From an uncultured Bacteroidales bacterium (GTDB lineage Bacteria; Bacteroidota; Bacteroidia; Bacteroidales; UBA932), in the NCBI GenBank assembly GCA_900318355.1, contig ONKE01000013.1, positions 91,814-155,813 of the forward strand: DNA of 64,000 nucleotides, in the 5' to 3' direction. Below are positions 1 through 64,000 of this stretch, one piece after another (the first letter of the stretch is position 1; each line of letters begins with the position of its first letter). The notes beneath the pieces were generated by a model. The model saw nothing but the letters and a program-made list of their open reading frames with translations, had not been told where the DNA came from and did no database searches. A program made the position numbers and the translations under genes.

Positions 1-1
1 A

Positions 2-562
2 ATTCCGTCTGTGGCCACCCTGGAGGCGTGCGAGCACTACCAGAAACAGACCTACCGCAACCGCTGCCGCATCATGACGGCCGGCGGAGTGGAGAACCTT
101 CAGTTCCCTGTGGTCCACGACGACGGCCTTTGGACCGCTCCTATAACCACGGTGAAGGTGGATTATTCCACGCCGTGGGTCGTGCGCCACGAACGGGCGA
201 TCGCCACTGCCTACGAGAGTTCGCCTTTTTTCATCCACTACAAAGACGCCATCTTTGAAATACTTGAGAGTGAATTGCCTACGCTCTGGGAGCTGGACCA
301 TGCCCTGATAGTCAGGCTGACGGAGCTGATGGGCCTTCCGCTGGAATTCAGGAGCACGACGGAATATCGTGCCGAAGCCCCGGACGACTTCCGCGGCATC
401 CACCCCAAGCATCCCGGCGTGTTCCCGGCAAAGGAAGAGCCGTACTACCAGGTTTTCTCCGGCAAGTACGGCTTCCAGAAAGATCTTTCAATCCTCGACC
501 TTCTTTTCTGTGAAGGTCCGATGGCCTCAGACTATATTTTCAAAAACGCCATCCGAGGGTAA
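2..562 (+). CDS. WbqC-like family protein, 5' end missing
   Basis: The reading frame is open from the first complete codon of the window, so the true start lies upstream. The GTG at position 11 is internal. About 187 residues remain. The C-terminal part carries the conserved family ending (YGFQKDLSILDLLFCEGP), and an HYQKQTYRNR segment sits near the left edge. WbqC-like proteins are widespread in Bacteroidota, and some occur in O-antigen or polysaccharide loci. The biochemical activity is not established, so I give no reaction. The last 23 bases overlap the end of the convergent outer-membrane protein gene. The family assignment rests on the conserved C-terminal block and I am fairly sure of it. 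Confidence 0.85.
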   Translation: MPSVATLEACEHYQKQTYRNRCRIMTAGGVENLQFPVVHDDGLWTAPITTVKVDYSTPWVVRHERAIATAYESSPFFIHYKDAIFEILESELPTLWELDHALIVRLTELMGLPLEFRSTTEYRAEAPDDFRGIHPKHPGVFPAKEEPYYQVFSGKYGFQKDLSILDLLFCEGPMASDYIFKNAIRG

Positions 563-2183
563 GGATGATGTCCCACATCCGGGAGCGGCTCAGTATCTCG
601 GGAGAATCAATGCCGGCTCCGTAGGTCGGATAGGGATAGATGTATTCATCCGGGAAGAATGTCCCGCGGAGGGCCAGGTCGCAGAAGAAGGACCCGGTCG
701 AGTTGTAGCCGATACCTGCGCTCACGGCGTGGGTGAAGGCCTTGAGGGCTTCCTTGCTGGCGAGGACCTGGGTGCCGTCGTAGGAATACGGGTCCATGTA
801 GTTGCCGTTGGCGTCGTAGCGGGCGTATTCCGGAGAGGTCTTGAGGTTGTAGCCGGCCCTGAGCGAAACCAGCTGGCCCAGACGGGCTTCCGCGCCGATG
901 CGCAGATTGTGCTGGACGCCGGTGAAGGCCCTGCTGCGCTGGTTGGCATAGGTGAAGCTGCCTTCGCCGCCCCTCATCTCCTTGAAGCGCATGTCGCTGT
1001 AGTCTACGAGCTCGTAGTCGGCGCTCAGAAGGCCGAGCCCGGGGAGGGTGTAGGCCAGACCGAAGTTGGCGCGGAAGGGGGAGGTGAGCCTGTATTGATA
1101 GATGTTGGAGGACTCGGAACCGTCGGCGTGTTTCTTCATGCCGGTGAACCAGGCGTCGCCGTAGACGTTCCATTCTTCCTTGATGACGGTGGCGGTAGGC
1201 GTCTGGATGGCGGCACCGATGCGCAGACCCGGCACGGGGACTGCGATGACGCCGATCTTGGCGTAGAATCCGGAGGCGTCTATGACGCTCCACTGGGTCA
1301 TCTGCATCTCCTTGAAGGTGTAGGAGACGTTGTCGATCTCAATGGTCCTGCCGGCGGGGAATTCTTCCGAGAAAGACCAGGTCTGGTCGATGCGGGTGCT
1401 GACCATTCCCAGGTTGGCCCCGATGAAGAACATGTCGCTGAAGTTGAATCCGAGATTGAAGACGTAGTCGTGCTTGTGTCCCTTCCTGACGCGGTTGAAG
1501 CTCTGGGCAAGGTTGGCGCCAGTCACCACGGGATAGTTGCCCATGATGTCGCGTGTGTTTTCCTGGGCGATGCCGACGTAGTCGGTGCCGTTGCTGTTGA
1601 CGATGTAGTTGATGAAGCCGATCTGGGCGGGCCAGAGGCTTACGTCGCCAAGAGGGTCGCCGCCGAGGGCTTCGTCGCTAAGGCCGGAATCGTTGGCCAT
1701 CGCCGCCAGGTAGCCCATGTAGGAGGAGGTGTTGTTGACTCCGGAGGCCCTGAGGTCGCTGGTGTAGTAGTTTGTGGAATTGGCGATGAACCCCATCGTG
1801 TAGTTCTTCAGCCCGCTGCGGTTGCGCGTGGATACGTTGATGGTGAAACCGATGTTCGGCATCGTTGCGCGTGCCCAGGAGTTGCCGGTGGTCTTGCCTG
1901 CGTCGCCGGCTGCGGGAGCCGGATTATAGTTGGAACTGATGCCGCTGATGCTGATTCCGGGCGAGAATGTGAACTGGCTGTAGTTGTTTACGGCCGAGCC
2001 GGCAGGGTTGATGCCGATGGAACCGAGGTCGCCGCCCAGGGCGGTGAAGGCGTTTCCCATGGCGACGCTGCGTGCTGTGCCGTAGTAGTTGGACTCGCTC
2101 AGCAGGAGTGCGTCGGTATAGTCCTGAGCCGCGGCGAGAACTGCCGCCGCGGCCAGGGAGAGTGACAATAGTATCTTTTTCAT
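540..2183 (-). CDS. FadL/OmpP1-like outer-membrane protein
   Basis: A 547-residue protein with a signal peptide (MKKILLSLSLAAAAVLAAAQ). The following block contains NYYGTARSVAMGNAFTALGG and SIGINPAG, typical of Bacteroidota outer-membrane barrels related to FadL/TodX (OmpP1). The rest has alternating hydrophobic patterns, and the C-terminus ends in an aromatic residue (TLGWRF), as barrels recognised by the BAM complex do. FadL proteins import hydrophobic compounds; the substrate here is unknown. An upstream TTG would add MEA, but the ATG at 2183 begins a proper signal peptide. It lies 31 bp downstream of the Ser-rich lipoprotein gene on the same strand, so the two may be co-transcribed. Its end overlaps the WbqC-like gene tail to tail. 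Confidence 0.85.
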   Translation of the reverse strand: MKKILLSLSLAAAAVLAAAQDYTDALLLSESNYYGTARSVAMGNAFTALGGDLGSIGINPAGSAVNNYSQFTFSPGISISGISSNYNPAPAAGDAGKTTGNSWARATMPNIGFTINVSTRNRSGLKNYTMGFIANSTNYYTSDLRASGVNNTSSYMGYLAAMANDSGLSDEALGGDPLGDVSLWPAQIGFINYIVNSNGTDYVGIAQENTRDIMGNYPVVTGANLAQSFNRVRKGHKHDYVFNLGFNFSDMFFIGANLGMVSTRIDQTWSFSEEFPAGRTIEIDNVSYTFKEMQMTQWSVIDASGFYAKIGVIAVPVPGLRIGAAIQTPTATVIKEEWNVYGDAWFTGMKKHADGSESSNIYQYRLTSPFRANFGLAYTLPGLGLLSADYELVDYSDMRFKEMRGGEGSFTYANQRSRAFTGVQHNLRIGAEARLGQLVSLRAGYNLKTSPEYARYDANGNYMDPYSYDGTQVLASKEALKAFTHAVSAGIGYNSTGSFFCDLALRGTFFPDEYIYPYPTYGAGIDSPEILSRSRMWDIILTLGWRF

Positions 2184-2214
2184 GGCTTCCAAACTCTTAA
2201 ATGGGGAAGGTTAT

Positions 2215-3783
2215 CTACCTGCGCCGGCCACCGCCGCCGGAATAGCCGCCGCTGCTGTGGGAGCTGCCGCCGGAATAGCCGCCGCTGCTGTGGGAGCTGC
2301 CGCCGGAGTAGCCGCCGCTGCTTCTGGAGTAGCTGCTGCCGGAAGAGTAGCTGCTGCCGCGGGAATAGCTGGAGGAACTGCTGCCGGAAGACCGATAGCT
2401 GGAGCTGCTGCCGGAGGAGCGGTAGCTCGAACTGCTGCCGGAAGAACGGGAGCTGGAGGTGCTGGGACGGTAGTTGGAGGTGCCGTTGCGGCCGACGTAA
2501 TTGCTGCTGCCGGATGAACGGTAGCCGGAAGAACTGCCGGAGGAACGGTAGCTTGAGCCGCTGCCATAGGAGCTGCGGGCAGATGAGCCGCTGCCGTAAG
2601 AACTGCGTGCCGAGGAACCGGAGGAGCTTCTTGCTGCTGAACCGCTTCCGTAAGAGCTGCGGGCTGACGAACTGCTGCCATAAGAACTGCGGGCAGACGA
2701 ACCGGAGGCGCTTCTTGCTGCGGAACCGCTGCCATATGAACTGCGTGCCGAAGAACCGGAGGCGCTTCTTGCCACGGAGCCGCTGCCGTAGGAACTGCGG
2801 GCGGAGCTGCCGGCGGAAGAACGTGCAACTGAACCGCTTGCGGAACGGGCGGAGACACCTGCGGCAGACCGCGAGGAGACGCCGGAGGCGGAACGGGCGA
2901 CGGAGCCGGAGCTGGAAACGCGCCTGGTCAGGGTTGCGGACGAACGGGCCGAGGACACTCTGGCTGCAGAGCCTACCGAGCTGACGGAACGAGCCGTGCG
3001 GTCGGTTTCGCTTATGCTGCGCAGGCGGCCGGAAGTCTGGGCTGCGGATGCGATGTGGCTGCCGCGGGTGATGGTGCCGCCCTCACGGCGCAGGCCGGAC
3101 GAGGACGCTCCGAGATGGTTGCCGTAGCCGCCGTAGCCGACGCCGCGGGATGCCCAGTTGTGGTGACGTCCGTACCATCCGTCATAGTAGTGGTGGTGAT
3201 GGCCGTACCAGCCTCCATAATAATAAGGACGGTGCCAGTAGTGGCCGTACCAGCCCCCGTAGTACCAGGGGTCATAGTAGTAGTGGTGCCAGCCCCAGCT
3301 CCAGTACGGATCGTACCAGCTGTTGTAGTACCAGGGATCCCAGTACCAGCTGTGATAGTGCCAGGGACGGTACCAGCCGCCGTAATACCAGGGTGAGGCA
3401 CCCCAGTACCAGCTCGAATAATAAGGCCCCCAGGACCAGCCGAACCAGGGCGAATAGCCGAGGAACAGGTCGACGGCCGGAGTGTTGTCGTAGACCGTGA
3501 CGGTGGTGGCGTTGTCGCCGAAGGAGATGCGTGCGTTTTTACCCTCGGGGACGACGATGGTCTCGTCCTGCCCGCTTTGCAGGTAGACCTGCGAGCTCTG
3601 GGTTTCCTCTATGAGGGCATCCCGGTCGGCGTCGTCGGCCAGGGCGAGTTCCTGTGTCTGGGTTGAAGGTCTATAGTAAATACCGTCGTCGAAACGTGAC
3701 GACGACGTGGAGAGCTGCGCAGCGGAACCACACGCGGACAGTGCCAGCAGCGCCGTTAACAGGGGTGTGATGTGCTTTTTCAT
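2215..3783 (-). CDS. Lipoprotein with Trp/Tyr/His-rich and Ser/Arg/Gly-rich repeat regions
   Basis: A 522-residue protein that I cannot assign to a characterised family. It has a lipoprotein signal with lipobox LSAC (Cys18), then an ordinary N-terminal domain to about residue 105. Residues about 112-210 are an extreme aromatic stretch of Trp, Tyr, Gly and His with runs such as WYGHHHHYYDGWYGRHH. From about 240 onward the protein is low complexity, built from SARSSYGSGS-like units and ending in GGGGRRR. The tail is strongly basic and probably disordered. Similar aromatic-rich lipoproteins of unknown function occur in other Bacteroidales. The His cluster could bind metal and the Ser/Arg tail could bind cell wall or polyanions, but both ideas are inference. 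A good Shine-Dalgarno sequence lies just upstream. Confidence 0.8.
   Translation of the reverse strand: MKKHITPLLTALLALSACGSAAQLSTSSSRFDDGIYYRPSTQTQELALADDADRDALIEETQSSQVYLQSGQDETIVVPEGKNARISFGDNATTVTVYDNTPAVDLFLGYSPWFGWSWGPYYSSWYWGASPWYYGGWYRPWHYHSWYWDPWYYNSWYDPYWSWGWHHYYYDPWYYGGWYGHYWHRPYYYGGWYGHHHHYYDGWYGRHHNWASRGVGYGGYGNHLGASSSGLRREGGTITRGSHIASAAQTSGRLRSISETDRTARSVSSVGSAARVSSARSSATLTRRVSSSGSVARSASGVSSRSAAGVSARSASGSVARSSAGSSARSSYGSGSVARSASGSSARSSYGSGSAARSASGSSARSSYGSSSSARSSYGSGSAARSSSGSSARSSYGSGSSARSSYGSGSSYRSSGSSSGYRSSGSSNYVGRNGTSNYRPSTSSSRSSGSSSSYRSSGSSSSYRSSGSSSSSYSRGSSYSSGSSYSRSSGGYSGGSSHSSGGYSGGSSHSSGGYSGGGGRRR
2237..2302 (-). repeat. Perfect 33-bp tandem repeat (2 copies)
   Basis: Two identical 33-bp units (2237-2269 and 2270-2302), with a third partial degenerate copy from 2303. 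They encode Gly/Ser/Tyr/His units (GYSGGSSHSSG) at the C-terminal end of the Ser-rich lipoprotein. The exact identity suggests recent slippage, so copy number may vary between strains. Confidence 0.85.
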
Positions 3784-3790
3784 GGTCGTA

Positions 3791-3796
3791 TCTCCT
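3791..3796 (-). promoter_or_regulatory. Shine-Dalgarno sequence of the aromatic-rich lipoprotein
   Basis: On the minus strand AGGAGA stands 7 bases before the ATG at 3783. Most genes in this window have no such sequence, as is usual for Bacteroidota, so this may mark strong translation. Confidence 0.6.
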
Positions 3797-3816
3797 ATAT
3801 ATATCGATAAAATTCG

Positions 3817-3824
3817 TATCTTTG
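3817..3824 (+). promoter_or_regulatory. Promoter -7 box for proS
   Basis: TATCTTTG matches the Bacteroidota sigma-ABfr -7 consensus TAnnTTTG. The predicted transcript start would leave a leader of roughly 75-80 bases before proS. No convincing -33 TTTG is visible. Confidence 0.5.
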
Positions 3825-3907
3825 TCGAAGGTTATGGCAACTATCATACCATTTCCCCGGTACAAGGATAACAAATAATCCCGAAAAAAGCAAAAAAAAC
3901 AGCTGAC

Positions 3908-5386
3908 ATGGCAGATAGAATCACGAAACGTTCCGAAAATTACTCCCAATGGTACAACGACCTGGTGGTGAAAGCCGACCTCGCAGAACAGTCCGCAGTG
4001 CGCGGTTGCATGGTCATAAAGCCTTATGGCTATGCCATTTGGGAAAAGATGCAGCGGATCCTGGACGATAAATTCAAGGCTACCGGCGTGCAAAACGCCT
4101 ATTTCCCCCTCTTCATTCCCAAATCTTTCTTCAGCCGCGAGGCCGAGCATGTGGCCGGATTCGCGAAAGAGTGCGCCGTCGTGACGCATCACCGCCTGAT
4201 GAACGACCCCTCCGGCAATGGCGTCGTCGTCGACCCTTCCGCCCGTCTGGAAGAGGAACTCATCGTCCGCCCCACCTCCGAAACCATTATCTGGAACACC
4301 TATAAAAACTGGATAACCTCCTGGCGCGACCTTCCCATCCTGTGCAACCAGTGGTGCAACGTCGTCCGCTGGGAAATGCGCACCCGCCTGTTCCTCCGCA
4401 CCGCCGAGTTCCTCTGGCAGGAGGGCCACACGGCCCATGCCACCCGCGAGGAAGCCGAGGCCGAGGCCAAGCAGATGGTCGAAGTCTATGCCGATTTCGC
4501 CCGCCGCACCATGGCCCTGCCGGTAATCATCGGCCACAAGAGCCCCAACGAGCGTTTCGCCGGCGCCCTCGACACCCTCACCATCGAAGCGATGATGCAG
4601 GACGGCAAGGCCCTTCAGGCAGGTACGTCCCATTTCCTGGGCCAGAACTTCGCCAAGTCCTTCGACGTCCAGTTTACCAACAAGGAAGGCAAGCTGGAAT
4701 ATGTCTGGGCCACATCCTGGGGCGTATCCACCCGTCTTATGGGCGCTCTCATCATGGCCCACGGCGACGACAACGGCCTTGTCCTCCCTCCGGCCCTTGC
4801 GCCTATCCAGATAGTGATGGTCCCCATCTACCGCAAGCCCGAAGAGCAGGCTGCCGTCCTCGACAAGATGCAGGAAGTCAAGCGTGAGCTCGAGGCCCTC
4901 GGCCACAGCGTCCGCATCGACGACCGCGACACCTTACGCCCCGGCTTCAAGTTCGCCGAATGGGAGCTCAAGGGCGTGCCCGTGCGTCTTGCCATGGGGC
5001 CCCGCGACCTGGAAAACGGCACGGTGGAAGTCGCCCGCCGCGACACTCTCACCAAGGAAACCATGGCCCTTGAGGGCATAGGAGCCCATATCCACAGCCT
5101 CCTCGAGGACATCCAGCAGAATATCTACCAGAAGGCTTTCGACTTCCGCGCCGCCAATGTCGAGACTTGCGACAGCTGGGACGAATTCAAGGAGAAGATC
5201 CAGACAGGCAAGTTCCTACTCTGCCACTGGGACGGCACCGTCGAGACCGAGCAGGCCATAAAGGACGAAACAAAGGCCACAATCCGCTGCATCCCCGTCG
5301 ACAGTTTCGTCTGCGAGGAAGAAGGCGTCGACATCTATTCCGGCAAGCCTTCAAAGCAGCGCGTCGTATTTGCAATATCTTATTAA
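3908..5386 (+). CDS. proS: Prolyl-tRNA synthetase (eukaryote/archaea-like type)
   Basis: Attaches proline to tRNA-Pro in the cytoplasm. The 492-residue length and absence of the bacterial editing insertion place it in the short eukaryote/archaea-like class, the usual form in Bacteroidetes. Class II motifs are visible: PTSE at 122-125, the motif 2 block [19 protein letters not shown] around 159-177, and a motif 3-like [23 protein letters not shown] anticodon-binding domain follows ([10 protein letters not shown] onward), then the extra C-terminal domain ending in Tyr (VFAISY), typical of this class. The DUF3078 gene follows after 15 bp. The assignment is secure. Confidence 0.98.
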
Positions 5387-5401
5387 TCAGAAATTCATAT
5401 T

Positions 5402-6445
5402 ATGAAAAGGATTCTCACTATCCTCGCCATCCTGACCTGCGCAACCCTCCGTGCACAGGATGTGACAGATGCCCAGCAGGCCGCCGCCGCTGCGGCCCAG
5501 GCCATCTCCGAAGCTCCGAAGGAAGAAGTCGCCGCTCCGAAGCCGGTATATTGGACCAAAAGCCTCATGACCAACATCAACTTTGGTCAGACAGCCCTTT
5601 GGAACTGGGCTGCAGGCGGTTACAACAACTACACCCTGGCCGGCTACATCGACGCCAACGCCAACTACGCCAAGGACAAAATGGTGTGGAACAACCGTCT
5701 TCAGCTCGACTACGGCTTCCTCTATTCCCAGGACAAGCCTATCCTCCAGAAAAACAAGGACCGCATCTACCTCGAATCCAAATGGGGCTACGATACGCCC
5801 ATCAAGCATTTGAAGTACTCGGCTTCCTTCGACTTCAAGACCCAGTTCGACACCAACTGGGACTACAAGACTCCGGCCAGCGACGGTAGCACCGAGCCTA
5901 CGCGTGAAGACTGGCTGGCCGCAAGGTCGCTCAAGTCCGCCCTCCTCTCGCCGGCCTACATGAATCTCGGTCTTGGTGTGCTGTGGACACCGAAGCCCTG
6001 GCTCAGCGTCAACTTCGCTCCCGTTACCGGCGGTCTCGTGGTGGTTGAAGATCCCCGCCTGCGCAAGACCTACGGCATGGAACTCTTCGACGCCACCATC
6101 ACCGACCCCGTCGGCAGCGACTACCGCCCCGTCCGTTTCGAATTCGGTGCCCAGCTCAAGATCGACGCCGGCTTCCAGATCAACGACAACTTCAGCTACA
6201 CCACACAGCTGGCCCTCTTCTACAACTATCTGACCCCGAAGGTCGAGCCCCGTATCAACTGGGACAACAAGGTGTTCTGGAAACTGGCCAAATTCTTTGC
6301 GCTCACCCTTTCCACCAACCTCATCTACGACCCTCTCGTCAAGATCGACATCAATAAGGACGGCGTCGTCGAGGAAAAAGGCGTCCAGTTCAAGGAGTTC
6401 CTCGAGTTCGGTTTCTCCTGGACCATCGCCACGAAGGCCAAATAA
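5402..6445 (+). CDS. DUF3078 domain-containing outer-membrane protein
   Basis: A 347-residue protein with a signal peptide ending near TLRAQ, followed by an Ala/Gln/Glu-rich linker. The body is beta-rich with blocks seen in the DUF3078 family of Bacteroidota: TNINFGQTALWNWAAGG near residue 58, then NNRLQLDYGF. Repeated alternating strands (YTTQLALFYNYL, FFALTLSTNLIY) suggest a small outer-membrane barrel. Function is not known. It lies between proS and tilS with short spacers and is probably transcribed with them. Confidence 0.85.
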   Translation: MKRILTILAILTCATLRAQDVTDAQQAAAAAAQAISEAPKEEVAAPKPVYWTKSLMTNINFGQTALWNWAAGGYNNYTLAGYIDANANYAKDKMVWNNRLQLDYGFLYSQDKPILQKNKDRIYLESKWGYDTPIKHLKYSASFDFKTQFDTNWDYKTPASDGSTEPTREDWLAARSLKSALLSPAYMNLGLGVLWTPKPWLSVNFAPVTGGLVVVEDPRLRKTYGMELFDATITDPVGSDYRPVRFEFGAQLKIDAGFQINDNFSYTTQLALFYNYLTPKVEPRINWDNKVFWKLAKFFALTLSTNLIYDPLVKIDINKDGVVEEKGVQFKEFLEFGFSWTIATKAK

Positions 6446-6459
6446 TTTTTGTCGCACCC

Positions 6460-7839
6460 ATGCAGGGGCGCTTTCAGAAGATTTTGGACGGACTGCTCGC
6501 GGACTATCCGGGAGCGGTCCTTCTTGCCGTTAGCGGCGGGGCCGACTCAATGTGCATGGCCGAGCTGTTCCTCCGCAGCGGCCGTCCTTTTGCGTTGGCC
6601 CACTGCAATTTCCGCCTGCGTGGCGAAGAGAGCGACGGCGACGAAGCCTTCGTCCGGGAGTGGTGCGCGTCCAATGGCGTGAAACTCCATGCTGCCGCCT
6701 TCGATACGCGCAGCGTCGCCGCCCGGACCGGCGAGAGCATAGAAATGGCCGCGAGGCGTCTGCGCTACGAGTGGTTCGACACTCTCGGATATGATGTCGT
6801 GGCCGTCGCCCATAACGCAAATGACAACGCCGAGACTTTGATGCTCAATTTGTTAAGGGGTACCGGGCTGCGCGGGCTTTCCGGTATCAGGGCGTCCTCT
6901 CCTCTTCCCGTTCCTGGCTCGTCCAAACGCCTGATAAGGCCGCTTCTGACTTTTTCAAGGGATGAGATAACGGACTTTCTGACGAAAGCCGGCTCCCGGT
7001 GGCGGGAAGACCGCACGAACGCCGAAAACGACGCCCGGCGCAACCGCCTTCGCAATCTCGTATTCCCCGAGCTCCTTTCCCTCAATCCGTCGCTCTACAA
7101 GACTCTGGGCAAGGATATGGCCCGTTTCGCGGAGGCCGCCGACGTGCTGGACGATTACGTTTCGGAGTTCCGTTTCCTCGTCCGTGAGGGTGCGCCGACG
7201 GTGATCGATGTCCCCGGGCTGCTCTCCCAGCGGCACTGGAAGTATCTGTTGTTCCGTTTTCTGGAGCCATACGGCTTTTCCGGGGCCATGCTGGATGATA
7301 TTTCGGGACTCCTGTCTGACTACGGCTGCGGCCCGTTTGCCGGCAAAACGTTCTCCTCGGGGACCCATCGCCTGGCGACTGCCGCCGGTCGGCTGGAAAT
7401 CATGCCGCTCACGGCCGGGCCGGCCGTTGTCCCGACCGTGGTGATACGCGGCCCGGGAAAGTATTGCATCGGTCCGGAAACTATTGAAGTCGAGGTGTTT
7501 GACAAGCCGGATGGCTATGATGCCAAGCAGCCCGGAGGAGTTATTGCCGCCGACGCCCGGGCGCTTGCTTTTCCGCTTCTGGTGCGGCCCTGGCGTGAAG
7601 GCGACTGGATGGTTCCGCTTGGGATGCGCGGCCGCAAGAAACTGAGCGACCTCATGACCGGGATGAAATACAGCGTCCTTCAGAAAGAGGCTGCGCTTGT
7701 GGCGGTTGTGCCCGGATGGAACGCCCCGGATTCGGAAGGGGAGAGGGTCGCCGCACTGCTTTGCAGCCGCATCGATACGCGCCTTTCGGTTGGCGCGAAG
7801 ACAACCCGCATCGTAAGGATGAGGTTTACTGAGAAATAA
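6460..7839 (+). CDS. tilS: tRNA(Ile)-lysidine synthase
   Basis: Converts C34 of the tRNA-Ile(CAU) anticodon to lysidine using ATP and lysine, so that the tRNA reads AUA. The N-terminal PP-loop motif SGGADS is at residues 25-30, followed by family blocks HCNFRLRGEESDGDE and VAHNANDNAETLMLNLLRG. The C-terminal third carries the TilS C-terminal domain (LLVRPWREGDWMVPLGM, then GRKKLSDL). At 459 residues it has the full-length architecture. It starts 14 bp after the DUF3078 gene, with an ATG in the block that begins the conserved N-terminus. Confidence 0.97.
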   Translation: MQGRFQKILDGLLADYPGAVLLAVSGGADSMCMAELFLRSGRPFALAHCNFRLRGEESDGDEAFVREWCASNGVKLHAAAFDTRSVAARTGESIEMAARRLRYEWFDTLGYDVVAVAHNANDNAETLMLNLLRGTGLRGLSGIRASSPLPVPGSSKRLIRPLLTFSRDEITDFLTKAGSRWREDRTNAENDARRNRLRNLVFPELLSLNPSLYKTLGKDMARFAEAADVLDDYVSEFRFLVREGAPTVIDVPGLLSQRHWKYLLFRFLEPYGFSGAMLDDISGLLSDYGCGPFAGKTFSSGTHRLATAAGRLEIMPLTAGPAVVPTVVIRGPGKYCIGPETIEVEVFDKPDGYDAKQPGGVIAADARALAFPLLVRPWREGDWMVPLGMRGRKKLSDLMTGMKYSVLQKEAALVAVVPGWNAPDSEGERVAALLCSRIDTRLSVGAKTTRIVRMRFTEK

Positions 7840-7843
7840 TTGC

Positions 7844-7851
7844 TATTTTTG
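7844..7851 (+). promoter_or_regulatory. Promoter -7 box for the aminotransferase
   Basis: TATTTTTG fits TAnnTTTG and lies only 14 bases before the ATG at 7866, predicting a very short leader of roughly 10 bases. A TTTAC sequence 19 bases upstream is a weak -33 candidate. Confidence 0.5.
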
Positions 7852-7865
7852 GAAAAATAATCCAT

Positions 7866-9104
7866 ATGCCGACATTTTCGCAACGCGGTCTCCAGATGCC
7901 GTTTTCTCCGATTCGCAAGCTTTCGCCCCTGGCGGTGGAAGCCGAAAAGCGCGGGGTCAAGATCTACCATCTCAACATCGGCCAGCCCGACCTGCCCACT
8001 CCGAAGAAGGCCCTTGACGCCATCCGGAACATAGACCGTACCATCCTCGAATACAGCCCCAGCCAGGGTTTCCGCAGCCTGCGCGAGCGCCTCGCCGGCT
8101 ACTACAAGCGTTTCGGCATCAGCCTTTCGCCGGACGAGATAATCATTACGAGCGGCGGCTCGGAGGCTGTCCTTTTCGCCTTCCTGGCCTGCCTTAATCC
8201 CGGCGACGAAATCGTCGTCCCCGAGCCGGCATATGCCAACTATATGGCCTTCGCGGTATCGACCGGCGCCGTCATCCGCACGGTGACTTCCCGCATCGAA
8301 GACGGTTTCGCCCTCCCTCCGATCGAGGACATCGAGGCCCAGATAGGCCCGAAGACCAAGGCCCTGCTGATCTGCAATCCCAATAACCCCACGGGCTACA
8401 TCTACACCCCCGAGGAGATGGAAAAGATACGCCGGATAGTCCTTAAGCACGACCTCTACCTTTTCTCCGACGAGGTGTACCGTGAGTTCGACTTCTCCGG
8501 CCAGCCCTACGTTTCCGTGCTCCATCTGGAAGGCCTGCGCCACAATGCGGTGCTCATCGATTCAGTGTCGAAGCGCTACTCCGAGTGCGGCATACGTATC
8601 GGGGCGATCGTGACGCGCAACCGCCAGCTGCGCGAAGTCATCATGAAGCTTTGCCAGGCCAGGCTCAGCCCGCCCCTTATCGGACAGATTGCCGCCGAAG
8701 CCTCGATAGACGGCACCGAGGAATATTCAGAGGCCGTTTTCAAGGAATACAAGGCCCGCCGCGATTTCTTCATGAAAGAGCTCAACAGCATCCCGGGCGT
8801 CTATTCTCCTGTGCCTCAGGGCGCGTTCTATACGGTTGCGTCCTTGCCCGTTGCCGATGCCGAAGACTTCTGCCGATGGTGCCTCTCCGAGTTTGCCTAT
8901 GCCGACGGAGGAGTGACCGGATGCGGCAAGGACGGCAAACCATATGTGGCCGAGACGGTTATGATGGCTCCGGCCTCCGGATTCTATTCCACCGAAGGCA
9001 TCGGACGCAACCAGGTCCGCCTCGCCTACGTGCTCAACCGCGACGACCTCGGCCGGGCCCTGACCGTCCTCCGTGCCGCCCTGGAGGCATACAACAGCCG
9101 CTAG
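7866..9104 (+). CDS. PLP-dependent class I/II aminotransferase
   Basis: A fold-type I aminotransferase of 412 residues. Visible marks are the substrate-loop block LNIGQPDLPTP, the cofactor-binding block TSGGSEAV, NPNNPTGYIYTPEE, SDEVYREFDF, and the Schiff-base lysine in SVSKRYSECGIRIG (Lys236). The sequence resembles the aspartate/aromatic aminotransferase-like proteins common in Bacteroides, often annotated aspC. The amino acid used cannot be read from the sequence. It has its own -7 box just downstream of tilS and precedes the OmpA gene. Confidence 0.9.
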   Translation: MPTFSQRGLQMPFSPIRKLSPLAVEAEKRGVKIYHLNIGQPDLPTPKKALDAIRNIDRTILEYSPSQGFRSLRERLAGYYKRFGISLSPDEIIITSGGSEAVLFAFLACLNPGDEIVVPEPAYANYMAFAVSTGAVIRTVTSRIEDGFALPPIEDIEAQIGPKTKALLICNPNNPTGYIYTPEEMEKIRRIVLKHDLYLFSDEVYREFDFSGQPYVSVLHLEGLRHNAVLIDSVSKRYSECGIRIGAIVTRNRQLREVIMKLCQARLSPPLIGQIAAEASIDGTEEYSEAVFKEYKARRDFFMKELNSIPGVYSPVPQGAFYTVASLPVADAEDFCRWCLSEFAYADGGVTGCGKDGKPYVAETVMMAPASGFYSTEGIGRNQVRLAYVLNRDDLGRALTVLRAALEAYNSR

Positions 9105-9123
9105 GAACGGCTAATTCAGTATA

Positions 9124-9141
9124 AATACTTAAATAAGTATT
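9124..9141. promoter_or_regulatory. AT-rich palindrome upstream of the OmpA promoter
   Basis: Perfect 7-bp arms (AATACTT at 9124-9130 and AAGTATT at 9135-9141) separated by four bases. No T-run follows, so it is not a standard terminator. Its place just upstream of the -7 box at 9154 would suit a protein-binding site, which is inference. Confidence 0.35.
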
Positions 9142-9153
9142 GCGAAGTTTTCG

Positions 9154-9161
9154 TATATTTG
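9154..9161 (+). promoter_or_regulatory. Promoter -7 box for the OmpA-family gene
   Basis: TATATTTG fits TAnnTTTG and lies 40 bases before the ATG at 9201. Confidence 0.5.
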
Positions 9162-9200
9162 CGATGTTGTGAGTTGACAGATAATTCAATTTCAATAGCT

Positions 9201-11000
9201 ATGAAACGTATTTTATCAATTGTTGCCGCGTCGCTGGCCCTCTTCTTCGGCTGGGAAGCGGCTGCGCAGACCGACTTCTACGAGGTGGTGCCCAAGCACG
9301 AATTCACCATCAACGGATTCGGCGGCATCTCCACCCTGCAGTACAAAGTTCCGGCGCCGTACGGATTCCAGCTTGAGGCGAAGGAAGCCGGCGACATTTT
9401 GTCAGGTTATTCCGTTTCGACCAAGCTCTTCGACCCGGGAAGCCTCGCCGGTGGCGGCGGCCTTGGCTGGAACATCCACTTCTCCCCGCACTGGGGCCTC
9501 ATGCTGGGTGCGGATTTCGCCATGTACCGCAGCGGGATTTCCTTCCCCGCCGCCGGGAACAATATTCGCTACGGCCTGATCACCGGCTACCTGACGGAAG
9601 ACGTAGCTACAAAGGAAACGTCGCTGGTAATGGCGCGCCTCTTCAATTTCCAGGAAACGCAGACCCTCTATGCCGTTCAGATTCCCCTTATGGTCAAGTT
9701 CATGACCGGAATCGGCGCCCGTAAGGCCAACCAGTTCTACATCGCTGCAGGTGCCAAGCTCGGCATCAATGTGAGCAGCTCCTACAGGCAGTCGTTCAAT
9801 GGCATTTCCTATTTTAATGACGGGGGATGGCAGGGCTCCGCGAATTCGATCTTCCGTTATACGGCCGACCCGACGCAAGGCCCCGGCAACAGCCCTGTCG
9901 ATCCGCTCACTGATTTGAACCCTTCAAGCCCTGATGTCTGGCATGATGGCAGCAACTTCGGTCGTTTCGATAAGAATATGGCCGGTCAGTTCCAGCCGCA
10001 GACACCTGCCGGAACTGCCGTCGATCCTACAGGTGCCGGTGCCGAGCCTAACAATCCCGAAGATTATTACGACCTTACAACCGAGACCGGCGCTGACGGC
10101 GCCCCGAGGATTACCGGTGTTGCCACCAAGGGCAATCCGGCCATTTCCAACATCGCCCGCCTCAATGCCATTGCCGCCGCTGAAATCGGTTTCCGCTGGG
10201 CTCTCGGCAATGGATGGGGCCTCTACACCGGCCTTTATCTGGACTATGGCTTCCTTCCTCAGACCACTCAGACCGACAATGTCTCCGTGGTCGATATTAC
10301 CAAGGGAACTCACTCCAATCCCAACAGCGTCCTTGCCGCATCCAAGTTGCCTCTGGTGATTCCCCCCAGCTCTGATAACGACCCCGCGCATTTCGAAAAG
10401 CGTTCCGGCAACATCGTAGAGAAAGTCAACACCTTCGCCGCCGGCCTCAAGCTCCGCCTTGCCTTCGGCGCCGTGAAGAAGAAGCCCGTCGAGCCTGTCA
10501 TCATCGTCGTCCGCGACACCGTCACCCAGACCAACACCGTCGTTGTCCGCGACACCGTCACCCAGACCAACACCGTGGTCGTCCGTGACACCGTCACCAA
10601 CACCGTGGTCGTCCGCGACACCGTCACCATAATCAAGGAAATCCCCGTGGAAATCCAGCAGACCATGATGGACCTGCGCAACACGATGTTCGACTTCGAC
10701 AAGGATGTCATCAAGGAAGCCGCCAAGGGGCCTCTCAACAAGGTCGTCGCCTGGCTGCAGGAACACCCGAAGGTGAAAGTCGAGATCTCCGGACACACCG
10801 ACAACAAGGGCTCCGACAAATACAACCAGGATCTGTCCGAGCGCCGTGCCCGCGCGGTCTACAACTACTTCATCTCCCAGGGTGTCGACAAGTTCCGCCT
10901 GGCCTACGCCGGCTACGGCAAGACCCGTCCGATTGCCACCAACGACACCGAGGAAGGCCGTCAGATGAACCGCCGTGTCGAGCTCAACGTGATCGAGTAA
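9201..11000 (+). CDS. OmpA-family outer-membrane protein
   Basis: A 600-residue protein. The ATG at 9201 starts a clean signal peptide (MKRILSIVAASLALFFGWEAAA), so the upstream GTG is rejected. The first ~420 residues look like a beta-barrel (Gly/aromatic alternation, GLYTGLYLDYGF). A linker of repeated RDTVTQTNTVV units follows near 437-476, then a C-terminal OmpA peptidoglycan-binding domain: MFDFDKDVIK, VEISGHTDNKGSDKYNQDLS, RRARAVYNYF and the final RRVEL. It probably tethers the outer membrane to the cell wall. A strong terminator follows, so it is the last gene of this plus-strand run. Confidence 0.93.
   Translation: MKRILSIVAASLALFFGWEAAAQTDFYEVVPKHEFTINGFGGISTLQYKVPAPYGFQLEAKEAGDILSGYSVSTKLFDPGSLAGGGGLGWNIHFSPHWGLMLGADFAMYRSGISFPAAGNNIRYGLITGYLTEDVATKETSLVMARLFNFQETQTLYAVQIPLMVKFMTGIGARKANQFYIAAGAKLGINVSSSYRQSFNGISYFNDGGWQGSANSIFRYTADPTQGPGNSPVDPLTDLNPSSPDVWHDGSNFGRFDKNMAGQFQPQTPAGTAVDPTGAGAEPNNPEDYYDLTTETGADGAPRITGVATKGNPAISNIARLNAIAAAEIGFRWALGNGWGLYTGLYLDYGFLPQTTQTDNVSVVDITKGTHSNPNSVLAASKLPLVIPPSSDNDPAHFEKRSGNIVEKVNTFAAGLKLRLAFGAVKKKPVEPVIIVVRDTVTQTNTVVVRDTVTQTNTVVVRDTVTNTVVVRDTVTIIKEIPVEIQQTMMDLRNTMFDFDKDVIKEAAKGPLNKVVAWLQEHPKVKVEISGHTDNKGSDKYNQDLSERRARAVYNYFISQGVDKFRLAYAGYGKTRPIATNDTEEGRQMNRRVELNVIE
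10509..10628 (+). repeat. In-frame tandem repeat in the OmpA linker
   Basis: Two 36-bp units (10509-10544 and 10545-10580), a 30-bp shortened unit (10581-10610) and an 18-bp partial unit. They encode VVRDTVTQTNTV-type repeats joining barrel and OmpA domain. Length variation here would change periplasmic reach without breaking the frame. Confidence 0.85.
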
Positions 11001-11017
11001 CTACTTGACAGATAACC

Positions 11018-11055
11018 AAACAACCTCCGACCGATTTGGCCGGAGGTTGTTTTTT
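11018..11055 (+). terminator. Rho-independent terminator after the OmpA gene
   Basis: A 12-bp stem (11018-11029 with 11041-11052) with core CAACCTCCG/CGGAGGTTG and an 11-base loop, running into a T-rich tract. It ends the plus-strand run before the convergent sppA gene. Confidence 0.9.
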
Positions 11056-11101
11056 GCGTTCGCCGCTCCATGCTGGATGTTGTCTTTATTGCAGGAAGAG
11101 G

Positions 11102-12883
11102 CTAGTCAAAAATGTAGACGTAGGGCATGCGGGCGTAGACACGCTCCGAGGAGGCGAAATCCCAGCCGCGGAATGCCTTTCCGATGCCGGCGAAAGGAGT
11201 GCCGGCGAGGACGTCGTTCTGGTCGGAGGTCTTCTGGCCGATCATTTCCAGAATCTGTTCCATGGGAGTAAGGGGCTTCGGGTAGGCTTCGATTTCATAG
11301 GAAGACCTTTCGCCGCCGAGGAGGCCGGCCATGTAGCCAAGGGCGTCGTCCAGGGTGCCGATTTCATCGACCAGCTTGATGTCGAGGGCTTCGGAACCCG
11401 TCCAGACACGGCCTTGGGCGATGTTGTCGACGTAGTCCGGCTCCAGGCCTCGGCCTTCAGACACGGTGGAAACGAAGCTCGAGTAGATGTCCTCTACCGA
11501 GGCCTGCATGTAGGCCACCTCGGCGGCGTCGAGCGGACGCATGCCGGAGAACATGTCGCTGTGTTTGTTGGAGCTGACCTGGTTTATGCCGACACGGAGG
11601 ACATCCTTTGCGGTGCGGCTGAAATCGGGGATCATGCTGAACACGCCGATGGAGCCGGTAAGGGTTGTGGCGTCGGAGTAGATCTTGTCGCAGTTGTTGG
11701 AGATCCAGTAGCCGCCGGATGCCGCGTAGTCGCCGTAGGAAGCGATGAGGGGCTTGTCTTTCTTGAGGAGGTCGAGCTCGGTCTTGATCTTGTCTGCCGC
11801 GAGGACGCTGCCGCCCGGGGAGGCGACGCGAAGGACTACGCCCTTGATGGTGGAGTCGGCGCGGACCTTGGCGATTACCGATGCGAAGTGGTCGCCGGAA
11901 ATCTCCTGCTTGCCGTCGCCTTCGACGATTTCGCCTTCGGCATAGATGATGGCGATCTTGTTCTTGGCGGAAGGATTCGCGGCGGGAGTGCGCGCGGTTA
12001 CGTAGTCGGCAAGGGGAATCATGCTGACCTCATCGAAGCTCTTGGCCATCGCGAAGGTGGCGAGGCGCTCCTTGAGCTGCTCGCGGGTCACGAGTTCGTC
12101 GACCAGAGAGTTCCTGACCATGGATTTGCCGTCGGTCAGTTCGAGGTTGTCCACCATCTCGTTCAGACGCTCGACGGAAATACCTCTGCCTTCGGCGATT
12201 GCGGCGGCGATGGTGTTCCACAGGGAGCTGACCATGGCGCGGTTTTGCTCGAGGTTTTCGGGGCTTGCCGAGTTGCGGATGAACATTTCGCCGGCTGACT
12301 TGTATTTGCCGTGGCGGATAAGCTGGACGTTGACTCCGAGCTTGTCCAGGAGGTCTTTGAGGAACACCAGACGGTTGCTCACGCCGACGATCATGGGACC
12401 GGCGCCGCAGTTGTCCGACATCATGATCTTGTCGGCGGCGCTGGCCAGATAGATTGAGCCGGTGCCGGGGGATTCGGTGTAGGCCACCACGGCTTTGCCG
12501 CTCTCGCGGAAGCGTACAAGCGCCTGGCGCAGCTCTTCGGCCTGGCTGAGGGTTACGTTGGCTCCGTCGGCTTTGAGGTATATGAACTGGACGGTGGGGT
12601 CGTTGGCTGCCGCGCCGATTGCGTCGACGGTCTGCCTCAGGGAGAGGGGAGTGATCATTTCGCCGCCTCGCAGTACGGACGCAAAGTCGGGCTGCTCGGT
12701 GACCTGCTCGCTGAAAGCGACCTTGGAAAGATCCATCTTCAAGACGCCGGTGCGGGGGAGGACGGGCTTACTGCCGGAACCGGCCATTGCGCCTGCGCAG
12801 CCGAAGAGGAAAAGACTGCTGATAATACTTGCAAGCAGAAGGCCGCAGATTACGGCCAGAACCATTTTGAGAAAATCTTTCAT
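11102..12883 (-). CDS. sppA: Signal peptide peptidase SppA, 67K type
   Basis: A membrane-anchored serine protease that degrades cleaved signal peptides in the envelope. The 593 residues match the long duplicated form. An N-terminal membrane segment lies at about residues 7-29. The Ser/Lys dyad can be assigned by comparison with the E. coli enzyme: Lys152 in LASAADKIMM from the N-terminal half and Ser389 in YGDYAASGGYWIS from the C-terminal half. The block VASPGGSVLAADKI also fits the S49 fold. The gene is monocistronic by position, divergent from hisS and convergent with the OmpA gene. Confidence 0.96.
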   Translation of the reverse strand: MKDFLKMVLAVICGLLLASIISSLFLFGCAGAMAGSGSKPVLPRTGVLKMDLSKVAFSEQVTEQPDFASVLRGGEMITPLSLRQTVDAIGAAANDPTVQFIYLKADGANVTLSQAEELRQALVRFRESGKAVVAYTESPGTGSIYLASAADKIMMSDNCGAGPMIVGVSNRLVFLKDLLDKLGVNVQLIRHGKYKSAGEMFIRNSASPENLEQNRAMVSSLWNTIAAAIAEGRGISVERLNEMVDNLELTDGKSMVRNSLVDELVTREQLKERLATFAMAKSFDEVSMIPLADYVTARTPAANPSAKNKIAIIYAEGEIVEGDGKQEISGDHFASVIAKVRADSTIKGVVLRVASPGGSVLAADKIKTELDLLKKDKPLIASYGDYAASGGYWISNNCDKIYSDATTLTGSIGVFSMIPDFSRTAKDVLRVGINQVSSNKHSDMFSGMRPLDAAEVAYMQASVEDIYSSFVSTVSEGRGLEPDYVDNIAQGRVWTGSEALDIKLVDEIGTLDDALGYMAGLLGGERSSYEIEAYPKPLTPMEQILEMIGQKTSDQNDVLAGTPFAGIGKAFRGWDFASSERVYARMPYVYIFD

Positions 12884-12908
12884 AAGATGTTGTTCGTTAA
12901 TCCATTTG

Positions 12909-12916
12909 CAAAAATA
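12909..12916 (-). promoter_or_regulatory. Promoter -7 box for sppA
   Basis: On the minus strand this reads TATTTTTG, fitting TAnnTTTG, 25 bases before the sppA ATG. Confidence 0.5.
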
Positions 12917-12961
12917 GTAAAAATGGATGATAAAAATAGTGATTTAGCAGGGAAATCTTGC

Positions 12962-12969
12962 TATCTTTG
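12962..12969 (+). promoter_or_regulatory. Promoter -7 box for hisS
   Basis: TATCTTTG fits TAnnTTTG, 24 bases before the hisS ATG. It is divergent from the sppA promoter in the same 110-bp intergenic region. Confidence 0.55.
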
Positions 12970-12993
12970 TAAGTTATAAGAACTGAAGAGATA

Positions 12994-14382
12994 ATGGCAC
13001 AGAAACCATCCATACCAAAGGGCATGCGGGACTTCGGTCCGCAGGAAATGGCCGAGCGCAACTATATTTTCGATACTATCAGGCAGGTGTATCGATCCTA
13101 TGGCTATTCTCCCATCGAAACCCCGGCCCAGGAAAACCTTTCAACCCTGCTGGGCAAATACGGCGACGAGGGCGACAAACTCCTGTTCCGCATTCTCAAC
13201 TCGGGCGACGCGTTCGCCGGGGTCGACATCGCCTCGGAAGACGGAGCCTCCCTGACCCGCAAGATCTGTGAAAAAGGCCTCCGCTACGACCTTACGGTCC
13301 CGTTTGCGCGCTATGTCGTCCAGCATCAAAACGAGATTTCCTTCCCTTTCAAGCGCTATCAGATCCAACCCGTCTGGCGTGCCGACCGGCCGCAGAAGGG
13401 GCGCTACAGGGAGTTCTACCAGTGCGACGCCGACGTCGTAGGCAGCCGTTCCCAGCTCAGCGAGCTTGAACTCGTACAGATTGTGGACGAGGTGTTTACG
13501 AGGCTTGGGATTCGCGTAGCCATAAAGGTCAACAACCGCAAGGTCCTTACCGGCCTTGCCGAAATCTGCGGCGCTCCGGACAAGGTCGTGGATATAACCG
13601 TGGCCATTGACAAGCTCGACAAGATAGGCCTGGATGCCGTGAAGGCGGAAATGGCCGCCCGCGGGCTTTCGTCAGGCTCTATTGCCGTGGTGGAGGATAT
13701 CCTCGCCCTCGGAGGCTCGACGGAAGATAAAATCGCTTCCATGCGTTCGCTCATGAGCGGCGGCTCCGCTTCGGGGCTTTCGTCCGAGACCGGTCTCAAG
13801 GGTCTGGACGAGCTCGAGGAGCTCTTCGGCTATATCGGCAGCGCCGCCATCCGTCAGGAAGTCGAAATCGACCTCTCGCTTGCCCGTGGGCTCAATTATT
13901 ATACCGGCGCCATCTTCGAGGTGAAGGCCCTGGACTATGCCATCGGCAGCATCTGCGGCGGCGGACGCTACGACAACCTGACCGGCATTTTCGGCCTCCC
14001 CGACACTTCAGGAGTCGGCATAAGTTTCGGCGCCGACCGCATCTACGATGTGCTCAAGGGGCTGGACAAGTTCCCCGAGGGCCTCGCGAGCCCGGCCGCC
14101 GTGCTCCTTGCCAACATGGACGCCTCGGCGGTGCCTTACCTTGTTGGAGTCGCCTCCGACCTTCGCAATGCCGGCATCTCCTGCGAGATTTACCCCGATA
14201 CGGGCAAATTGAAAAAGCAGTTCGACTACGCCCAGAAGAAGGCCATCCCCTTCATTTCCATCAACGGAAGCGACGAGGTGTCTGCCGGCAAGGTGAACGT
14301 CAAGAATCTCTCCTCCGGTGAGCAGCGCCTCTTCGACCGCGGCGATATCGCAGGTCTGCGCGGCTTTATCGGAGAAAATTAG
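12994..14382 (+). CDS. hisS: Histidyl-tRNA synthetase
   Basis: Charges tRNA-His. The 462 residues show class II motif 2 ([15 protein letters not shown], about 136-150), the histidine-binding block [13 protein letters not shown] and [10 protein letters not shown], and a C-terminal HGTP anticodon-binding domain (from about residue 360). The N-terminus [11 protein letters not shown] is typical. The gene has its own promoter box and is followed after 27 bp by an unknown membrane-anchored protein. Confidence 0.98.
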
Positions 14383-14393
14383 TTTTTTATTTG

Positions 14394-14401
14394 TAGATTT
14401 G
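14394..14401 (+). promoter_or_regulatory. Candidate -7 box before the membrane-anchored unknown
   Basis: TAGATTTG fits TAnnTTTG and ends only 8 bases before the ATG at 14410, which would give an almost leaderless transcript. Confidence 0.4.
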
Positions 14402-14409
14402 CAGTCTAT

Positions 14410-16626
14410 ATGAACAAGAAAACCTTGGCCTTGCTTCTATCGGCGACAGGAATCCTCGTGATCCTCGTCGCAGTCGGGGTGGCCCTGCTTTATCGCAGCG
14501 ACTCCCCGCGTCGTCGCAGTTCCGCGCAGGAGCCTGCCGACGCAACCCGCACCGAAGCGTTTGCCAAGGCCGCCGCACAGTCGGTCCCGCTGCTTGCCGC
14601 AGTCCCTTCGGATGCTGCGATGCTCGCCACTTTCGGCAACATGCGCAGCGCCCTGTCGGTCCTGACTGATTCCGTCCACGTCCTTCCGTCGCTTCTGGAA
14701 GGCGGTGCGCGTCGCGGCTTCCCCTCATTCCTGCACAGACTTTCCGCTATCGACCTCGGTGCCCTGCGTCATGCCCCGACCGTGGTGTCCCTGCACTACA
14801 GCGGGGATCTGGTGCCGCTTCTTCTGGTCGACGCCGGCTCTTCTCCGGCAGACACCTCGGAGGCTATGGCCTCCATTCTCGCCGCGGCCGATTCCCTGAA
14901 GCTGACGGCGCGCCTGACAGTGTGCCCGGGCTCCATGCAGTCCCGCCTCAAGGATGAAGTCCTTCTGGTCGTTTCGCCGTCGGAAGCGCTTGTGACCGCA
15001 TCGCAGCGCCATCTGGAAAGCGGGGCAAGCATTCTGGACAGCCGCTCCTTCCCGGAGGCCGCCTCAAGGCTCGACGGCTCCGACGGACTGTATTTTTCGC
15101 ATGCATATGCCGAAAAGGTTCTCCCGGCGTTCCTCCAGCGGCCATATTCCAGGCACGGCGGATTCGTAGCCAAATACGCCGAGTGGACATCGCTGATGAT
15201 CAAGGATTTAACAGGCAGCGAACTGGTGCTCGAAGGCGTTTCCACCCGTCCGAACTCCGACCCCGCGTTTGTCTGCAATTTCCTCACGCGGCTTCCCGGC
15301 GGCGAAATCCGCGCCCAGGACGCCCTCCCGTCGTCGGCGCTTTTTGCCGTTTCCGTTTCGACGGAGCGTCTTCCGGAATATCTGGATGCCTACAGGCGTT
15401 TCCTCGACGCCGACCGCAAGTTGCAGACCTACCGCAAGGCAGTGACGACCGCGGTCGATTCCGTGCTTCTGACCCCGGAAAAATGGGCGTTGCAGTGGGA
15501 TATCAAGGAGGTTGTAAGGGCTTGCGTATCCACTCCTTCCGGCCTTAAGCCCCTCGTTATGCTGCGTCCGGGCAAGCTGCCTTCCAAGGCCTCCGGGCCG
15601 GCGTCGTGCCCCTTCGCCTCTTATCCGGGACTGGTGTTCGGCGAGCTTTTCAGCATTCCCCAGCCGGCTTCCTTCACGGTTCGCGACGGGTGGGTGTTCA
15701 TCGGCGATCCCGAGGTCATTTCGAAGGAATCTCCCGTCATCAGGGATGCCGCAGGTTCCGTTGTCCCTAAGGGCGCGCGGCTCGCTTGCTGGTATTGTCC
15801 CACGGCCGCCCCGTCAGAAATCGACAATGTGTTCAAATCTCCCTTTGCAGGTGTTGTAAGGGGGCTTTGCAAGGGTTCTACCATCGTTCCGGTGACCCTT
15901 ACCTTAAAGGGTGAAGACCTTTGCATCCGCTCCGGGCGCATCGCCTCGTTCGCATCGACCTCTCCTGCGGCGCTGACCGACACGACGGTTGTCGTTCCCG
16001 CCGGGCCTTTCCGCGTCAAAAACAGCGGTACGGGCAAGATCAACTCCTTCAGCCAGGCGGCCAACGGCTCCCTCTCCCTCAGGGATGAAAACGGCAAAGG
16101 CCTCTGGGCCATACCGTTCAAGCCCCGCCTGTGCGGCTGCGTGGAAACTATCGACTACTATGCCAACGGCAAACTGCAGTTCCTCTTTGCCGCTGGCAGC
16201 AAGCTATACCTTATCGACCGTCTCGGACGTTTCGTCAGCCCCTTCCCCGTGGAATTGGGCAAGGAAGTGCGTCTCGGGCCGGGAGTGTACGATTTCACCG
16301 GCGCTCACGGCTATACGGTCACCGTCCTCCACACCGACAATACGGTGGAGATGTACGACCTTCACGGGCGCCGTCCTTCCGGCTGGGAGGGAATCGCTCC
16401 CGAAGAGCCGGTCAAGGCGTTGCCGGAGCTGCTGAAGGTCGGAGACAAACGCTACTGGGCGGTCCGGACAAGCATCCAGACGCTTATTTACGGTTTTGAC
16501 GGCGGCGCGCCTCTCGGCAAGGCGACCGGCGGAAAACGCATTGCGCCCGACAGCGCGTTCGAAGTCAAGGGCGGTTCCCTCGTGGCAACCTGCCTTGACG
16601 GCAAGCAGCGCACAATCAAATTGTAA
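14410..16626 (+). CDS. Membrane-anchored protein of unknown function (DUF3352-like)
   Basis: 738 residues with one N-terminal membrane segment at about 6-28 and no other clear one, so most of the protein should face the periplasm. The region after the anchor (AAVPSDAAMLATFGNM, then HAPTVVSLHYSGDLVPLLLV) recalls DUF3352-type proteins, a weak match by eye. The last ~150 residues contain short repeats like a small beta-propeller (ETIDYYANGKLQFLFAAGSKL, split by YLIDRLGRF). I see no catalytic motif. It lies between hisS and an acyl-CoA ligase, with short spacers on both sides. Confidence 0.6.
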   Translation: MNKKTLALLLSATGILVILVAVGVALLYRSDSPRRRSSAQEPADATRTEAFAKAAAQSVPLLAAVPSDAAMLATFGNMRSALSVLTDSVHVLPSLLEGGARRGFPSFLHRLSAIDLGALRHAPTVVSLHYSGDLVPLLLVDAGSSPADTSEAMASILAAADSLKLTARLTVCPGSMQSRLKDEVLLVVSPSEALVTASQRHLESGASILDSRSFPEAASRLDGSDGLYFSHAYAEKVLPAFLQRPYSRHGGFVAKYAEWTSLMIKDLTGSELVLEGVSTRPNSDPAFVCNFLTRLPGGEIRAQDALPSSALFAVSVSTERLPEYLDAYRRFLDADRKLQTYRKAVTTAVDSVLLTPEKWALQWDIKEVVRACVSTPSGLKPLVMLRPGKLPSKASGPASCPFASYPGLVFGELFSIPQPASFTVRDGWVFIGDPEVISKESPVIRDAAGSVVPKGARLACWYCPTAAPSEIDNVFKSPFAGVVRGLCKGSTIVPVTLTLKGEDLCIRSGRIASFASTSPAALTDTTVVVPAGPFRVKNSGTGKINSFSQAANGSLSLRDENGKGLWAIPFKPRLCGCVETIDYYANGKLQFLFAAGSKLYLIDRLGRFVSPFPVELGKEVRLGPGVYDFTGAHGYTVTVLHTDNTVEMYDLHGRRPSGWEGIAPEEPVKALPELLKVGDKRYWAVRTSIQTLIYGFDGGAPLGKATGGKRIAPDSAFEVKGGSLVATCLDGKQRTIKL

Positions 16627-16650
16627 ACGTGTAAACCCAAACTAAATATT

Positions 16651-18303
16651 ATGGAATTCAGTTCAGTCAACAAGCTCTTCGAAAAGAGCTTCCGGGAAAA
16701 TTGGGATCGTCCGGCCCTGTCCAACTACCAGGGCGTCACCCTCTTTTACCGGGATGTGGCCAGGCGCATAGCCAAGCTTCACATCGCGTTTGAACAGTGC
16801 GGTCTCGTAAAGGGCGACAAAGTCGCCATCTGTTCCCGCAACCAGGCCAACTGGGGCGTATGTTTCCTTGCCGCCCTTACCTACGGCGCCGTCCCCGTGC
16901 CCATTCTCCACGAATTCAAGCCGGGCAATATCCATTATCTGGTGGGCCATTCCGACGCCCGCGTCCTTTTCGTGGACGACGTGATCTGGGAAGGCCTCAA
17001 TGCTGATGAAATGCCTGACGTCCAGGTTGTTGTCCAGATCAACACCTTTAAATTCCTGCATGCCAAGACCGAGGCCCTGATGCAGGTGCGCGAACACCTC
17101 AACGAGAGCTTCGGCCACCGCTATCCCAACAACTTCGAGCCCGAACATCTCGACTACTATGAGGATTCGCCCGAAGAACTGGCCCTTATCAATTATACCT
17201 CAGGTACTTCCGGTTTCTCCAAGGGCGTCATGATCCCTTATCGCGCCCTCTGGTCGAACATCGTGTTCTCCGGCAAGGCCGAGGCCCATATGGGTCATCA
17301 GTCCGAGGTGGTGGCAATGCTTCCGTCGGCCCACATGTACGGCATGATGTTCGAGTTCCTCTTCGAGATGTCCATAGGCGCCCACGTCCATTTCCTCTCC
17401 CGCGTCCCGAGCCCGAAGGTTATCATGGCCGCGTTGTCCGAGATCCATCCCGACATCATCATCGCCGTCCCGCTGATCATCGAGAAGATCTACAAGTCCA
17501 AGCTCAAGCCCGTCATCGACCGCAACAAGATATTCTTCCGCATTCCCATCGTCGACAAGATGATACAGAAGCGTATCCTCAACGAGCTCAGGGCGTCGTT
17601 CGGCGGCAATTTCGAGGAGGTCATCCTCGGCGGTGCGGCATTCAATCCCGAGGTCGAGCAGTTCCTCCACAAGGTCGGCTTCCCCTTCACCGTAGGCTAT
17701 GGCATGACCGAATGCGCGCCTATCATCGCATATGCCCACTGGAACAACACCAGGCTCGGCTCCTGCGGCAAGGCTGCGCTCAACATGGAAATCCGCATCG
17801 ATTCGGACGACCCGCGCCAGATTCCCGGCGAGGTGCTTGTGCGCGGTACCAACGTCTTCCTCGGCTACTACAAGAACGAAGAGGCCACCGCATCGGCCTT
17901 CACTCCCGACGGCTGGTTCCGCACCGGCGACATGGGCGTCATGGACGAAGACGGCTACCTTTACCTTCGCGGCCGCAGCAAGTGCATGATTCTCGGCCCC
18001 TCGGGCCAGAACATCTATCCGGAAGAGCTGGAAGCGGTTATCAACAACGTTACTTATGTCGTTGATTCCCTGGTGATTGAGGAAGACGGCGGCCTCACCG
18101 CCCTGGTCTATCCCGACTACCATCAGGCCGAGCTCGACGGCATGACGCGTTCCGAGCTTGAAAAGCGTCTGCTCGGCAGCCTCCCGGAAATCAACAAGGA
18201 GATTCCCAACTACGCTAAGATAAAGAAGATAGAGTTTATGCCCGAAGATTTCGAGCGCACTCCCAAGCGTTCCATCAAGCGTTATCTCTACCAGCGCAAC
18301 TAA
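16651..18303 (+). CDS. AMP-binding long-chain acyl-CoA ligase (or acyl-ACP synthetase)
   Basis: An adenylate-forming enzyme that activates a carboxylic acid with ATP, then passes it to CoA or another thiol. The ATP loop is at residues 182-192 (YTSGTSGFSKG), the A5 motif at YGMTECAPI, and A7 and A8 at GWFRTGDMG and DGYLYLRGRSK. The C-terminal hinge domain ends in TPKRSIKRYLY. The 550-residue length and sequence match the fatty acid-CoA ligases of Bacteroidetes. Chain length and thiol acceptor are not readable. The dCMP deaminase-like gene follows after 9 bp. Confidence 0.92.
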   Translation: MEFSSVNKLFEKSFRENWDRPALSNYQGVTLFYRDVARRIAKLHIAFEQCGLVKGDKVAICSRNQANWGVCFLAALTYGAVPVPILHEFKPGNIHYLVGHSDARVLFVDDVIWEGLNADEMPDVQVVVQINTFKFLHAKTEALMQVREHLNESFGHRYPNNFEPEHLDYYEDSPEELALINYTSGTSGFSKGVMIPYRALWSNIVFSGKAEAHMGHQSEVVAMLPSAHMYGMMFEFLFEMSIGAHVHFLSRVPSPKVIMAALSEIHPDIIIAVPLIIEKIYKSKLKPVIDRNKIFFRIPIVDKMIQKRILNELRASFGGNFEEVILGGAAFNPEVEQFLHKVGFPFTVGYGMTECAPIIAYAHWNNTRLGSCGKAALNMEIRIDSDDPRQIPGEVLVRGTNVFLGYYKNEEATASAFTPDGWFRTGDMGVMDEDGYLYLRGRSKCMILGPSGQNIYPEELEAVINNVTYVVDSLVIEEDGGLTALVYPDYHQAELDGMTRSELEKRLLGSLPEINKEIPNYAKIKKIEFMPEDFERTPKRSIKRYLYQRN

Positions 18304-18312
18304 TCTTTCGAT

Positions 18313-18717
18313 ATGGACAAGTTCGATCCCCGATATCTGGAAATGGCATCCATTTGGGCCAAGAATTCCTACTGCAAGCGCCGCCAGGTCGGCGCCCTCA
18401 TCGTCAAGGACAAGATGATCATCTCCGACGGCTACAACGGTACGCCGTCCGGCTTTGAAAACATCTGCGAAGACGAAAACGGAGTGACCAAGCCCTACGT
18501 GCTCCATGCCGAGGCCAATGCAATATCAAAGGTGGCTAAATCCGGCAACAGCAGCGCCGGCGCCACGCTTTACGTGACGGCTTCTCCCTGCCTGGAGTGC
18601 TCCAAGCTTATCATCCAGTCGGGGATACGCCGCGTCGTCTACAGGGACGAATACAGGCTCACGGACGGAGTCGATCTCCTTCGCAGGGCGGGAATAGAAG
18701 TGGAGCAAGTGGACTGA
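18313..18717 (+). CDS. Deoxycytidylate deaminase-like zinc enzyme
   Basis: A 134-residue member of the cytidine/deoxycytidylate deaminase family. Zinc ligands and catalytic Glu are present: HAE at 65-67 and PCLEC at 92-96. The N-terminus (KNSYCKRRQVGALIVKD) and the GYNGTPSGFEN block are those of dCMP deaminase/ComEB, which converts dCMP to dUMP for dTMP synthesis. It is tightly spaced between the acyl-CoA ligase and the S41 protease. Confidence 0.93.
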   Translation: MDKFDPRYLEMASIWAKNSYCKRRQVGALIVKDKMIISDGYNGTPSGFENICEDENGVTKPYVLHAEANAISKVAKSGNSSAGATLYVTASPCLECSKLIIQSGIRRVVYRDEYRLTDGVDLLRRAGIEVEQVD

Positions 18718-18721
18718 GAGT

Positions 18722-20320
18722 ATGAAAAATGATAGGTCTTTAATCTGGGTGGCGCTCCTTGGCATTGCCGTTGGAGCGCTGCTTGTCCTTACATTGAACC
18801 GAATCGGCGAGGGACGCCGTTACAAAGCCTCCTACCAGGATTGGCGCAAGCTCAACCTGATCCTTCAGCAGGTTCAGGACAACTATGTGGATACGGTCGA
18901 CGTGAAAAAGGTCACCGACGCTGCCGTCGTGGCCGCTCTCGGCCAGCTCGACCCCCATTCGGTCTACCTGCCTCCGGTCGAGCTTGAATCCTCCGAGGAG
19001 GAACTCGCCGGCAATTTCGAAGGCATCGGCATACAGTTCAACGTCCCCAACGACACGGCCATCGTCCTGGAAGTGATTCCCGGCGGTCCGTCGGAAAAGG
19101 CGGGCCTGCTTCAGGGCGACCGTCTGCTCAAGGTCGACGACAAGGTCATCGCCGGCGTCAAGTTCCCTCAAGACAGCATGGTCCGCAGGATGAAAGGTCC
19201 TGCAGGAACGAAGGTTACGGTGACGGTGAAGCGCCAGAAGGAAGTGATTCCCTTCGAAATCACCCGTGGCAAGATTCCCATCCACTGCGTCGACGCCGCC
19301 TTCATGATAGACGACACCACCGGCTACGTCCGCCTCTCGAAGTTTTCGCGCAATACATACAAGGAGTGCGTTGAGGCTGCCGTCAAGCTCCTCGGAGAGG
19401 GGATGACGAGCCTCGTCTTCGACCTTCGCGACAACACCGGCGGCTATTTCGACCAGGCGCTCTCGCTTGCCAACCTCTTCCTCCAGAAAGACGATGAAAT
19501 AGTTTACCTTCAGGGACTTCACCGCGACCGCAACGAATACAAGGCCAATGGCAAGGGCATACTGAAAGACGTCGCCCTCACCGTTCTCATAAATGAGAAT
19601 TCGGCCTCATCGAGCGAGATTCTTGCCGGCGCAATACAGGACAATGACCGCGGCCTTATCGTCGGCCGGCGTTCCTATGGCAAGGGCCTCGTGCAGGAGC
19701 CGATCTACTTCACCGACGGCTCGGCGGTGCGCATCACGGTATCGCGTTTCTACACGCCTTCCGGTCGCTGCATCCAGAAGCCGTATTCGGATGACTACCA
19801 GTACGATATCTACAAGCGCTACCGCGACGGGGAAATGTTCGATTCCGACAGCATCCATGTCGACAGCACGGCTGTCTTCAAGACCGTCCACGGCCGCACC
19901 GTCTACGGCGGAGGCGGCATCATCCCCGATATCTTCGTTCCCGTCGACACGACCCGCGCAACGTCCTATTGGATCGCCTGCAACAAGAAGGCAACCCAGA
20001 TGCGTTTCGCCTCCGAGATGTTCGACCGCTACCGCTCCACGCTCTCGCAGATCGATTCCTTCCCTGCGCTGGAGGCCTTCCTCGACCGGATCGACATTCC
20101 CGGCTCGTTCCGCACATTCGCCGCTACGGTCGACGGCATCAAGCCGGCGGCAGGGGAGTGGGAGCAGACCGTCCCGTACCTCCTCCCGCAGCTTCGCGCT
20201 CTTGTCGGTCGCTACTCCCGTCTGGGCGAAAACGCCTTCTACCGCCTCTACCTCCCTGTCGACGACGTCATCAAAGTCGCCCTATCCTCCTCGCCTGACG
20301 AAATCCTGACCTGGAAGTAG
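18722..20320 (+). CDS. S41 C-terminal processing peptidase
   Basis: An envelope protease that cuts proteins near their C-termini. Order of parts: N-terminal membrane or signal segment (about 7-25), a PDZ domain (about 85-170, with AIVLEVIPGGPSEKAGL), and the S41 catalytic domain. The Ser/Lys dyad can be placed by comparison with E. coli Tsp: Ser296 in NSASSSEILAGAIQD and Lys321 in RRSYGKGLVQ. The C-terminal ~150 residues extend beyond the catalytic core, as in other Bacteroidetes members. The gene starts 4 bp after the dCMP deaminase-like gene. Confidence 0.95.
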   Translation: MKNDRSLIWVALLGIAVGALLVLTLNRIGEGRRYKASYQDWRKLNLILQQVQDNYVDTVDVKKVTDAAVVAALGQLDPHSVYLPPVELESSEEELAGNFEGIGIQFNVPNDTAIVLEVIPGGPSEKAGLLQGDRLLKVDDKVIAGVKFPQDSMVRRMKGPAGTKVTVTVKRQKEVIPFEITRGKIPIHCVDAAFMIDDTTGYVRLSKFSRNTYKECVEAAVKLLGEGMTSLVFDLRDNTGGYFDQALSLANLFLQKDDEIVYLQGLHRDRNEYKANGKGILKDVALTVLINENSASSSEILAGAIQDNDRGLIVGRRSYGKGLVQEPIYFTDGSAVRITVSRFYTPSGRCIQKPYSDDYQYDIYKRYRDGEMFDSDSIHVDSTAVFKTVHGRTVYGGGGIIPDIFVPVDTTRATSYWIACNKKATQMRFASEMFDRYRSTLSQIDSFPALEAFLDRIDIPGSFRTFAATVDGIKPAAGEWEQTVPYLLPQLRALVGRYSRLGENAFYRLYLPVDDVIKVALSSSPDEILTWK

Positions 20321-20359
20321 ATTCTCCGGCAGGGGAGTTTACAAGATTACCTGACGCCA

Positions 20360-20527
20360 GGCGTGCCGGAGTACCGGTCCGGAGGCGTGTCCACCCCCGG
20401 ACACGGGTAGGGGGAGGGGCCCGCCATATACAAGTTATTTGCGGAGCAAATGACGCAGGAGATGGTGGGAGGGGCCGGAGAGGAGCGAAGCGGAACGGAG
20501 TCCTCCGGACTGGTACTCCGGCACGCC
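20360..20527. repeat. Structured intergenic element with long terminal inverted repeats
   Basis: This fills most of the 322-bp gap between the S41 protease and asnS. A 26-bp left arm (20360-20385) pairs with a right arm (20502-20527) at 25 of 26 positions. Inside are a 7-bp hairpin (20386-20405, CGTGTCC/GGACACG), an 8-bp stem with one G-U pair (20420-20427 with 20462-20469), and within that a tight hairpin (20435-20453, core ATTTGC-GGA-GCAAAT). There is no coding frame, transposase or obvious target duplication. It could be a small non-autonomous mobile repeat, a structured RNA or a complex terminator. Confidence 0.65.
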
Positions 20528-20608
20528 GATAGAGGTAGAGATTTTATTCAGGTTAGATGCGTGGATGCTTTTTCCGAGGACAAGCGCAGGAATTCGCCAT
20601 CTTTTTCG

Positions 20609-20616
20609 TATCTTTG
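20609..20616 (+). promoter_or_regulatory. Promoter -7 box for asnS
   Basis: TATCTTTG fits TAnnTTTG and lies 26 bases before the preferred asnS start at 20643. Confidence 0.55.
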
Positions 20617-20642
20617 TCTGATTGAATAAGCACAAAGATAAA

Positions 20643-22037
20643 ATGAAAAGAACGAAGGTAAAGGATCTGCTCGCCGGAAAGCCGGGGCAGGAAGTGCTGG
20701 CCAAAGGATGGGTCAGGACCAAACGAGGCAATAAGCAGGTGAAATTCATTGCTTTGAATGACGGCAGTACGGTCCGGAACATCCAGGTGGTAGCCGACAC
20801 CAGCCTCTTTGACGAGGACCTTTTCAGGCGGATCACCACCGGCGCGAGCCTTAGCGTGGCCGGTACGCTGGTCGAGTCCGTAGGCAGCGGCCAGGCCGTC
20901 GAGATCCAGGCCAAGGAGATCGAAGTGATCGGCGAATGCGATCCGATGCGCTTCCCGCTCCAGAAGAAGGACACCTCGCTGGAATATCTGCGCAGCGTCG
21001 CCCACATGCGCCTTCGCACCAACACCTTCGGGGCGATTCTCCGCATCCGCCACGCCATGGCCTTCGCCATCCATAAATTCTTCAATGACAAGGGCTTCGT
21101 CTACCTTCATACTCCGCTGATCACCGAGTCCGACGCCGAAGGAGCCGGCGACATGTTCCAGGTCACGACGATGGACCTGAAGAACATTCCGCTCGACAAG
21201 AAAGGCAATGTCGATTTCAGCAAGGATTTCTTCGGCAAGAAGACGAGCCTGACGGTGAGCGGCCAGCTCGATGGCTATCTCGAAGCAACGGCGGCCGCCG
21301 AGATCTACACCTTCGGACCGACCTTCCGCGCCGAGAACTCCAACACCCCGCGCCACCTTGCGGAATTCTGGATGATAGAGCCGGAAATGGCCTTCTACGA
21401 CATTGAGGACAACATGGTCCTGGCCGAGGAATTCGTCAAATATCTCGTCCAGTATGCCCTTGACAACTGCATGGACGACCTGCAGTTCCTTAACGACAAA
21501 TACGACGACGGGCTCATCGAGAGGCTCCGCAGCGTGCTCGGCATCGCGTTCGAGCGTGTCACCTACACCCGCGCCGTCGAAATCCTCGAAGATGCCGTCA
21601 AAAACGGCGTACAGTTCGAATATCCCGTCCACTGGGGCACCGATTTCCAGAGCGAGCACGAGCGCTACCTCGTGGAGAAGTATTTCGGCAAGCCCGTCAT
21701 CCTCATCGACTTCCCCAAGGACATCAAGGCCTTCTACATGAAGCAGAACGAAGACGGCAGGACCGTGCGCGGCATGGACGTCCTCTTCCCGAAGATCGGC
21801 GAAATCATCGGCGGCAGCGAACGCGAGGCCTCCCTTGAAAAGCTCGAGCAGCGCATCGACGAGCTCGGAATGAGCCGCAAGAACCTCGAGTGGTACATCG
21901 ACACCCGCCGTTACGGCACCGTGCCCCACAGCGGCTTCGGCCTCGGCTTCGAGCGTCTGCTGCTCTTCGTCACCGGCATGGCCAACATCCGCGACGTCAT
22001 TCCCTTCCCGAGAACTCCTAAAAACGCTGAATTCTAG
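20643..22037 (+). CDS. asnS: Asparaginyl-tRNA synthetase
   Basis: Charges tRNA-Asn. The ATG at 20643 gives the expected start [12 protein letters not shown]; an in-frame TTG at 20622 would add seven residues and sits too close to the promoter box. An OB-fold anticodon-binding domain occupies about residues 1-105 ([21 protein letters not shown]). The class II core shows motif 2 ([20 protein letters not shown]) and motif 3 ([12 protein letters not shown]). The 464-residue length is normal. udk follows after 1 bp, so the two are likely co-transcribed. Confidence 0.97.
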
Positions 22038-22038
22038 T

Positions 22039-22674
22039 ATGTTAGTTATCGGTATCGCAGGCGGATCGGGCTCAGGCAAGACCACCGTCGTCAAAGCCAT
22101 CACCCGTCAGTTGAACGGCCGCGTGGTCGTCATTCCCCAGGACTCCTACTACAAGGATTCCAGCCATCTCCCCATGGAGGAAAGGCAGAAGATCAATTTC
22201 GACCATCCGGACGCAATCGACTGGAAACTTCTCTGCCAGCAGATACGTGAGCTCAAGGCCGGACGCAGCGTCGAGCAGCCCGTCTATTCCTACATCACCT
22301 GCTCGCGTTCCAAGACCGAAACGGTGACCGTCGAGCCTGCCGATGTCATCATTGTCGAGGGCATCCTCATCTTCACCTGCAAGGAACTCCGCGACCAGAT
22401 GAACATCAAGATCTTCGTCGACGCCGACGCCGACGACAGGGTGATGCGCATTTTCGTCCGCGACATCGCCGAGCGCGGGCGTACCCTGGACACCGCCATC
22501 GCCCACTACTGCGATACTGTCAAGCCCATGCACCTTCAGTTCATCGAGCCGAGCAAGCGCTACGCCGACGTCATAATCCCTCAGGGCGGCCACAACCAGG
22601 TGGCGATCGACGTTATCTCAGCGACCGTGGAAAAAGCCCTCGGCCAGATGCAGAACAAGCGCAAGCACAAGTAG
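22039..22674 (+). CDS. udk: Uridine kinase
   Basis: Phosphorylates uridine and cytidine to their monophosphates in pyrimidine salvage. The Walker A loop is at residues 8-16 (GGSGSGKTT). Other family blocks are QDSYYKD, FDHPDAIDW, VEGILIF and RDIAERGRTLD. The 211-residue length is typical. It begins one base after the asnS stop codon, and the TonB-like gene follows after 15 bp. Confidence 0.96.
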   Translation: MLVIGIAGGSGSGKTTVVKAITRQLNGRVVVIPQDSYYKDSSHLPMEERQKINFDHPDAIDWKLLCQQIRELKAGRSVEQPVYSYITCSRSKTETVTVEPADVIIVEGILIFTCKELRDQMNIKIFVDADADDRVMRIFVRDIAERGRTLDTAIAHYCDTVKPMHLQFIEPSKRYADVIIPQGGHNQVAIDVISATVEKALGQMQNKRKHK

Positions 22675-22689
22675 TTACCTTTTCCACAA

Positions 22690-23418
22690 ATGGCTCTCCC
22701 CAAGGAAGACAAGGCCGGATTATACGTCACCGTCATCGTCCATTTGTCGGTGCTTATCATCCTGATGCTCTCCCAGATAGGGGCCATGTGGAAGCAGGAA
22801 CAGAGCTTTCTTATCGATTTCAGCCGCGAAGAAGAGGCGGAGCAGCAGCGCCTCGCCGAACAGCGCCAGTCTGAGCAGGACGCCTTTGACGAGACCATCA
22901 GCCGCCGCATCGACGAGCTGATCAGCGGCACCTCAGGCGTAAATTTTCGTAATGTCGCCGTTGATCGCGGCGCCCTCAAAGACGACCGCGGCACCGATGC
23001 CGACAAGCTCTACGAAGATGCGCGGCGCCTTGCCCAGGAACTTAAGGACGGCGTTTCGCCGGACGAGCCGGACGACAGCTATGCCGCAGTCTCGACCCCG
23101 GGAAAGAAAGACGATACTACGAAGAAAGAATATTCAGGCCCGTCCGTCGTGTCTTATTCACTTGACGGCCGCAAGGCAAGCCGACTTCCCATTCCTGCCT
23201 ACCGCTGCTATGGCGGCGGCATGGTGACGGTCATCATCTTTGTCGACAATGCCGGCAACGTAATCCATGCCAAGGTGCAGGAGGAAGCTTCATCGCCCGA
23301 CCGCTGCCTGCGGGACTTTGCCGTAAGGGCCGCGCGCATGAGCAAGTTCTCGGTAGACGCAAAAGCGCCGGCCCGTCAGGCCGGCGACATTGTGTATCAG
23401 TTTATTGCGCAGCGTTAG
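22690..23418 (+). CDS. TonB-like protein with a short periplasmic linker
   Basis: 242 residues with one N-terminal membrane segment (about 11-30), then a charged Glu/Gln/Arg-rich segment that may be a coiled coil (EEEAEQQRLAEQRQSEQD), and a C-terminal domain. The C-terminal part (GGGMVTVIIFVDNAGNVIHA to FSVDAKAPARQAGDIVYQF) resembles the TonB energy-transducer domain. The usual Pro-rich periplasmic spacer is missing. TonB passes proton-motive energy from ExbB/ExbD to outer-membrane receptors. An ExbB/ExbD cluster lies 3 kb away on the other strand. The function is inferred from domain resemblance only. Confidence 0.6.
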   Translation: MALPKEDKAGLYVTVIVHLSVLIILMLSQIGAMWKQEQSFLIDFSREEEAEQQRLAEQRQSEQDAFDETISRRIDELISGTSGVNFRNVAVDRGALKDDRGTDADKLYEDARRLAQELKDGVSPDEPDDSYAAVSTPGKKDDTTKKEYSGPSVVSYSLDGRKASRLPIPAYRCYGGGMVTVIIFVDNAGNVIHAKVQEEASSPDRCLRDFAVRAARMSKFSVDAKAPARQAGDIVYQFIAQR

Positions 23419-23430
23419 CGCGGGAGTAAC

Positions 23431-24720
23431 TTATTTCCCGCCTCCAAATTTCATCCTCACCCACGTGAACTTGCCCATCACCTGTGCCACGGTCTTCGGG
23501 AATGTGATGGTAAGGTTGTTCGGGTTGAAGAAGTAGATGCTTTCAGGTGCGAATTCCTTGCTTCGGAAAGCCATGGTCATGGCGTAATCGCGCTCTTTCT
23601 CGTCATAGGCGTAGACAATCTCTGCATTACGCACGTTGTGGGAACGAACCTCGCTGCCGTAGAAGAGATCTATAGTCTGGAGGCCATTGGCGGCAGCGGC
23701 TTTTTCGGCTGAATCAATATCGCGGGATGCCCGCTTCAGCGCTCCGAAGTCGGGGATGTCGGCGCTGATGGCCAGCTGGCCGATGATGTTGCCGGTGGCG
23801 TGGATCTTTGTGATGAAGTCGTCTTCCACCTCGCGGCCTTCGTAACTGAGGTTGGCTGTAACGACCTGTTCGCCCTTGGCTTTAAACTCCAGCTGTCCGG
23901 AGTATGCCGTGCTGTAGGGGTCGACTCCGATGCCGATTTTAAGGTTGGAGGCCTGGATCTCGTAGCCGGATGCGAGGAGTACGAGTCGGATTATGGCGTT
24001 GAAATTGGCTTCCGGACCATCTTTGATTACAAGGGCATCTGCCGTTTCGATACCGAGGGAGCCGCTTACCAGCGAGGCGCCGTTGTAAGTGCCCTGCAGG
24101 GTTATATTCTTGGGAACCTTGATCGTGACGGTCTTTAAATTGGAAGGTTCTCCGCCATCCTGGGAGCCTTCATCGATGGCGCGGCCCAAAGGGAGCAGTT
24201 CTCCGTAGCCGTCTTCCGGGTTCATGACATCCTCAGCCCTCTCGAGCAGGCTCTCCTTGTCGATACTGACGGTGGCGTCGAATGTCTCCTCGCCCCACTG
24301 AATGGTAAAGTCGGCCTTGTTCTTGCCGTCGTCAAAAACGATGACAAGGGATGCATCTGTTTCGGGATCTTCCGCGAAAGATTTGCCGTCTGTGAAACGA
24401 AGGACCTTGGCGAAACGGCTGGCCGGAATTTCCGTCGTCTTGTCGTCGGCGATTTCCTTCAGCAGGTCGGAGATCCATTTCTGGGCGCCAAGTTCTTTCT
24501 GGTTGGCCATGATGGGCGTAATCAGGTCGGTGTAGCACTTGATCTGCGGGAGAAAATCGGCGATATCCACCTTTTTGACGGCGGTGCTCAGGACATCGTC
24601 GATGTATTCGGTGTCCGACTTCCCTTGAGGAAGGTCGGCGGGAGTCTCTTTCTTACAGGAAGCGGCCAGCAGCAGGGTCGTTGCAGCGGCAAAAGCCGCG
24701 ATGTATTTCGTTATTTTCAT
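23431..24720 (-). CDS. Lipoprotein of unknown family (distal copy of a pair)
   Basis: 429 residues with lipobox LAASC. I recognise no family. It shares features with its upstream neighbour: a YIDDVLSTAVKKVDI-like segment after the lipid anchor, beta-rich middle parts, and an IDLFYGSEV block in the last quarter, matching IKLYYGSEI in the neighbour. The pair therefore looks like an old tandem duplication. No active-site motif is visible. It ends 12 bp from the convergent TonB-like gene. Confidence 0.7.
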   Translation of the reverse strand: MKITKYIAAFAAATTLLLAASCKKETPADLPQGKSDTEYIDDVLSTAVKKVDIADFLPQIKCYTDLITPIMANQKELGAQKWISDLLKEIADDKTTEIPASRFAKVLRFTDGKSFAEDPETDASLVIVFDDGKNKADFTIQWGEETFDATVSIDKESLLERAEDVMNPEDGYGELLPLGRAIDEGSQDGGEPSNLKTVTIKVPKNITLQGTYNGASLVSGSLGIETADALVIKDGPEANFNAIIRLVLLASGYEIQASNLKIGIGVDPYSTAYSGQLEFKAKGEQVVTANLSYEGREVEDDFITKIHATGNIIGQLAISADIPDFGALKRASRDIDSAEKAAAANGLQTIDLFYGSEVRSHNVRNAEIVYAYDEKERDYAMTMAFRSKEFAPESIYFFNPNNLTITFPKTVAQVMGKFTWVRMKFGGGK

Positions 24721-24749
24721 AATCTATGTTAATTAATGAAGGCCGGTAA

Positions 24750-26159
24750 TTAACCCACGTGCGCGAAGAGCATCTGGAACAAAACAGGAATCGGAGCGAC
24801 CTGTTCGTAGGTCCTGGGGAAATTGTCGATGTTGAGATAGTCTCCGTTCAAGAAGTGCAGTTCGTTCGAGTCCGTGGAGTAAATAATAGCCACGCCGGTA
24901 TCGTAATAGCCATATTCGTCACGATCCAGGACGTCAACTCGCATATAAGCGTCGTAAACCTCCTGAATTTCGGAGCCGTAGTAAAGTTTGATATCGAGCA
25001 TCCCGTTTATCTTCGCGACGTGGGCAACGACGGCATCCAGGTTTTTCATCTCTTCGCTTGACCAATCCTGGCTGTGCATTCGTTTAAGGACGACGGTACC
25101 GAGCAGTTTGTGGCGGAAATCGGCGGTGAGGTTTGTCGAGATGAAGGTTTGGCGTTTTTCACCGACAATCTCGCCATCCTCTCCCTTGACGGTTTCTTTT
25201 ACCTCGCTGGTAATGGTCACGTCACCCTTGATGCCGGCTGCGTAAAGGCCCCTGCCGTAAAGTGCCAAGTCCAGATTCTTGATGTCGATCAGGGTCGGCG
25301 CCACTTCCTTGTTCCCCCATCTGTTGCGATACTGCTCGAAAAAGAAGTCGATGTCGGCCGAGGCGATCTCCAGGAGGGTGCCGCCAACAATTGCGCGTCC
25401 GCTTGCCTTGACGTGTTTCTTGACGACGACGGATTTGGATTCAGGCACGTCTTCAAGGTCGAGTTGCACGGCCAGCCTCTGGACTCCGTCATGAAGCAGG
25501 AACACTTCGAGATGGGTCGGAAGGCTTAAGGAGATAGATTCGTTCACGACAGTCTCGCTGAGCACTCCGCTGAATTTGACGACGGCGCTGACTGTACGCT
25601 GCGTCTGGTCCTGCATGGTGATACGGATGGCGCCGGGAAGGTCGCCCTTGCGGACAAGGCGGCGGGCATGCTCTAATTTTTTGGGTCCGAGCTCTTCTTC
25701 CTTTTCACCGAGCTCTTCTTCCTTTTCACCGGGCTCAGATTGGATTTCTTCCACGACATAGTCTCCTGACAGGACGTCTAACACTGCGACGGGGCCGGGA
25801 TTCTCTTTCGGCACGAGTTCGCCGTTTACTTCTTCAACCGGGCTGAATGCATTTTCAAGGCGCTCTCCAAGTATCGTGAAGTCTGTTCCTCCTTCAATTT
25901 CTCCGTTGATAGCCTTGACCGGCCCGATGCAGTCGGCAATACGGTCGAGGTCCAGGATGGAAAGTGTCTCGCTCAGGATGCTGTCAATATAGGCTTCATT
26001 CTGACCGGGCTCTACGGTAACATGCCCCCTAGCGGGCTCTTCCCCGGTTTTTTCGTAGGAAGGCATCTTGGGAAGCGGGTTTTCTTCTTTCTTGCAGGAA
26101 ATGATAGTCCCCGCAAGCACGACTGCCAATAGGACAGTTCCAAAAGAGAGTCTCTTCAT
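24750..26159 (-). CDS. Lipoprotein of unknown family (proximal copy of a pair)
   Basis: 469 residues with lipobox TIISC followed by KKEENPLPK. The family is not recognised. Like the next gene it has an AYIDSILSETLSILDL segment near the N-terminus and an IKLYYGSEI block near the C-terminus. A short acidic repeat (GEKEEEL twice) near residues 145-160 comes from a 21-bp DNA duplication. It lies 29 bp upstream of its paralogue and has a -7 box, so the two probably form a bicistronic unit separated from the ExbD genes by a terminator. Confidence 0.7.
   Translation of the reverse strand: MKRLSFGTVLLAVVLAGTIISCKKEENPLPKMPSYEKTGEEPARGHVTVEPGQNEAYIDSILSETLSILDLDRIADCIGPVKAINGEIEGGTDFTILGERLENAFSPVEEVNGELVPKENPGPVAVLDVLSGDYVVEEIQSEPGEKEEELGEKEEELGPKKLEHARRLVRKGDLPGAIRITMQDQTQRTVSAVVKFSGVLSETVVNESISLSLPTHLEVFLLHDGVQRLAVQLDLEDVPESKSVVVKKHVKASGRAIVGGTLLEIASADIDFFFEQYRNRWGNKEVAPTLIDIKNLDLALYGRGLYAAGIKGDVTITSEVKETVKGEDGEIVGEKRQTFISTNLTADFRHKLLGTVVLKRMHSQDWSSEEMKNLDAVVAHVAKINGMLDIKLYYGSEIQEVYDAYMRVDVLDRDEYGYYDTGVAIIYSTDSNELHFLNGDYLNIDNFPRTYEQVAPIPVLFQMLFAHVG
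25687..25728 (-). repeat. 21-bp tandem duplication inside a lipoprotein gene
   Basis: Two exact 21-bp copies (25687-25707, 25708-25728) encoding GEKEEEL-type acidic units. It is in frame and may vary by slippage. Confidence 0.85.
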
Positions 26160-26191
26160 AAGCGATGGGAATATTATACTGATTATAGATA

Positions 26192-26199
26192 CAAAAATA
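26192..26199 (-). promoter_or_regulatory. Promoter -7 box for the lipoprotein pair
   Basis: On the minus strand this reads TATTTTTG, 32 bases before the ATG at 26159. A TTTG (26213-26216) lies 13 bases further upstream, closer than the usual -33 spacing. Confidence 0.5.
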
Positions 26200-26263
26200 C
26201 TATAATTCGTTGCAAACTATATAAGTATTTTTGGTGAATTATAAAATCCGACTTGCAAATTGT

Positions 26264-26295
26264 AAAAAACAGAGGCACCCGGAAGGGCGCCTCTG
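26264..26295 (-). terminator. Rho-independent terminator after the ExbB/ExbD cluster
   Basis: A stem CAGAGGC/GCCTCTG (26270-26276 with 26289-26295) is followed on the minus strand by six T residues (A-run 26264-26269). It separates the ExbD genes from the lipoprotein pair. Confidence 0.85.
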
Positions 26296-26319
26296 CTAAA
26301 GAGAACTGTCAGAAAACCG

Positions 26320-26790
26320 TTATTCCGCCGGCTTGCGGGCCTGATACATGATCTTGAGGGCGGAGCAGCGGCGGAGCTCCTGCTTGACGTCGGTGACGAT
26401 ACCCATGCGGACATCCATGTCGCTCTTGATGACCGTCGTCATGAAGGAACGGTCGGCTTCGCTCATGGCGTCACGCTCTGCGGCGATGAAGTCGCGGATG
26501 TCGTCGACGGTCTTGAAAGAGTCGTTGAGCTGGATACGGGCGTCGGTACCGTACTGGGCCTGATAGATCTTGGTCGGGGGACCGATGTTGATGTAAGAGG
26601 CCAGGTCCTTGTGCTCGAGCTTTACGACCTCGGAAGCGTCTGGCAATTTGACAGAAACCTTGTTCTCGGTATCGCGCATCTGCGTCGTCACCATGAAGAA
26701 GAACAGGAGCATGAAAACGATATCGGACAGGGAACCGGACGTGATGCCCGGAACATTCCGTTTGTTGTTGGAACCACCGAATTTTGACAT
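26320..26790 (-). CDS. exbD: ExbD/TolR-type proton-channel subunit (second copy)
   Basis: 156 residues with one membrane segment at about 22-40. The conserved Asp of the proton path is in SLSDIVFMLLFFFMV. The periplasmic part ends in the usual basic tail (ALKIMYQARKPAE). With ExbB it forms the inner-membrane motor that energises TonB or related systems. It follows another ExbD gene by 20 bp, and an AGGAGG sequence 8 bases before the start suggests strong translation. Confidence 0.9.
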   Translation of the reverse strand: MSKFGGSNNKRNVPGITSGSLSDIVFMLLFFFMVTTQMRDTENKVSVKLPDASEVVKLEHKDLASYINIGPPTKIYQAQYGTDARIQLNDSFKTVDDIRDFIAAERDAMSEADRSFMTTVIKSDMDVRMGIVTDVKQELRRCSALKIMYQARKPAE

Positions 26791-26798
26791 AGTCTTAT

Positions 26799-26804
26799 CC
26801 TCCT
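26799..26804 (-). promoter_or_regulatory. Strong Shine-Dalgarno for the second exbD
   Basis: AGGAGG on the minus strand, 8 bases before the ATG at 26790. A perfect match is rare among the genes here. Confidence 0.65.
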
Positions 26805-26810
26805 ATTCTT

Positions 26811-27392
26811 TTATCTTCTTTTACCGACATCCTTCGGTTCGGCTTCGGAGATGTTCTGAGGAATGATCTTCTTCACAACATCCTGCTGCTCTTCCGGAAG
26901 GCTGAGGAACGCCCGGCCATAGGTCCTGTAGGAGAACTCGTCACGAAGCTCGTTGATGGCTTTGACAAGCTCGTTCTGCACGGCGATGTAGGCCCTGTAG
27001 CTGGTACCACGGTCATTCTGAAGCGAGATGACACCCTTGGATACCTTGGCTGCTCCGTACCCTTCGATGTCCTTGACTTCCTTTTCGGGGAGGTTGGGGT
27101 CGTCGGTAGGGTTGGAAAGGAATTCCTTGACTTTGTCTTTGAGTTGGCTGACGTCGATGGGCTCGCTACCGGCAAGGATGCGGTCGGCAGAATTGATCTT
27201 CACAATGATGATATTGCGACGATTGACTTTCTGGTCTTCGACCTTCTGGTTCTGGTCCGGCATCGGCGGGAGACGGCGCTGCAGACCTGTCTGCGAACCC
27301 ATGGTTGTGGTCATGAGGAAGTAGCAGAGCAGGAGGAACGCGATGTCCGCCGTGGAACTGGAATTAATCTCCGGTGTTTTTTTCTTACCCAT
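26811..27392 (-). CDS. exbD: ExbD/TolR-type proton-channel subunit (first copy)
   Basis: 193 residues with a membrane segment at about 14-32 (STADIAFLLLCYFLMTTTMG) holding the conserved Asp. The longer periplasmic domain includes VKINSADRILAGSEPIDVSQ. It differs clearly from the second ExbD, so the two are probably different subunits of one complex, as often seen in Bacteroidetes clusters of one ExbB and two ExbD. It starts 12 bp after the small membrane protein. Confidence 0.9.
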   Translation of the reverse strand: MGKKKTPEINSSSTADIAFLLLCYFLMTTTMGSQTGLQRRLPPMPDQNQKVEDQKVNRRNIIIVKINSADRILAGSEPIDVSQLKDKVKEFLSNPTDDPNLPEKEVKDIEGYGAAKVSKGVISLQNDRGTSYRAYIAVQNELVKAINELRDEFSYRTYGRAFLSLPEEQQDVVKKIIPQNISEAEPKDVGKRR

Positions 27393-27404
27393 AGATGTGC
27401 GAAA

Positions 27405-27836
27405 TTATTTGCGGATTGCACCCCAGATTGCGCTGAAGAGGATGGACAGGATGGCGAGTCCACCGGTCAGGTAGGTGAGGTTCAATACGGTGTCAGTAAG
27501 TCTGAGCGTAGACTGTTCGGGCTGCTCGGCCATGCCCATGGCCGGGGCCCCCGGGGAGATGAGGTACACCACGAAGCATATGGCGGCGATGGCTACAAGT
27601 CCGATACCGAGCTTCAGAAGGCTCTTCGGATCGTTGATCGCACCGATGACCAGGCCGAAAATGACCACGGCCGCAATGGCGAGACCTACCATCACATATG
27701 CCCAGCGGAGCAGGGTGTCGACTGCGGCGCCATCCTTGGACTCGAAGCCTACTGCGAAGCCCCAGACCAGCAGGATGACACTGATGCCAATCAGCGCCCA
27801 CATGACCCACTTGAATATTCTGCCTATGTTTTTCAT
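27405..27836 (-). CDS. Small membrane protein in the ExbB/ExbD cluster
   Basis: 143 residues with about four membrane segments (WVMWALIGISVILLVWGFAV; then AYVMVGLAIAAVVIFGLVIG; LGIGLVAIAAICFVVYLI; and LTYLTGGLAILSILFSAIWG). No family is recognised. Its place between exbB and the two exbD genes, with 26- and 12-bp spacers, suggests an accessory subunit of the motor or its assembly. Confidence 0.75.
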   Translation of the reverse strand: MKNIGRIFKWVMWALIGISVILLVWGFAVGFESKDGAAVDTLLRWAYVMVGLAIAAVVIFGLVIGAINDPKSLLKLGIGLVAIAAICFVVYLISPGAPAMGMAEQPEQSTLRLTDTVLNLTYLTGGLAILSILFSAIWGAIRK

Positions 27837-27862
27837 TCTAAAACTCCTTATCTTTCAAGGGT

Positions 27863-28645
27863 TTATTTCTGCTTCTTGGAAAGAATGTCAACCAGGGAGA
27901 TGGAAGCGTCTTCCATGTCGATGGAGATAGAGTCGATCTTCGCGAGGATGTAGTTGTAGAACACCTGGAGAATCATGGCGACGATAAGACCGGCGACGGT
28001 GGTGATGAGGGCGACCTTCATACCGCCGGCGACAACGTTAGGGGAGATGTCACCTGCAGCCTGGATGGCGTCGAAGGCCTGGATCATACCGATAACCGTA
28101 CCGAGGAATCCCAGGGACGGGGCGATGGCGATGAAGAGGGAAATCCAGCTCAGGCCGTTTTCCATGTTGCTCATCTGGACGCTGCCGTAGGAGACGATGG
28201 TCTTCTCGACGGTGTCAATGCCCTGATCGTAGCGGAGGAGGCCCTGATAGAAGATGCTTGCGACAGGACCGCGGGTATCGCGGCAGACATTCTTGGCTTT
28301 CTCGACGCCGCCTTCCTCAAGAGCCTTCTCGACAGCTGCGAGGAGCTTCTTGGTGTTGGTCTTGGCGAAGGTCAGATAGAGGATGCGCTCGATGGCGAGG
28401 GCAAGACCGATGATAAGGCAGATGATGATCAGGGACATGAAGCCTGCACCACCTTCGATGAACTTGGTCTTGAGGGCCTGGTGGAGGGGAATCTCTTCGC
28501 CGGTACCGTTGAGAAGGTCAGCACCACTGTTGACGGCGGTCTGTTCCGTAGCGGCGGGAGCCTCTTCGGCTTCCTGTGCGGAGGCGACACTGGCAGAAAC
28601 GGCCATTACGCCGATGACTGCCAAGAACATGAAAAACTTTTTCAT
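27863..28645 (-). CDS. exbB: ExbB/TolQ/MotA-type proton-channel protein
   Basis: 260 residues. An N-terminal signal-like segment (about 1-23) and an Ala/Glu-rich stretch precede the core, which has three membrane segments: near 70-92 (FMSLIIICLIIGLALAIERI), near 165-185 (GLSWISLFIAIAPSLGFLGT) and near 205-230. The block LGTVIGMIQAFDAI is diagnostic of the family. The N-terminal extension occurs in other Bacteroidetes ExbB proteins. It is the first gene of the four-gene cluster. Confidence 0.93.
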   Translation of the reverse strand: MKKFFMFLAVIGVMAVSASVASAQEAEEAPAATEQTAVNSGADLLNGTGEEIPLHQALKTKFIEGGAGFMSLIIICLIIGLALAIERILYLTFAKTNTKKLLAAVEKALEEGGVEKAKNVCRDTRGPVASIFYQGLLRYDQGIDTVEKTIVSYGSVQMSNMENGLSWISLFIAIAPSLGFLGTVIGMIQAFDAIQAAGDISPNVVAGGMKVALITTVAGLIVAMILQVFYNYILAKIDSISIDMEDASISLVDILSKKQK

Positions 28646-28761
28646 AATCGTTTTTTAGTGTTTGATGATATTGAATAATTAAAAATTATTTTCTGTGGTC
28701 AGGGGAATCAGGCAGAGCTGTCTCCAAATCCGGTGCAATTTAGCAAATATTTTTCAATCGG

Positions 28762-28769
28762 CAAAGGTA
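28762..28769 (-). promoter_or_regulatory. Promoter -7 box for the ExbB/ExbD cluster
   Basis: On the minus strand this reads TACCTTTG, matching TAnnTTTG. It implies a leader of roughly 105-110 bases before exbB. I see no known riboswitch in that leader. Confidence 0.5.
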
Positions 28770-28794
28770 TTGCCCTCCTTTCTTGCTAAAATGC

Positions 28795-29838
28795 CTACTT
28801 CGGCAGGGTTATTTCGCCCTTGAGGTCGCGGCCCATCATGTCGCGTATCCAGACCGGGTTGCCGCTTCTTCCCAGGAGGAAGAACAGTTTGGCGAGCGAG
28901 CTTTCGGTGGTTGCGTCGGCCCCGCTGCATACCCCTGCGCGTTCGAGGGCTTTGCCGTTGGAATACAGGCCCATGTCCACGGTACCGGAGGGGCACTGGG
29001 TCACGTTGACGAGGACTTTGCCGCTGTCGACCGCCTCCTTGATGATATCGAGGAACCACTGCTTCGACGGGGCGTTGCCAGAGCCGTAGGTTTCCAGGAT
29101 CACCGCACGGATGGCGGAATCGCACACGATGTGGCGGACTATGTCGGGCGTAATGCCCGGGTGGATCTTCAGCACGGACACGCGCGTGTCGAGCACCGTG
29201 CTGATGGAGAGGCGCTGATACCAGTCGAGAGGCTTGCGGATGGCCTTGTCGTCGTAGCGGATGTTGATGCCGGCTTCGGCCAGAGGAGGAAAGTTGGGCG
29301 ACTGGAAGGCGTTGAACCTCTCGGCGTTCATCTTAGTCGTGCGGTTGCCCCTCATAAGCAGCGAACCGAAGAAGATGCACACTTCCGGGACCCTGGCATG
29401 ACCTTCGGCATCTTTGGCCGCGGCGATTTCGATGGCGGATATGAGGTTTTCCTTCCCGTCGGTGCGCGGAACGCCGATTGGAAGCTGGCTTCCCGTGAAG
29501 ATGACGGGCTTGGTCAGGCCGTCGAGCATGAAACTCAGCGCCGAGGCCGAATAGGACATCGTGTCGGTGCCGTGGAGGATCACGAAGCCGTCGTAGTCGT
29601 CGTAGCGGGATTGAATCAGCAGCGCAAGCTCTTGCCACAGAGATGGTTCAACGTCCGACGAGTCGATAAGGGGCGCGAACGTATGGACGTCTATGCGGAC
29701 GGCGAACTTGCGTATCTCGGGAACTTCGTCCCAGATCTGGCTGAAGTCGAAAGGCTTGAGAGTCAGGTCTTCGGGATCCTGCTTCATGCCGATGGTGCCG
29801 CCCGTGTAGATGAGCAGCAGTGATGCGCGCTGGTTCAT
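28795..29838 (-). CDS. ansA: Type I L-asparaginase
   Basis: Hydrolyses asparagine to aspartate and ammonia. The nucleophile Thr12 lies in YTGGTIGM, and the second conserved block is LHGTDTMSYSASALSFML. FTGSQLPIG and the later C-terminal blocks (VILETYGSGNAP) fit the cytoplasmic type I enzymes; no signal peptide is present. The 347 residues are normal. Its start overlaps the stop of the tatD-like gene by 4 bp, so translation may be coupled. Confidence 0.95.
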   Translation of the reverse strand: MNQRASLLLIYTGGTIGMKQDPEDLTLKPFDFSQIWDEVPEIRKFAVRIDVHTFAPLIDSSDVEPSLWQELALLIQSRYDDYDGFVILHGTDTMSYSASALSFMLDGLTKPVIFTGSQLPIGVPRTDGKENLISAIEIAAAKDAEGHARVPEVCIFFGSLLMRGNRTTKMNAERFNAFQSPNFPPLAEAGINIRYDDKAIRKPLDWYQRLSISTVLDTRVSVLKIHPGITPDIVRHIVCDSAIRAVILETYGSGNAPSKQWFLDIIKEAVDSGKVLVNVTQCPSGTVDMGLYSNGKALERAGVCSGADATTESSLAKLFFLLGRSGNPVWIRDMMGRDLKGEITLPK

Positions 29839-30602
29839 AGTCTGAACAGTTTTTCTGCACCGGCCGTCGTCACGGCGGCGACTTCTTCTATGGTAACGCC
29901 CTTGATCTGCGCGACTTTCGCGGCGATAAGGGGGATGTATGCACTTTCGTTCCTGCGCCCGCGGTAAGGAGTCGGGGTCAGGTATGGAGAGTCGGTCTCC
30001 AGGAGGATGCGGTCCAGCGGAATGCGGCTGACGGCTTCCGGGAGGCGCGAGTTCTTGAAGGTCACGACTCCGCCGATGCCGACGTACCAGTCGCCGTAGC
30101 GCTGGAGGCGTGAGAATGTCTCATAACTGCCGCTGAAGGCGTGGAGGTTGCCCCTCAGGCCGAGGTGGCGGCACTCTTCCAGCACCCGGAAAAAGTCTTC
30201 CGTGGCGTCGCGCAGGTGGATGTTGACCGGAAGGTCCCACTGCGCGGCGAGGCGGAGCTGGGCGGCGAAAGCGGCCTTCTGGAGGTCGGCCGTGTCGGCG
30301 CCGTAGTGGTAGTCCAGGCCGATTTCACCGATGGCTACCGGCCCTTTTTCGCGGTAGCGGGCCATGTCGTCGAGTTCCGCTTCCCAGTCGGGCCCCACAG
30401 AGCCGGGATACAGGCCGACCATGGGGAAAGCCCTGCCCGGGTATTCTGCGGCGAGGGCGAATATGCCGGGGCGTTCGCCCTTGTCGATGTCGGGGAGCAG
30501 AAAGCGGTCTACGCCGGCTTCTGCGGCCCTGTCGATGGCCTCGGCAGCGTCTTCGGCAAAAGCCTGGTCGGTAAAATGGACGTGCGTATCTATAAATCTC
30601 AC
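29835..30602 (-). CDS. TatD-family metal-dependent hydrolase/DNase
   Basis: A 255-residue TIM-barrel metal hydrolase. Metal-binding blocks are FIDTHVHF near the N-terminus, GEIGLDYHYG in the middle, NLHAFSGSYE, and ETDSPYLTPTPYRG near the C-terminus. TatD proteins act as 3'-5' exonucleases or DNases. It is the first gene of a pair with the asparaginase and lies 13 bp after dprA, so the three may share a transcript. Confidence 0.93.
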   Translation of the reverse strand: MRFIDTHVHFTDQAFAEDAAEAIDRAAEAGVDRFLLPDIDKGERPGIFALAAEYPGRAFPMVGLYPGSVGPDWEAELDDMARYREKGPVAIGEIGLDYHYGADTADLQKAAFAAQLRLAAQWDLPVNIHLRDATEDFFRVLEECRHLGLRGNLHAFSGSYETFSRLQRYGDWYVGIGGVVTFKNSRLPEAVSRIPLDRILLETDSPYLTPTPYRGRRNESAYIPLIAAKVAQIKGVTIEEVAAVTTAGAEKLFRL

Positions 30603-30615
30603 ATGGCAAATATAG

Positions 30616-31764
30616 TCATTTTATCCGGATTGAGCATCTTCCCATTATATCTGTGGCAATGAATCCGTCGCTTTCCAGGCGGGCCGCGGCGGCGGATGCC
30701 TCGGGGAAGCCGCAGCCAAGGGCCGATGCCAGTTCCTCGGCGCCGCACTCCCGGTGCTTCCTGATGAAATCGAATGCCGCAAGCAGCCTGCGCCTGGAAT
30801 CGTCGGGCTCATCGGCGTAGAAGGCCGCTGCATCGGCGGCGATGTCCCTGACCTTACGTTTCACGGGACCAAGTCCGAGGGACTGAATGAAGCTTTCCGG
30901 ATCCGTAACGGCCTCGGCGAGCTGCTGCCGGATGAGGATGTTGCAACCCTGCGAGCGGGTGTCGTCCGCCCGGCCGGGAAGGGCGTAAAGGGCACGGCCG
31001 TAGGACGATGCAAGCTGGGCCGTAAGCATGCCTCCGCCCTTTTTCTTGGATTCGATCAGCACCGTAGCGACGCTGAGGCCCGCTATGATGCGGTTGCGCC
31101 TCAGGAAATGAATGGCTATGGGTGCGGTGCCGGTAGGGTAGTCCGTGAGCAGGGCGCATCCCGGCGAGCAGGCGATGCGTGAAGCGAGGAGCCCGTGGCG
31201 GAAAGGATATACCCTGTCGATGCCCGTGGCCATGACCGCGATTGTCGGGAGGCCGGCATCCAGGGCCGCCTGGTGGGCGCAGCCGTCGACGCCCAGGGCA
31301 AGACCGCTGACGATTACGGGCTTTTCACGGCACGAGGCCAGGGCCTCGACAAGCCTCTGGCACCATTCCCTCCCATATGAATCCATGTCGCGGGTCCCGA
31401 CGATGGCGATGGCCGGCCTGCCGCCGAATACGTTGCCGGGCGAGTCGGACGATTTGAAATACAGGCCCATCGGAGGGTCTTCGCATTCGCGCAGGAGAGC
31501 GGGGAAGTCCGGGTCGGACAGCGGGATGAAGCGGGCTCCTTCTTTCGCGGCCGCGTCGAGCTCTTTCTCTGCCCGCTCCAGGGCTGAGGGCGTAAGTTGC
31601 GAGAGCCATTGCGACGATGGCCCGGTCAGGCTGCGCAGGGAGTCGCGGCTGAGCCTGAATATTTCCCCGGCGCTCCCTACGGCATCCAGGAGGGCCTTTC
31701 CCAGTCGGGGCTGGAATCCGAAGATTGTGTTGAGCGCGCATGCGGCGATGGTTTCCGTATCCAT
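30616..31764 (-). CDS. dprA: DNA-processing protein DprA
   Basis: Loads RecA on incoming single-stranded DNA during transformation. The Rossmann-like core shows AIVGTRDMDSYGREWCQ, VSGLALGVDGCAHQAALD and MATGIDRVYPFRH. An N-terminal helical region and a C-terminal winged-helix domain (about 310-382) complete the usual architecture in 382 residues. Presence of dprA does not prove competence. A weak -7-like box lies near 31778. Confidence 0.95.
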   Translation of the reverse strand: MDTETIAACALNTIFGFQPRLGKALLDAVGSAGEIFRLSRDSLRSLTGPSSQWLSQLTPSALERAEKELDAAAKEGARFIPLSDPDFPALLRECEDPPMGLYFKSSDSPGNVFGGRPAIAIVGTRDMDSYGREWCQRLVEALASCREKPVIVSGLALGVDGCAHQAALDAGLPTIAVMATGIDRVYPFRHGLLASRIACSPGCALLTDYPTGTAPIAIHFLRRNRIIAGLSVATVLIESKKKGGGMLTAQLASSYGRALYALPGRADDTRSQGCNILIRQQLAEAVTDPESFIQSLGLGPVKRKVRDIAADAAAFYADEPDDSRRRLLAAFDFIRKHRECGAEELASALGCGFPEASAAAARLESDGFIATDIMGRCSIRIK

Positions 31765-31810
31765 TTCTTTTTTGCCCCAAAGATGCCCAAATGCGCTTTG
31801 CGATACAAGA

Positions 31811-31846
31811 AAAAGTGACCTGAACGGAATTGTTCAGGCCACTTTT
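31811..31846 (-). terminator. Terminator after queA
   Basis: A 15-position stem with one A/C mismatch (31811-31825 with 31832-31846) and a six-base loop. On the minus strand it ends in a T-rich tract. It lies between queA and dprA and would also fold on the other strand. Confidence 0.9.
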
Positions 31847-31895
31847 ATACGAATCAGGTCGTTTTGTACGAATCCGGTCGCCGAAAACGGGGCTG

Positions 31896-32951
31896 CTATA
31901 TGATCAGCAGAGCGTCTCCGTAGGGGCCGAACTTGTAGTCCTGCTCGAGGGCGACGTGATAGGCGTTCATCACTTTTTCGTAGCCTCCGAAGGCCGCGAC
32001 CGACATCAGCATCGTCGAGAGAGGCAGGTGGAAGTTGGAGACTATGGCGTTGGGCACTGCGAAACGGTAGGGCGGGAAGATGAACTTGTTGGTCCAGCCG
32101 TCGTAGGGGTTGACTTCGTCGTTGGTGGTGACGTAGGTTTCGAGGCCGCGCATGACGGTGATGCCGACTGCGAGCACCTTGTGGCCGGCGCGCTTGGTGT
32201 TGTTGATGACCTGGGCGGATTCCGGGCTGATAATGAGGCGCTCGGAGTGCATCTTGTGCTTGGAAAGGTCTTCGACGTCGACTCCGCTGAAATGGCCGAT
32301 ACCCATGTGGACGGTGATGAACACCTTGTTGATATCCTTGAGTATCATGCGGTTGAACAGCTCGCGGCTGAAGTGGAGACCCGCTGCGGGGGCGGCTACT
32401 GCGCCTTCTTCGGTGGCGAAAATGGTCTGGTAGCGCTCGCGGTCTTCGTCTTCGACCTCCCTGAGGTTGGTGAGGAACTCCGGAAGGGGAGTCTTGCCAA
32501 GGGCGAAGAGGCTCTCCTTGAATTCTTCGTAGGGGCCGTCGAAGAGGAAACGCAGCGTGCGGCCGCGGGAGGTGGTGTTGTCGATGACTTCGGCCACCAT
32601 GGACTCGTCTTCGCCGAAATAGAGCTTGTTGCCGATGCGTATCTTGCGGGCGGGGTCGACGATTACGTCCCAGAGGCGCTGCTCCCTGTTGAGCTCGCGG
32701 AGGAGGAAGACGCCGATGTCGGCGCCGGTCTTTTCCTTGTTGCCGCGGAGCATTGCGGGGAAGACTCGCGTGTTGTTGAGGACGAAGGTGTCGCCTTTGC
32801 CGAAATAGTCGATGATGTTTTTGAAGATGGTGTGTTCGATTTCGCCACTGTCTTTGTGGAGAACCATCAGTTTGCATTCGTCCCGCCATCTGGGAGGGTA
32901 GAGGGCAATCTTGTCATTGGTCAGCGGGAACTGGAACTGGGATAATTTCAT
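31896..32951 (-). CDS. queA: S-adenosylmethionine:tRNA ribosyltransferase-isomerase
   Basis: Transfers the ribosyl part of AdoMet to preQ1 in tRNA, giving epoxyqueuosine. Family blocks are LYPPRWRDECKLMVL near the N-terminus, DTFVLNNTRVFPAML, TEEGAVAAPAAGLHFS, and a C-terminal segment with SNFHLPLSTMLMSVAAFGG. The 351 residues are full length. The ATG lies directly after a perfect inverted repeat that may control it. The Nudix gene lies upstream on the same strand. Confidence 0.97.
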   Translation of the reverse strand: MKLSQFQFPLTNDKIALYPPRWRDECKLMVLHKDSGEIEHTIFKNIIDYFGKGDTFVLNNTRVFPAMLRGNKEKTGADIGVFLLRELNREQRLWDVIVDPARKIRIGNKLYFGEDESMVAEVIDNTTSRGRTLRFLFDGPYEEFKESLFALGKTPLPEFLTNLREVEDEDRERYQTIFATEEGAVAAPAAGLHFSRELFNRMILKDINKVFITVHMGIGHFSGVDVEDLSKHKMHSERLIISPESAQVINNTKRAGHKVLAVGITVMRGLETYVTTNDEVNPYDGWTNKFIFPPYRFAVPNAIVSNFHLPLSTMLMSVAAFGGYEKVMNAYHVALEQDYKFGPYGDALLII

Positions 32952-32952
32952 A

Positions 32953-32985
32953 ATATATAATACACGTCATTGTTGTATTATATAT
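32953..32985 (-). promoter_or_regulatory. Perfect inverted repeat at the queA start
   Basis: Arms of 12 bp (32953-32964 and 32974-32985, core TATATAATACA/TGTATTATATA) flank a nine-base loop. The stem ends one base before the queA ATG region. It may be an operator or, as RNA, a hairpin covering the ribosome entry site. It does not look like a preQ1 riboswitch. Confidence 0.6.
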
Positions 32986-33016
32986 ACGGAAAAAAAACGG
33001 ATTTGTTTCACCCGGC

Positions 33017-33628
33017 CTAAACTTTCGCCTCGCGGAACACTTCCACGATGGACGGGAAGGTGTTTTTCAGGAATGGCGGAAGGCTGGATTTGGCGACCCA
33101 TGCGGCCAGCGTGATGTCTTCTTCGCGCTGGGGGGTGAGGTTGACCGGGTCGGTGTAGAGCATGTCGTACCACCATGTATGTTTGAGGTGCCATATGCCG
33201 TCGCGGCGGTAGCAATGGTCCGTCACGCAGATGAGGTCGCGGAGGCAGAGCTGGTCCACGCCTGTTTCTTCCTGGACTTCGCGAAGGGCGGTCACGCGGA
33301 TGTCTTCGCCGGCTTCCTGATGGCCTTTGGGCAGGTCCCAGAGGCCGTCGCGCCTTATCAGCAGGAAATCGCCGCGCCGGTTTGAAACGAGCCCTCCGGC
33401 GGCATTGACCTCCTTGAACTCGGAGCAGATGCGCCGGTAGGTGGCCTCTACGTCCGAGGTGGGGATGTAGATGCGGCTCAGCGTCGCGGAAGCCTCGAAC
33501 ATGCCCACCAGGGTGTGGATGTCGAGTTTGTCCCCAAGGTGGAACTCCACCGAGTTGGGGTCGGAAAGGGTGGCCTCGCCAGGGGCGCATATGACGATGC
33601 TGCGGCGTTCGAAGTATATCCTGTGCAT
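33017..33628 (-). CDS. Nudix hydrolase
   Basis: 203 residues. The complete Nudix box lies at 102-124, with Gly102, Glu108, Arg116, Glu117, Glu120, Glu121 and Gly123 all present. The catalytic domain occupies the C-terminal half (from AAGGLVSNRRGDFLLI). The first ~70 residues form an extra N-terminal part with no family I recognise. The substrate, a nucleoside diphosphate derivative, cannot be told. It is divergent from the SRPBCC gene. Confidence 0.92.
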   Translation of the reverse strand: MHRIYFERRSIVICAPGEATLSDPNSVEFHLGDKLDIHTLVGMFEASATLSRIYIPTSDVEATYRRICSEFKEVNAAGGLVSNRRGDFLLIRRDGLWDLPKGHQEAGEDIRVTALREVQEETGVDQLCLRDLICVTDHCYRRDGIWHLKHTWWYDMLYTDPVNLTPQREEDITLAAWVAKSSLPPFLKNTFPSIVEVFREAKV

Positions 33629-33647
33629 GGATTCGGAAAAAATATGC

Positions 33648-33655
33648 TAACTTTG
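33648..33655 (+). promoter_or_regulatory. Promoter -7 box for the SRPBCC operon
   Basis: TAACTTTG fits TAnnTTTG and lies 24 bases before the ATG at 33680. Confidence 0.5.
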
Positions 33656-33679
33656 GCACTGCGAAGATACATAAAAATT

Positions 33680-34147
33680 ATGACAGAATACAACAGCAAG
33701 CAGGCCTATGTCCGCAGGCCGCCCTATCAGCTCTACATGTCTTTCGTGGACATGCGCAATTTCCTGCAGTTCCTCCCGGAAGACAAGAAACAGGGCGTAG
33801 AGGCCGACTACGACCATATTTCAGCCAAGATCCAGGGCTTTACCATAGGCGTCCAGGTCCATGAAAGGGTGCCGTACAGCCTCGTTTCCGTCGTCGACGA
33901 CGGCTCCGCTCCGTTCGCCTTCAAGATCGACCTCCACTTCGACGCCGGAACGAATCCCGACGAAACCCTGTTCTGGATCGGCGTCGAGGCCGACCTCAAT
34001 TTCATGATGAAGATGATGGTCGGAAACAAGATCCAGGAGGGGATAGACAAGATTGTCGATGGCCTTGCCGCGGTGTCCGAAGGCCGCATGCCCGAGGGCA
34101 TGGACCCTTCAATGTTCCCCGAAGGATTCGACCCCAGAGGCCTGTGA
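33680..34147 (+). CDS. SRPBCC (START-like) family protein
   Basis: 155 residues. The ATG at 33680 gives MTEYNSKQAYVRRPPYQLY, the normal start of these proteins; the longer upstream frame runs back through the promoter. The C-terminal helix (ADLNFMMKMMVGNKIQEGID, then KIVDGLAAV) matches Bacteroides SRPBCC proteins, which have a hydrophobic ligand cavity and mostly unknown roles. An added tail of about 20 residues repeats Met/Pro/Glu/Gly motifs (MPEGMDPSMFPEGFDP). Its stop overlaps the methyltransferase start by 4 bp. Confidence 0.8.
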   Translation: MTEYNSKQAYVRRPPYQLYMSFVDMRNFLQFLPEDKKQGVEADYDHISAKIQGFTIGVQVHERVPYSLVSVVDDGSAPFAFKIDLHFDAGTNPDETLFWIGVEADLNFMMKMMVGNKIQEGIDKIVDGLAAVSEGRMPEGMDPSMFPEGFDPRGL

Positions 34148-35460
34148 CGGACGAATTTCGCAGAATGCTCGCGGACTCGGTGGGTCCGCAGCGTGCGCAG
34201 ACGGTCTTGGATGCGCTCGCGGCCCCCGCGTCGGTGTCGCTGCGCCTTAATCCCGACAAGCCCTTTTCGCCTCTTCCGGAGGGAAGGCCCGTCCCGTGGT
34301 CTCCTCACGGCCTTTTGCTTGGCAGCAGGCCGCAGTTTACCCTAGACCCCTTCCTTCATGCCGGCGCTTACTACGTACAGGATTCTTCGGCGATGATGCC
34401 CGGAGAGGTGTTCCGCCGTTTTCTACCTTCGACTGACCGTCCGCCAAGGGTTCTGGACCTTTGCGCGGCTCCGGGCGGAAAGTCCACCGACCAGGCCTCG
34501 TCGCTCCGTCAGAGGTACGGAGACGGTTTCTTGCTGGTGGCTAACGAGGTGGTCCGTTCCCGTGCCACCGTTCTTGCCGACAACCTTGCCCGCTGGGGCG
34601 ACCCGTGCGTAGTCGTGACGAGCGTCGATCCGGAGGCGTTTTCCTCATTGGAAGGTTTCTTCGACGTGATTCTTGCGGATGTGCCGTGCTCCGGCGAGGG
34701 AATGTTCCGCAAGGATTCCAAGGCGGTGGAAGACTGGTCGCCGCAGAATGTCGCCCTTTGCCAGGCGCGTCAGAGGCGCATCATCGCAGACGTGTGGCCG
34801 GCCCTTGCCCCCGGCGGGGTCCTGGTCTATTCCACCTGCACCTTCAACCGCATGGAAAACGGCGACAACGTGGATTGGATCGCCCGGACGCTCGGGGCCG
34901 ATATCCTTCCCCTTGAGGAAAGGGACGGGGCAGTCTCGGACGGTTTCGGCCTTATGATGCTCCCCGGCCTCGTGCCCGGCGAGGGGCAATACTGCGCGGC
35001 CCTGCGGAAAAACGGAGGACGTGAGTTCAGTCTGAAATCTGCGAAAACCGCCCCCTCGGGCCCATACAAGCAGCTTTTCGACAGGCCCGTCGACGTGGCG
35101 AAGCGGGGTGAAACCTGGGTTGCCGAACCTTCGGCCATAAGGTCGGAACTGCAGGCGGTCCGTTTTTTGCGACCACTGCGCACCGGCGTTGCGATAGGCG
35201 TGGAGAAAGGGCGCGACCTGGTGCCGGACGCCGACCTTGCGCTGAGCCTTGCCCTCGAGCCGAAAGCCTTTGCACGCGAGGAAGTCAGCCGCGATATCGC
35301 GCTGTCTTTCCTTCACCGCGACGCCATGGTGCTTCCGGATGCCCCGGCCGGGCTGGTCATGGTCTGCCACGGCGGCCTGCCGCTGGGGTTTGTAAAGAAC
35401 CTCGGAAAGCGCTGCAACAACCTCCTCCCGGCCGGGAGAAGAATCAGGATGGATATATGA
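34144..35460 (+). CDS. RsmF/NOL1-NOP2-type rRNA m5C methyltransferase
   Basis: 438 residues starting at a GTG that overlaps the preceding stop codon. The AdoMet-binding block DLCAAPGGKST lies at 105-115. Both cysteines of RNA m5C methyltransferases are present: Cys182 in ADVPCSGEGMF and Cys232 in VYSTCTFNRMENGDNV. A C-terminal domain of about 170 residues follows, as in RsmF/YebU, which methylates 16S rRNA. The exact target base is not certain. It is coupled to neighbours on both sides by 4-bp overlaps. Confidence 0.93.
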   Translation: MTDEFRRMLADSVGPQRAQTVLDALAAPASVSLRLNPDKPFSPLPEGRPVPWSPHGLLLGSRPQFTLDPFLHAGAYYVQDSSAMMPGEVFRRFLPSTDRPPRVLDLCAAPGGKSTDQASSLRQRYGDGFLLVANEVVRSRATVLADNLARWGDPCVVVTSVDPEAFSSLEGFFDVILADVPCSGEGMFRKDSKAVEDWSPQNVALCQARQRRIIADVWPALAPGGVLVYSTCTFNRMENGDNVDWIARTLGADILPLEERDGAVSDGFGLMMLPGLVPGEGQYCAALRKNGGREFSLKSAKTAPSGPYKQLFDRPVDVAKRGETWVAEPSAIRSELQAVRFLRPLRTGVAIGVEKGRDLVPDADLALSLALEPKAFAREEVSRDIALSFLHRDAMVLPDAPAGLVMVCHGGLPLGFVKNLGKRCNNLLPAGRRIRMDI

Positions 35461-36377
35461 AAAAGTTGATTATAAGCATTTTGGCCCTCGCTCTGGCCCT
35501 TACTTCGGTTGCCCAGACAACGGCCGAACAGTTCAAGTCGCGTTACGACCTGCTGGTGTCGAAGCTCGGCGTTACGGGTATCGGCATCGAGACCCTCCTC
35601 GACAAATGGGAGACCGCGTATCCCCAGGACGTGGATATGCTCAGCGGCCGTTTTCTCTACAAACTCGGCAAGAGTGCCCATTCGGAAGTCGTGACCAAGG
35701 ACCAGGCACGTTTCATGGGGCAGGACCCGATGCTCACGCTCAAGGACAGCCTCGACCGCCCCGTCCATTACTACCAGGAGGCCTTCTACGACGATGAACT
35801 ATTCGGGGAGGCCCTCAAATTTATCGAAAAGGCCATTCAGATTGCCCCTGACCGCCTGGACCTGAGGCTTTCCCGCATCACGGCGCTGATGGCCTACGAA
35901 AAGGAGAGTCCCGACATGACTGCCGTCCAGCTCCGCGGCCTCATCGACTATAATTTCACGTCCCGTCCGGAATGGGTTTATCCCGGCGTCGCCGAAATCA
36001 ATGCGGAGGTGTTCGATGCCTTCATCCAGGAGTATTGCGTCGGTTTCTTCCGTTACGGCGTGCCGGAAGCGTATTCCGTTTTCAAGGAAATCTCCGAACG
36101 GATGCTGTCCTATGAAAAGGACGACCCCCTGTTCCTGGACAATCTGGGCTCATATTATCTTGTCGCGGCCCACGACAATCGCACCGCCCTCAAATATTAT
36201 AATAAGGTGCTCAAGAAGCATCCGGACGACATGACGGCCATCCGCAACTGCATCGTCCTCGCGCGGAATGCCAAGGACAGGAAGTTGGAAAAGAAGTACC
36301 TTGTGATGATGGTCAAATATGGCGACGACCCCGTGCAGAAACAGGCCGCTCAGTCGCGTCTGGAGTCGTTCAAATAG
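35457..36377 (+). CDS. Exported TPR-repeat protein
   Basis: 306 residues with a signal peptide (MKKLIISILALALALTSVAQ). The remainder is helical, with tetratricopeptide-like stretches near 115-145 (ALKFIEKAIQIAPDRLDLRL) and 235-275 (NRTALKYYNKVLKKHPDDMT). No catalytic motif. Its ATG overlaps the methyltransferase stop by 4 bp. TPR proteins usually scaffold other proteins; the partner is unknown. Confidence 0.8.
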   Translation: MKKLIISILALALALTSVAQTTAEQFKSRYDLLVSKLGVTGIGIETLLDKWETAYPQDVDMLSGRFLYKLGKSAHSEVVTKDQARFMGQDPMLTLKDSLDRPVHYYQEAFYDDELFGEALKFIEKAIQIAPDRLDLRLSRITALMAYEKESPDMTAVQLRGLIDYNFTSRPEWVYPGVAEINAEVFDAFIQEYCVGFFRYGVPEAYSVFKEISERMLSYEKDDPLFLDNLGSYYLVAAHDNRTALKYYNKVLKKHPDDMTAIRNCIVLARNAKDRKLEKKYLVMMVKYGDDPVQKQAAQSRLESFK

Positions 36378-36379
36378 GC

Positions 36380-37537
36380 TTATCCCACCCTTACCGTGCG
36401 CGCCGGGTCGACCCTGGCGATGAAAAGGCAGGGGATCGTAAGCAGCACCATGATGGCCAGATAGGCCACGGCGTCGGCCCCGAGTATCATCAGGGGATTG
36501 ACATTTACCGGGACATAGGAAAGGAAATAGTTTTCCGGATTGAGCCGGAGGACATGCGTCGTGCCCTGGACCAGGCAGAACAGGAGTGCCAGACCGTTGC
36601 CGATCGCCATTCCGGTCAGCACCAGGCGGGAAGCCACGCGTAGGAACAGCTCCGAGATGGACCGGTCGGTCATGCCAAGGGACTTCAAGGTGCCTATGGT
36701 GGAGATGTTGCGGAAAAGCAGGATCAGGAGGCCGGAAATCATGTTGAACCCGGCGACGATGGTCATGAGGATGAGTATCACGGCCACGTTGAAGTCGATA
36801 AGGTCGAGCCAGGAAAATATCTGCGGATAGCGGCTGAGTGCCGATACGGCCATGGGGGCGGATGCGTCTTCCGGCGTGCGGGATAGGATCTTGCCTCCGG
36901 AGATCTGTGCGATTTGCTCCATCGATTCCCGTCCCTGCGGAGTCAGGACCAGTTCGAGGGCCGATACTTCCTCAGGCTCCCATCCGCATACCCTTTGAAG
37001 GTCTTCCAGACCGGTCAGTACCACCAGATTGTCGCTTCCGCTGAGCACTCCTTCGTAGATGCTGTCGACGATGAAGCGCCGCGCCCGGACCTTTTCTCCG
37101 ACGAAGTAGGCCGTCATCTTGTCGCCGGGGGCCAAACCGGCCTGACGTGCCAGAGTGGCCGGAATCTTCACCCTGAGGCTGTCGAGCCCGCTGCCGGCCG
37201 CGCCCTTGAAAATCACGCCGGAGATTTCCTTTTCTCCCTTTACGATGCCGCCGCGATATACGGCAGGGCGAACCATCGCCACTCCGGGGATGCTGTCGAG
37301 CCCGGCCAGATTGGGCTGTGAGAGGTTCAGCGGGTTGTCCGAAGCGAGGGCGCCCACTTCGGGCCATGAAACTTGAATGTCGCCGGCAATGTCGGCGATA
37401 CCGCTGCGTATTTCCTTGCGGAACCCTCCGGAAATCGTGACGGCAAGAATAATGACGAGGAAGGAGATGGCGATGGAAATCATCGCCATCTTCCCCTCGA
37501 AACGGAGTCTGCGCGCTATGAAGCGGGCTGCGTTCAC
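36380..37537 (-). CDS. FtsX/LolE-type ABC transporter permease
   Basis: 385 residues with a first membrane segment at about 19-38, a large periplasmic domain (MacB-PCD-like, about 40-240), and three C-terminal membrane segments (near 265-290, 315-340 and 350-375) of the FtsX fold. This matches LolC/LolE-type permeases, which extract lipoproteins from the inner membrane. No ATPase gene is adjacent in this window. Its start overlaps the M13 peptidase stop by 4 bp. Confidence 0.88.
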   Translation of the reverse strand: MNAARFIARRLRFEGKMAMISIAISFLVIILAVTISGGFRKEIRSGIADIAGDIQVSWPEVGALASDNPLNLSQPNLAGLDSIPGVAMVRPAVYRGGIVKGEKEISGVIFKGAAGSGLDSLRVKIPATLARQAGLAPGDKMTAYFVGEKVRARRFIVDSIYEGVLSGSDNLVVLTGLEDLQRVCGWEPEEVSALELVLTPQGRESMEQIAQISGGKILSRTPEDASAPMAVSALSRYPQIFSWLDLIDFNVAVILILMTIVAGFNMISGLLILLFRNISTIGTLKSLGMTDRSISELFLRVASRLVLTGMAIGNGLALLFCLVQGTTHVLRLNPENYFLSYVPVNVNPLMILGADAVAYLAIMVLLTIPCLFIARVDPARTVRVG

Positions 37538-39549
37538 CAGATGTGGACCTGTTCTTCGGCGGGGCGGAACATCGGGTCGCCCTCCTTGATGCCGAATGCC
37601 TCGAAGAACTGCGGGAAATTGCGCAGGGATACGTTGACACGGTTGACTGCCAGCGAGTGGGGATCCATGCGGGTGAGGCGGGCTTTTTCTTCATCGGTGA
37701 TGTTCTGGGCCCATACGGTTGCATAGCCCAGGAAGAAGCGCTGCTCGGGGGTGAAACCGTCGATCTCCTCGCGCGGCTTGCCCTCGATGGCTTTCTTCAT
37801 TGCGTCGTAGGCGATGCTGATGCCGCCGTGGTCGCCGATGTTTTCGCCCATGGTGAAGTGGCCGTTTGCCATCAGGCCGGGCAGGACTTCGACCGCATCA
37901 AACTGAGCTGCAAGTATTTCGGCCTTGGCCCTGAAGGCGGCGTCGTCGGCGTCGGTCCACCATGAGACCATGTTGCCGTCCTTGTCGAAGAGGCGTCCCT
38001 GGTCGTCGAAGCCGTGGGACATCTCATGGCCGATCACTACACCGATGGCACCGTAGTTGACCGGGTCGTCGGCATCGGGGTTGAAGAACGGCGGCTGGAG
38101 AATGGCGGCCGGGAAGCAGATTTCGTTGGTGGTGGGGTTGTAGTAGGCGTTGACCGTCTGCGGAGTCATGCCCCATTCGGTCTTGTCGGTGGGCTTGCCG
38201 AGTTTGGCGAGGTTGTCGGCCACATGCCAGACGCTGGCCGCCTTGAGGTTGTCGTAGTAGCTGCGGGCCGGGTCGATTTCCAGCGAGGAATAGTCTTTCC
38301 ACTTGTCGGGATAGCCTATCTTGACGATGAAGTTGGAAAGCTTTTCATGAGCCTTGACCTTGGTCGAGTCGCCCATCCAGTCGAGGTGGTCGATGTGCTC
38401 GCCGAGGGATGCCTGCAGGTTTTTCACGAGGGCGAGCATCTTGTTCTTGGAACTTTCGGGGAAGTAGCGCTCGACATACATCTTGCCGACAGCTTCGCCC
38501 AAAACGCCGTTAGGCACCCTCATGGCACGTTTCCAGCGCGGTTTGGGCTCCTGGACGCCGGCCATCTGGCGGGAGAAGAACTCGAATGAGGCCATGTAGA
38601 AGTCATCGCTCAGGGCGCCGCATGCGCCGCTGATGACCTGGGCTGCGACATAGTCTTTCAGCACGTCGAGGTCGGCGGCTTCATAATACTTGGACAGGGC
38701 TTCGAAGGACGAGGGCTCGCCGACGACGAGTTTGTCCTGGGCCGGGATGCCGCGGGTCTCGAAATAGACGTCGAAAGGAATGCCGGGGTAGGCGGCCTGG
38801 AGCTCCGCCGTGGACATGGGGTTGTACTGGGCGGGGATGTTGCGTTTCTGTTCGCGTGTCCAGGCGTTGGCGGCGATATCGTCTTCGACGGCGATGGCGT
38901 TGGCGGCAGCGGCGGCCGGGTTGGCGTTGCCCACAAGGTCGAAAATGGTCTCGAGGAACTTGCGGTAGCCCTGCTTGATGGCGTCATTGGCCGGGTCGAT
39001 GTAGTAGTCACGGTCGCCGATGCCCAGTCCGGCCTGGCCCATGTAGAGAATCTGGTTGCCGCTGTCGGTCATGTCGGCCTCGACGTAGGCATAGAAGAAA
39101 GGAGCCTCGCCGGCGCTGTGGGCCTTGGCGATGACGCGCATGAGGTCTTTCTTGTCGGTTGCGAGATAAATCTCTCCCAGGTCGTCAAGGATGGGCTCTG
39201 CTCCTTCCTTGTTAAGCCGCAGGGAATCGAGTCCCATCTTGTAGAGGTCGGCGATTTTCTGTTCCACGGTGCCCTTGCGGGTCTTGAGCTTTGTCATTGA
39301 GGCGAAAAGGTCGTTGAGGTTCTTTTCGTTGCGCTCGTTCAGCACGTCGAATGACCCGAATCGGGAATATTCCGGTTTGAGCGGGTTGTTTTTCTGCCAG
39401 CCGCCGGTAGCATAGCGGTAGAAATCGGTTCCGGGCGCGACGGTGGTGTCGAGATTCCCGAGGTCCAGGGCCGGAACCTTCTCCTGGCGCCCTCCTGTGC
39501 AGGCCGCCAGGGTCAGCATACTTGCCATGATGATAGTTAATTTTTTCAT
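37534..39549 (-). CDS. M13 family zinc metallopeptidase, lipoprotein
   Basis: A neprilysin/PepO-like endopeptidase of 671 residues, counted from the ATG at 39549 that starts a lipoprotein signal (MKKLTIIMASMLTLAAC, lipobox LAAC). A longer upstream frame lacks this logic. The zinc site is HEMSH at 508-512 with the downstream Glu in ENIGD at 569-573. The NAYYNP substrate-binding motif precedes it, and the protein ends in Trp, as is typical. It likely cuts oligopeptides at the cell envelope. It is translationally coupled to the permease gene. Confidence 0.95.
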   Translation of the reverse strand: MKKLTIIMASMLTLAACTGGRQEKVPALDLGNLDTTVAPGTDFYRYATGGWQKNNPLKPEYSRFGSFDVLNERNEKNLNDLFASMTKLKTRKGTVEQKIADLYKMGLDSLRLNKEGAEPILDDLGEIYLATDKKDLMRVIAKAHSAGEAPFFYAYVEADMTDSGNQILYMGQAGLGIGDRDYYIDPANDAIKQGYRKFLETIFDLVGNANPAAAAANAIAVEDDIAANAWTREQKRNIPAQYNPMSTAELQAAYPGIPFDVYFETRGIPAQDKLVVGEPSSFEALSKYYEAADLDVLKDYVAAQVISGACGALSDDFYMASFEFFSRQMAGVQEPKPRWKRAMRVPNGVLGEAVGKMYVERYFPESSKNKMLALVKNLQASLGEHIDHLDWMGDSTKVKAHEKLSNFIVKIGYPDKWKDYSSLEIDPARSYYDNLKAASVWHVADNLAKLGKPTDKTEWGMTPQTVNAYYNPTTNEICFPAAILQPPFFNPDADDPVNYGAIGVVIGHEMSHGFDDQGRLFDKDGNMVSWWTDADDAAFRAKAEILAAQFDAVEVLPGLMANGHFTMGENIGDHGGISIAYDAMKKAIEGKPREEIDGFTPEQRFFLGYATVWAQNITDEEKARLTRMDPHSLAVNRVNVSLRNFPQFFEAFGIKEGDPMFRPAEEQVHIW

Positions 39550-39650
39550 ATTTAGAATGTTATATCTTCTGAAGCAGTTTTCCTTCCTCACAATGCCTTG
39601 CGAAGTTAGGAAAAATATGCGATATTTGCGGTCCGTTAGATAGAAAAACG

Positions 39651-40361
39651 ATGGACGGAAGCAAAATCAGACTTATCATACTACGTTATTCCATAGCTAC
39701 TTTGGGGCTTGCGCTGGTGGCCCTGGGCGTTGCGCTCTCCCTTAAGTCGGACCTTGGCACGGCACCTATTTCCTGCCCGCCGGCGGTCCTTAACCTGCGC
39801 TGGGGCTCGATTTCGGTGGGGACATTCACCTGGATGATGCATATGGTCCTTATACTGTTCCAGGTGGCCCTGCTGCGCAAGGATTTCAAGTGGCGGTACC
39901 TGATGCAGATTCCGGCGGCCTTTGTCTTCGGCTACCTTTGCGACCTCTTTATCTGGTTGTTGCAGGATGTCCACCTGACGAGTTACGCCATGAGGATGGT
40001 GTTCTGCCTGCTGACAGTCGTGGCGACGGCAGTGGGACTCCGCATCGAGATTATCGGAAACGCGTGGATGATTGCCGGCGACATGACGATCGACGTGCTG
40101 TCGCGCGTGACCAAAGTCCGCATGAGTCGGGTAAAAGTGGCCTTTGACGTATTCATGGTGGTGATTGCCGCAGGTTTCACGTGGATCTGCTTTGGCAATC
40201 CGTGGGGAGACGGCAATGCCGTGGTCATACGCGAAGGAACGCTTGTGCTCGCCCTGCTGACCGGGCTCTGCATGAGGCTGACCGACCCGTTGCTGGAGAA
40301 GTGGTTCGCCGGCGTGTCGGCCCGGATCGCAGCCTCGCACGTTGTGCTGACCGATGAATAG
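39651..40361 (+). CDS. YczE/DUF6198-type integral membrane protein
   Basis: 236 residues with about five to six membrane segments. The N-terminal block (GVALSLKSDLGTAPISCPPA) and the middle EIIGNAWMIAGDMTIDVLSR fit the YczE/YyaS-like (DUF6198) group, whose function is unknown. A GATATTTG sequence near 39621 could be its promoter box. It overlaps the next gene by 8 bp. Confidence 0.75.
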   Translation: MDGSKIRLIILRYSIATLGLALVALGVALSLKSDLGTAPISCPPAVLNLRWGSISVGTFTWMMHMVLILFQVALLRKDFKWRYLMQIPAAFVFGYLCDLFIWLLQDVHLTSYAMRMVFCLLTVVATAVGLRIEIIGNAWMIAGDMTIDVLSRVTKVRMSRVKVAFDVFMVVIAAGFTWICFGNPWGDGNAVVIREGTLVLALLTGLCMRLTDPLLEKWFAGVSARIAASHVVLTDE

Positions 40362-41310
40362 ACTGATTTCTTTCCTGAAGGAATGGATGCTCCCGATTGC
40401 GATACTGTCGGGCATCACGCTTTACCTTTTTTACCATTTCACTCCCGCATTGTATCCAGCCGGCCCCGTCCTGCACAAGGTGGCCTCGGAGGGGCAACGC
40501 CTGCTGATAGCCCTGCTTCTTTTCTGCCAGTTCGTCAAGGCTGCGCCGCGCGATATGCGGCTTCATCGCTGGCATGCGAAAGCGCTTCTGTTCCAGTGTG
40601 TTGCTTTTATCGTTTGCGCCGTGGGAGCGGTATTGATTCCTTACAATGGCGCCAAAATCCTGCTGGAGTGCGCCATGATCTGCCTTATCTGCCCGACGGC
40701 TGCGGCTTCGGGCGTCATCACCGACCGTCTGGGCGGCGACCTGGCGGCCAATGTCACCTATCTTGTCCTGTCCAACGTTGTCGCCACCTTTCTGATTCCG
40801 GCAGTCATCCCATTTGCCCATCCGGCCGAGGATTTCAGCTTCTGGCAGAGCGTGCTCAGGATAGCGGGACGCATTTTCCCGATGCTCGTCGTCCCGGCGC
40901 TGCTCGCATGGCTGATTCGCTTTACCATGCCGCGGCTCCAGGCCGTGCTGGAGCGTCTTGCCGGCTATTCCTTCTATCTGTGGGGAGTCTGCCTGATGCT
41001 GGCAATGGTCCTTTCGACGCGTGCGCTGGTCCTCAGCGACGTCTCAACTGCGGTAGTGGCTGGAATCGTCGTGGTGTCGATAGTAACATGCGTCGGCCAG
41101 TTCGCGGTGGGAAGGCTTATGGGACGCGACGACAGGGAGCGCCTGACTGCCGGGCAGTCCCTCGGACAGAAAAACACCGGCTTCCTGATATGGCTGGGCT
41201 ACACCTATCTGACTCCGGTCACGTCCATTGCCGGAGGCCTCTATGCCATATGGCAGAACATCATCAATTCGTGGGAATTGTATCAGAAACGGCACGCGGG
41301 GCGTCCTTAG
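40354..41310 (+). CDS. Bile acid:sodium symporter-family (BASS/SBF) transporter
   Basis: 318 residues with about eight to nine membrane segments. The region CPTAAASGVITDRLGGD and the late block GQSLGQKNTGFLIWLGYTYL match SBF-fold transporters as found in Bacteroides. The fold carries sodium-coupled transporters of organic anions; the substrate here is unknown. It overlaps the previous gene by 8 bp and its 3' end overlaps the convergent transglycosylase by 47 bp. Confidence 0.78.
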   Translation: MNRLISFLKEWMLPIAILSGITLYLFYHFTPALYPAGPVLHKVASEGQRLLIALLLFCQFVKAAPRDMRLHRWHAKALLFQCVAFIVCAVGAVLIPYNGAKILLECAMICLICPTAAASGVITDRLGGDLAANVTYLVLSNVVATFLIPAVIPFAHPAEDFSFWQSVLRIAGRIFPMLVVPALLAWLIRFTMPRLQAVLERLAGYSFYLWGVCLMLAMVLSTRALVLSDVSTAVVAGIVVVSIVTCVGQFAVGRLMGRDDRERLTAGQSLGQKNTGFLIWLGYTYLTPVTSIAGGLYAIWQNIINSWELYQKRHAGRP

Positions 41311-42340
41311 GGCTCGGCGCCAGCAGCCTGTAGGCCTGGTAGAGTGAATCGACGCTGCGGACGTAGCGGATGGTCTCATATCCCTTGAAAATACCGAGAC
41401 GGACGGTGTCCACCTGCAGGATGCTTTCTTCGCGCATGCCCGGGATTACGGCCTGGATGTCATCCCATGTGGAGGAGGGCTTGCCGATCGCCCCGGCGTA
41501 GCGGATGCAGTCGAGCAGGCGCCCTTCGCCCGCGTTGTAGGCGGCCAGGACGAATTTCGGGAGGTCTTCCGGGGCGGCATAGGGGTCGAACATCCGTTCC
41601 AGCCGCGCAAGATAGCGGACTCCTGCCGCGAGGTTGTCTTCGGGGTCGAGAGGGTCGGTCGCGCCGTATCGGCGTGCGGTCTCCGGCATCATCTGCATAA
41701 GGCCGGCGGCACCGCGGTGGGACCGTGCTTCGATGTGGAATTTGCTTTCCTGCCATACCAGGGCCGCCAGCAGGCGCCAATCCCAGCCAAGCTGCGTGGA
41801 ATATTCTTTAAGCAGCAGGTCGTAGGGCGTCGTAAAGCGCCGGCGCCCGCCGGATAGTAGCCGCCCTACGGGGTCGCAGCCGCTTTCGAAGCGGTCGCGT
41901 AGGGCCTGATGTTCGTCCGTGAGAGTGAAATGGGAGAGCCAGCTGTTGACCTCTTTCTGCAGGTCGGAGTTGCCTACGACCCAGACGGCGCTGTCGGCCA
42001 GGGCCATGGAAGGGTGGCAGGAACGGCCGCGGAGCATGCTGTCGGCCAGGGATATGACCACGATGTCGGTGCACCAGGCTTCCAGTGTGTCCAGTGGCGA
42101 TTCGTCGGGCAAGGCCAGCCGGATGTCCGTCAGGCAGCCGTGTTCCCGGGCGAATCGCTGCAGCAGTTCATATTCGTACCCGACGGCGTATCGGACCTTT
42201 TGAGGGCCGACCGGCTGGGCGATCGTGCAGAAGAGGCATTGTCCGCGGAACGAGTCCCTCTGCGAAACGCGGTGGGTCAGTTGGGGAGTGGCGAGCAGCA
42301 GGATGCCGGTCAGCAGAAGGTAACGCAGGATGGTCCGCAT
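41264..42340 (-). CDS. MltF-like lytic transglycosylase
   Basis: 358 residues. After an N-terminal hydrophobic segment (about 5-18) comes a shortened, divergent solute-binding-like domain (about 50-165), then an SLT domain. The catalytic Glu is Glu198 in ALVWQESKFHIEA, followed by GAAGLMQMMPETARRYG and AAYNAGEGRLLD. Such enzymes cleave peptidoglycan to 1,6-anhydro products. It ends inside the convergent transporter gene and starts 3 bp after the porin stop, so it is probably expressed with the porin. Confidence 0.9.
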   Translation of the reverse strand: MRTILRYLLLTGILLLATPQLTHRVSQRDSFRGQCLFCTIAQPVGPQKVRYAVGYEYELLQRFAREHGCLTDIRLALPDESPLDTLEAWCTDIVVISLADSMLRGRSCHPSMALADSAVWVVGNSDLQKEVNSWLSHFTLTDEHQALRDRFESGCDPVGRLLSGGRRRFTTPYDLLLKEYSTQLGWDWRLLAALVWQESKFHIEARSHRGAAGLMQMMPETARRYGATDPLDPEDNLAAGVRYLARLERMFDPYAAPEDLPKFVLAAYNAGEGRLLDCIRYAGAIGKPSSTWDDIQAVIPGMREESILQVDTVRLGIFKGYETIRYVRSVDSLYQAYRLLAPSPKDAPRAVSDTIPTN

Positions 42341-42343
42341 GGG

Positions 42344-45091
42344 CTACATTCCTCCCAAGCCGGACAGGCCTCCCTTAAGGCCGCTCAGCATGGAACCGCC
42401 TCCTCCGCCACCGCCACCGGACGAACCGGCGCGGCTGCTCATGGTGTTTTGTTTGCCGGGCTGCAGATAGAAAGGCCACCACAGGCCGATCTTGAATGCC
42501 CGCTGTGAACGTATGTAGCCGTCTGCGCTGAAGTAGTCGGCCGAATCCATGGGCCAGCCCATGTTGGCATTGACCAGCTTGAAGAAGATGCAGGCCCGCT
42601 TCCACTGGATGTTGATGAATGCGTCGATGTAGGGGCAGTCGCCGTATTTGCGGTCGGTCTGGTTGTAGAACGTGCCGCTGACGGGGTTGTAGGCGGGTGC
42701 GTTCCACCATGTGGTGTAGAGGGCGTTGGCGCCTATCTGCATCTGCATCACGTTTTTGACTATGTCGAACTGGAAGTACCATCTGAGGTTGAGCGCCGCC
42801 GTGGGAAGGGGCAGGACGTCGGGCTTGGATGATATCTGGACCAGGGCCTGGTTGTCAAGGTGGAACTTCCAGACGGTGAAGTTTTTGGTTGCGGCAATGC
42901 GGAGCACGCTCATGGCGTCCTGATTCTGGTGGGGCATCGCATCGGTGCCGAAGTAGATGTTGTTTGCCAGAAGGGCGTAGCCGGCGTGGAAGCCCAGCTG
43001 CCAGTGGGGGATTTCCAGCGACGCGTCGATCTTGGTCGTGGATATCTTCTGGAAGTCGTTTTCCCAGCGGAAATGGTTGGAGAAGAAGTGCTGGGTGTAG
43101 AACTCGGGCTCGTCGAGGGTGGTCTCGAAATGGGCTCCGAGTCGGATGGGGCTCTTGCGGTGGCGGCGGAAGGGGAAGAACTGGAAGGATGCGTCGGCTT
43201 CAATGCCGAAGTCGCCTGCCTCCGCGCCAGCAAAGTCGAAATGGCCCTTTGCGTTCCAGTTGAAGAACTGCTTGTATTGTCCGCCCACCCCGGCATAGAG
43301 GTAGAACGTGTTCCAGATGGTGTTTTTCGAGCCGGTGAGATAGCCGTCGGGCTGGAACAGGTAGTAGTTCAGCAGGCGGTCGCCTATGCCCACGTTGAGG
43401 CTCGAGACTATGGCGTCGCTGCTCCAGGGCTGGAGTTTGATGAACACCTTGTTGTCCAGCTTCATGACCCGGAGCGAGTCCATGCTCTGGGTCGGGTTGA
43501 TGAGGAAGCGCCCGTCGTAGAAGTTGGAAAGCGCCCCGTCGGTCTTGTCGGTGTAGGTCTTGGTGAAGGTGGAGAACTCGCTGTTGTGGCCGATGAAGGC
43601 AGTGGTCACGTCGGTGTCGAGCGTGTCGGCGGCGGCCCTCGCAAGGGCCCTCTCGTCGGCGCGGACCTTCAGCAGGGAGTCCATGGACGCGATGGCTATG
43701 CTGTCGCCGGTTGCGGCAACGCTGTCGCGCCTCTTCCGGTCTATCCTCTCTTCCTTGCGGTATTTCATGTCCTTGATGAAGGTGAAGGGGATGCGGAAGG
43801 TCTGGTCGAGGAAGAAAGTGCGCTTCTTGTATTGGTTGGCGGCGTTGGCCAGGTTGACCGAGATGCTGAAGGCGTCAACCGTGGTGTCCCTTATCCAGAA
43901 GGGGTCCTGCACGCCGCCGTTTTCATTTTTGGTGACCCGGTTGTAGATGAATCCGCCGTGGGCCAGGTATTTCTTGCCCAGGTAGTTGGCGTAGGCATAG
44001 GCCGTGCGGTTTTCGGTCTTTTCGCGGAGGATCATGCCGTGGGAGCCCGTGCGTTCATAGCCGAGGGTGAGGTTCAGGGACGGGAAGATGTTCTGGGTCG
44101 TCATCACCTTGATGTCGGCCTCTTCGTTGGATTCGTTGGCAAACAGCGTCCCCCAGTAGGCAAGTTCCGTGTACGGAGTCTTGGTGTTGTACATCGGAAG
44201 GGTGGCGGGGGAGTAGGAGTAGACTTCGTAGGGGGTGTAGAAGGAAACGCCGTTTTCGGACGTGCGCTTGAAGAAGTCGTAGGGCTGGACGGCCGAACCA
44301 GCGACGCCGAGGTAGCTCACGTTTACGTCCTGCCTCATGAAAGGGTAGTCGTTGAACCAGTAGTTGTAGGAGGTGTCGGGCTGGTAGGGTGCGGGCTCGC
44401 TGAAATCCTGGTCGCGGTGCCATGCGAAGATGCGCCTGTACCAGTAATCTTCCGGGATGGCATAGGTCTCGAGTATGCGCGGAGTGTTTTCGGCGATGCT
44501 GTCCTTTATGGCCTTGAGGCTGTCCTTGATGGCAAGGGTGCTGTCCATTTGACGCATCTTGCGCTTCATCTTCTGCTTGTAGTCGTATTGCTTGCGGGCT
44601 GCCTTGTCCAGTCCGTTGTACCATGCTTCGAAGGCTTCTTTGGCCCTTCTGGCAGAGTCGGCGAAGTAGATGGAGTCAATGCGGGGCCAGTCGAGCGAGT
44701 CGCCTGCGGCAATGAGGGAGTCGCGCACCTGCTTGTGGGTCAGGGAGTCGACCAGGGCCACGTAGTAGCGGTAGCGGAAGGGGTCGGTCTCGCGCAGCGA
44801 GTCGGGGGCGTGGATGGTGTCGCGGGCGGTAAGGACGGGCATGGTGTCGTCGACCGACAGGGTGTCGTCGGCGCCGAGCGAGTCGGAGGCCGCGATCTTC
44901 TCGCCGACCTTGCGGAACTTGGTGAAAACCCGGGAGTTGTCGTAGATGACGGTGTCGGTGAGGCTCGACTCCGAAGGACTGAAAAGGGAGAAACCGCCGG
45001 TGCGCGCTACGTCCATGCCGAAAGTCTGCATGGCGGCCGCAAGGACCACCACGACGGGAAACCAGATTTTCTTCAATGTCTTCTTCAGCAT
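42344..45091 (-). CDS. Putative porin with a Gly-rich C-terminal tail
   Basis: A 915-residue outer-membrane protein of the Bacteroidota putative porin type. An N-terminal hydrophobic segment (about 1-25) precedes a charged, Asp/Ser-rich region (to about 200) with many DSL/DSI motifs, then a long beta-barrel region. The last strand-like stretch (AFKIGLWWPFYLQPG) is followed by about 30 residues of Ser/Gly, including eight glycines in a row, ending in LGGM. Most barrels end in an aromatic residue, so this tail is odd. It lies upstream of the transglycosylase gene. Confidence 0.85.
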   Translation of the reverse strand: MLKKTLKKIWFPVVVVLAAAMQTFGMDVARTGGFSLFSPSESSLTDTVIYDNSRVFTKFRKVGEKIAASDSLGADDTLSVDDTMPVLTARDTIHAPDSLRETDPFRYRYYVALVDSLTHKQVRDSLIAAGDSLDWPRIDSIYFADSARRAKEAFEAWYNGLDKAARKQYDYKQKMKRKMRQMDSTLAIKDSLKAIKDSIAENTPRILETYAIPEDYWYRRIFAWHRDQDFSEPAPYQPDTSYNYWFNDYPFMRQDVNVSYLGVAGSAVQPYDFFKRTSENGVSFYTPYEVYSYSPATLPMYNTKTPYTELAYWGTLFANESNEEADIKVMTTQNIFPSLNLTLGYERTGSHGMILREKTENRTAYAYANYLGKKYLAHGGFIYNRVTKNENGGVQDPFWIRDTTVDAFSISVNLANAANQYKKRTFFLDQTFRIPFTFIKDMKYRKEERIDRKRRDSVAATGDSIAIASMDSLLKVRADERALARAAADTLDTDVTTAFIGHNSEFSTFTKTYTDKTDGALSNFYDGRFLINPTQSMDSLRVMKLDNKVFIKLQPWSSDAIVSSLNVGIGDRLLNYYLFQPDGYLTGSKNTIWNTFYLYAGVGGQYKQFFNWNAKGHFDFAGAEAGDFGIEADASFQFFPFRRHRKSPIRLGAHFETTLDEPEFYTQHFFSNHFRWENDFQKISTTKIDASLEIPHWQLGFHAGYALLANNIYFGTDAMPHQNQDAMSVLRIAATKNFTVWKFHLDNQALVQISSKPDVLPLPTAALNLRWYFQFDIVKNVMQMQIGANALYTTWWNAPAYNPVSGTFYNQTDRKYGDCPYIDAFINIQWKRACIFFKLVNANMGWPMDSADYFSADGYIRSQRAFKIGLWWPFYLQPGKQNTMSSRAGSSGGGGGGGGSMLSGLKGGLSGLGGM

Positions 45092-45161
45092 GTGCGCGTG
45101 TGCATGTAACCTGCAAAGATACTTCTTTTTTCCGTCTCTTCAAAACGGATGCCGCGCAGAG

Positions 45162-45719
45162 TTACATCAACCAGCGGGACATGTCTTTGCCCGAGGCGAG
45201 GGCGGCGCGTATCTCCGAAGAGGAAATGTCGGTCCGCGGCATGTCGAGAAGTTCTATGCGGTAGGCGGGGTTTTCTTTCATGAGGCCGGAACGCAGGCGC
45301 CCGCGGTGGAACCCCTTGCGGGGGAATACGCCTATGCCGTAGTCGGTCAGGATGCGGGCGTAGTCCTTCCAACGCGGGAAACTTTCCAGATTGTCGGCGC
45401 CGACGATGAGCGTCAGCGACGAACCTTTCTCACGGGCGGCGAGGGCGTCGAGGGTGCGGATTGTGTAGTGGGGAGGGTCCATGCCCAGCTCTATCCCGTC
45501 CACTTCCACGGCCGAGAGCTCGGGGTGGCGCGCGACGGCCGTCTTTGCCGCTTCCAGGCGCTGCTGGCCCGTCATTGCCTGGGAGGCATCCTTGAACGGA
45601 CTTTGCGGGGAAACGACGAGCAGCACCCTGTCGTAGGCCTTGGCCAGACGGCGCAATATGGCCAGATGGCCTTTGTGGAGGGGATTGAACGAACCCGAGT
45701 AGACGGCGATGCGTTCCAT
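45162..45719 (-). CDS. nadD: Nicotinate-nucleotide adenylyltransferase
   Basis: Makes nicotinic acid adenine dinucleotide from NaMN and ATP in NAD synthesis. The nucleotidyl-transferase signature GSFNPLHKGH is at 9-18. Later blocks SPQSPFKD and ILTDYGIGVFPRKG, and the C-terminal SSSEIRAALASGKD, complete the family pattern. The 185 residues are normal. Its start is 2 bp from the gmk stop, so the two are co-transcribed. Confidence 0.95.
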   Translation of the reverse strand: MERIAVYSGSFNPLHKGHLAILRRLAKAYDRVLLVVSPQSPFKDASQAMTGQQRLEAAKTAVARHPELSAVEVDGIELGMDPPHYTIRTLDALAAREKGSSLTLIVGADNLESFPRWKDYARILTDYGIGVFPRKGFHRGRLRSGLMKENPAYRIELLDMPRTDISSSEIRAALASGKDMSRWLM

Positions 45720-45721
45720 GG

Positions 45722-46288
45722 CTACCCGGCGAGGAATCCGCGGACGAGGGATTCGGCTTCGGCAAGGGCCGTGGCGAGGTCGTCGTTGACCAGCACGCGG
45801 TCGAACTGCGGGGCGTAGGTCATTTCCTCGGCAGCCTTGCCGACGCGTTTTTCAATTTCCTCGGGAGAATCGGTGCCGCGAAGGACGAGCCGCTGACGGA
45901 GAACTTCCACCGACGGGGCCTGGATGAATACCGACAGCGCGTTGTCGCCGAAATATTTCTTGAGGCTTACTCCGCCCTTGACGTCGACGTCGAAAATGAT
46001 GGTGTGGCCCTTGGCCCAGATGCGGTTGACTTCCGACTTGAGGGTGCCGTAGAAGCGGCCCGGGTAGACCTGCTCGTATTCGACGAACTTGCCGTCGGCG
46101 ATGAGGGCGCGGAAGGTCTCTTCGTTGTAGAAGAGGTATTCGACGCCGTCCTGTTCCTGTCCGCGGGGAGGACGGGAGGTTGCGGAAACGGAAAACTCCA
46201 TCTCGGGGAACAGCCTCAGGACATGCCCTACGACCGTGCTCTTGCCTGAACCGGAGGGAGCTGAAAAGATGATGACTTTACCTGCCAT
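45722..46288 (-). CDS. gmk: Guanylate kinase
   Basis: Phosphorylates GMP to GDP. The ATG at 46288 gives MAGKVIIFSAPSGSGKST with the Walker A loop at 10-18; the upstream in-frame start would add eight residues lying next to the promoter. GMP-binding blocks SRPPRGQEQDGVEYLF and FVEYEQVYPGRFYGT are present. The 188-residue length is normal. It pairs with nadD and shares a divergent promoter region with fba. Confidence 0.96.
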   Translation of the reverse strand: MAGKVIIFSAPSGSGKSTVVGHVLRLFPEMEFSVSATSRPPRGQEQDGVEYLFYNEETFRALIADGKFVEYEQVYPGRFYGTLKSEVNRIWAKGHTIIFDVDVKGGVSLKKYFGDNALSVFIQAPSVEVLRQRLVLRGTDSPEEIEKRVGKAAEEMTYAPQFDRVLVNDDLATALAEAESLVRGFLAG

Positions 46289-46309
46289 GAAAAAATTTCT
46301 TTGTTTGCG

Positions 46310-46317
46310 CAAAAATA
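46310..46317 (-). promoter_or_regulatory. Promoter -7 box for gmk-nadD
   Basis: On the minus strand this reads TATTTTTG, 21 bases before the gmk ATG. A TTG (plus-strand CAA 46334-46336) lies 16 bases upstream as a -33 candidate. It sits back to back with the fba box. Confidence 0.6.
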
Positions 46318-46319
46318 AC

Positions 46320-46327
46320 TAATTTTG
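46320..46327 (+). promoter_or_regulatory. Promoter -7 box for fba
   Basis: TAATTTTG fits TAnnTTTG, with TTTG (46300-46303) 16 bases upstream as the -33 element. The ATG follows at 46366. Confidence 0.65.
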
Positions 46328-46365
46328 CGTCGCCAATCGCAAAAAACCTTAATTTTATCATAAAT

Positions 46366-47367
46366 ATGGTATCTTACAAAGAACTCGGCCTTGTGAACAC
46401 CAGAGAGATGTTCGCAAAGGCCGTAGCCGGCGGTTACGCCATCCCCGCATTCAATTTCAACAACATGGAGCAGCTCCAGGCCATCATCCAGGCCGCTGCC
46501 GAGACCAAATCCCCGGTCATCCTCCAGGTTTCCAAAGGCGCTCGCAACTACGCCAACCAGACCCTCCTCCGCTACATGGCAGAAGGTGCCGTGCAGTATG
46601 CCAAGGAGCTCGGTTGGGAGCATCCCCAGATCGTCCTCCACCTGGACCATGGCGACACTTTCGAACTCTGCAAGAGCTGCGTCGACCTCGGTTTCTCTTC
46701 CGTCATGATCGATGCTTCCTCCAAGCCCTACGAGGAAAACATCGCCCTCACGAAACAGGTTGTTGAATATGCCCACAAGTACGATGTGACCGTCGAGGCC
46801 GAACTCGGCGTCCTGGCCGGTGTCGAGGATGAGGTTTCCTCCGAGGTTTCCCACTACACCAAGCCTGAGGAAGTTATCGACTTCGCCACCCGCTCGGGCT
46901 GCGACTCCCTGGCAATCTCCATCGGTACCTCCCACGGCGCCTACAAGTTCAAGCCCGAGCAGTGCAAGCGCGACCCCAAGACCGGCCGCCTTGTTCCCCC
47001 GCCGCTTGCCTTCCACGTCCTCCACGAGGTTGAGAAGAAGCTCCCCGGCTTCCCGATCGTCCTCCACGGCTCATCCAGCGTTCCCCAGGAATATGTCGAC
47101 ATGATCAACGAGCATGGCGGCAAGCTTCCCGACGCTGTCGGTATCCCCGAGGAGCAGCTCCGCGAGGCCTCCAAGAGCGCAGTGTGCAAGATCAACATCG
47201 ACTCCGACAGCCGTCTGGCCATGACCGCAGCCATCCGCAGGGTCTTCGACGAGAAGCCCGGCGAGTTCGACCCGCGCAAATACCTCGGCCCTGCCCGCGA
47301 CGAGATGAAGAAGCTCTACATGCACAAGATCATCAACGTCCTCGGTTCTAACGGAAAAGCCGAATAA
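46366..47367 (+). CDS. fba: Class II fructose-bisphosphate aldolase
   Basis: Splits fructose 1,6-bisphosphate into DHAP and glyceraldehyde 3-phosphate using zinc. Visible blocks are AIPAFNFNNMEQ, VLHLDHGDTFELCKSC with a zinc-binding His, SVMIDASSKPYEEN, VEAELGVLAGVEDE, SIGTSHGAYKF and LHGSSSVPQEYV. The 333 residues fit the Bacteroidetes enzyme. The codon choice is strongly biased to C-ending codons, as expected for a highly expressed gene. A strong terminator follows. Confidence 0.97.
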   Translation: MVSYKELGLVNTREMFAKAVAGGYAIPAFNFNNMEQLQAIIQAAAETKSPVILQVSKGARNYANQTLLRYMAEGAVQYAKELGWEHPQIVLHLDHGDTFELCKSCVDLGFSSVMIDASSKPYEENIALTKQVVEYAHKYDVTVEAELGVLAGVEDEVSSEVSHYTKPEEVIDFATRSGCDSLAISIGTSHGAYKFKPEQCKRDPKTGRLVPPPLAFHVLHEVEKKLPGFPIVLHGSSSVPQEYVDMINEHGGKLPDAVGIPEEQLREASKSAVCKINIDSDSRLAMTAAIRRVFDEKPGEFDPRKYLGPARDEMKKLYMHKIINVLGSNGKAE

Positions 47368-47382
47368 GGCTTTCCTGAAATC

Positions 47383-47424
47383 AAAAAGTCGGGCGCTCCG
47401 CAGCGGGGCGCCCGACTTTTTTTT
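47383..47424. terminator. Bidirectional terminator between fba and the S9 peptidase
   Basis: A stem with core GTCGGGCGC/GCGCCCGAC, extended by A/T pairs (47383-47396 with 47408-47421), then eight T residues on the plus strand and five on the minus strand. It serves both convergent genes. Confidence 0.92.
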
Positions 47425-47426
47425 CG

Positions 47427-49403
47427 TTACAGGTAATCTTCGAAATAGCGGGTGACTTTGTCCATGAGGTGGACGCGGTTGTCGCCGAAGACGTTGTGTT
47501 CCGCGACGGGGTAGGGGAAGTAGTCGACTGGTATGAGGGTATCGATGCAGGCCTGGATGAAGCTGAGGCTGTGCTGCCAGACGACGGTGTTGTCGATTGC
47601 GCCCTGGCAGATGAGTAGATGGCCCTTAAGGTCTCCCGCCTTGCCGATGAGGGAAGTTTGCGCGAAGCCTTCGGGGTTGGTCTCCTCGGTTTCCATGTAG
47701 CGCTCTCCGTACATTATCTCATACCATTTCCAGTCGATTACGGGGCCGCCGGCCACGCCGACTTTGAAGACGTCCGGGTAGCTTGTCATCAGCGAGATGG
47801 TCATGAAGCCGCCGTAGCTCCAGCCATGGACGCCGATGCGGTCGCAGTCGACCCAGGGCTCGGCCATCAGGCGGCGGATTCCGACCATCTGGTCGGCCAT
47901 TTCGGCCTGTCCGCAGCGGCGGTGGATGGCCTGTTCATAGGCGAGGCCGCGGTTTTGGGTGCCGCGTCCGTCCTGGACGTAGACTACGTAGCCGCGCTGG
48001 GCCATGAGCACTTCCCAAAGGCGCACTCCGCCCAGCCATGAATCCGTAACCATCTGGGAATGAGGACCTCCGTAGACGTAGAGGACGACCGGGTATTTCT
48101 TTTCAGGGTCGAAGTCGGCCGGCTTGAAAAGACGATAGTAATTGTCGTAGCTGCCGTCGGCGGAGGGCACCGTGCCGAACTCGATTTCGCCGGTTGCATA
48201 GTCAGCAAGAGGGTCGGGGAAGGCGCGGCGGAATTTTTCGCGTCCTTTCCCGTCGGTGGAGACGACAGCGACTCCGCCCGGGTCGTTGAAGGAGGACCAG
48301 CGGTCGAGGAACCACCCTCCGTCGAGGCTTACGGCGACGTTGTGCCAGCCGCGCAAGGAAGTGAGCCTCAGAGGCTTGCCGATTCGCGTCGCTTCGACTT
48401 TCGAGGCTTTGCGGCCCTTTGCCGGAGTGAGGTCGATCCGGAACAGGTGGTTCTCAACGGGCGAGACTTCGGCGGAGGTGTAGAAGATGCTGCTTCCGCG
48501 GACTGCGGAAATGGCGACGTCGGCTTCGCAGGAGGTTATGCGCCGGACAGTGCCGAGCGTGTCGCAGAGGTAGAGCTGACGGTAGCCGTCACGGTTGGCG
48601 GTGCGGTAGACGAAGTGATAGTTTTCGCCTGTAAAATAAAGAGGGTCAAGCGGTTCCACGTATTTGTCGGAATGCTCCTCCAGCAGGGTGCGGACGAACG
48701 AACCGTCGACGGCGCGGTACATATTGAGGCGGCAGTGCTTCTGGCTTCGGTCGAGGACCTGTATGAAAATGTTGCGGCCGTCGGGCCCCCAGGAGATGTT
48801 GGTCAGGTAGCGGTCCGGGCCGAAATCGTCCGCCCGGGCGAACACCGTCTTTCCGCTGTGGCGGTCGAAAATGCCGAGCGAGACCACTTCTGAGGCCATT
48901 CCGTTCATAGGATATTTTATGCTGCGAAGCGTTCCGGTGCGGGTGGTGATGTCGAGAAGGGGGAAGTCGGTCACGGCGCTTTCGTCCTTGCGGTAAAAGG
49001 CGATTTTCGTGGAGTCCGGCGACCAGAAGACGCCGCCGTCAATGCCGAATTCGTTGCGGCTTACGCTTTGGCCTATAACCATTTGCGAGTGTTCCGGACG
49101 GGCTACGAGGACGGTGTCGCCGTCGCCGCAGCACCAGAGGCTGCCGTCGCCGGCAATGAAGGTGTCGAGACTCGTCTTTCGGGCGAAGCTGATCCCTTCG
49201 CCGGAAAGCGCGGCCATTTCCGGCCGGATGTCGGCTTCCTTGCTTCTTTGGGGCCACATCGCGGGGTTGCGAACTGCGTCATACATAGACAGTTTCTTTC
49301 CGTCTTCGGGACCGGCGGGACGGACCTGCAGGGTCTGGGCTTTTGCAGGGTAAAACGATATAGTAAGTAAAAGATACAGTGAGAGATAAGCAGTTTTTTC
49401 CAT
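47427..49403 (-). CDS. S9 family dipeptidyl peptidase IV-like protease
   Basis: 658 residues with a signal peptide (about 1-22). The N-terminal beta-propeller contains RNEFGIDGGVFWSPDSTKIA and FYRKDESAVTDFPL, typical of the DPP-IV (S9B) branch. The alpha/beta-hydrolase triad is Ser529 in HGWSYGGFM, Asp604 in GAIDNTVVWQ and His636 in PVAEHNVFG. DPP-IV removes dipeptides, often X-Pro, from peptide N-termini in the periplasm. It is divergent from the SusC cluster, suggesting a shared role in peptide use, which is inference. Confidence 0.94.
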   Translation of the reverse strand: MEKTAYLSLYLLLTISFYPAKAQTLQVRPAGPEDGKKLSMYDAVRNPAMWPQRSKEADIRPEMAALSGEGISFARKTSLDTFIAGDGSLWCCGDGDTVLVARPEHSQMVIGQSVSRNEFGIDGGVFWSPDSTKIAFYRKDESAVTDFPLLDITTRTGTLRSIKYPMNGMASEVVSLGIFDRHSGKTVFARADDFGPDRYLTNISWGPDGRNIFIQVLDRSQKHCRLNMYRAVDGSFVRTLLEEHSDKYVEPLDPLYFTGENYHFVYRTANRDGYRQLYLCDTLGTVRRITSCEADVAISAVRGSSIFYTSAEVSPVENHLFRIDLTPAKGRKASKVEATRIGKPLRLTSLRGWHNVAVSLDGGWFLDRWSSFNDPGGVAVVSTDGKGREKFRRAFPDPLADYATGEIEFGTVPSADGSYDNYYRLFKPADFDPEKKYPVVLYVYGGPHSQMVTDSWLGGVRLWEVLMAQRGYVVYVQDGRGTQNRGLAYEQAIHRRCGQAEMADQMVGIRRLMAEPWVDCDRIGVHGWSYGGFMTISLMTSYPDVFKVGVAGGPVIDWKWYEIMYGERYMETEETNPEGFAQTSLIGKAGDLKGHLLICQGAIDNTVVWQHSLSFIQACIDTLIPVDYFPYPVAEHNVFGDNRVHLMDKVTRYFEDYL

Positions 49404-49420
49404 TGCGGCCTATTTTTCTT

Positions 49421-49428
49421 CAAATATA
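49421..49428 (-). promoter_or_regulatory. Promoter -7 box for the S9 peptidase
   Basis: On the minus strand this reads TATATTTG, 17 bases before the ATG at 49403, giving a very short leader. Confidence 0.5.
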
Positions 49429-49462
49429 AGGTTTAAAATTTGATTTCTAAGAAAAAAAACCT

Positions 49463-49470
49463 TACTTTTG
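49463..49470 (+). promoter_or_regulatory. Promoter -7 box for the SusC cluster
   Basis: TACTTTTG fits TAnnTTTG, 63 bases before the susC-like ATG at 49534. TTTG (49439-49442) and TTTC (49444-49447) are -33 candidates. Confidence 0.5.
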
Positions 49471-49533
49471 TAAATATTACGGGCGGGTAGTTGCATCCCC
49501 TTTACGAACTTCCTGCCGCTTAACAAGTAGATT

Positions 49534-52500
49534 ATGAACATGTGTTTCCATTGCCGGAGGAGCGTGCTGCTCCTGGCTGTTTTTTTGTTGTTCTGCCTCC
49601 CTTCCTATGCGCAGGATTCCTCCGGAGGCCGTGAAAAGACAGTCCACGGTACGGTCGTCGACGAATCCGGCGAGCCGGTCATCGGCTGCGCCGTCTATCA
49701 GAGCGACAATGTCGGTGGCGGCGTCGCCACCAATGTCGACGGCGTCTTCGTCATCAAGGTTTCCCAGGATGTGACAGAGCTCGTTTTCGAAGCCCTCGGT
49801 TATGAAAAGGTCACCCTCCCGGTCGACAAAGTCCGCCGCGTCCGCCTCCGCTCCGAGTCGCAAAAGCTTGACGACGTTGTGGTTACCGGTATCTTCACCC
49901 GAAAGAAAGACTCCTTCACCGGTTCGGTCCAGACCATCTCCTCCGAAGAAATCAAGCGCGTCTCCAACTCCAACGTCGTCCAGGCCCTCAAGAACCTCGA
50001 CCCCTCCCTCCTCGTCCTCGAAAACCTCGAAGCCGGCTCCAACCCCAACGCCATGGCCTCCATGCAGCTGCGCGGTGCGTCGACTTTTGCAGTCGAGACG
50101 TCCGGTTTGAAGAGCAACTTCCTAAATGACGCCAATGTGCCGTTGTTTATTCTGGATGGTTTTGAGACTTCTCTGGAAAAAATAACGGACATGGACATGA
50201 ACCGTATCCAGAGCATAACTATCTTGAAAGATGCTTCCGCCAAGGCAATTTATGGTTCCAAAGGAGCGAATGGTGTTATCGTCGTAGAGACAAAGTCTCT
50301 TAATAATGAGCATACTCTTATAACATACACGGGTAATCTTGCCTTGGAAGCACCGGATTTAACGAGTTACAATCTTTGCAACTCGTTGGAAAAACTGGAA
50401 GTTGAGTATAGGGAAGGTATGTATACCGGAGTGCGCGGCAACGTGGATTCCAAGGAATTAGTGGCTCTGCAGCACCTTTATAATGACAGGCTTAGACGTG
50501 CATTGGAAGGAGAAGACAATTACTGGTTGTCAAAGCCGTTACGTATCGGCATCGGACAAAAACATACCCTGGAAGCAGAATTAGGCGGGAAAGACCTTCG
50601 TGCTCTTCTGAATGTGTCATATAATGATGTTCAGGGTGTTATGAAGGAGTCGTTCCGTGATATCCTGACTGCGCAGGCCAATGTCTCTTACAGGCGTGGA
50701 AAGTGGACGTTCCGCAATATCATGGATATTGCCAGCATGTCCAGCAGCGAGTCCCCGTGGGGGTCTTTTTCTGAGTACGCTTTGATGAATCCGTATGATT
50801 CTCCTTACGATGATGAAGGAAATCTTGTAAAGGCAGTCTGGCCCGGGGTTTACACATCTCCAGAGGGTTATTCGACCAGTTATCGTTCCCAGTACCCGGT
50901 TGGTAATCCAATGTGGAATGCCAGGGTTGGAATGCGTGATACCGGAGAATACCTGAATTTTACCGACAATTTGTATGCAGAATTGCAATTGTTTACTTTC
51001 CTTAAAATTGTGGGTCGATTCGGTATCGATACCAAAAGGACCGGATATGAGACATTTAAACCTGCCGATCATACGGATTTCCTGAGATATACCAGTGCGG
51101 ATGATTTACTCAGGCGAGGGTCTTATTCTCAAACACGCGGCACTTCTACTACCATTTCCGGAGATGTTTCAGCGCAGTTCAGTAGGACCTTTAATAAGCT
51201 GCATGACTTGTTTGCAACTGGACAATATAGTATTTCGAGTAGATCTTATTCTGAAGTTCAGCACACGGCGGAGGGATTTCCTAACAGTCATATGTCCAAT
51301 ATTTATTTCGCCCGTCAATATGCGATGGGAACGACTCCTACAGGCTATGACGGCATCTATCGTGACATCGGTTTCCTTCTAACTGTCGGTTATTCCTACG
51401 ATAACAGATATATGGCGGATGCAACGTTCAGGGCAAGTGGCGCTACTGTTTTCGGTACGAATAACCGCTGGGGCTTGTTTTGGAGTATCGGCGCGGCATG
51501 GAATCTTCACAATGAAGATTTCTTAAAAGGGGCGGCATCGTGGCTTCAGCAACTTAAACTTCGCGGGAGCGTCGGTTCTTCCGGCAATCAGAATTATTCG
51601 GTTGCCACATCACTCCCAGTTTATAACTATTTCAGTTCCAAGTATTATAATGGTTTTGCCGGAGCTTCTCTCAGCAATATGGCAAATCCTTATCTTGGAT
51701 GGGAGGAAAAACTCGAATACAATATTGGCCTTGACTTTCGGGCCAAACGGATCACCGCCACATTGGACGCCTATCTGGCGGATACCCGTAATCTTTTGTT
51801 CGCCAGGAGTCTTGTTCCTTCAACAGGATTCAGTACCGTGCAGGATAACATGGGCGTTGTCAGGAATCGTGGGTTGGAGCTTAGTTTAGGGTATACGATA
51901 TATCAGCATGCGGCTTCATATGTTACGGTATTCGGCCGTTTTGCTTTCAATGACAACCGAGTCTTAAAGATATCCGAAGCTATAGAAGAATATAATCGCC
52001 AGCAACAAGCCAATGCAAAGGAAACCGGCGCGAATGCTCCGGTGATACAGTATTATGACGGTGTTCCTCTCCATAGTATTTGGGCTGTACGATCGCTGGG
52101 TGTAAATCCGTTGGACGGACAAGAAATATTCTTGGATCGAGACGGAAATATGACAGACACGTGGGACCCCGCAGATTTAGTCAACTGCGGTTCGTCCGAT
52201 CCGGTTCTGACTGGTAATTTCGGGGTTAACGGTGAGGTGAAAGGAATTGGATTCAACGTTACTTTCCGCGTTCAGGCGGGGGGGTATTTATACAATAATA
52301 CGCTCTTGCAGAAAGTTGAAGGAGCAGACATCGTTGATAATGTTGACCGTCGCTTGTTCCTTGGACGCTGGGCCGGAGCCGGTTCCGAGTCACAGTTCCT
52401 AAATGGTTTCAAAAATGGAATTGTCGGCAATGTTCGGACGACTTCGCGTTTTGTGCAAAGAAACAATCAGCTGAACGTCTCCGCCATGTCACTTTACTAT

Positions 52501-52659
52501 GAGTTTCCTGCTCGCTGGATTGCCAGTCTGCATATGCGTCGTCTCAGGCTGTCATTCAATACCAATGACCTATATACCTTCTCGTCTATTGATATTGAGC
52601 GTGGAACCAGTTATCCCTATGCGCGAACTTTTACCTTCTCCTTAACGGCAACCTTTTAA
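49534..52659 (+). CDS. SusC/RagA-type TonB-dependent receptor (mosaic gene)
   Basis: An outer-membrane import channel of 1041 residues. Order: signal peptide (about 1-27), carboxypeptidase-regulatory-like domain (about 36-105), TonB plug (about 115-255, with LKDASAKAIYGSKGANGV), and a 22-strand barrel ending in FSLTATF. It works with the SusD lipoprotein, which caps the channel. The DNA is mosaic: the first ~560 bases are GC-rich (39 of 60 at 49981-50040) and the rest AT-rich (21 of 60 at 50281-50340), with the change near 50.08-50.10 kb inside the conserved plug. The substrate is unknown; downstream proteases suggest peptides. Confidence 0.95.
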   Translation: MNMCFHCRRSVLLLAVFLLFCLPSYAQDSSGGREKTVHGTVVDESGEPVIGCAVYQSDNVGGGVATNVDGVFVIKVSQDVTELVFEALGYEKVTLPVDKVRRVRLRSESQKLDDVVVTGIFTRKKDSFTGSVQTISSEEIKRVSNSNVVQALKNLDPSLLVLENLEAGSNPNAMASMQLRGASTFAVETSGLKSNFLNDANVPLFILDGFETSLEKITDMDMNRIQSITILKDASAKAIYGSKGANGVIVVETKSLNNEHTLITYTGNLALEAPDLTSYNLCNSLEKLEVEYREGMYTGVRGNVDSKELVALQHLYNDRLRRALEGEDNYWLSKPLRIGIGQKHTLEAELGGKDLRALLNVSYNDVQGVMKESFRDILTAQANVSYRRGKWTFRNIMDIASMSSSESPWGSFSEYALMNPYDSPYDDEGNLVKAVWPGVYTSPEGYSTSYRSQYPVGNPMWNARVGMRDTGEYLNFTDNLYAELQLFTFLKIVGRFGIDTKRTGYETFKPADHTDFLRYTSADDLLRRGSYSQTRGTSTTISGDVSAQFSRTFNKLHDLFATGQYSISSRSYSEVQHTAEGFPNSHMSNIYFARQYAMGTTPTGYDGIYRDIGFLLTVGYSYDNRYMADATFRASGATVFGTNNRWGLFWSIGAAWNLHNEDFLKGAASWLQQLKLRGSVGSSGNQNYSVATSLPVYNYFSSKYYNGFAGASLSNMANPYLGWEEKLEYNIGLDFRAKRITATLDAYLADTRNLLFARSLVPSTGFSTVQDNMGVVRNRGLELSLGYTIYQHAASYVTVFGRFAFNDNRVLKISEAIEEYNRQQQANAKETGANAPVIQYYDGVPLHSIWAVRSLGVNPLDGQEIFLDRDGNMTDTWDPADLVNCGSSDPVLTGNFGVNGEVKGIGFNVTFRVQAGGYLYNNTLLQKVEGADIVDNVDRRLFLGRWAGAGSESQFLNGFKNGIVGNVRTTSRFVQRNNQLNVSAMSLYYEFPARWIASLHMRRLRLSFNTNDLYTFSSIDIERGTSYPYARTFTFSLTATF

Positions 52660-52662
52660 ACT

Positions 52663-54156
52663 ATGAATCGCAAGTTTTTACTTCTTTTGGCTTCCGTCCT
52701 TATTGCAGGAGGTGCAGTTTCTTGCGGGAAATGGCTTGAAGCTACTTCCTCAGGTCAGATATCGGACTCCGACCTGTTTTCTTCCAGGAGTGGTTTTTTG
52801 GAGGCCTTGACCGGTGTCTATATCGATCTTGCTTCCTCTCAGTGTTATGGACAAAACTTCACATGGGGAGTCAACGATATAGTGATTTATCCGTACACAG
52901 CCAATTCTTACGCGTCGATTAGCACGTGGCAGAACCATCTTTACACGAATCAGACAGCTGTTCCCATCCTTAAGAGTATGTGGCAGGGCGCATATCATGT
53001 GATCGCAGATATCAATCGTCTGATTGCCGAACTGGAAGTAACAGATGTGCTTACTGATAAGGAAGAAAAGAGTCTTATACGTGGCGAACTTCTCGCTTTG
53101 CGTGCTTTTATACATTTTGACCTTCTGCGCATGTATGGCCCTATCGGTTTTTCCGAAGAGGATAAACAGAAGTTAGTCATACCTTATGCTACGGCCTATT
53201 CTCTTGATCCGGCCCCGCAACATACCTTGGAAAAAACGATGTCCCTGATCGAGTCGGATATTGATGCGGCTTTACAGGCGCTTTCGGAAGATCCAATAAC
53301 AGGCAAGGCTTCTGCACGGTTCTTTTCCACCTGTAATGCAGATGGTTATTGGAACGGCCGTTTGCGCCATATGAACTACTACGCTGCGGAGGCCCTTAAG
53401 GTTCGCGTCCTTTTATGGCAGGACCGTGTGGCGGAAGCCGCTTCATTGGCGAAGACCATTGCTGAAGAGGCACTGGCTGTAGGTGCTGTGTCTTGGACAG
53501 ATCCGGATGCGCAACTCAAGGCAGTCAGCAGTGATGTCAGGGATTGGACTTTCTCTACAGAGCAATTATTCTCCTTGGATGTTACATCGCTCTATGATAA
53601 TGTTCAACCATATTTCTTCAACAACATTAAGGGAAGTGTCTCCTTGGAGGTGGATCCTCTTGTCGTTGAGAATTTTTTCAACCCTGAATCAGAGGACGGA
53701 AATGAAGATATTCGTGGCCCGGCAATGATGTTGTCTTATAACGGATCCTCATTCAAATTGAATAAGTATTTCGGATCGTCCTCACAGAGTGCCGAGTTCC
53801 GCGACAGAGTCCCGCTGATTCGCTTATCAGAGCTATATCTTATTCAAGCAGAGGGTGCTTTGCAGGCAAATGATTCGGAAACGTTTTTCTCCTGTCTTGA
53901 TGCTATACGGGCCCATCGCGGTATTACAGGAGAAAGTCGCGGCTCTGTTCCATTCGATGAAATTGGTATCTTCGAAGAATATGTTCGAGAGTTTGCAGGG
54001 GAAGGCCAATTATTTTTCTATGAAAAACGCGTATATGGGCGCAACCGGGCACCGGTAAGGACAGTTTCACCTTATTTGACGAATGTGCCGGCGTCAAAAT
54101 TATTTGTTTACCCTTATCCGTTGGAGGAGATTTCGTATGGTCGGGTTCAAGAATAG
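52663..54156 (+). CDS. SusD/RagB-type surface lipoprotein
   Basis: A 497-residue substrate-binding partner of the SusC channel, with lipobox AVSC. TPR-like helices support the fold (GAYHVIADINRLIAELEV; ELLALRAFIHFDLLRMYGPI; AAEALKVRVLLWQDRV), and the C-terminal part holds LIRLSELYLIQAEGALQAN, a hallmark of the family. It starts 3 bp after the susC-like stop. The gene is AT-rich compared with the window, like the 3' part of its partner. Confidence 0.95.
   Translation: MNRKFLLLLASVLIAGGAVSCGKWLEATSSGQISDSDLFSSRSGFLEALTGVYIDLASSQCYGQNFTWGVNDIVIYPYTANSYASISTWQNHLYTNQTAVPILKSMWQGAYHVIADINRLIAELEVTDVLTDKEEKSLIRGELLALRAFIHFDLLRMYGPIGFSEEDKQKLVIPYATAYSLDPAPQHTLEKTMSLIESDIDAALQALSEDPITGKASARFFSTCNADGYWNGRLRHMNYYAAEALKVRVLLWQDRVAEAASLAKTIAEEALAVGAVSWTDPDAQLKAVSSDVRDWTFSTEQLFSLDVTSLYDNVQPYFFNNIKGSVSLEVDPLVVENFFNPESEDGNEDIRGPAMMLSYNGSSFKLNKYFGSSSQSAEFRDRVPLIRLSELYLIQAEGALQANDSETFFSCLDAIRAHRGITGESRGSVPFDEIGIFEEYVREFAGEGQLFFYEKRVYGRNRAPVRTVSPYLTNVPASKLFVYPYPLEEISYGRVQE
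54123..54129 (+). promoter_or_regulatory. Shine-Dalgarno deciding the DUF4843 start
   Basis: GGAGGAG lies 7 bases before the ATG at 54137, inside the end of the SusD gene. It supports this start over an upstream in-frame ATG at 54083. Confidence 0.65.
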
Positions 54157-54973
54157 AATTTTGTGCTTTTTAGAACAAATCGGAGCTTCAACTTGTCTGT
54201 TGCTCCTGTGTGTTTCCTTGTCCGGATGCAAGAAGGATGAAATCAAACCTTATGCGCTGGAAGATTGTGCCGTAGTGTTTGAAGGCGTTACAAACAGCTT
54301 TTCAATGAAAGGGCACAATGATGAACAGACTGTGGAATTTAGGATACCAGTCAAAGTGGTCGGTCCACATGCCGATTACGATAGGCCGATAGGTTTGGAA
54401 GTCACCGACTCTACTGCTGTTCTGGGAAGAGATTTCGAAATCAAATCTGCAGTGATTCCCGCCGGTGCTCTGAAAACGGATATCATTATCAGTGTTAACC
54501 AACTGCCGGAAGATGTTACGGAGCGTGCAGTCCGTTTCAACTTGGTTCCGAATGATCATTTCCGTGCTGGGTACCCTAAATACAGCAAAGCTGTTGTTTC
54601 CTGGTCCGAGTTGTATGCGAGACCTCCATATTATGTCTGGAGATACTGGTATTTGTATATATGTCCTGCCTATAGCCAAGCCTTTCACAAACTGATGGTC
54701 GATGAGTTCGGAACAGATGTGGAGAAGTATACTTTACAGCGTGCGCGGGAAAAAGAAGAGCCGGACCGATACATATTCAAAACCCTCACTTGGTGGTATG
54801 CAGCGGCTCGTCATCTTTATGAAACGGTTGCTGCTTATGATGCAGCGCATCCTGACGCTCCCATGATGCACAGTGATGACTACGAGGAGTACAAATCTTA
54901 TGAGGTTGCCGTTGGAGAGGGCGTTCGTCCAGAGGTCATACCTACCATTCTTTCAACACTGACCGTGCTATGA
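54137..54973 (+). CDS. DUF4843 domain lipoprotein
   Basis: 278 residues from the ATG at 54137, which overlaps the SusD stop by 20 bp and has a good Shine-Dalgarno. Lipobox LSGC is followed by KKDEIKPYALEDCAVVFEG, the typical N-terminus of DUF4843 proteins encoded after SusC/SusD. A calx-beta-like stretch follows (VTDSTAVLGRDFEI, then IPAGALKTDIIISV). The Trp/Tyr-rich middle (PPYYVWRYWYLYICPAYS) could bind ligand. Function is unknown; a surface accessory of the SusCD complex is likely. Confidence 0.85.
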   Translation: MVGFKNRILCFLEQIGASTCLLLLCVSLSGCKKDEIKPYALEDCAVVFEGVTNSFSMKGHNDEQTVEFRIPVKVVGPHADYDRPIGLEVTDSTAVLGRDFEIKSAVIPAGALKTDIIISVNQLPEDVTERAVRFNLVPNDHFRAGYPKYSKAVVSWSELYARPPYYVWRYWYLYICPAYSQAFHKLMVDEFGTDVEKYTLQRAREKEEPDRYIFKTLTWWYAAARHLYETVAAYDAAHPDAPMMHSDDYEEYKSYEVAVGEGVRPEVIPTILSTLTVL

Positions 54974-56544
54974 AACATTCATCATTTGCTATAATGCTGG
55001 TTATTTTATCTGTTTGCGCGCTTTCCTGTTATAAAGATCTCAGTAAAGAGCGTGAGACGGTCATCCCTGATATAGTTATAACCGGAATCGAACCGGTTAT
55101 CCATGTTTCTTATGGACAGACTGTCCAAATAGATGCACATGTTTCTCAGATTGGCCGGACGGATGATGATTTTGATTATTTGTGGGAAATGGATCGTGTT
55201 GCGGGACGGACTGTTGTCAATACTTACGACTATGACAGGGTGGAGATGAGTCGGACGACGAGTTTTACTTTCGAAGTAACCAATTCACCATCGACGGTAC
55301 CGTATATGATTACCTTTCAAGTAACGGACAAGAAGACAGGTGTAAAAGCCATTGCTTCATGTGCAATGTATGTCGAGAGTGCGCTTGGAGAAGGGCTGTT
55401 TGTGGCTCACTCCCGTGATGGTGGCCAGACGAGCGAAGTCGATCTTGCCGCCTCAGAAGCACTCACATATGGCTTCTCCGCTTCCGGCATCCGGTATACT
55501 CGCGATTTGGTTGCTTTGGCCAATGGTGGTGAGCCGCTCCAGGGGCGTATCAATGCTATGTCACAATTTGTCGCCACCCGTTCTGCATCTTTTGACGATC
55601 CGCAATACTTGATTGGAACCGATGATCATTTCTATTCATTTGATAATCTGACCTTTAAGTTGAGAGACTCCGACAAGGGCCTTTTCAATACATCTCCTAG
55701 TACGGGGTTTAGGACGACATTGATTGCTCCGTTTGCATCTTATTGCTTATTTGCTATTATCAATAAAGATATCTATGCTTGCAGTACAATAATTGACTAC
55801 TCTTTTTCAAAAGTTCAATATCCCCCGACACCGTCCTCTATTTTCGATGAAAAAAATGTATCCTGGGGAGTGCAGGATCAGTGCGATCTGACAGTATTTG
55901 ACCCTGGCCGCGGGATGTTTTCATATATGCTTGGTTGGCGTACTGGACAAAGTGGGCTTGGGGCAATCGGAACTAATTTTCCATTTTCTCTCGAAGGCTC
56001 GAAAGCGCTCGGCGCAGGTGGTGGCAAGGTGAATTCAAGCGGCCATACGCAGTTTCATAATTTCTTGGTTCAGGCTCCTTCCGGTCAGTATTATTTGCTT
56101 AGAATTGATGGTCGTAACAATGTTTATGAATATTACTTGCTTGAAGGAAATGACTTGGATAAAGTCGTGTCTTTTGCTTCATGCGACAATGCTGATATCT
56201 GCTACTATGCTACTTCTACGGATATATACGCCATTCTGATAACAAGCGGACAGGCGATTATACGTCATGTTGCTTTCAGCCCGCAATCGTCTGGTGAAAA
56301 GATTACGCGTATCGTCCATTACAAACAGGGGTGGTATGGTGTCGCGAGAAACGACGCGTCATATGAATTCCAAAATAGAACCAACCGACTGCAAATACTT
56401 GTCATTACGTATAATGAATCTACTGGTGAAGGGAAAATATACTTGCGACCCTTCAATCTCAGCACCGGTCTGTTTACGGTGCTGGATAATGGCGTCTTGA
56501 CAGGCTTTGGTGAAATATCTGCCGTTTGTCCGTCCCTCCGTTAG
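54970..56544 (+). CDS. PKD-like family surface lipoprotein
   Basis: 524 residues with lipobox ALSC. A PKD/Ig-like domain lies at about 35-125 (YGQTVQIDAHVSQIGRTDDD, then FDYLWEMDRV and TFQVTDKKTGVKAIASC). The rest (about 135-520) has repeated beta segments suggestive of a propeller (LIGTDDHFYSFDNL; YYLLRIDGRNNVYEYYLLEG). This PKD-like plus DUF4843 arrangement after SusC/SusD is known in Bacteroidetes. It overlaps the previous gene by 4 bp and is strongly AT-rich (16 of 60 GC at 55741-55800). Confidence 0.85.
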   Translation: MKHSSFAIMLVILSVCALSCYKDLSKERETVIPDIVITGIEPVIHVSYGQTVQIDAHVSQIGRTDDDFDYLWEMDRVAGRTVVNTYDYDRVEMSRTTSFTFEVTNSPSTVPYMITFQVTDKKTGVKAIASCAMYVESALGEGLFVAHSRDGGQTSEVDLAASEALTYGFSASGIRYTRDLVALANGGEPLQGRINAMSQFVATRSASFDDPQYLIGTDDHFYSFDNLTFKLRDSDKGLFNTSPSTGFRTTLIAPFASYCLFAIINKDIYACSTIIDYSFSKVQYPPTPSSIFDEKNVSWGVQDQCDLTVFDPGRGMFSYMLGWRTGQSGLGAIGTNFPFSLEGSKALGAGGGKVNSSGHTQFHNFLVQAPSGQYYLLRIDGRNNVYEYYLLEGNDLDKVVSFASCDNADICYYATSTDIYAILITSGQAIIRHVAFSPQSSGEKITRIVHYKQGWYGVARNDASYEFQNRTNRLQILVITYNESTGEGKIYLRPFNLSTGLFTVLDNGVLTGFGEISAVCPSLR

Positions 56545-56553
56545 CATGATTGT

Positions 56554-59175
56554 ATGAAAATGAACCGAATAATCCGTTTCTTATGCGTGTGTGTCCTTGT
56601 GACTTTGCATGCCAATGTGCTTTTTGCCGATGCACCTTCGCAGAGGAAAGAATCCTCGTCGAAAGTGCGTGTTGAAAAAAAGACTTCAAAAGCCTCCGTC
56701 CGCAAAGGCAAGAAGGGCAAGGAAGCCCCCAAGGATACGACCAAGACCAAGTCGAAGTACGAGAAACTGCTCGAAAAGCCGGAGCAGAGTGACGATGGCG
56801 TCGTGTCCGTGCGCATGAAAAAGGGCAAGGTCTATCTGGAGATTCCGGATTCCCTGCTGGGCAGGACCTTCGTCATGTCCACTACGATTTCCGCTATCAG
56901 CGACAATACCCTGGGCCTTGTAGGCGCCAAGCCCGCCCGCGACCTTAAGTGCATCACCTTTACGAAGGTGGACAGCTCTGTCTTTGTGCGTCCCGTAACC
57001 TTCGCCGTCACCGCGGACGATGCGGGGATTCTCAGCGCCCTGGCCAAGAGCAACATCGGCGCGATTGAGCAGAAACTGCCCGTCAAGGCGAAATCCCCTT
57101 CCGGGGCGAGCGTGGTCGATGCCACCGAATGGCTGATGGGCCCGTCGGACGACTTCAACCTGTTCAAGTTCTTTATCGTCGGCGGTTACACCTATGCCGA
57201 ATCCTACAAGAAGGACCTTTCGTACCCCTTGAGAGTCAAGGCCTTCGACGATAATTTCTCCTTTACGGCGAGCCGTTCCTACACCTATACGGCCACCAAC
57301 CCCCGGACGATGAAGGTTGTCCGGAAAAACGCCTCCTGCACGGCGGAAGTGACGACATCCTTCCTCCTGTTGCCGGAGAAGACCTACCATCCACGTATGG
57401 CCGACCCGCGCATCGGTTTCTTCGATACCGAGCGTCAGGTCATGGGAGATTACGCCCACAAGAGCCGCACCATTCATTTCGTGAACCGCTGGCGTCTGGA
57501 GCCTTCCGATACGGCGGCCTACCGTCGCGGCGAGCTGGTCGAGCCTGTGCGTCCCATAACCTATTATATCGACAGCGATTTCCCCGCCTGGTGGAAGCCA
57601 TATATTGTCGATGCCGTCGAGCAGTGGAACGAAGTGTTCGAGGAAGCAGGCTTCAAGAATGCGGTCCGCGCAATCCCTTTCCCCGAGAATGACCCGGATT
57701 TCGACCCTGACAACATCCGCTATTCCTGCATTCGCTACGTCCCCATCGGCATCCAGAATGCCATGGGCCCGTCCTGGGTGGATCCTCGCAGCGGTGAAAT
57801 CATCAACGCCAGCGTCTGGGTTTTCCACGATGTGATCAAGCTACTGAGCACCTGGGTCTTCGTCCAGACCGCCCAGGCGGATGAGGACGTCCGCACGGCC
57901 CACATCCCGCAGGAAGTCCTCGGCGACGCCCTGATGTACGTCATCAAACACGAAGTCGGTCACACCCTTGGCCTGATGCACAACATGGGCGCATCCAACG
58001 TCATTCCGCTGGAGTGCCTCCGCGATCCTGCCTTCACGCAGGAAAACGGTACCACGATGTCCATCATGGACTACGCCCGTTTCAACTATGTCGCCCAGCC
58101 CGGCGACAAGGAGCGCGGCGTAAAGCTCACCCCTCCGCGCTTCGGAAAATACGACCGTTATGCCATCAAATGGGGCTATACACCGCTGTTCGACCAGCCT
58201 TCATTCGAAGAGGAGACGGCCCTGACGACCCGCTGGATCACCGACTCGCTGGCCGCCTCGCCCGTGTATCGCTATGGAATCCAGATGATCGACTGGCGAC
58301 TGTTCGACCCCCGCAACCAGACAGAAGACCTGTCCGACGACGTGTTCGGCGCTTCCGACTATGGCCGGGCCAACCTCAAATACATCATGGCGCGGTTCCA
58401 GGACTGGATCGCCGATGAGGACGACCCCGACTACGAGTTCCGCACCGATGTCTATATGGGTCTGGTAAATCAATATCTGCGTTATGCCGGCCACGTGCTC
58501 TACAACATCGGCGGCCTCTACCGCAACCAGGTGCTTGCCGGCGACGGACAGTGGACCTTCCGCAACATTCCGCGTCAGAAGCAGCTCCGTGCACTGGACT
58601 ATCTGTTCGGAATGATGGACGATCTGGGCTGGATGGAAGACAAGGCCGTCCTCGGCCGCCTGCCTATTGCGGGAAGCCCGGTTTCGCAGGTGCGCGCCAG
58701 CCTGCTCGGCAACCTGATGCTGGCTCCGTTCATGGCCATGACTTCCGACGGCGTTGACACCTACGAACTCAGTCCTTCCGAGGTACTGGACCGGATTTGG
58801 GACTATGTCTGGAAACCTACCGTTTCCGGAAAAAAACTCTCCGCAGCGGAGCGCAGGAATCAGGAACTGTTTGTCAGCAACCTGATGACTTCCGGCTCCT
58901 TTGCGATGCCCGGCGCGAAGTCTTCCCTGGCTGAAGAGGCTGCTCCTGCAAGGGAGGATGACAGCCCGATGGGCATCATCACTTACGATGCGGTCTCCGG
59001 GTTTTCCTGGACGCCGCGGGTGATCATCAACTCGACGTCCCTTACCCAGGCCACGCTGTATGCCTACCTGACGAAGTCGTATGAGGCAATGAAAAAGCGT
59101 GTGGGAGGGGCTTCGGACGCAGACAAGGCTCACTACCGCCTGTTGATGGCCCAGATTGATTACAGTGTCAGATAA
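56554..59175 (+). CDS. Zinc-dependent metalloprotease, DUF5117/metzincin type
   Basis: 873 residues with a signal peptide ending near VLFADA and no lipobox. A Lys/Ser-rich linker (about 28-80) leads into the DUF5118/DUF5117 region (DGVVSVRMKKGKVYLEIPDS at about 90-110, onward). The metzincin zinc site HEVGHTLGLMH lies at 466-476 with Glu467, and the Met-turn is Met505 in SIMDYARF, so this copy should be active. It probably degrades proteins at the envelope. The first ~100-150 bases are less GC-rich than the rest, marking the right edge of the AT-rich cassette. A related copy follows. Confidence 0.93.
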   Translation: MKMNRIIRFLCVCVLVTLHANVLFADAPSQRKESSSKVRVEKKTSKASVRKGKKGKEAPKDTTKTKSKYEKLLEKPEQSDDGVVSVRMKKGKVYLEIPDSLLGRTFVMSTTISAISDNTLGLVGAKPARDLKCITFTKVDSSVFVRPVTFAVTADDAGILSALAKSNIGAIEQKLPVKAKSPSGASVVDATEWLMGPSDDFNLFKFFIVGGYTYAESYKKDLSYPLRVKAFDDNFSFTASRSYTYTATNPRTMKVVRKNASCTAEVTTSFLLLPEKTYHPRMADPRIGFFDTERQVMGDYAHKSRTIHFVNRWRLEPSDTAAYRRGELVEPVRPITYYIDSDFPAWWKPYIVDAVEQWNEVFEEAGFKNAVRAIPFPENDPDFDPDNIRYSCIRYVPIGIQNAMGPSWVDPRSGEIINASVWVFHDVIKLLSTWVFVQTAQADEDVRTAHIPQEVLGDALMYVIKHEVGHTLGLMHNMGASNVIPLECLRDPAFTQENGTTMSIMDYARFNYVAQPGDKERGVKLTPPRFGKYDRYAIKWGYTPLFDQPSFEEETALTTRWITDSLAASPVYRYGIQMIDWRLFDPRNQTEDLSDDVFGASDYGRANLKYIMARFQDWIADEDDPDYEFRTDVYMGLVNQYLRYAGHVLYNIGGLYRNQVLAGDGQWTFRNIPRQKQLRALDYLFGMMDDLGWMEDKAVLGRLPIAGSPVSQVRASLLGNLMLAPFMAMTSDGVDTYELSPSEVLDRIWDYVWKPTVSGKKLSAAERRNQELFVSNLMTSGSFAMPGAKSSLAEEAAPAREDDSPMGIITYDAVSGFSWTPRVIINSTSLTQATLYAYLTKSYEAMKKRVGGASDADKAHYRLLMAQIDYSVR

Positions 59176-59190
59176 GGGAGGACGGTGCTT

Positions 59191-61686
59191 ATGAAACTCA
59201 AAAGATTCATCCTGCTTGCGTTGGCCCTGAGCCTGGTACTGCCCGTCCGGGCGGCCCGGCCCGCACGGCCTGCCAAGGGGAAAAAGGGAGAAAAGACCGA
59301 GGCGGCCGCTCCCGCGCCGAAAAAATCGCCGTATGAGAAATTCCTCGCCAAGAAGGGCCTGAAAAAATCCGAAGACGGACCGATACGCCTCTATCTTGAC
59401 GGTAAAAAGTTCATGGCGGAGGTCCCTGATTCCCTGATGGGCCGCAAGCTCCTGCTCAGCACTTCATTGCGCAAGAGCAGCAGCCCGTGGTTCATCGCCG
59501 GGGACAATGTTTCTCCCCAGCGCGTGTTCGTGTTGCACAAGACCGATTCGCTGCTGTTGCTTACCAATGCCTCCGCGCTGTCTGTTGTCGCCGACACGTC
59601 CCTTTCCGCCGCAATCGGCCGCTCCACCATCCCTCCGACGGCTTATGCATTCCCTCTCCGATATCGCAACGGGGATTCTACGGCTGTCGTAGTCGATCTC
59701 TCCAAACTCTTCGCACCGTCAAACAAGGATGCCTTTGACATAAAGGGCATCAGCGTCAATGAGCGCAGTACGGTCAATACATTCACCCCGAAGGCGGAAT
59801 TGACCCGCTTTGAGCGTTTCGTGCGTTTCGGCTCGAGTGTGGGTGTTCAGCAGGAGCTGACTTTCAGCGTCTCACAAAGCTTTGCCATGGGAGGCGGTCT
59901 GGCCATGGTTTCCTCAGAGGAGGACGCATTCTTTACGGGTACTTTCCAGACAACCCTGACGTTGCTGCCGGAAACTTCGATGCCGCTCCGCAAAGCCGAT
60001 CCCCACGTGGGAGTCCAGCAGACCCCGTTTGCTACTTATCGTTCCGACAAGGGCTTCCGTAGCGACGGCGCCGCCCTGCGATGGGATGTCCGCGACGGAA
60101 AGAAGATCACCATCTACGTCGACACGCTTTTCTCGCCCTCGTGGCAGGCGGCCATCCGCAAGGGAATCCTCTCCTGGAATCCGGCCTTCGAGGCCATAGG
60201 TCTCGGCCGCGTCATCGATGTGCGCCCCTATCCGTCTTACGGACGCTTCTCCGTAGATGACCCGCTGGTGTCCACCGTCCGGGCGGGAGAGTCCAAAAGC
60301 GGAAGCTCCCTTCGCGGCTCGATGTTGACTGATGTCAGTTCGGGGCGGATCCTTGGATGCACCATCGTCGTACCTTCAGGCTATGCCGAGGGTGCCGGCG
60401 AAAAGGGTCGGCTCGGAATCAGCGACGTTGATGCCCGTTATGCGACTTATTACCCTTCCGACGAGGCGATTTGCGAGGTCCTGCGCGCCGAGATGATGAA
60501 ACTGTTCGGCAGGATGCTGGGCCTCCAGGCCAACCTGGCGGGCTCCGGGGCATATACGCCCTCGCAGCTGAGAAACGCCGATTTTACCCGTGTGAACGGA
60601 CTTACCGGCTCCGTGACCGACAATGTACTTTTCAACTCCCTGGCCAGGCCTGGCGACCGTGAGAGGGGCGTTGTCACCATCATCAACCAGATCGGCCCCT
60701 ATGACCGCCATGCAATTGAGTGGCTCTACCGGATTTTCCCCGAGGGAACGGACGAGGCTGCCGCGCTTTCGGCTCTCGTGCGCAGCAAAACCGGCAAGCG
60801 AGAATATGTGTATGTCCCGCAGATCCTGGGCTATCCCGACTACCGCGGCCTTTCCGGCGACCTGGGAAGCGATCCGCTGGCCCTTTATGACGCCTCGATG
60901 GCCAGGCTCCGTTTTGTCGCCCGCGAGGGAGCATCCTGGCTGCAGGGTGTCAATCCGGAGGAAGACAGCTATCCCATTATCTTTCTTGAGCGGGTCTGGC
61001 TGCGGGCCTATTCCCTTCAGAACCTTCTCATGAACAATGTAGGCGGCGTGGCTTTCCTTGACCTGGAAGAGGGAAGGAAATACCAGGTGCAGCCCGAGGC
61101 TTTCCAGCGTGCATGTCTCCAGCGTGCAATGGACGGGATATCGGATTGCGACTGGATTGAACAATCGCCCCTCAACCGTCCTGTTACGGCCAATACCGAC
61201 TATGCTGCATTTTCGCGCTCCAGCGCTACGGTTTCAATGTCGCGGGTTGCAGCCGTTGCGCTGGCCGAGAAACTTGGAGGTTCCTCCTTCACGGTACGGG
61301 CCTTCCTTGACCAGTTGACGGATTCCATGACGTCTTCCATCCGCAGTGGGAAGATGGCCGCCGGCACTGAATTGCAGATATCCCGTTATATCGCCATGCT
61401 CACCGGCTTCCATCCCGTGCTGAAGACCCGCATGAAGGAACACTTCCACCAGAGAGGCCTCTCCGACGCGGAGGAAGATGCTTTAGCCCGCGCGCTGCAG
61501 GTGCCGTACTCCGGCGTTCCGGCCTGGTGTCTGGAAGACCTGCCGGAAGAGGGCTACCTCCAGATGGAACGTCTGCGCAAGATACTCTCGGCCGGGAAGG
61601 CCTCTGCCCGCGGCGATGTGGACCGTGGCAGGATAGACTACCTGCTCCGAAAGGTCGAGGCGGCCCTTGAAGAAGACAAAAAATAG
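59191..61686 (+). CDS. DUF5117-type metalloprotease homologue lacking zinc ligands (predicted pseudoenzyme)
   Basis: 831 residues; the ATG at 59191 begins a signal peptide (MKLKRFILLALALSLVLPVRA). It aligns with the preceding protease through DGPIRLYLDGKKFMAEVPDS and, without gaps, through the active-site region to ARPGDRERGV. At the zinc site His466, Glu467, His470 and His476 of the neighbour become Lys437, Leu438, Arg441 and Ala447. The Met-turn Met is a Thr. The frame is intact and GC-rich, so it is not a decayed gene. A binding, chaperone or regulatory role is inferred. It starts 15 bp after its partner, with GGGAGG upstream. Confidence 0.88.
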   Translation: MKLKRFILLALALSLVLPVRAARPARPAKGKKGEKTEAAAPAPKKSPYEKFLAKKGLKKSEDGPIRLYLDGKKFMAEVPDSLMGRKLLLSTSLRKSSSPWFIAGDNVSPQRVFVLHKTDSLLLLTNASALSVVADTSLSAAIGRSTIPPTAYAFPLRYRNGDSTAVVVDLSKLFAPSNKDAFDIKGISVNERSTVNTFTPKAELTRFERFVRFGSSVGVQQELTFSVSQSFAMGGGLAMVSSEEDAFFTGTFQTTLTLLPETSMPLRKADPHVGVQQTPFATYRSDKGFRSDGAALRWDVRDGKKITIYVDTLFSPSWQAAIRKGILSWNPAFEAIGLGRVIDVRPYPSYGRFSVDDPLVSTVRAGESKSGSSLRGSMLTDVSSGRILGCTIVVPSGYAEGAGEKGRLGISDVDARYATYYPSDEAICEVLRAEMMKLFGRMLGLQANLAGSGAYTPSQLRNADFTRVNGLTGSVTDNVLFNSLARPGDRERGVVTIINQIGPYDRHAIEWLYRIFPEGTDEAAALSALVRSKTGKREYVYVPQILGYPDYRGLSGDLGSDPLALYDASMARLRFVAREGASWLQGVNPEEDSYPIIFLERVWLRAYSLQNLLMNNVGGVAFLDLEEGRKYQVQPEAFQRACLQRAMDGISDCDWIEQSPLNRPVTANTDYAAFSRSSATVSMSRVAAVALAEKLGGSSFTVRAFLDQLTDSMTSSIRSGKMAAGTELQISRYIAMLTGFHPVLKTRMKEHFHQRGLSDAEEDALARALQVPYSGVPAWCLEDLPEEGYLQMERLRKILSAGKASARGDVDRGRIDYLLRKVEAALEEDKK

Positions 61687-61726
61687 AACAACCTATTTAT
61701 ATTATTAACCCCAAAAACTGTTTTTT

Positions 61727-63871
61727 ATGAAACGATTCTTAACAATCTTCGCAGCCGCAGCCGCCCTGCTGGTGGCCGGTTGCCAGAAGGCCGAAGTGGT
61801 GGATACTCTGAATCTCAGTGCGTCCACTATTACCGTTCCGTCAGGCGGAGCTCAGCAGTCGCTCACGTTCAATGCAAATGGAGCATGGGTGCTGACCTGT
61901 GATCAAGCGTGGGTCGAATTCGACAAAAAGTCTGGAGAGGCAGGAGATGTCTCGGTGAAAATGACTGTGAAGCCGAATGACACCTACTCGGCACGTAGCG
62001 CTAAGGTTACAATTACAATCGGTCAGAAGAACACAGAGATTTCCATTCAGCAGGAAGAAGCTTCTTCTTTCGGATCTACCTTTGTGTATAAGATTGACGG
62101 CGAGGCCCAGGATATTGATGTGAATGTTGCTTCTTCAGTGGACTACACAGTTACAATTGAGGAAGGTGTGAATTGGCTCAGCGTCGTTAAGACCAAGGCG
62201 GCGGTTACGGAAGGTACAATCCAGATTCACGTTGAAGCAAATAAGGGTATCAGCGTGCGTCGTGGCAGTTTTACTGTTTCGGCCGGCAGTTACTCGCAGG
62301 AATTCGCGGTAGAGCAGGAAGTAGGTTACATTGATGTAACGATTGCATCTGCCGTGTACGTAGGCAACCGCGACAGTATCTTCGATACGGAAACGTATCA
62401 GTACAACGTTTTCGATGAGTATGTAATTACACTGACAGCCGAAGACGGCTCCTCCGTTGTCGTTCCGGTCAATGTGTCCGGTGCGGGCAGCAATCCGCAG
62501 GAGTCCATTCCTACAGGAGCATTTGTTGCAGACGCATCCGGCAAACATGAGCATCGCACCTTCTCGATAAAACCGCTTGGTGGAGCATCCCTCTATTATG
62601 CCAAATTCGTTTCAGGCGAGACCGAGACACCCATTTATGATGGTGAAGTGAATATTTCGAGTTCTTCCAACGGATATTCTATCACTACCGGTTTGGTTGA
62701 TGAGGCCGGAAACCCGCGAAGGATTCGTTACAACGGTCCTATAGAGATTACCGAAGATGCTGCCGGTCTGTTTATATCTCAGCCCGGAATCCAGGGTAAT
62801 TATTATACAAGGAATGCAACCAATACTTATGAGTGGATCACATCAATTTATCCCAACGTGTTGCAACCGGAGGACAGCGAGATCCATGTGCGCAGCATAA
62901 CGCTCCATCTGTTCGGCCCTGCCGGTGTCGCTCCTACCGGGAAGGGTGATTTACCTACTGGGACCTTTACTTATGGCAATCCGGCACCAGATGCGAAATA
63001 TGGCAAAAATGGGAACATACCCAATGCCGCCAATTCGTTCTATTTCACAGCCTATATTGATAAACAGAATGAAGATGGCTATTATATTCTCGTAGATAGC
63101 GTGGATACCAAGAGCAGTCCGTTGCCTGAACTCGTCATTACCAAGATTTCCGATAGTATCTACAGTTTTTCCATTTCTGGGACAATTGTCTATGAGGTGA
63201 AGCATCATGATGACGAATCAGGAACGGATGTCGTGGATGAGACTTATGTTCTTCCGGTGAAGTATGAGACCGACAAGGCGGTGATTCCTGATGGTTCAAA
63301 GGGTAATTATCTATGGGCTCCCGAGCCGGGAGAGATGAACGTTGATGGCTCATCTCCCATGCTGTCATATTACTGGTATCTTGGAGGCGCATCTGCTTTC
63401 GGTCATGCGTTCTTACTTCCTGCTGTGAACTTCGGGACTGTTACAGCAAGTATCGTATTGACTACTAAAACAGCTCTTACGTTCGACAGGGCTACTACGG
63501 TTGTTCCTGCCGGGAAGTATGTCTATTCTACGACGCCTGGAGACTATGTACTTGTTCCGGCCCGTTATTCTACAACGGCTAAAAGTTATGATGAAGCTCC
63601 CGTGACTAGTTCCTATGCTCGTATTCTTGATTCTTACTACGAGGTTACTTATTTCCCTACGGGTGGTAATATTGAAGTAAAGGCTGATGGTACGTATATT
63701 TTTGATGTCGAATGCACTTCAACTGGCGAGAATCCTACCACTGCTACTCTTAGGGGAACGACTACACTTATTCCTATGATGGCATCTATGGGCATGTCAT
63801 CGATGGATCGCAGCAGCTGGGCTGGACGTTTCTGGTTCCCGCCGCAGGCGCCGGCAACCGACCCAGAGTAA
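61727..63871 (+). CDS. BACON-domain surface lipoprotein
   Basis: 714 residues with lipobox VAGC. Two BACON-type Ig-like domains follow: about 28-110 (with NGAWVLTCDQAWVEFDKKSG and SAKVTITIGQKNTEISIQQE) and about 115-200 (with EEGVNWLSVVKTKA and EFAVEQEVG). The remaining ~500 residues are beta-rich with no family I recognise (LSYYWYLGGASAFGHAFLLP). BACON domains in Bacteroidetes surface proteins are thought to act as spacers or mucin and glycan binders. The composition is AT-richer than the protease genes (25 of 60 GC at 63421-63480). It is the last gene before a terminator. Confidence 0.85.
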   Translation: MKRFLTIFAAAAALLVAGCQKAEVVDTLNLSASTITVPSGGAQQSLTFNANGAWVLTCDQAWVEFDKKSGEAGDVSVKMTVKPNDTYSARSAKVTITIGQKNTEISIQQEEASSFGSTFVYKIDGEAQDIDVNVASSVDYTVTIEEGVNWLSVVKTKAAVTEGTIQIHVEANKGISVRRGSFTVSAGSYSQEFAVEQEVGYIDVTIASAVYVGNRDSIFDTETYQYNVFDEYVITLTAEDGSSVVVPVNVSGAGSNPQESIPTGAFVADASGKHEHRTFSIKPLGGASLYYAKFVSGETETPIYDGEVNISSSSNGYSITTGLVDEAGNPRRIRYNGPIEITEDAAGLFISQPGIQGNYYTRNATNTYEWITSIYPNVLQPEDSEIHVRSITLHLFGPAGVAPTGKGDLPTGTFTYGNPAPDAKYGKNGNIPNAANSFYFTAYIDKQNEDGYYILVDSVDTKSSPLPELVITKISDSIYSFSISGTIVYEVKHHDDESGTDVVDETYVLPVKYETDKAVIPDGSKGNYLWAPEPGEMNVDGSSPMLSYYWYLGGASAFGHAFLLPAVNFGTVTASIVLTTKTALTFDRATTVVPAGKYVYSTTPGDYVLVPARYSTTAKSYDEAPVTSSYARILDSYYEVTYFPTGGNIEVKADGTYIFDVECTSTGENPTTATLRGTTTLIPMMASMGMSSMDRSSWAGRFWFPPQAPATDPE

Positions 63872-63899
63872 AACTCTTTGTTCAGGAAATTATGCAATT

Positions 63900-63928
63900 A
63901 AGGGCTGGCCTGTGGGCTAGCCCTTTTT
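63900..63928 (+). terminator. Rho-independent terminator after the BACON gene
   Basis: An 11-bp stem with one G-U pair (63900-63910 with 63915-63925), a four-base loop and a run of five T. It closes the SusC cluster transcript. Confidence 0.88.
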
Positions 63929-63940
63929 GGCGGATAGATT

Positions 63941-64000
63941 CTTCGCTTCGCTCAGAATGACAAGGTGGCGCTCAGAATGACAAGGTGGCGCTCAGAATGA
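63941..64000. repeat. 20-bp tandem repeats running off the right edge
   Basis: A CTTCGCTTCGCTCAGAATGA segment (63941-63960) is followed by two exact 20-bp units (63961-63980 and 63981-64000) ending in CTCAGAATGA. The array is cut by the window edge, so the copy number is unknown. CTTCGCTTCGCTCAGAATGAC-like sequences are, to my knowledge, frequent intergenic repeats in Bacteroidota genomes. No coding frame is present. Confidence 0.8.

Follow-up and report, generated by a model that had tools for sequence, protein, structure and literature searches.

A SusC/SusD surface module probably replaced by a divergent allele in an uncultured Bacteroidales bacterium

Introduction

The locus studied here raises a simple question: was the surface part of a nutrient-uptake operon exchanged for a foreign allele, with crossovers inside its genes, or did it come to look foreign in some other way? 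It lies in a window of 64,000 nucleotides (by window we mean this whole stretch of analysed DNA) that is part of contig 42 of a draft genome (77 contigs, 2.31 Mb) of an uncultured Bacteroidales bacterium. An operon-like run of genes on a single strand, at 49.5-63.9 kb, holds susC and susD, then genes for DUF4843 and PKD_2 proteins, for two Met-zincin proteases with DUF5117/DUF5118 and for a BACON-domain protein. The first-pass annotation of the window had described a sharp change of composition inside the plug-coding segment of susC, near 50.08-50.10 kb, and a low-GC state that continues through susD, the DUF4843 gene and the PKD-like gene and ends early in the first protease gene. It had read this as a cassette exchanged by homologous recombination, in which the ends of two genes are native and the specificity part between them is imported.

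Results

The operon and its change in composition

The susC gene (49,534-52,659, forward strand) scores above the curated cut-offs of TIGR04056 (566 bits vs. 368.25) and of the signature TIGR04057 (58.2 vs. 46.2), and the gene directly after it matches the SusD family (PF14322, PF07980). The operon is presumably one of TonB-driven nutrient uptake and, since protease genes sit in it, its substrate is probably peptides. The SusD, DUF4843, PKD_2 and BACON proteins begin with a signal sequence ending in a cysteine, lipoprotein-like when read by eye; by the same reading, both proteases and the S9 peptidase encoded upstream have no such signal. DUF4843 and PKD_2 were assigned to the SusCD complex by gene order and lipobox.

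The compositional observations of the first-pass annotation were borne out throughout. Its six counts of GC in 60-base lines (39, 21, 21, 16, 33 and 41) are exact, and GC3 drops from 0.79 over susC codons 31-180 to 0.47 from codon 181 onward, stays low in susD (0.45), the DUF4843 gene (0.45) and the PKD_2 gene (0.42), and recovers at codon 50 of the protease 1 gene (56,701). The segment 50,081-56,700 has 45.7% GC, and the lowest of 2,206 other 6.6-kb windows has 54.2%. The single-step statistic of susC is 66.2, whereas none of 1000 shuffles of its own codons exceeds 18.5. This step is the largest among the 33 SusC-type genes of the genome, where the second (31.1) runs upward and no other downward one scores above 13.5. 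The drop of 0.33 in GC3 is likewise the largest among 44 susC homologues from the operon group and outgroups, the next being 0.27 (locus L074, see below). For these comparisons 34 of the 37 plug matches in this genome were fetched, and 18 of the 19 plug genes of the sister genome introduced below, of which 16 SusC-type genes were analysed; over both genomes L143, L147 and L162, which had no SusC-like frame, were dropped. Reading frames of SusC-type genes were chosen by similarity to SusC, and the 44-locus table leaves out partial susC genes of less than 950 aa (L075, L084, L085, L086 and L106). Upward GC3 steps in L117, L127, L116, L114 and L067 were not taken as exchanges, because GC3 is often lower over the initial 70-130 codons and none of these steps was shown to coincide with a break of identity.

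Comparison with the sister genome

The most similar relative available (G014) carries these genes at the same place and in identical order, with the same upstream neighbours (protein identity 90% for gmk and 98% for fba). Its susC is full-length and has no composition step (GC3 0.78 and 0.79); a relative with the same full-length susC, the same step and agreeing phylogenies of both parts was sought and not found. Identity to G014 is 72-98% in the flanks and 37-59% in the intervening part. Upstream, the divergently oriented gene of an S9/DPPIV-like peptidase (47427..49403, reverse strand; PF00930/PF00326; GC3 0.76) is native, 72% identical and in the same place in both genomes. The 5' part of susC is also native (codons 1-178, 49534..50067, forward strand like all features that follow; GC3 0.79), with 81% amino acid identity over codons 1-180, and encodes the signal peptide, a CarbopepD_reg_2 domain, a stretch that we take to be the TonB-box region and the first part of the plug. 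The presumably imported part of susC (50074..52659; GC3 0.47), that is, the remaining plug and the entire beta-barrel, is 59-60% identical to the sister; the figure is 54-63% for alleles from its own operon group and 36-46% for outgroups. The same origin is presumed for the next three genes, those of the SusD lipoprotein (52663..54156; PF14322/PF07980; 37-38%; GC3 0.45), of the DUF4843 lipoprotein (54137..54973; PF16132; 53%; GC3 0.45; lipobox read from the sequence, the start codon being our choice, with an ATG further upstream at 54,083 also possible) and of the PKD_2 lipoprotein (54970..56544; PF16407; 39-40%; GC3 0.42), the sole PKD match in the whole genome. The 5' end of the protease 1 gene (56554..56700), coding for a signal peptide and a Lys-rich linker, is divergent and lower in GC3, and it holds or adjoins the 3' junction. 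Beyond it, the remainder of protease 1 (56701..59175; DUF5118/DUF5117/Met-zincin; 89% from codon 47; GC3 0.75) and the Met-zincin protease 2 (59185..61686; 79%; GC3 0.70) are native.

In 15-codon blocks, identity to G014 falls from 0.93 to 0.50 at susC codon 181, and at protease codon 46 it climbs from 0.33 back to 0.92; change-points computed from this identity together with GC3 fall at susC codon 181 (best position 50,074; interval 50,068-50,083) and protease codon 50 (56,701). Over the middle segment, identity to the sister is as low as between unrelated alleles. The break also extends to synonymous positions: where the two genomes have identical residues, they also share the codon at 1511 of 2329 sites over the flanks (comprising susC codons 31-180, the two proteases, S9 and fba) vs. 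406 of 1050 sites over the middle (p = 1e-45), the flank count being 1255 of 2003 when fba, the most conserved flank gene, is left aside; within susC alone the counts are 76/133 vs. 203/513 (p = 4e-4). Since synonymous codons break too, amino acid selection alone does not explain the pattern.

The segment from susC to the PKD_2 gene has orthologous flanks with breaks of identity on both sides, as expected of an allele replacement, and the earlier view that the native ends of two genes enclose an imported specificity part agrees with breaks of identity at both composition steps. We consider it highly probable that a surface module was replaced here, by homologous recombination, with a divergent allele whose source was a lower-GC relative absent from the sampled genomes; the identity breaks and the codon break against G014 support the homologous cassette exchange proposed in the first-pass annotation. 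The simplest reading is that this lineage was the recipient, because the middle segment is foreign to its own genome and the susC of G014 has no step. That G014 was the recipient instead, or that both lineages had the segment replaced at different times, seems to us unlikely. The middle segment of G014 is indeed far from the other 18 alleles (0.57-0.63 in the 3' part of susC, hereafter susC3, 0.35-0.42 in SusD and 0.35-0.44 in PKD) and on average 0.05 below its own flanks in GC3, but the susC step with the largest statistic among the 33 SusC-type genes, and running downward, is the one in the window.

Junctions of the probably replaced segment

If divergent alleles recombined at this locus, a short island of conserved sequence would be expected at the crossover. 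Such an island is found at 50032..50067 (forward strand), a 36-bp run identical to the non-sister allele L068, whose susC is 60% identical to that of the window after codon 180. The run ends at the 5' change-point interval. Among all exact matches of the operon (49,400-63,990) to 47 non-sister loci it is the longest, the next being 26 bp, and we propose it as the crossover site. The 3' junction can be bracketed to 56,545-56,701, as the 5' end of the protease gene (the first ca. 45 residues of protease 1) is variable in all the relatives aligned.

Direct or inverted repeats of at least 20 bp were absent over 49.7-62.0 kb, PF00239 (resolvase family) had no match in the genome, and matches to PF00589 (integrase family) were confined to contigs 1, 4 and 25, so that this contig has no match to either family. 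Insertion of a mobile element (ICE) was considered and rejected on a search for tRNAs and for integrase- and resolvase-family genes, which found no tRNA in the window and no match to either family on the contig.

A second tract in the BACON gene

At about 61.8 kb, within the BACON gene, low GC sets in again and lasts to the contig end, an observation absent from the first-pass annotation. The leader of this gene (61709..61797, forward strand), which comprises the start region, signal peptide and lipobox, has two mismatches to G014. The 5' breakpoint of this second tract falls at BACON codon 24 (61796..61799, forward strand), four residues past the lipobox cysteine, and the putatively imported body of the lipoprotein gene (61796..63871, forward strand) reaches the contig end, with its far limit beyond. 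GC3 in the BACON gene is 0.47 vs. 0.65 in G014, and synonymous identity to G014 is 22/23 over codons 1-23 vs. 78/215 in the remainder (p = 2e-8). Better conservation of the first 30 BACON codons is also seen in five further close pairs, but there the remainder is still at 0.71-0.91. Of the 18 pairs whose proteases are at least 0.81 identical, window/G014 has the lowest BACON identity (0.36), followed by L104/L106 with 0.46 (protease identity 0.82), while the other 16 lie at 0.65-0.91. As BACON genes diverge fast, the case for this tract rests on the sharp synonymous break, together with the low GC3, more than on overall identity. A multi-copy leader behind the exchange was also considered and rejected, as a single place in the genome has the 111-bp leader in full and the other matches are pieces of 15-38 bp.

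Probable recurrence in the genus

Similar mosaics were found in other genomes of the genus. In G068 (locus L074) the susC gene has a GC3 of 0.64 up to codon 301 and 0.34 beyond, with a step statistic of 81.6, above that of the window; GC3 is then 0.34 in susD, 0.35 in DUF4843 and 0.31 in PKD, with 0.56 in protease 1 and 0.43 in protease 2 and BACON. Frames neighbouring L074 are mostly at 0.54-0.68; this background, like that near L076, comes from mechanical reading frames, only some of which were recognised as real genes, by their starts. In G260 (L076), whose susC is 86% identical to that of G068, GC3 drops at the same codon (299-301 in G068 numbering), the change over 60-codon blocks being from 0.73 to 0.32 and from 0.72 to 0.29 in G068 and G260, respectively. 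The whole-gene step statistic of G260 is only 21.5 because its first 120 codons are lower in GC3. On this compositional evidence, an exchange is the likely origin of the mosaic susC shared by the two. In a different pair, G023 and G280, DNA blocks match at 89-100% between susC codon 357 (354-375) and PKD codon 195 (183-207), and synonymous identity is 0.88-0.96 in this tract vs. 0.58-0.64 outside. There have thus likely been three exchange events in this one operon family, window included, with susC breakpoints, in the codon numbering of the window, at 181, about 294 and about 362. Such variable breakpoints speak against a site-specific enzyme, and the best explanation is that the block is a recurrent exchange unit in the genus rather than a site-specific switch.

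These genomes also bear on the second alternative, an assembly chimera, in which the assembler would have left the native genome at the shared susC run, followed the operon of another species and returned at the protease gene. With a draft genome in 77 contigs, and a 36-bp identical run at the 5' junction that suffices for small-k switching, such an error is conceivable. However, it would require three junctions (both ends of the first tract and the start of the second), and near the 3' junction the exact matches to fetched alleles are no longer than 25 bp, the one of that length lying 115 bp downstream. There is no second PKD gene in the genome, and Porphyromonas gingivalis strains are described with the same ragA anatomy (PMC11817032). 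A mosaic common to two separately assembled genomes, G068 and G260, with the GC3 drop at the same susC codon, is moreover hard to explain by misassembly, and we regard a chimera as quite improbable.

How unusual is the window/G014 pair?

The contrast between flanks and middle was compared with what is normal for this operon in a table of 20 loci, which leaves out L059, L075, L087 and L088 as well as the loci lacking one of the six genes. Among the 30 operon pairs with protease identity of at least 0.81, susC3 identity is 0.89-0.97 in the other 29 and 0.60 in window/G014, although the independent sample is small, as 28 of those 29 pairs fall within one clade of 8 loci. In susC3, SusD and PKD the window and G014 (0.60, 0.38 and 0.40) are near the medians of all 190 pairs (0.63, 0.44 and 0.41). 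Between the two genomes themselves (33 SusC-type genes here, 16 in G014) there are 15 reciprocal-best SusC pairs. In the other 14, identity after codon 180 is 0.76-0.99 and synonymous identity 0.54-0.94, and the 3' part is never more than 0.04 below the 5' part, whereas in the susC pair of this operon identity goes from 0.89 before codon 180 to 0.60 after it, and synonymous identity from 0.57 to 0.40. The comparison set had one genome per species.

A third possibility is that no transfer took place, and that the middle segment became divergent and AT-rich in place through fast diversifying selection and a local bias in mutation or codon usage. Surface proteins do diverge fast, as the SusD and PKD medians illustrate, but codons at identical residues break as well, and the edges are a few codons wide and lie inside reading frames. 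G014 retains high GC3 in the same genes, and a comparable break is seen in 0 of the 14 other SusC pairs. We find this explanation very hard to sustain.

Segment trees and donor search

Trees were built of the separate segments (25 loci, quick method, LG+G4). The window and G014 are sisters in the 5' part of susC (SH-aLRT 99), protease 1 (100) and protease 2 (100), with path lengths between them of 0.26, 0.13 and 0.25, respectively, vs. 0.89 in susC3; in the susD and PKD trees, no row of any kind lies closer to the window than 1.66 and 1.51, respectively. The susC3 tree joins the window and G014 weakly (88.9), on long branches and with a warning from the tool, and in these quick-method trees a constraint uniting the two is not rejected for susD (AU p 0.09) or PKD (0.27). 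The disagreement between 5' and 3' phylogenies that the exchange proposal implied is therefore clear in distances and branch lengths and not significant in topology, and a conflict of this distance type would be expected if the data contained no close relative of the imported allele.

A near-identical donor of the tract was sought, in up to 400 genomes per search, and not found. Such near-identity marks recent events, and the G023/G280 tract, at 89-100%, does show it. The closest to the whole susC among 400 genomes of the genus (which holds more than were drawn) is the sister, at 64%; the best match to the imported part of susC among 398 genomes of the family is 63%, and the best PKD match in 399 genomes of the genus, largely those of the 400-genome susC draw, is 44%. 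A PKD search of 393 genomes at the level of the order gave no match besides this genome. The donor was probably an unsampled relative with lower GC.

The first-pass annotation had likened the locus to the SusC/SusD shuffling of Bacteroides, and here the comparison failed: no repeats of at least 20 bp (49.7-62.0 kb), resolvase match or alternative cassettes were found, and when other susC copies and silent SusC barrel cassettes were sought in the genome, the best other copy was 33% identical (19 of 39 candidates scored in one search). Site-specific shuffling by an invertase shufflon or by silent-cassette switching, reported for the same gene families at the SusC/SusD loci of Bacteroides fragilis (PMC5729914), is therefore the least credible alternative of all, given in addition that breakpoint codons differ between species.

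Discussion

Read as a homologous replacement, the exchange took the SusC barrel and four lipoproteins and kept the SusC N-terminal extension, the presumed TonB-box region, the first part of the plug and three proteases (protease 1 minus its signal-peptide region). Donor DNA would have entered the cell, and RecA-type crossovers would have been resolved at short conserved stretches, the GSNPNAMASMQLRG-coding island and the BACON leader. The resulting mosaic may have been retained if barrel, lid and companion lipoproteins form one complex that needs a single source; the TonB-contacting N-terminus of SusC and the proteases would be interchangeable, and hence could remain native.

As nothing here resembles an invertase-driven shufflon, the better comparison is with allele replacement of the ragAB type. 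In P. gingivalis and P. gulae, the first 150 residues of RagA are described as nearly identical across four ragAB types and RagB as heterogeneous throughout, and horizontal transfer of ragAB between the two species has been suggested (PMC11817032); RagAB and other surface variants are further reported as a mosaic that does not follow the SNP phylogeny (PMC5266723). The window has the same pattern, with identities to G014 of 81% in the 5' part of susC vs. 59% in the rest and 37% in SusD. Common to both are a SusC/SusD pair at one locus, very different types and a conserved SusC N-terminus. However, ragAB as reported involves a pair of species and two genes, while here deeply diverged alleles, four genes and a second tract in the BACON gene are involved, in an uncultured genus; breakpoints are placed here to a few codons and further likely events are found in the same operon.

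Exchange of PULs between Bacteroides ovatus and B. xylanisolvens has been proposed to occur via homologous recombination at flanking nodes (PMC8845570). There, as here, surface nutrient-uptake genes would be swapped via conserved sequence without a mobile element, but the crossovers reported there fall in core genes and lead to gain or loss of entire loci (PMC8845570), whereas the crossovers of our operon are inside susC, at the protease gene and inside the BACON gene, with gene content unchanged. In B. fragilis, large Hfr-like chromosomal transfer with replacement has been ascribed by its authors to RecA (PMC5729914), and by analogy chromosomal replacement of this kind is a possible route for the transfer here; a similar route has been put forward for the PUL exchange of B. 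ovatus and B. xylanisolvens (PMC8845570). The same gene families are diversified by recombination in both cases; still, from what is described of B. fragilis, its shufflon uses inverted repeats, of which none was found here, and its replacements are hundreds of kb long as opposed to 6.6 kb in the window. Why the parts should move together may be illustrated by utilisomes, reported as single stable complexes of SusC, SusD and further surface lipoproteins (PMC7618045). The same kinds of parts were exchanged together in this operon, although utilisomes, as described, are glycan systems with defined lipoproteins and the membership of DUF4843 and PKD_2 follows from gene order and lipobox. Among the titles listed in literature searches that covered few subscription journals, none dealt with intragenic breakpoints, placed at base level, of a multi-gene SusCD block whose TonB-coupling end is retained.

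A generalization suggests itself, which we put forward tentatively and with some doubt: the barrel of SusC might, together with SusD and the companion lipoproteins, be a natural exchange module in this genus and possibly in Bacteroidota at large, moved between species as a whole by crossovers inside susC that keep the resident TonB-coupling N-terminus (and the BACON secretion signal). If so, transporter specificity would evolve as surface complexes of foreign origin dock onto an energy-coupling base that stays fixed. The site of a probable natural cut-and-rejoin of SusC is located here within about 16 bp, and the travelling parts (barrel, lid and two lipoproteins, and separately the BACON lipoprotein) can be told from those that stay (the TonB-coupling domain and the proteases). 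This amounts to a natural experiment on interchangeable SusCD parts, which makes the combination of a foreign barrel with a resident plug and N-terminal extension testable. Mosaic genes of this type will also be misplaced when treated as a single evolutionary unit. Selective sweeps across susC/susD have been reported in five gut species (PMC12916291).

Probable surface-block exchange and composition in related operons

A pair of operon loci from two species (L022 and L058) share a stretch of DNA from susC to the PKD gene that is 89-100% identical, whereas the operon flanks outside it are only 59-92% identical (values in blocks). This difference in identity points to a likely recent exchange between the species, involving most of the same surface block as the tract of the window.

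A downward step in third-codon-position GC (GC3) is common to the susC genes of L074 and L076, also from two species, where it falls from 0.72-0.73 to 0.29-0.32 around codon 300. Since the low GC3 is retained even though ca. 40-50% of the comparable codons differ between the two in most blocks, amelioration looks slow here, or else the low state is maintained.

Steps in the opposite direction occur in four other SusC-type genes of the window's own genome (L117, L127, L116, and L114), with GC3 rising from 0.44-0.63 in the first 73-131 codons to 0.73-0.84 after them; this could be a 5'-end effect or exchange of the N-terminal extension. At another operon locus, L067, the susC GC3 rises from 0.69 to 0.88 at codon 187, near the proposed susC breakpoint of the window (codon 181), and susD to PKD likewise have a higher GC3 than the proteases of that locus.

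BACON and S9 peptidase genes

At the start of the BACON gene (window 61,709-61,797, including signal peptide and lipobox), only two bases separate the window from its closest available relative (the sister, G014), mismatches being far rarer than in the adjacent genes. A similar tendency to strong conservation was seen in five more close pairs, and the genome holds one full copy of this leader. Its near-identity may reflect strong constraint, or else a crossover site. The BACON genes of L104 and L106 have an identity of just 0.46 despite a protease identity of 0.82, a further candidate for exchange, or for mere fast divergence.

The first ca. 117 residues of the S9 peptidase (window 49,050-49,403) have an identity to the sister of 0.33-0.48 in blocks. 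Synonymous identity in this stretch is nevertheless at flank level (28/45), a pattern of rapid protein change without replacement.
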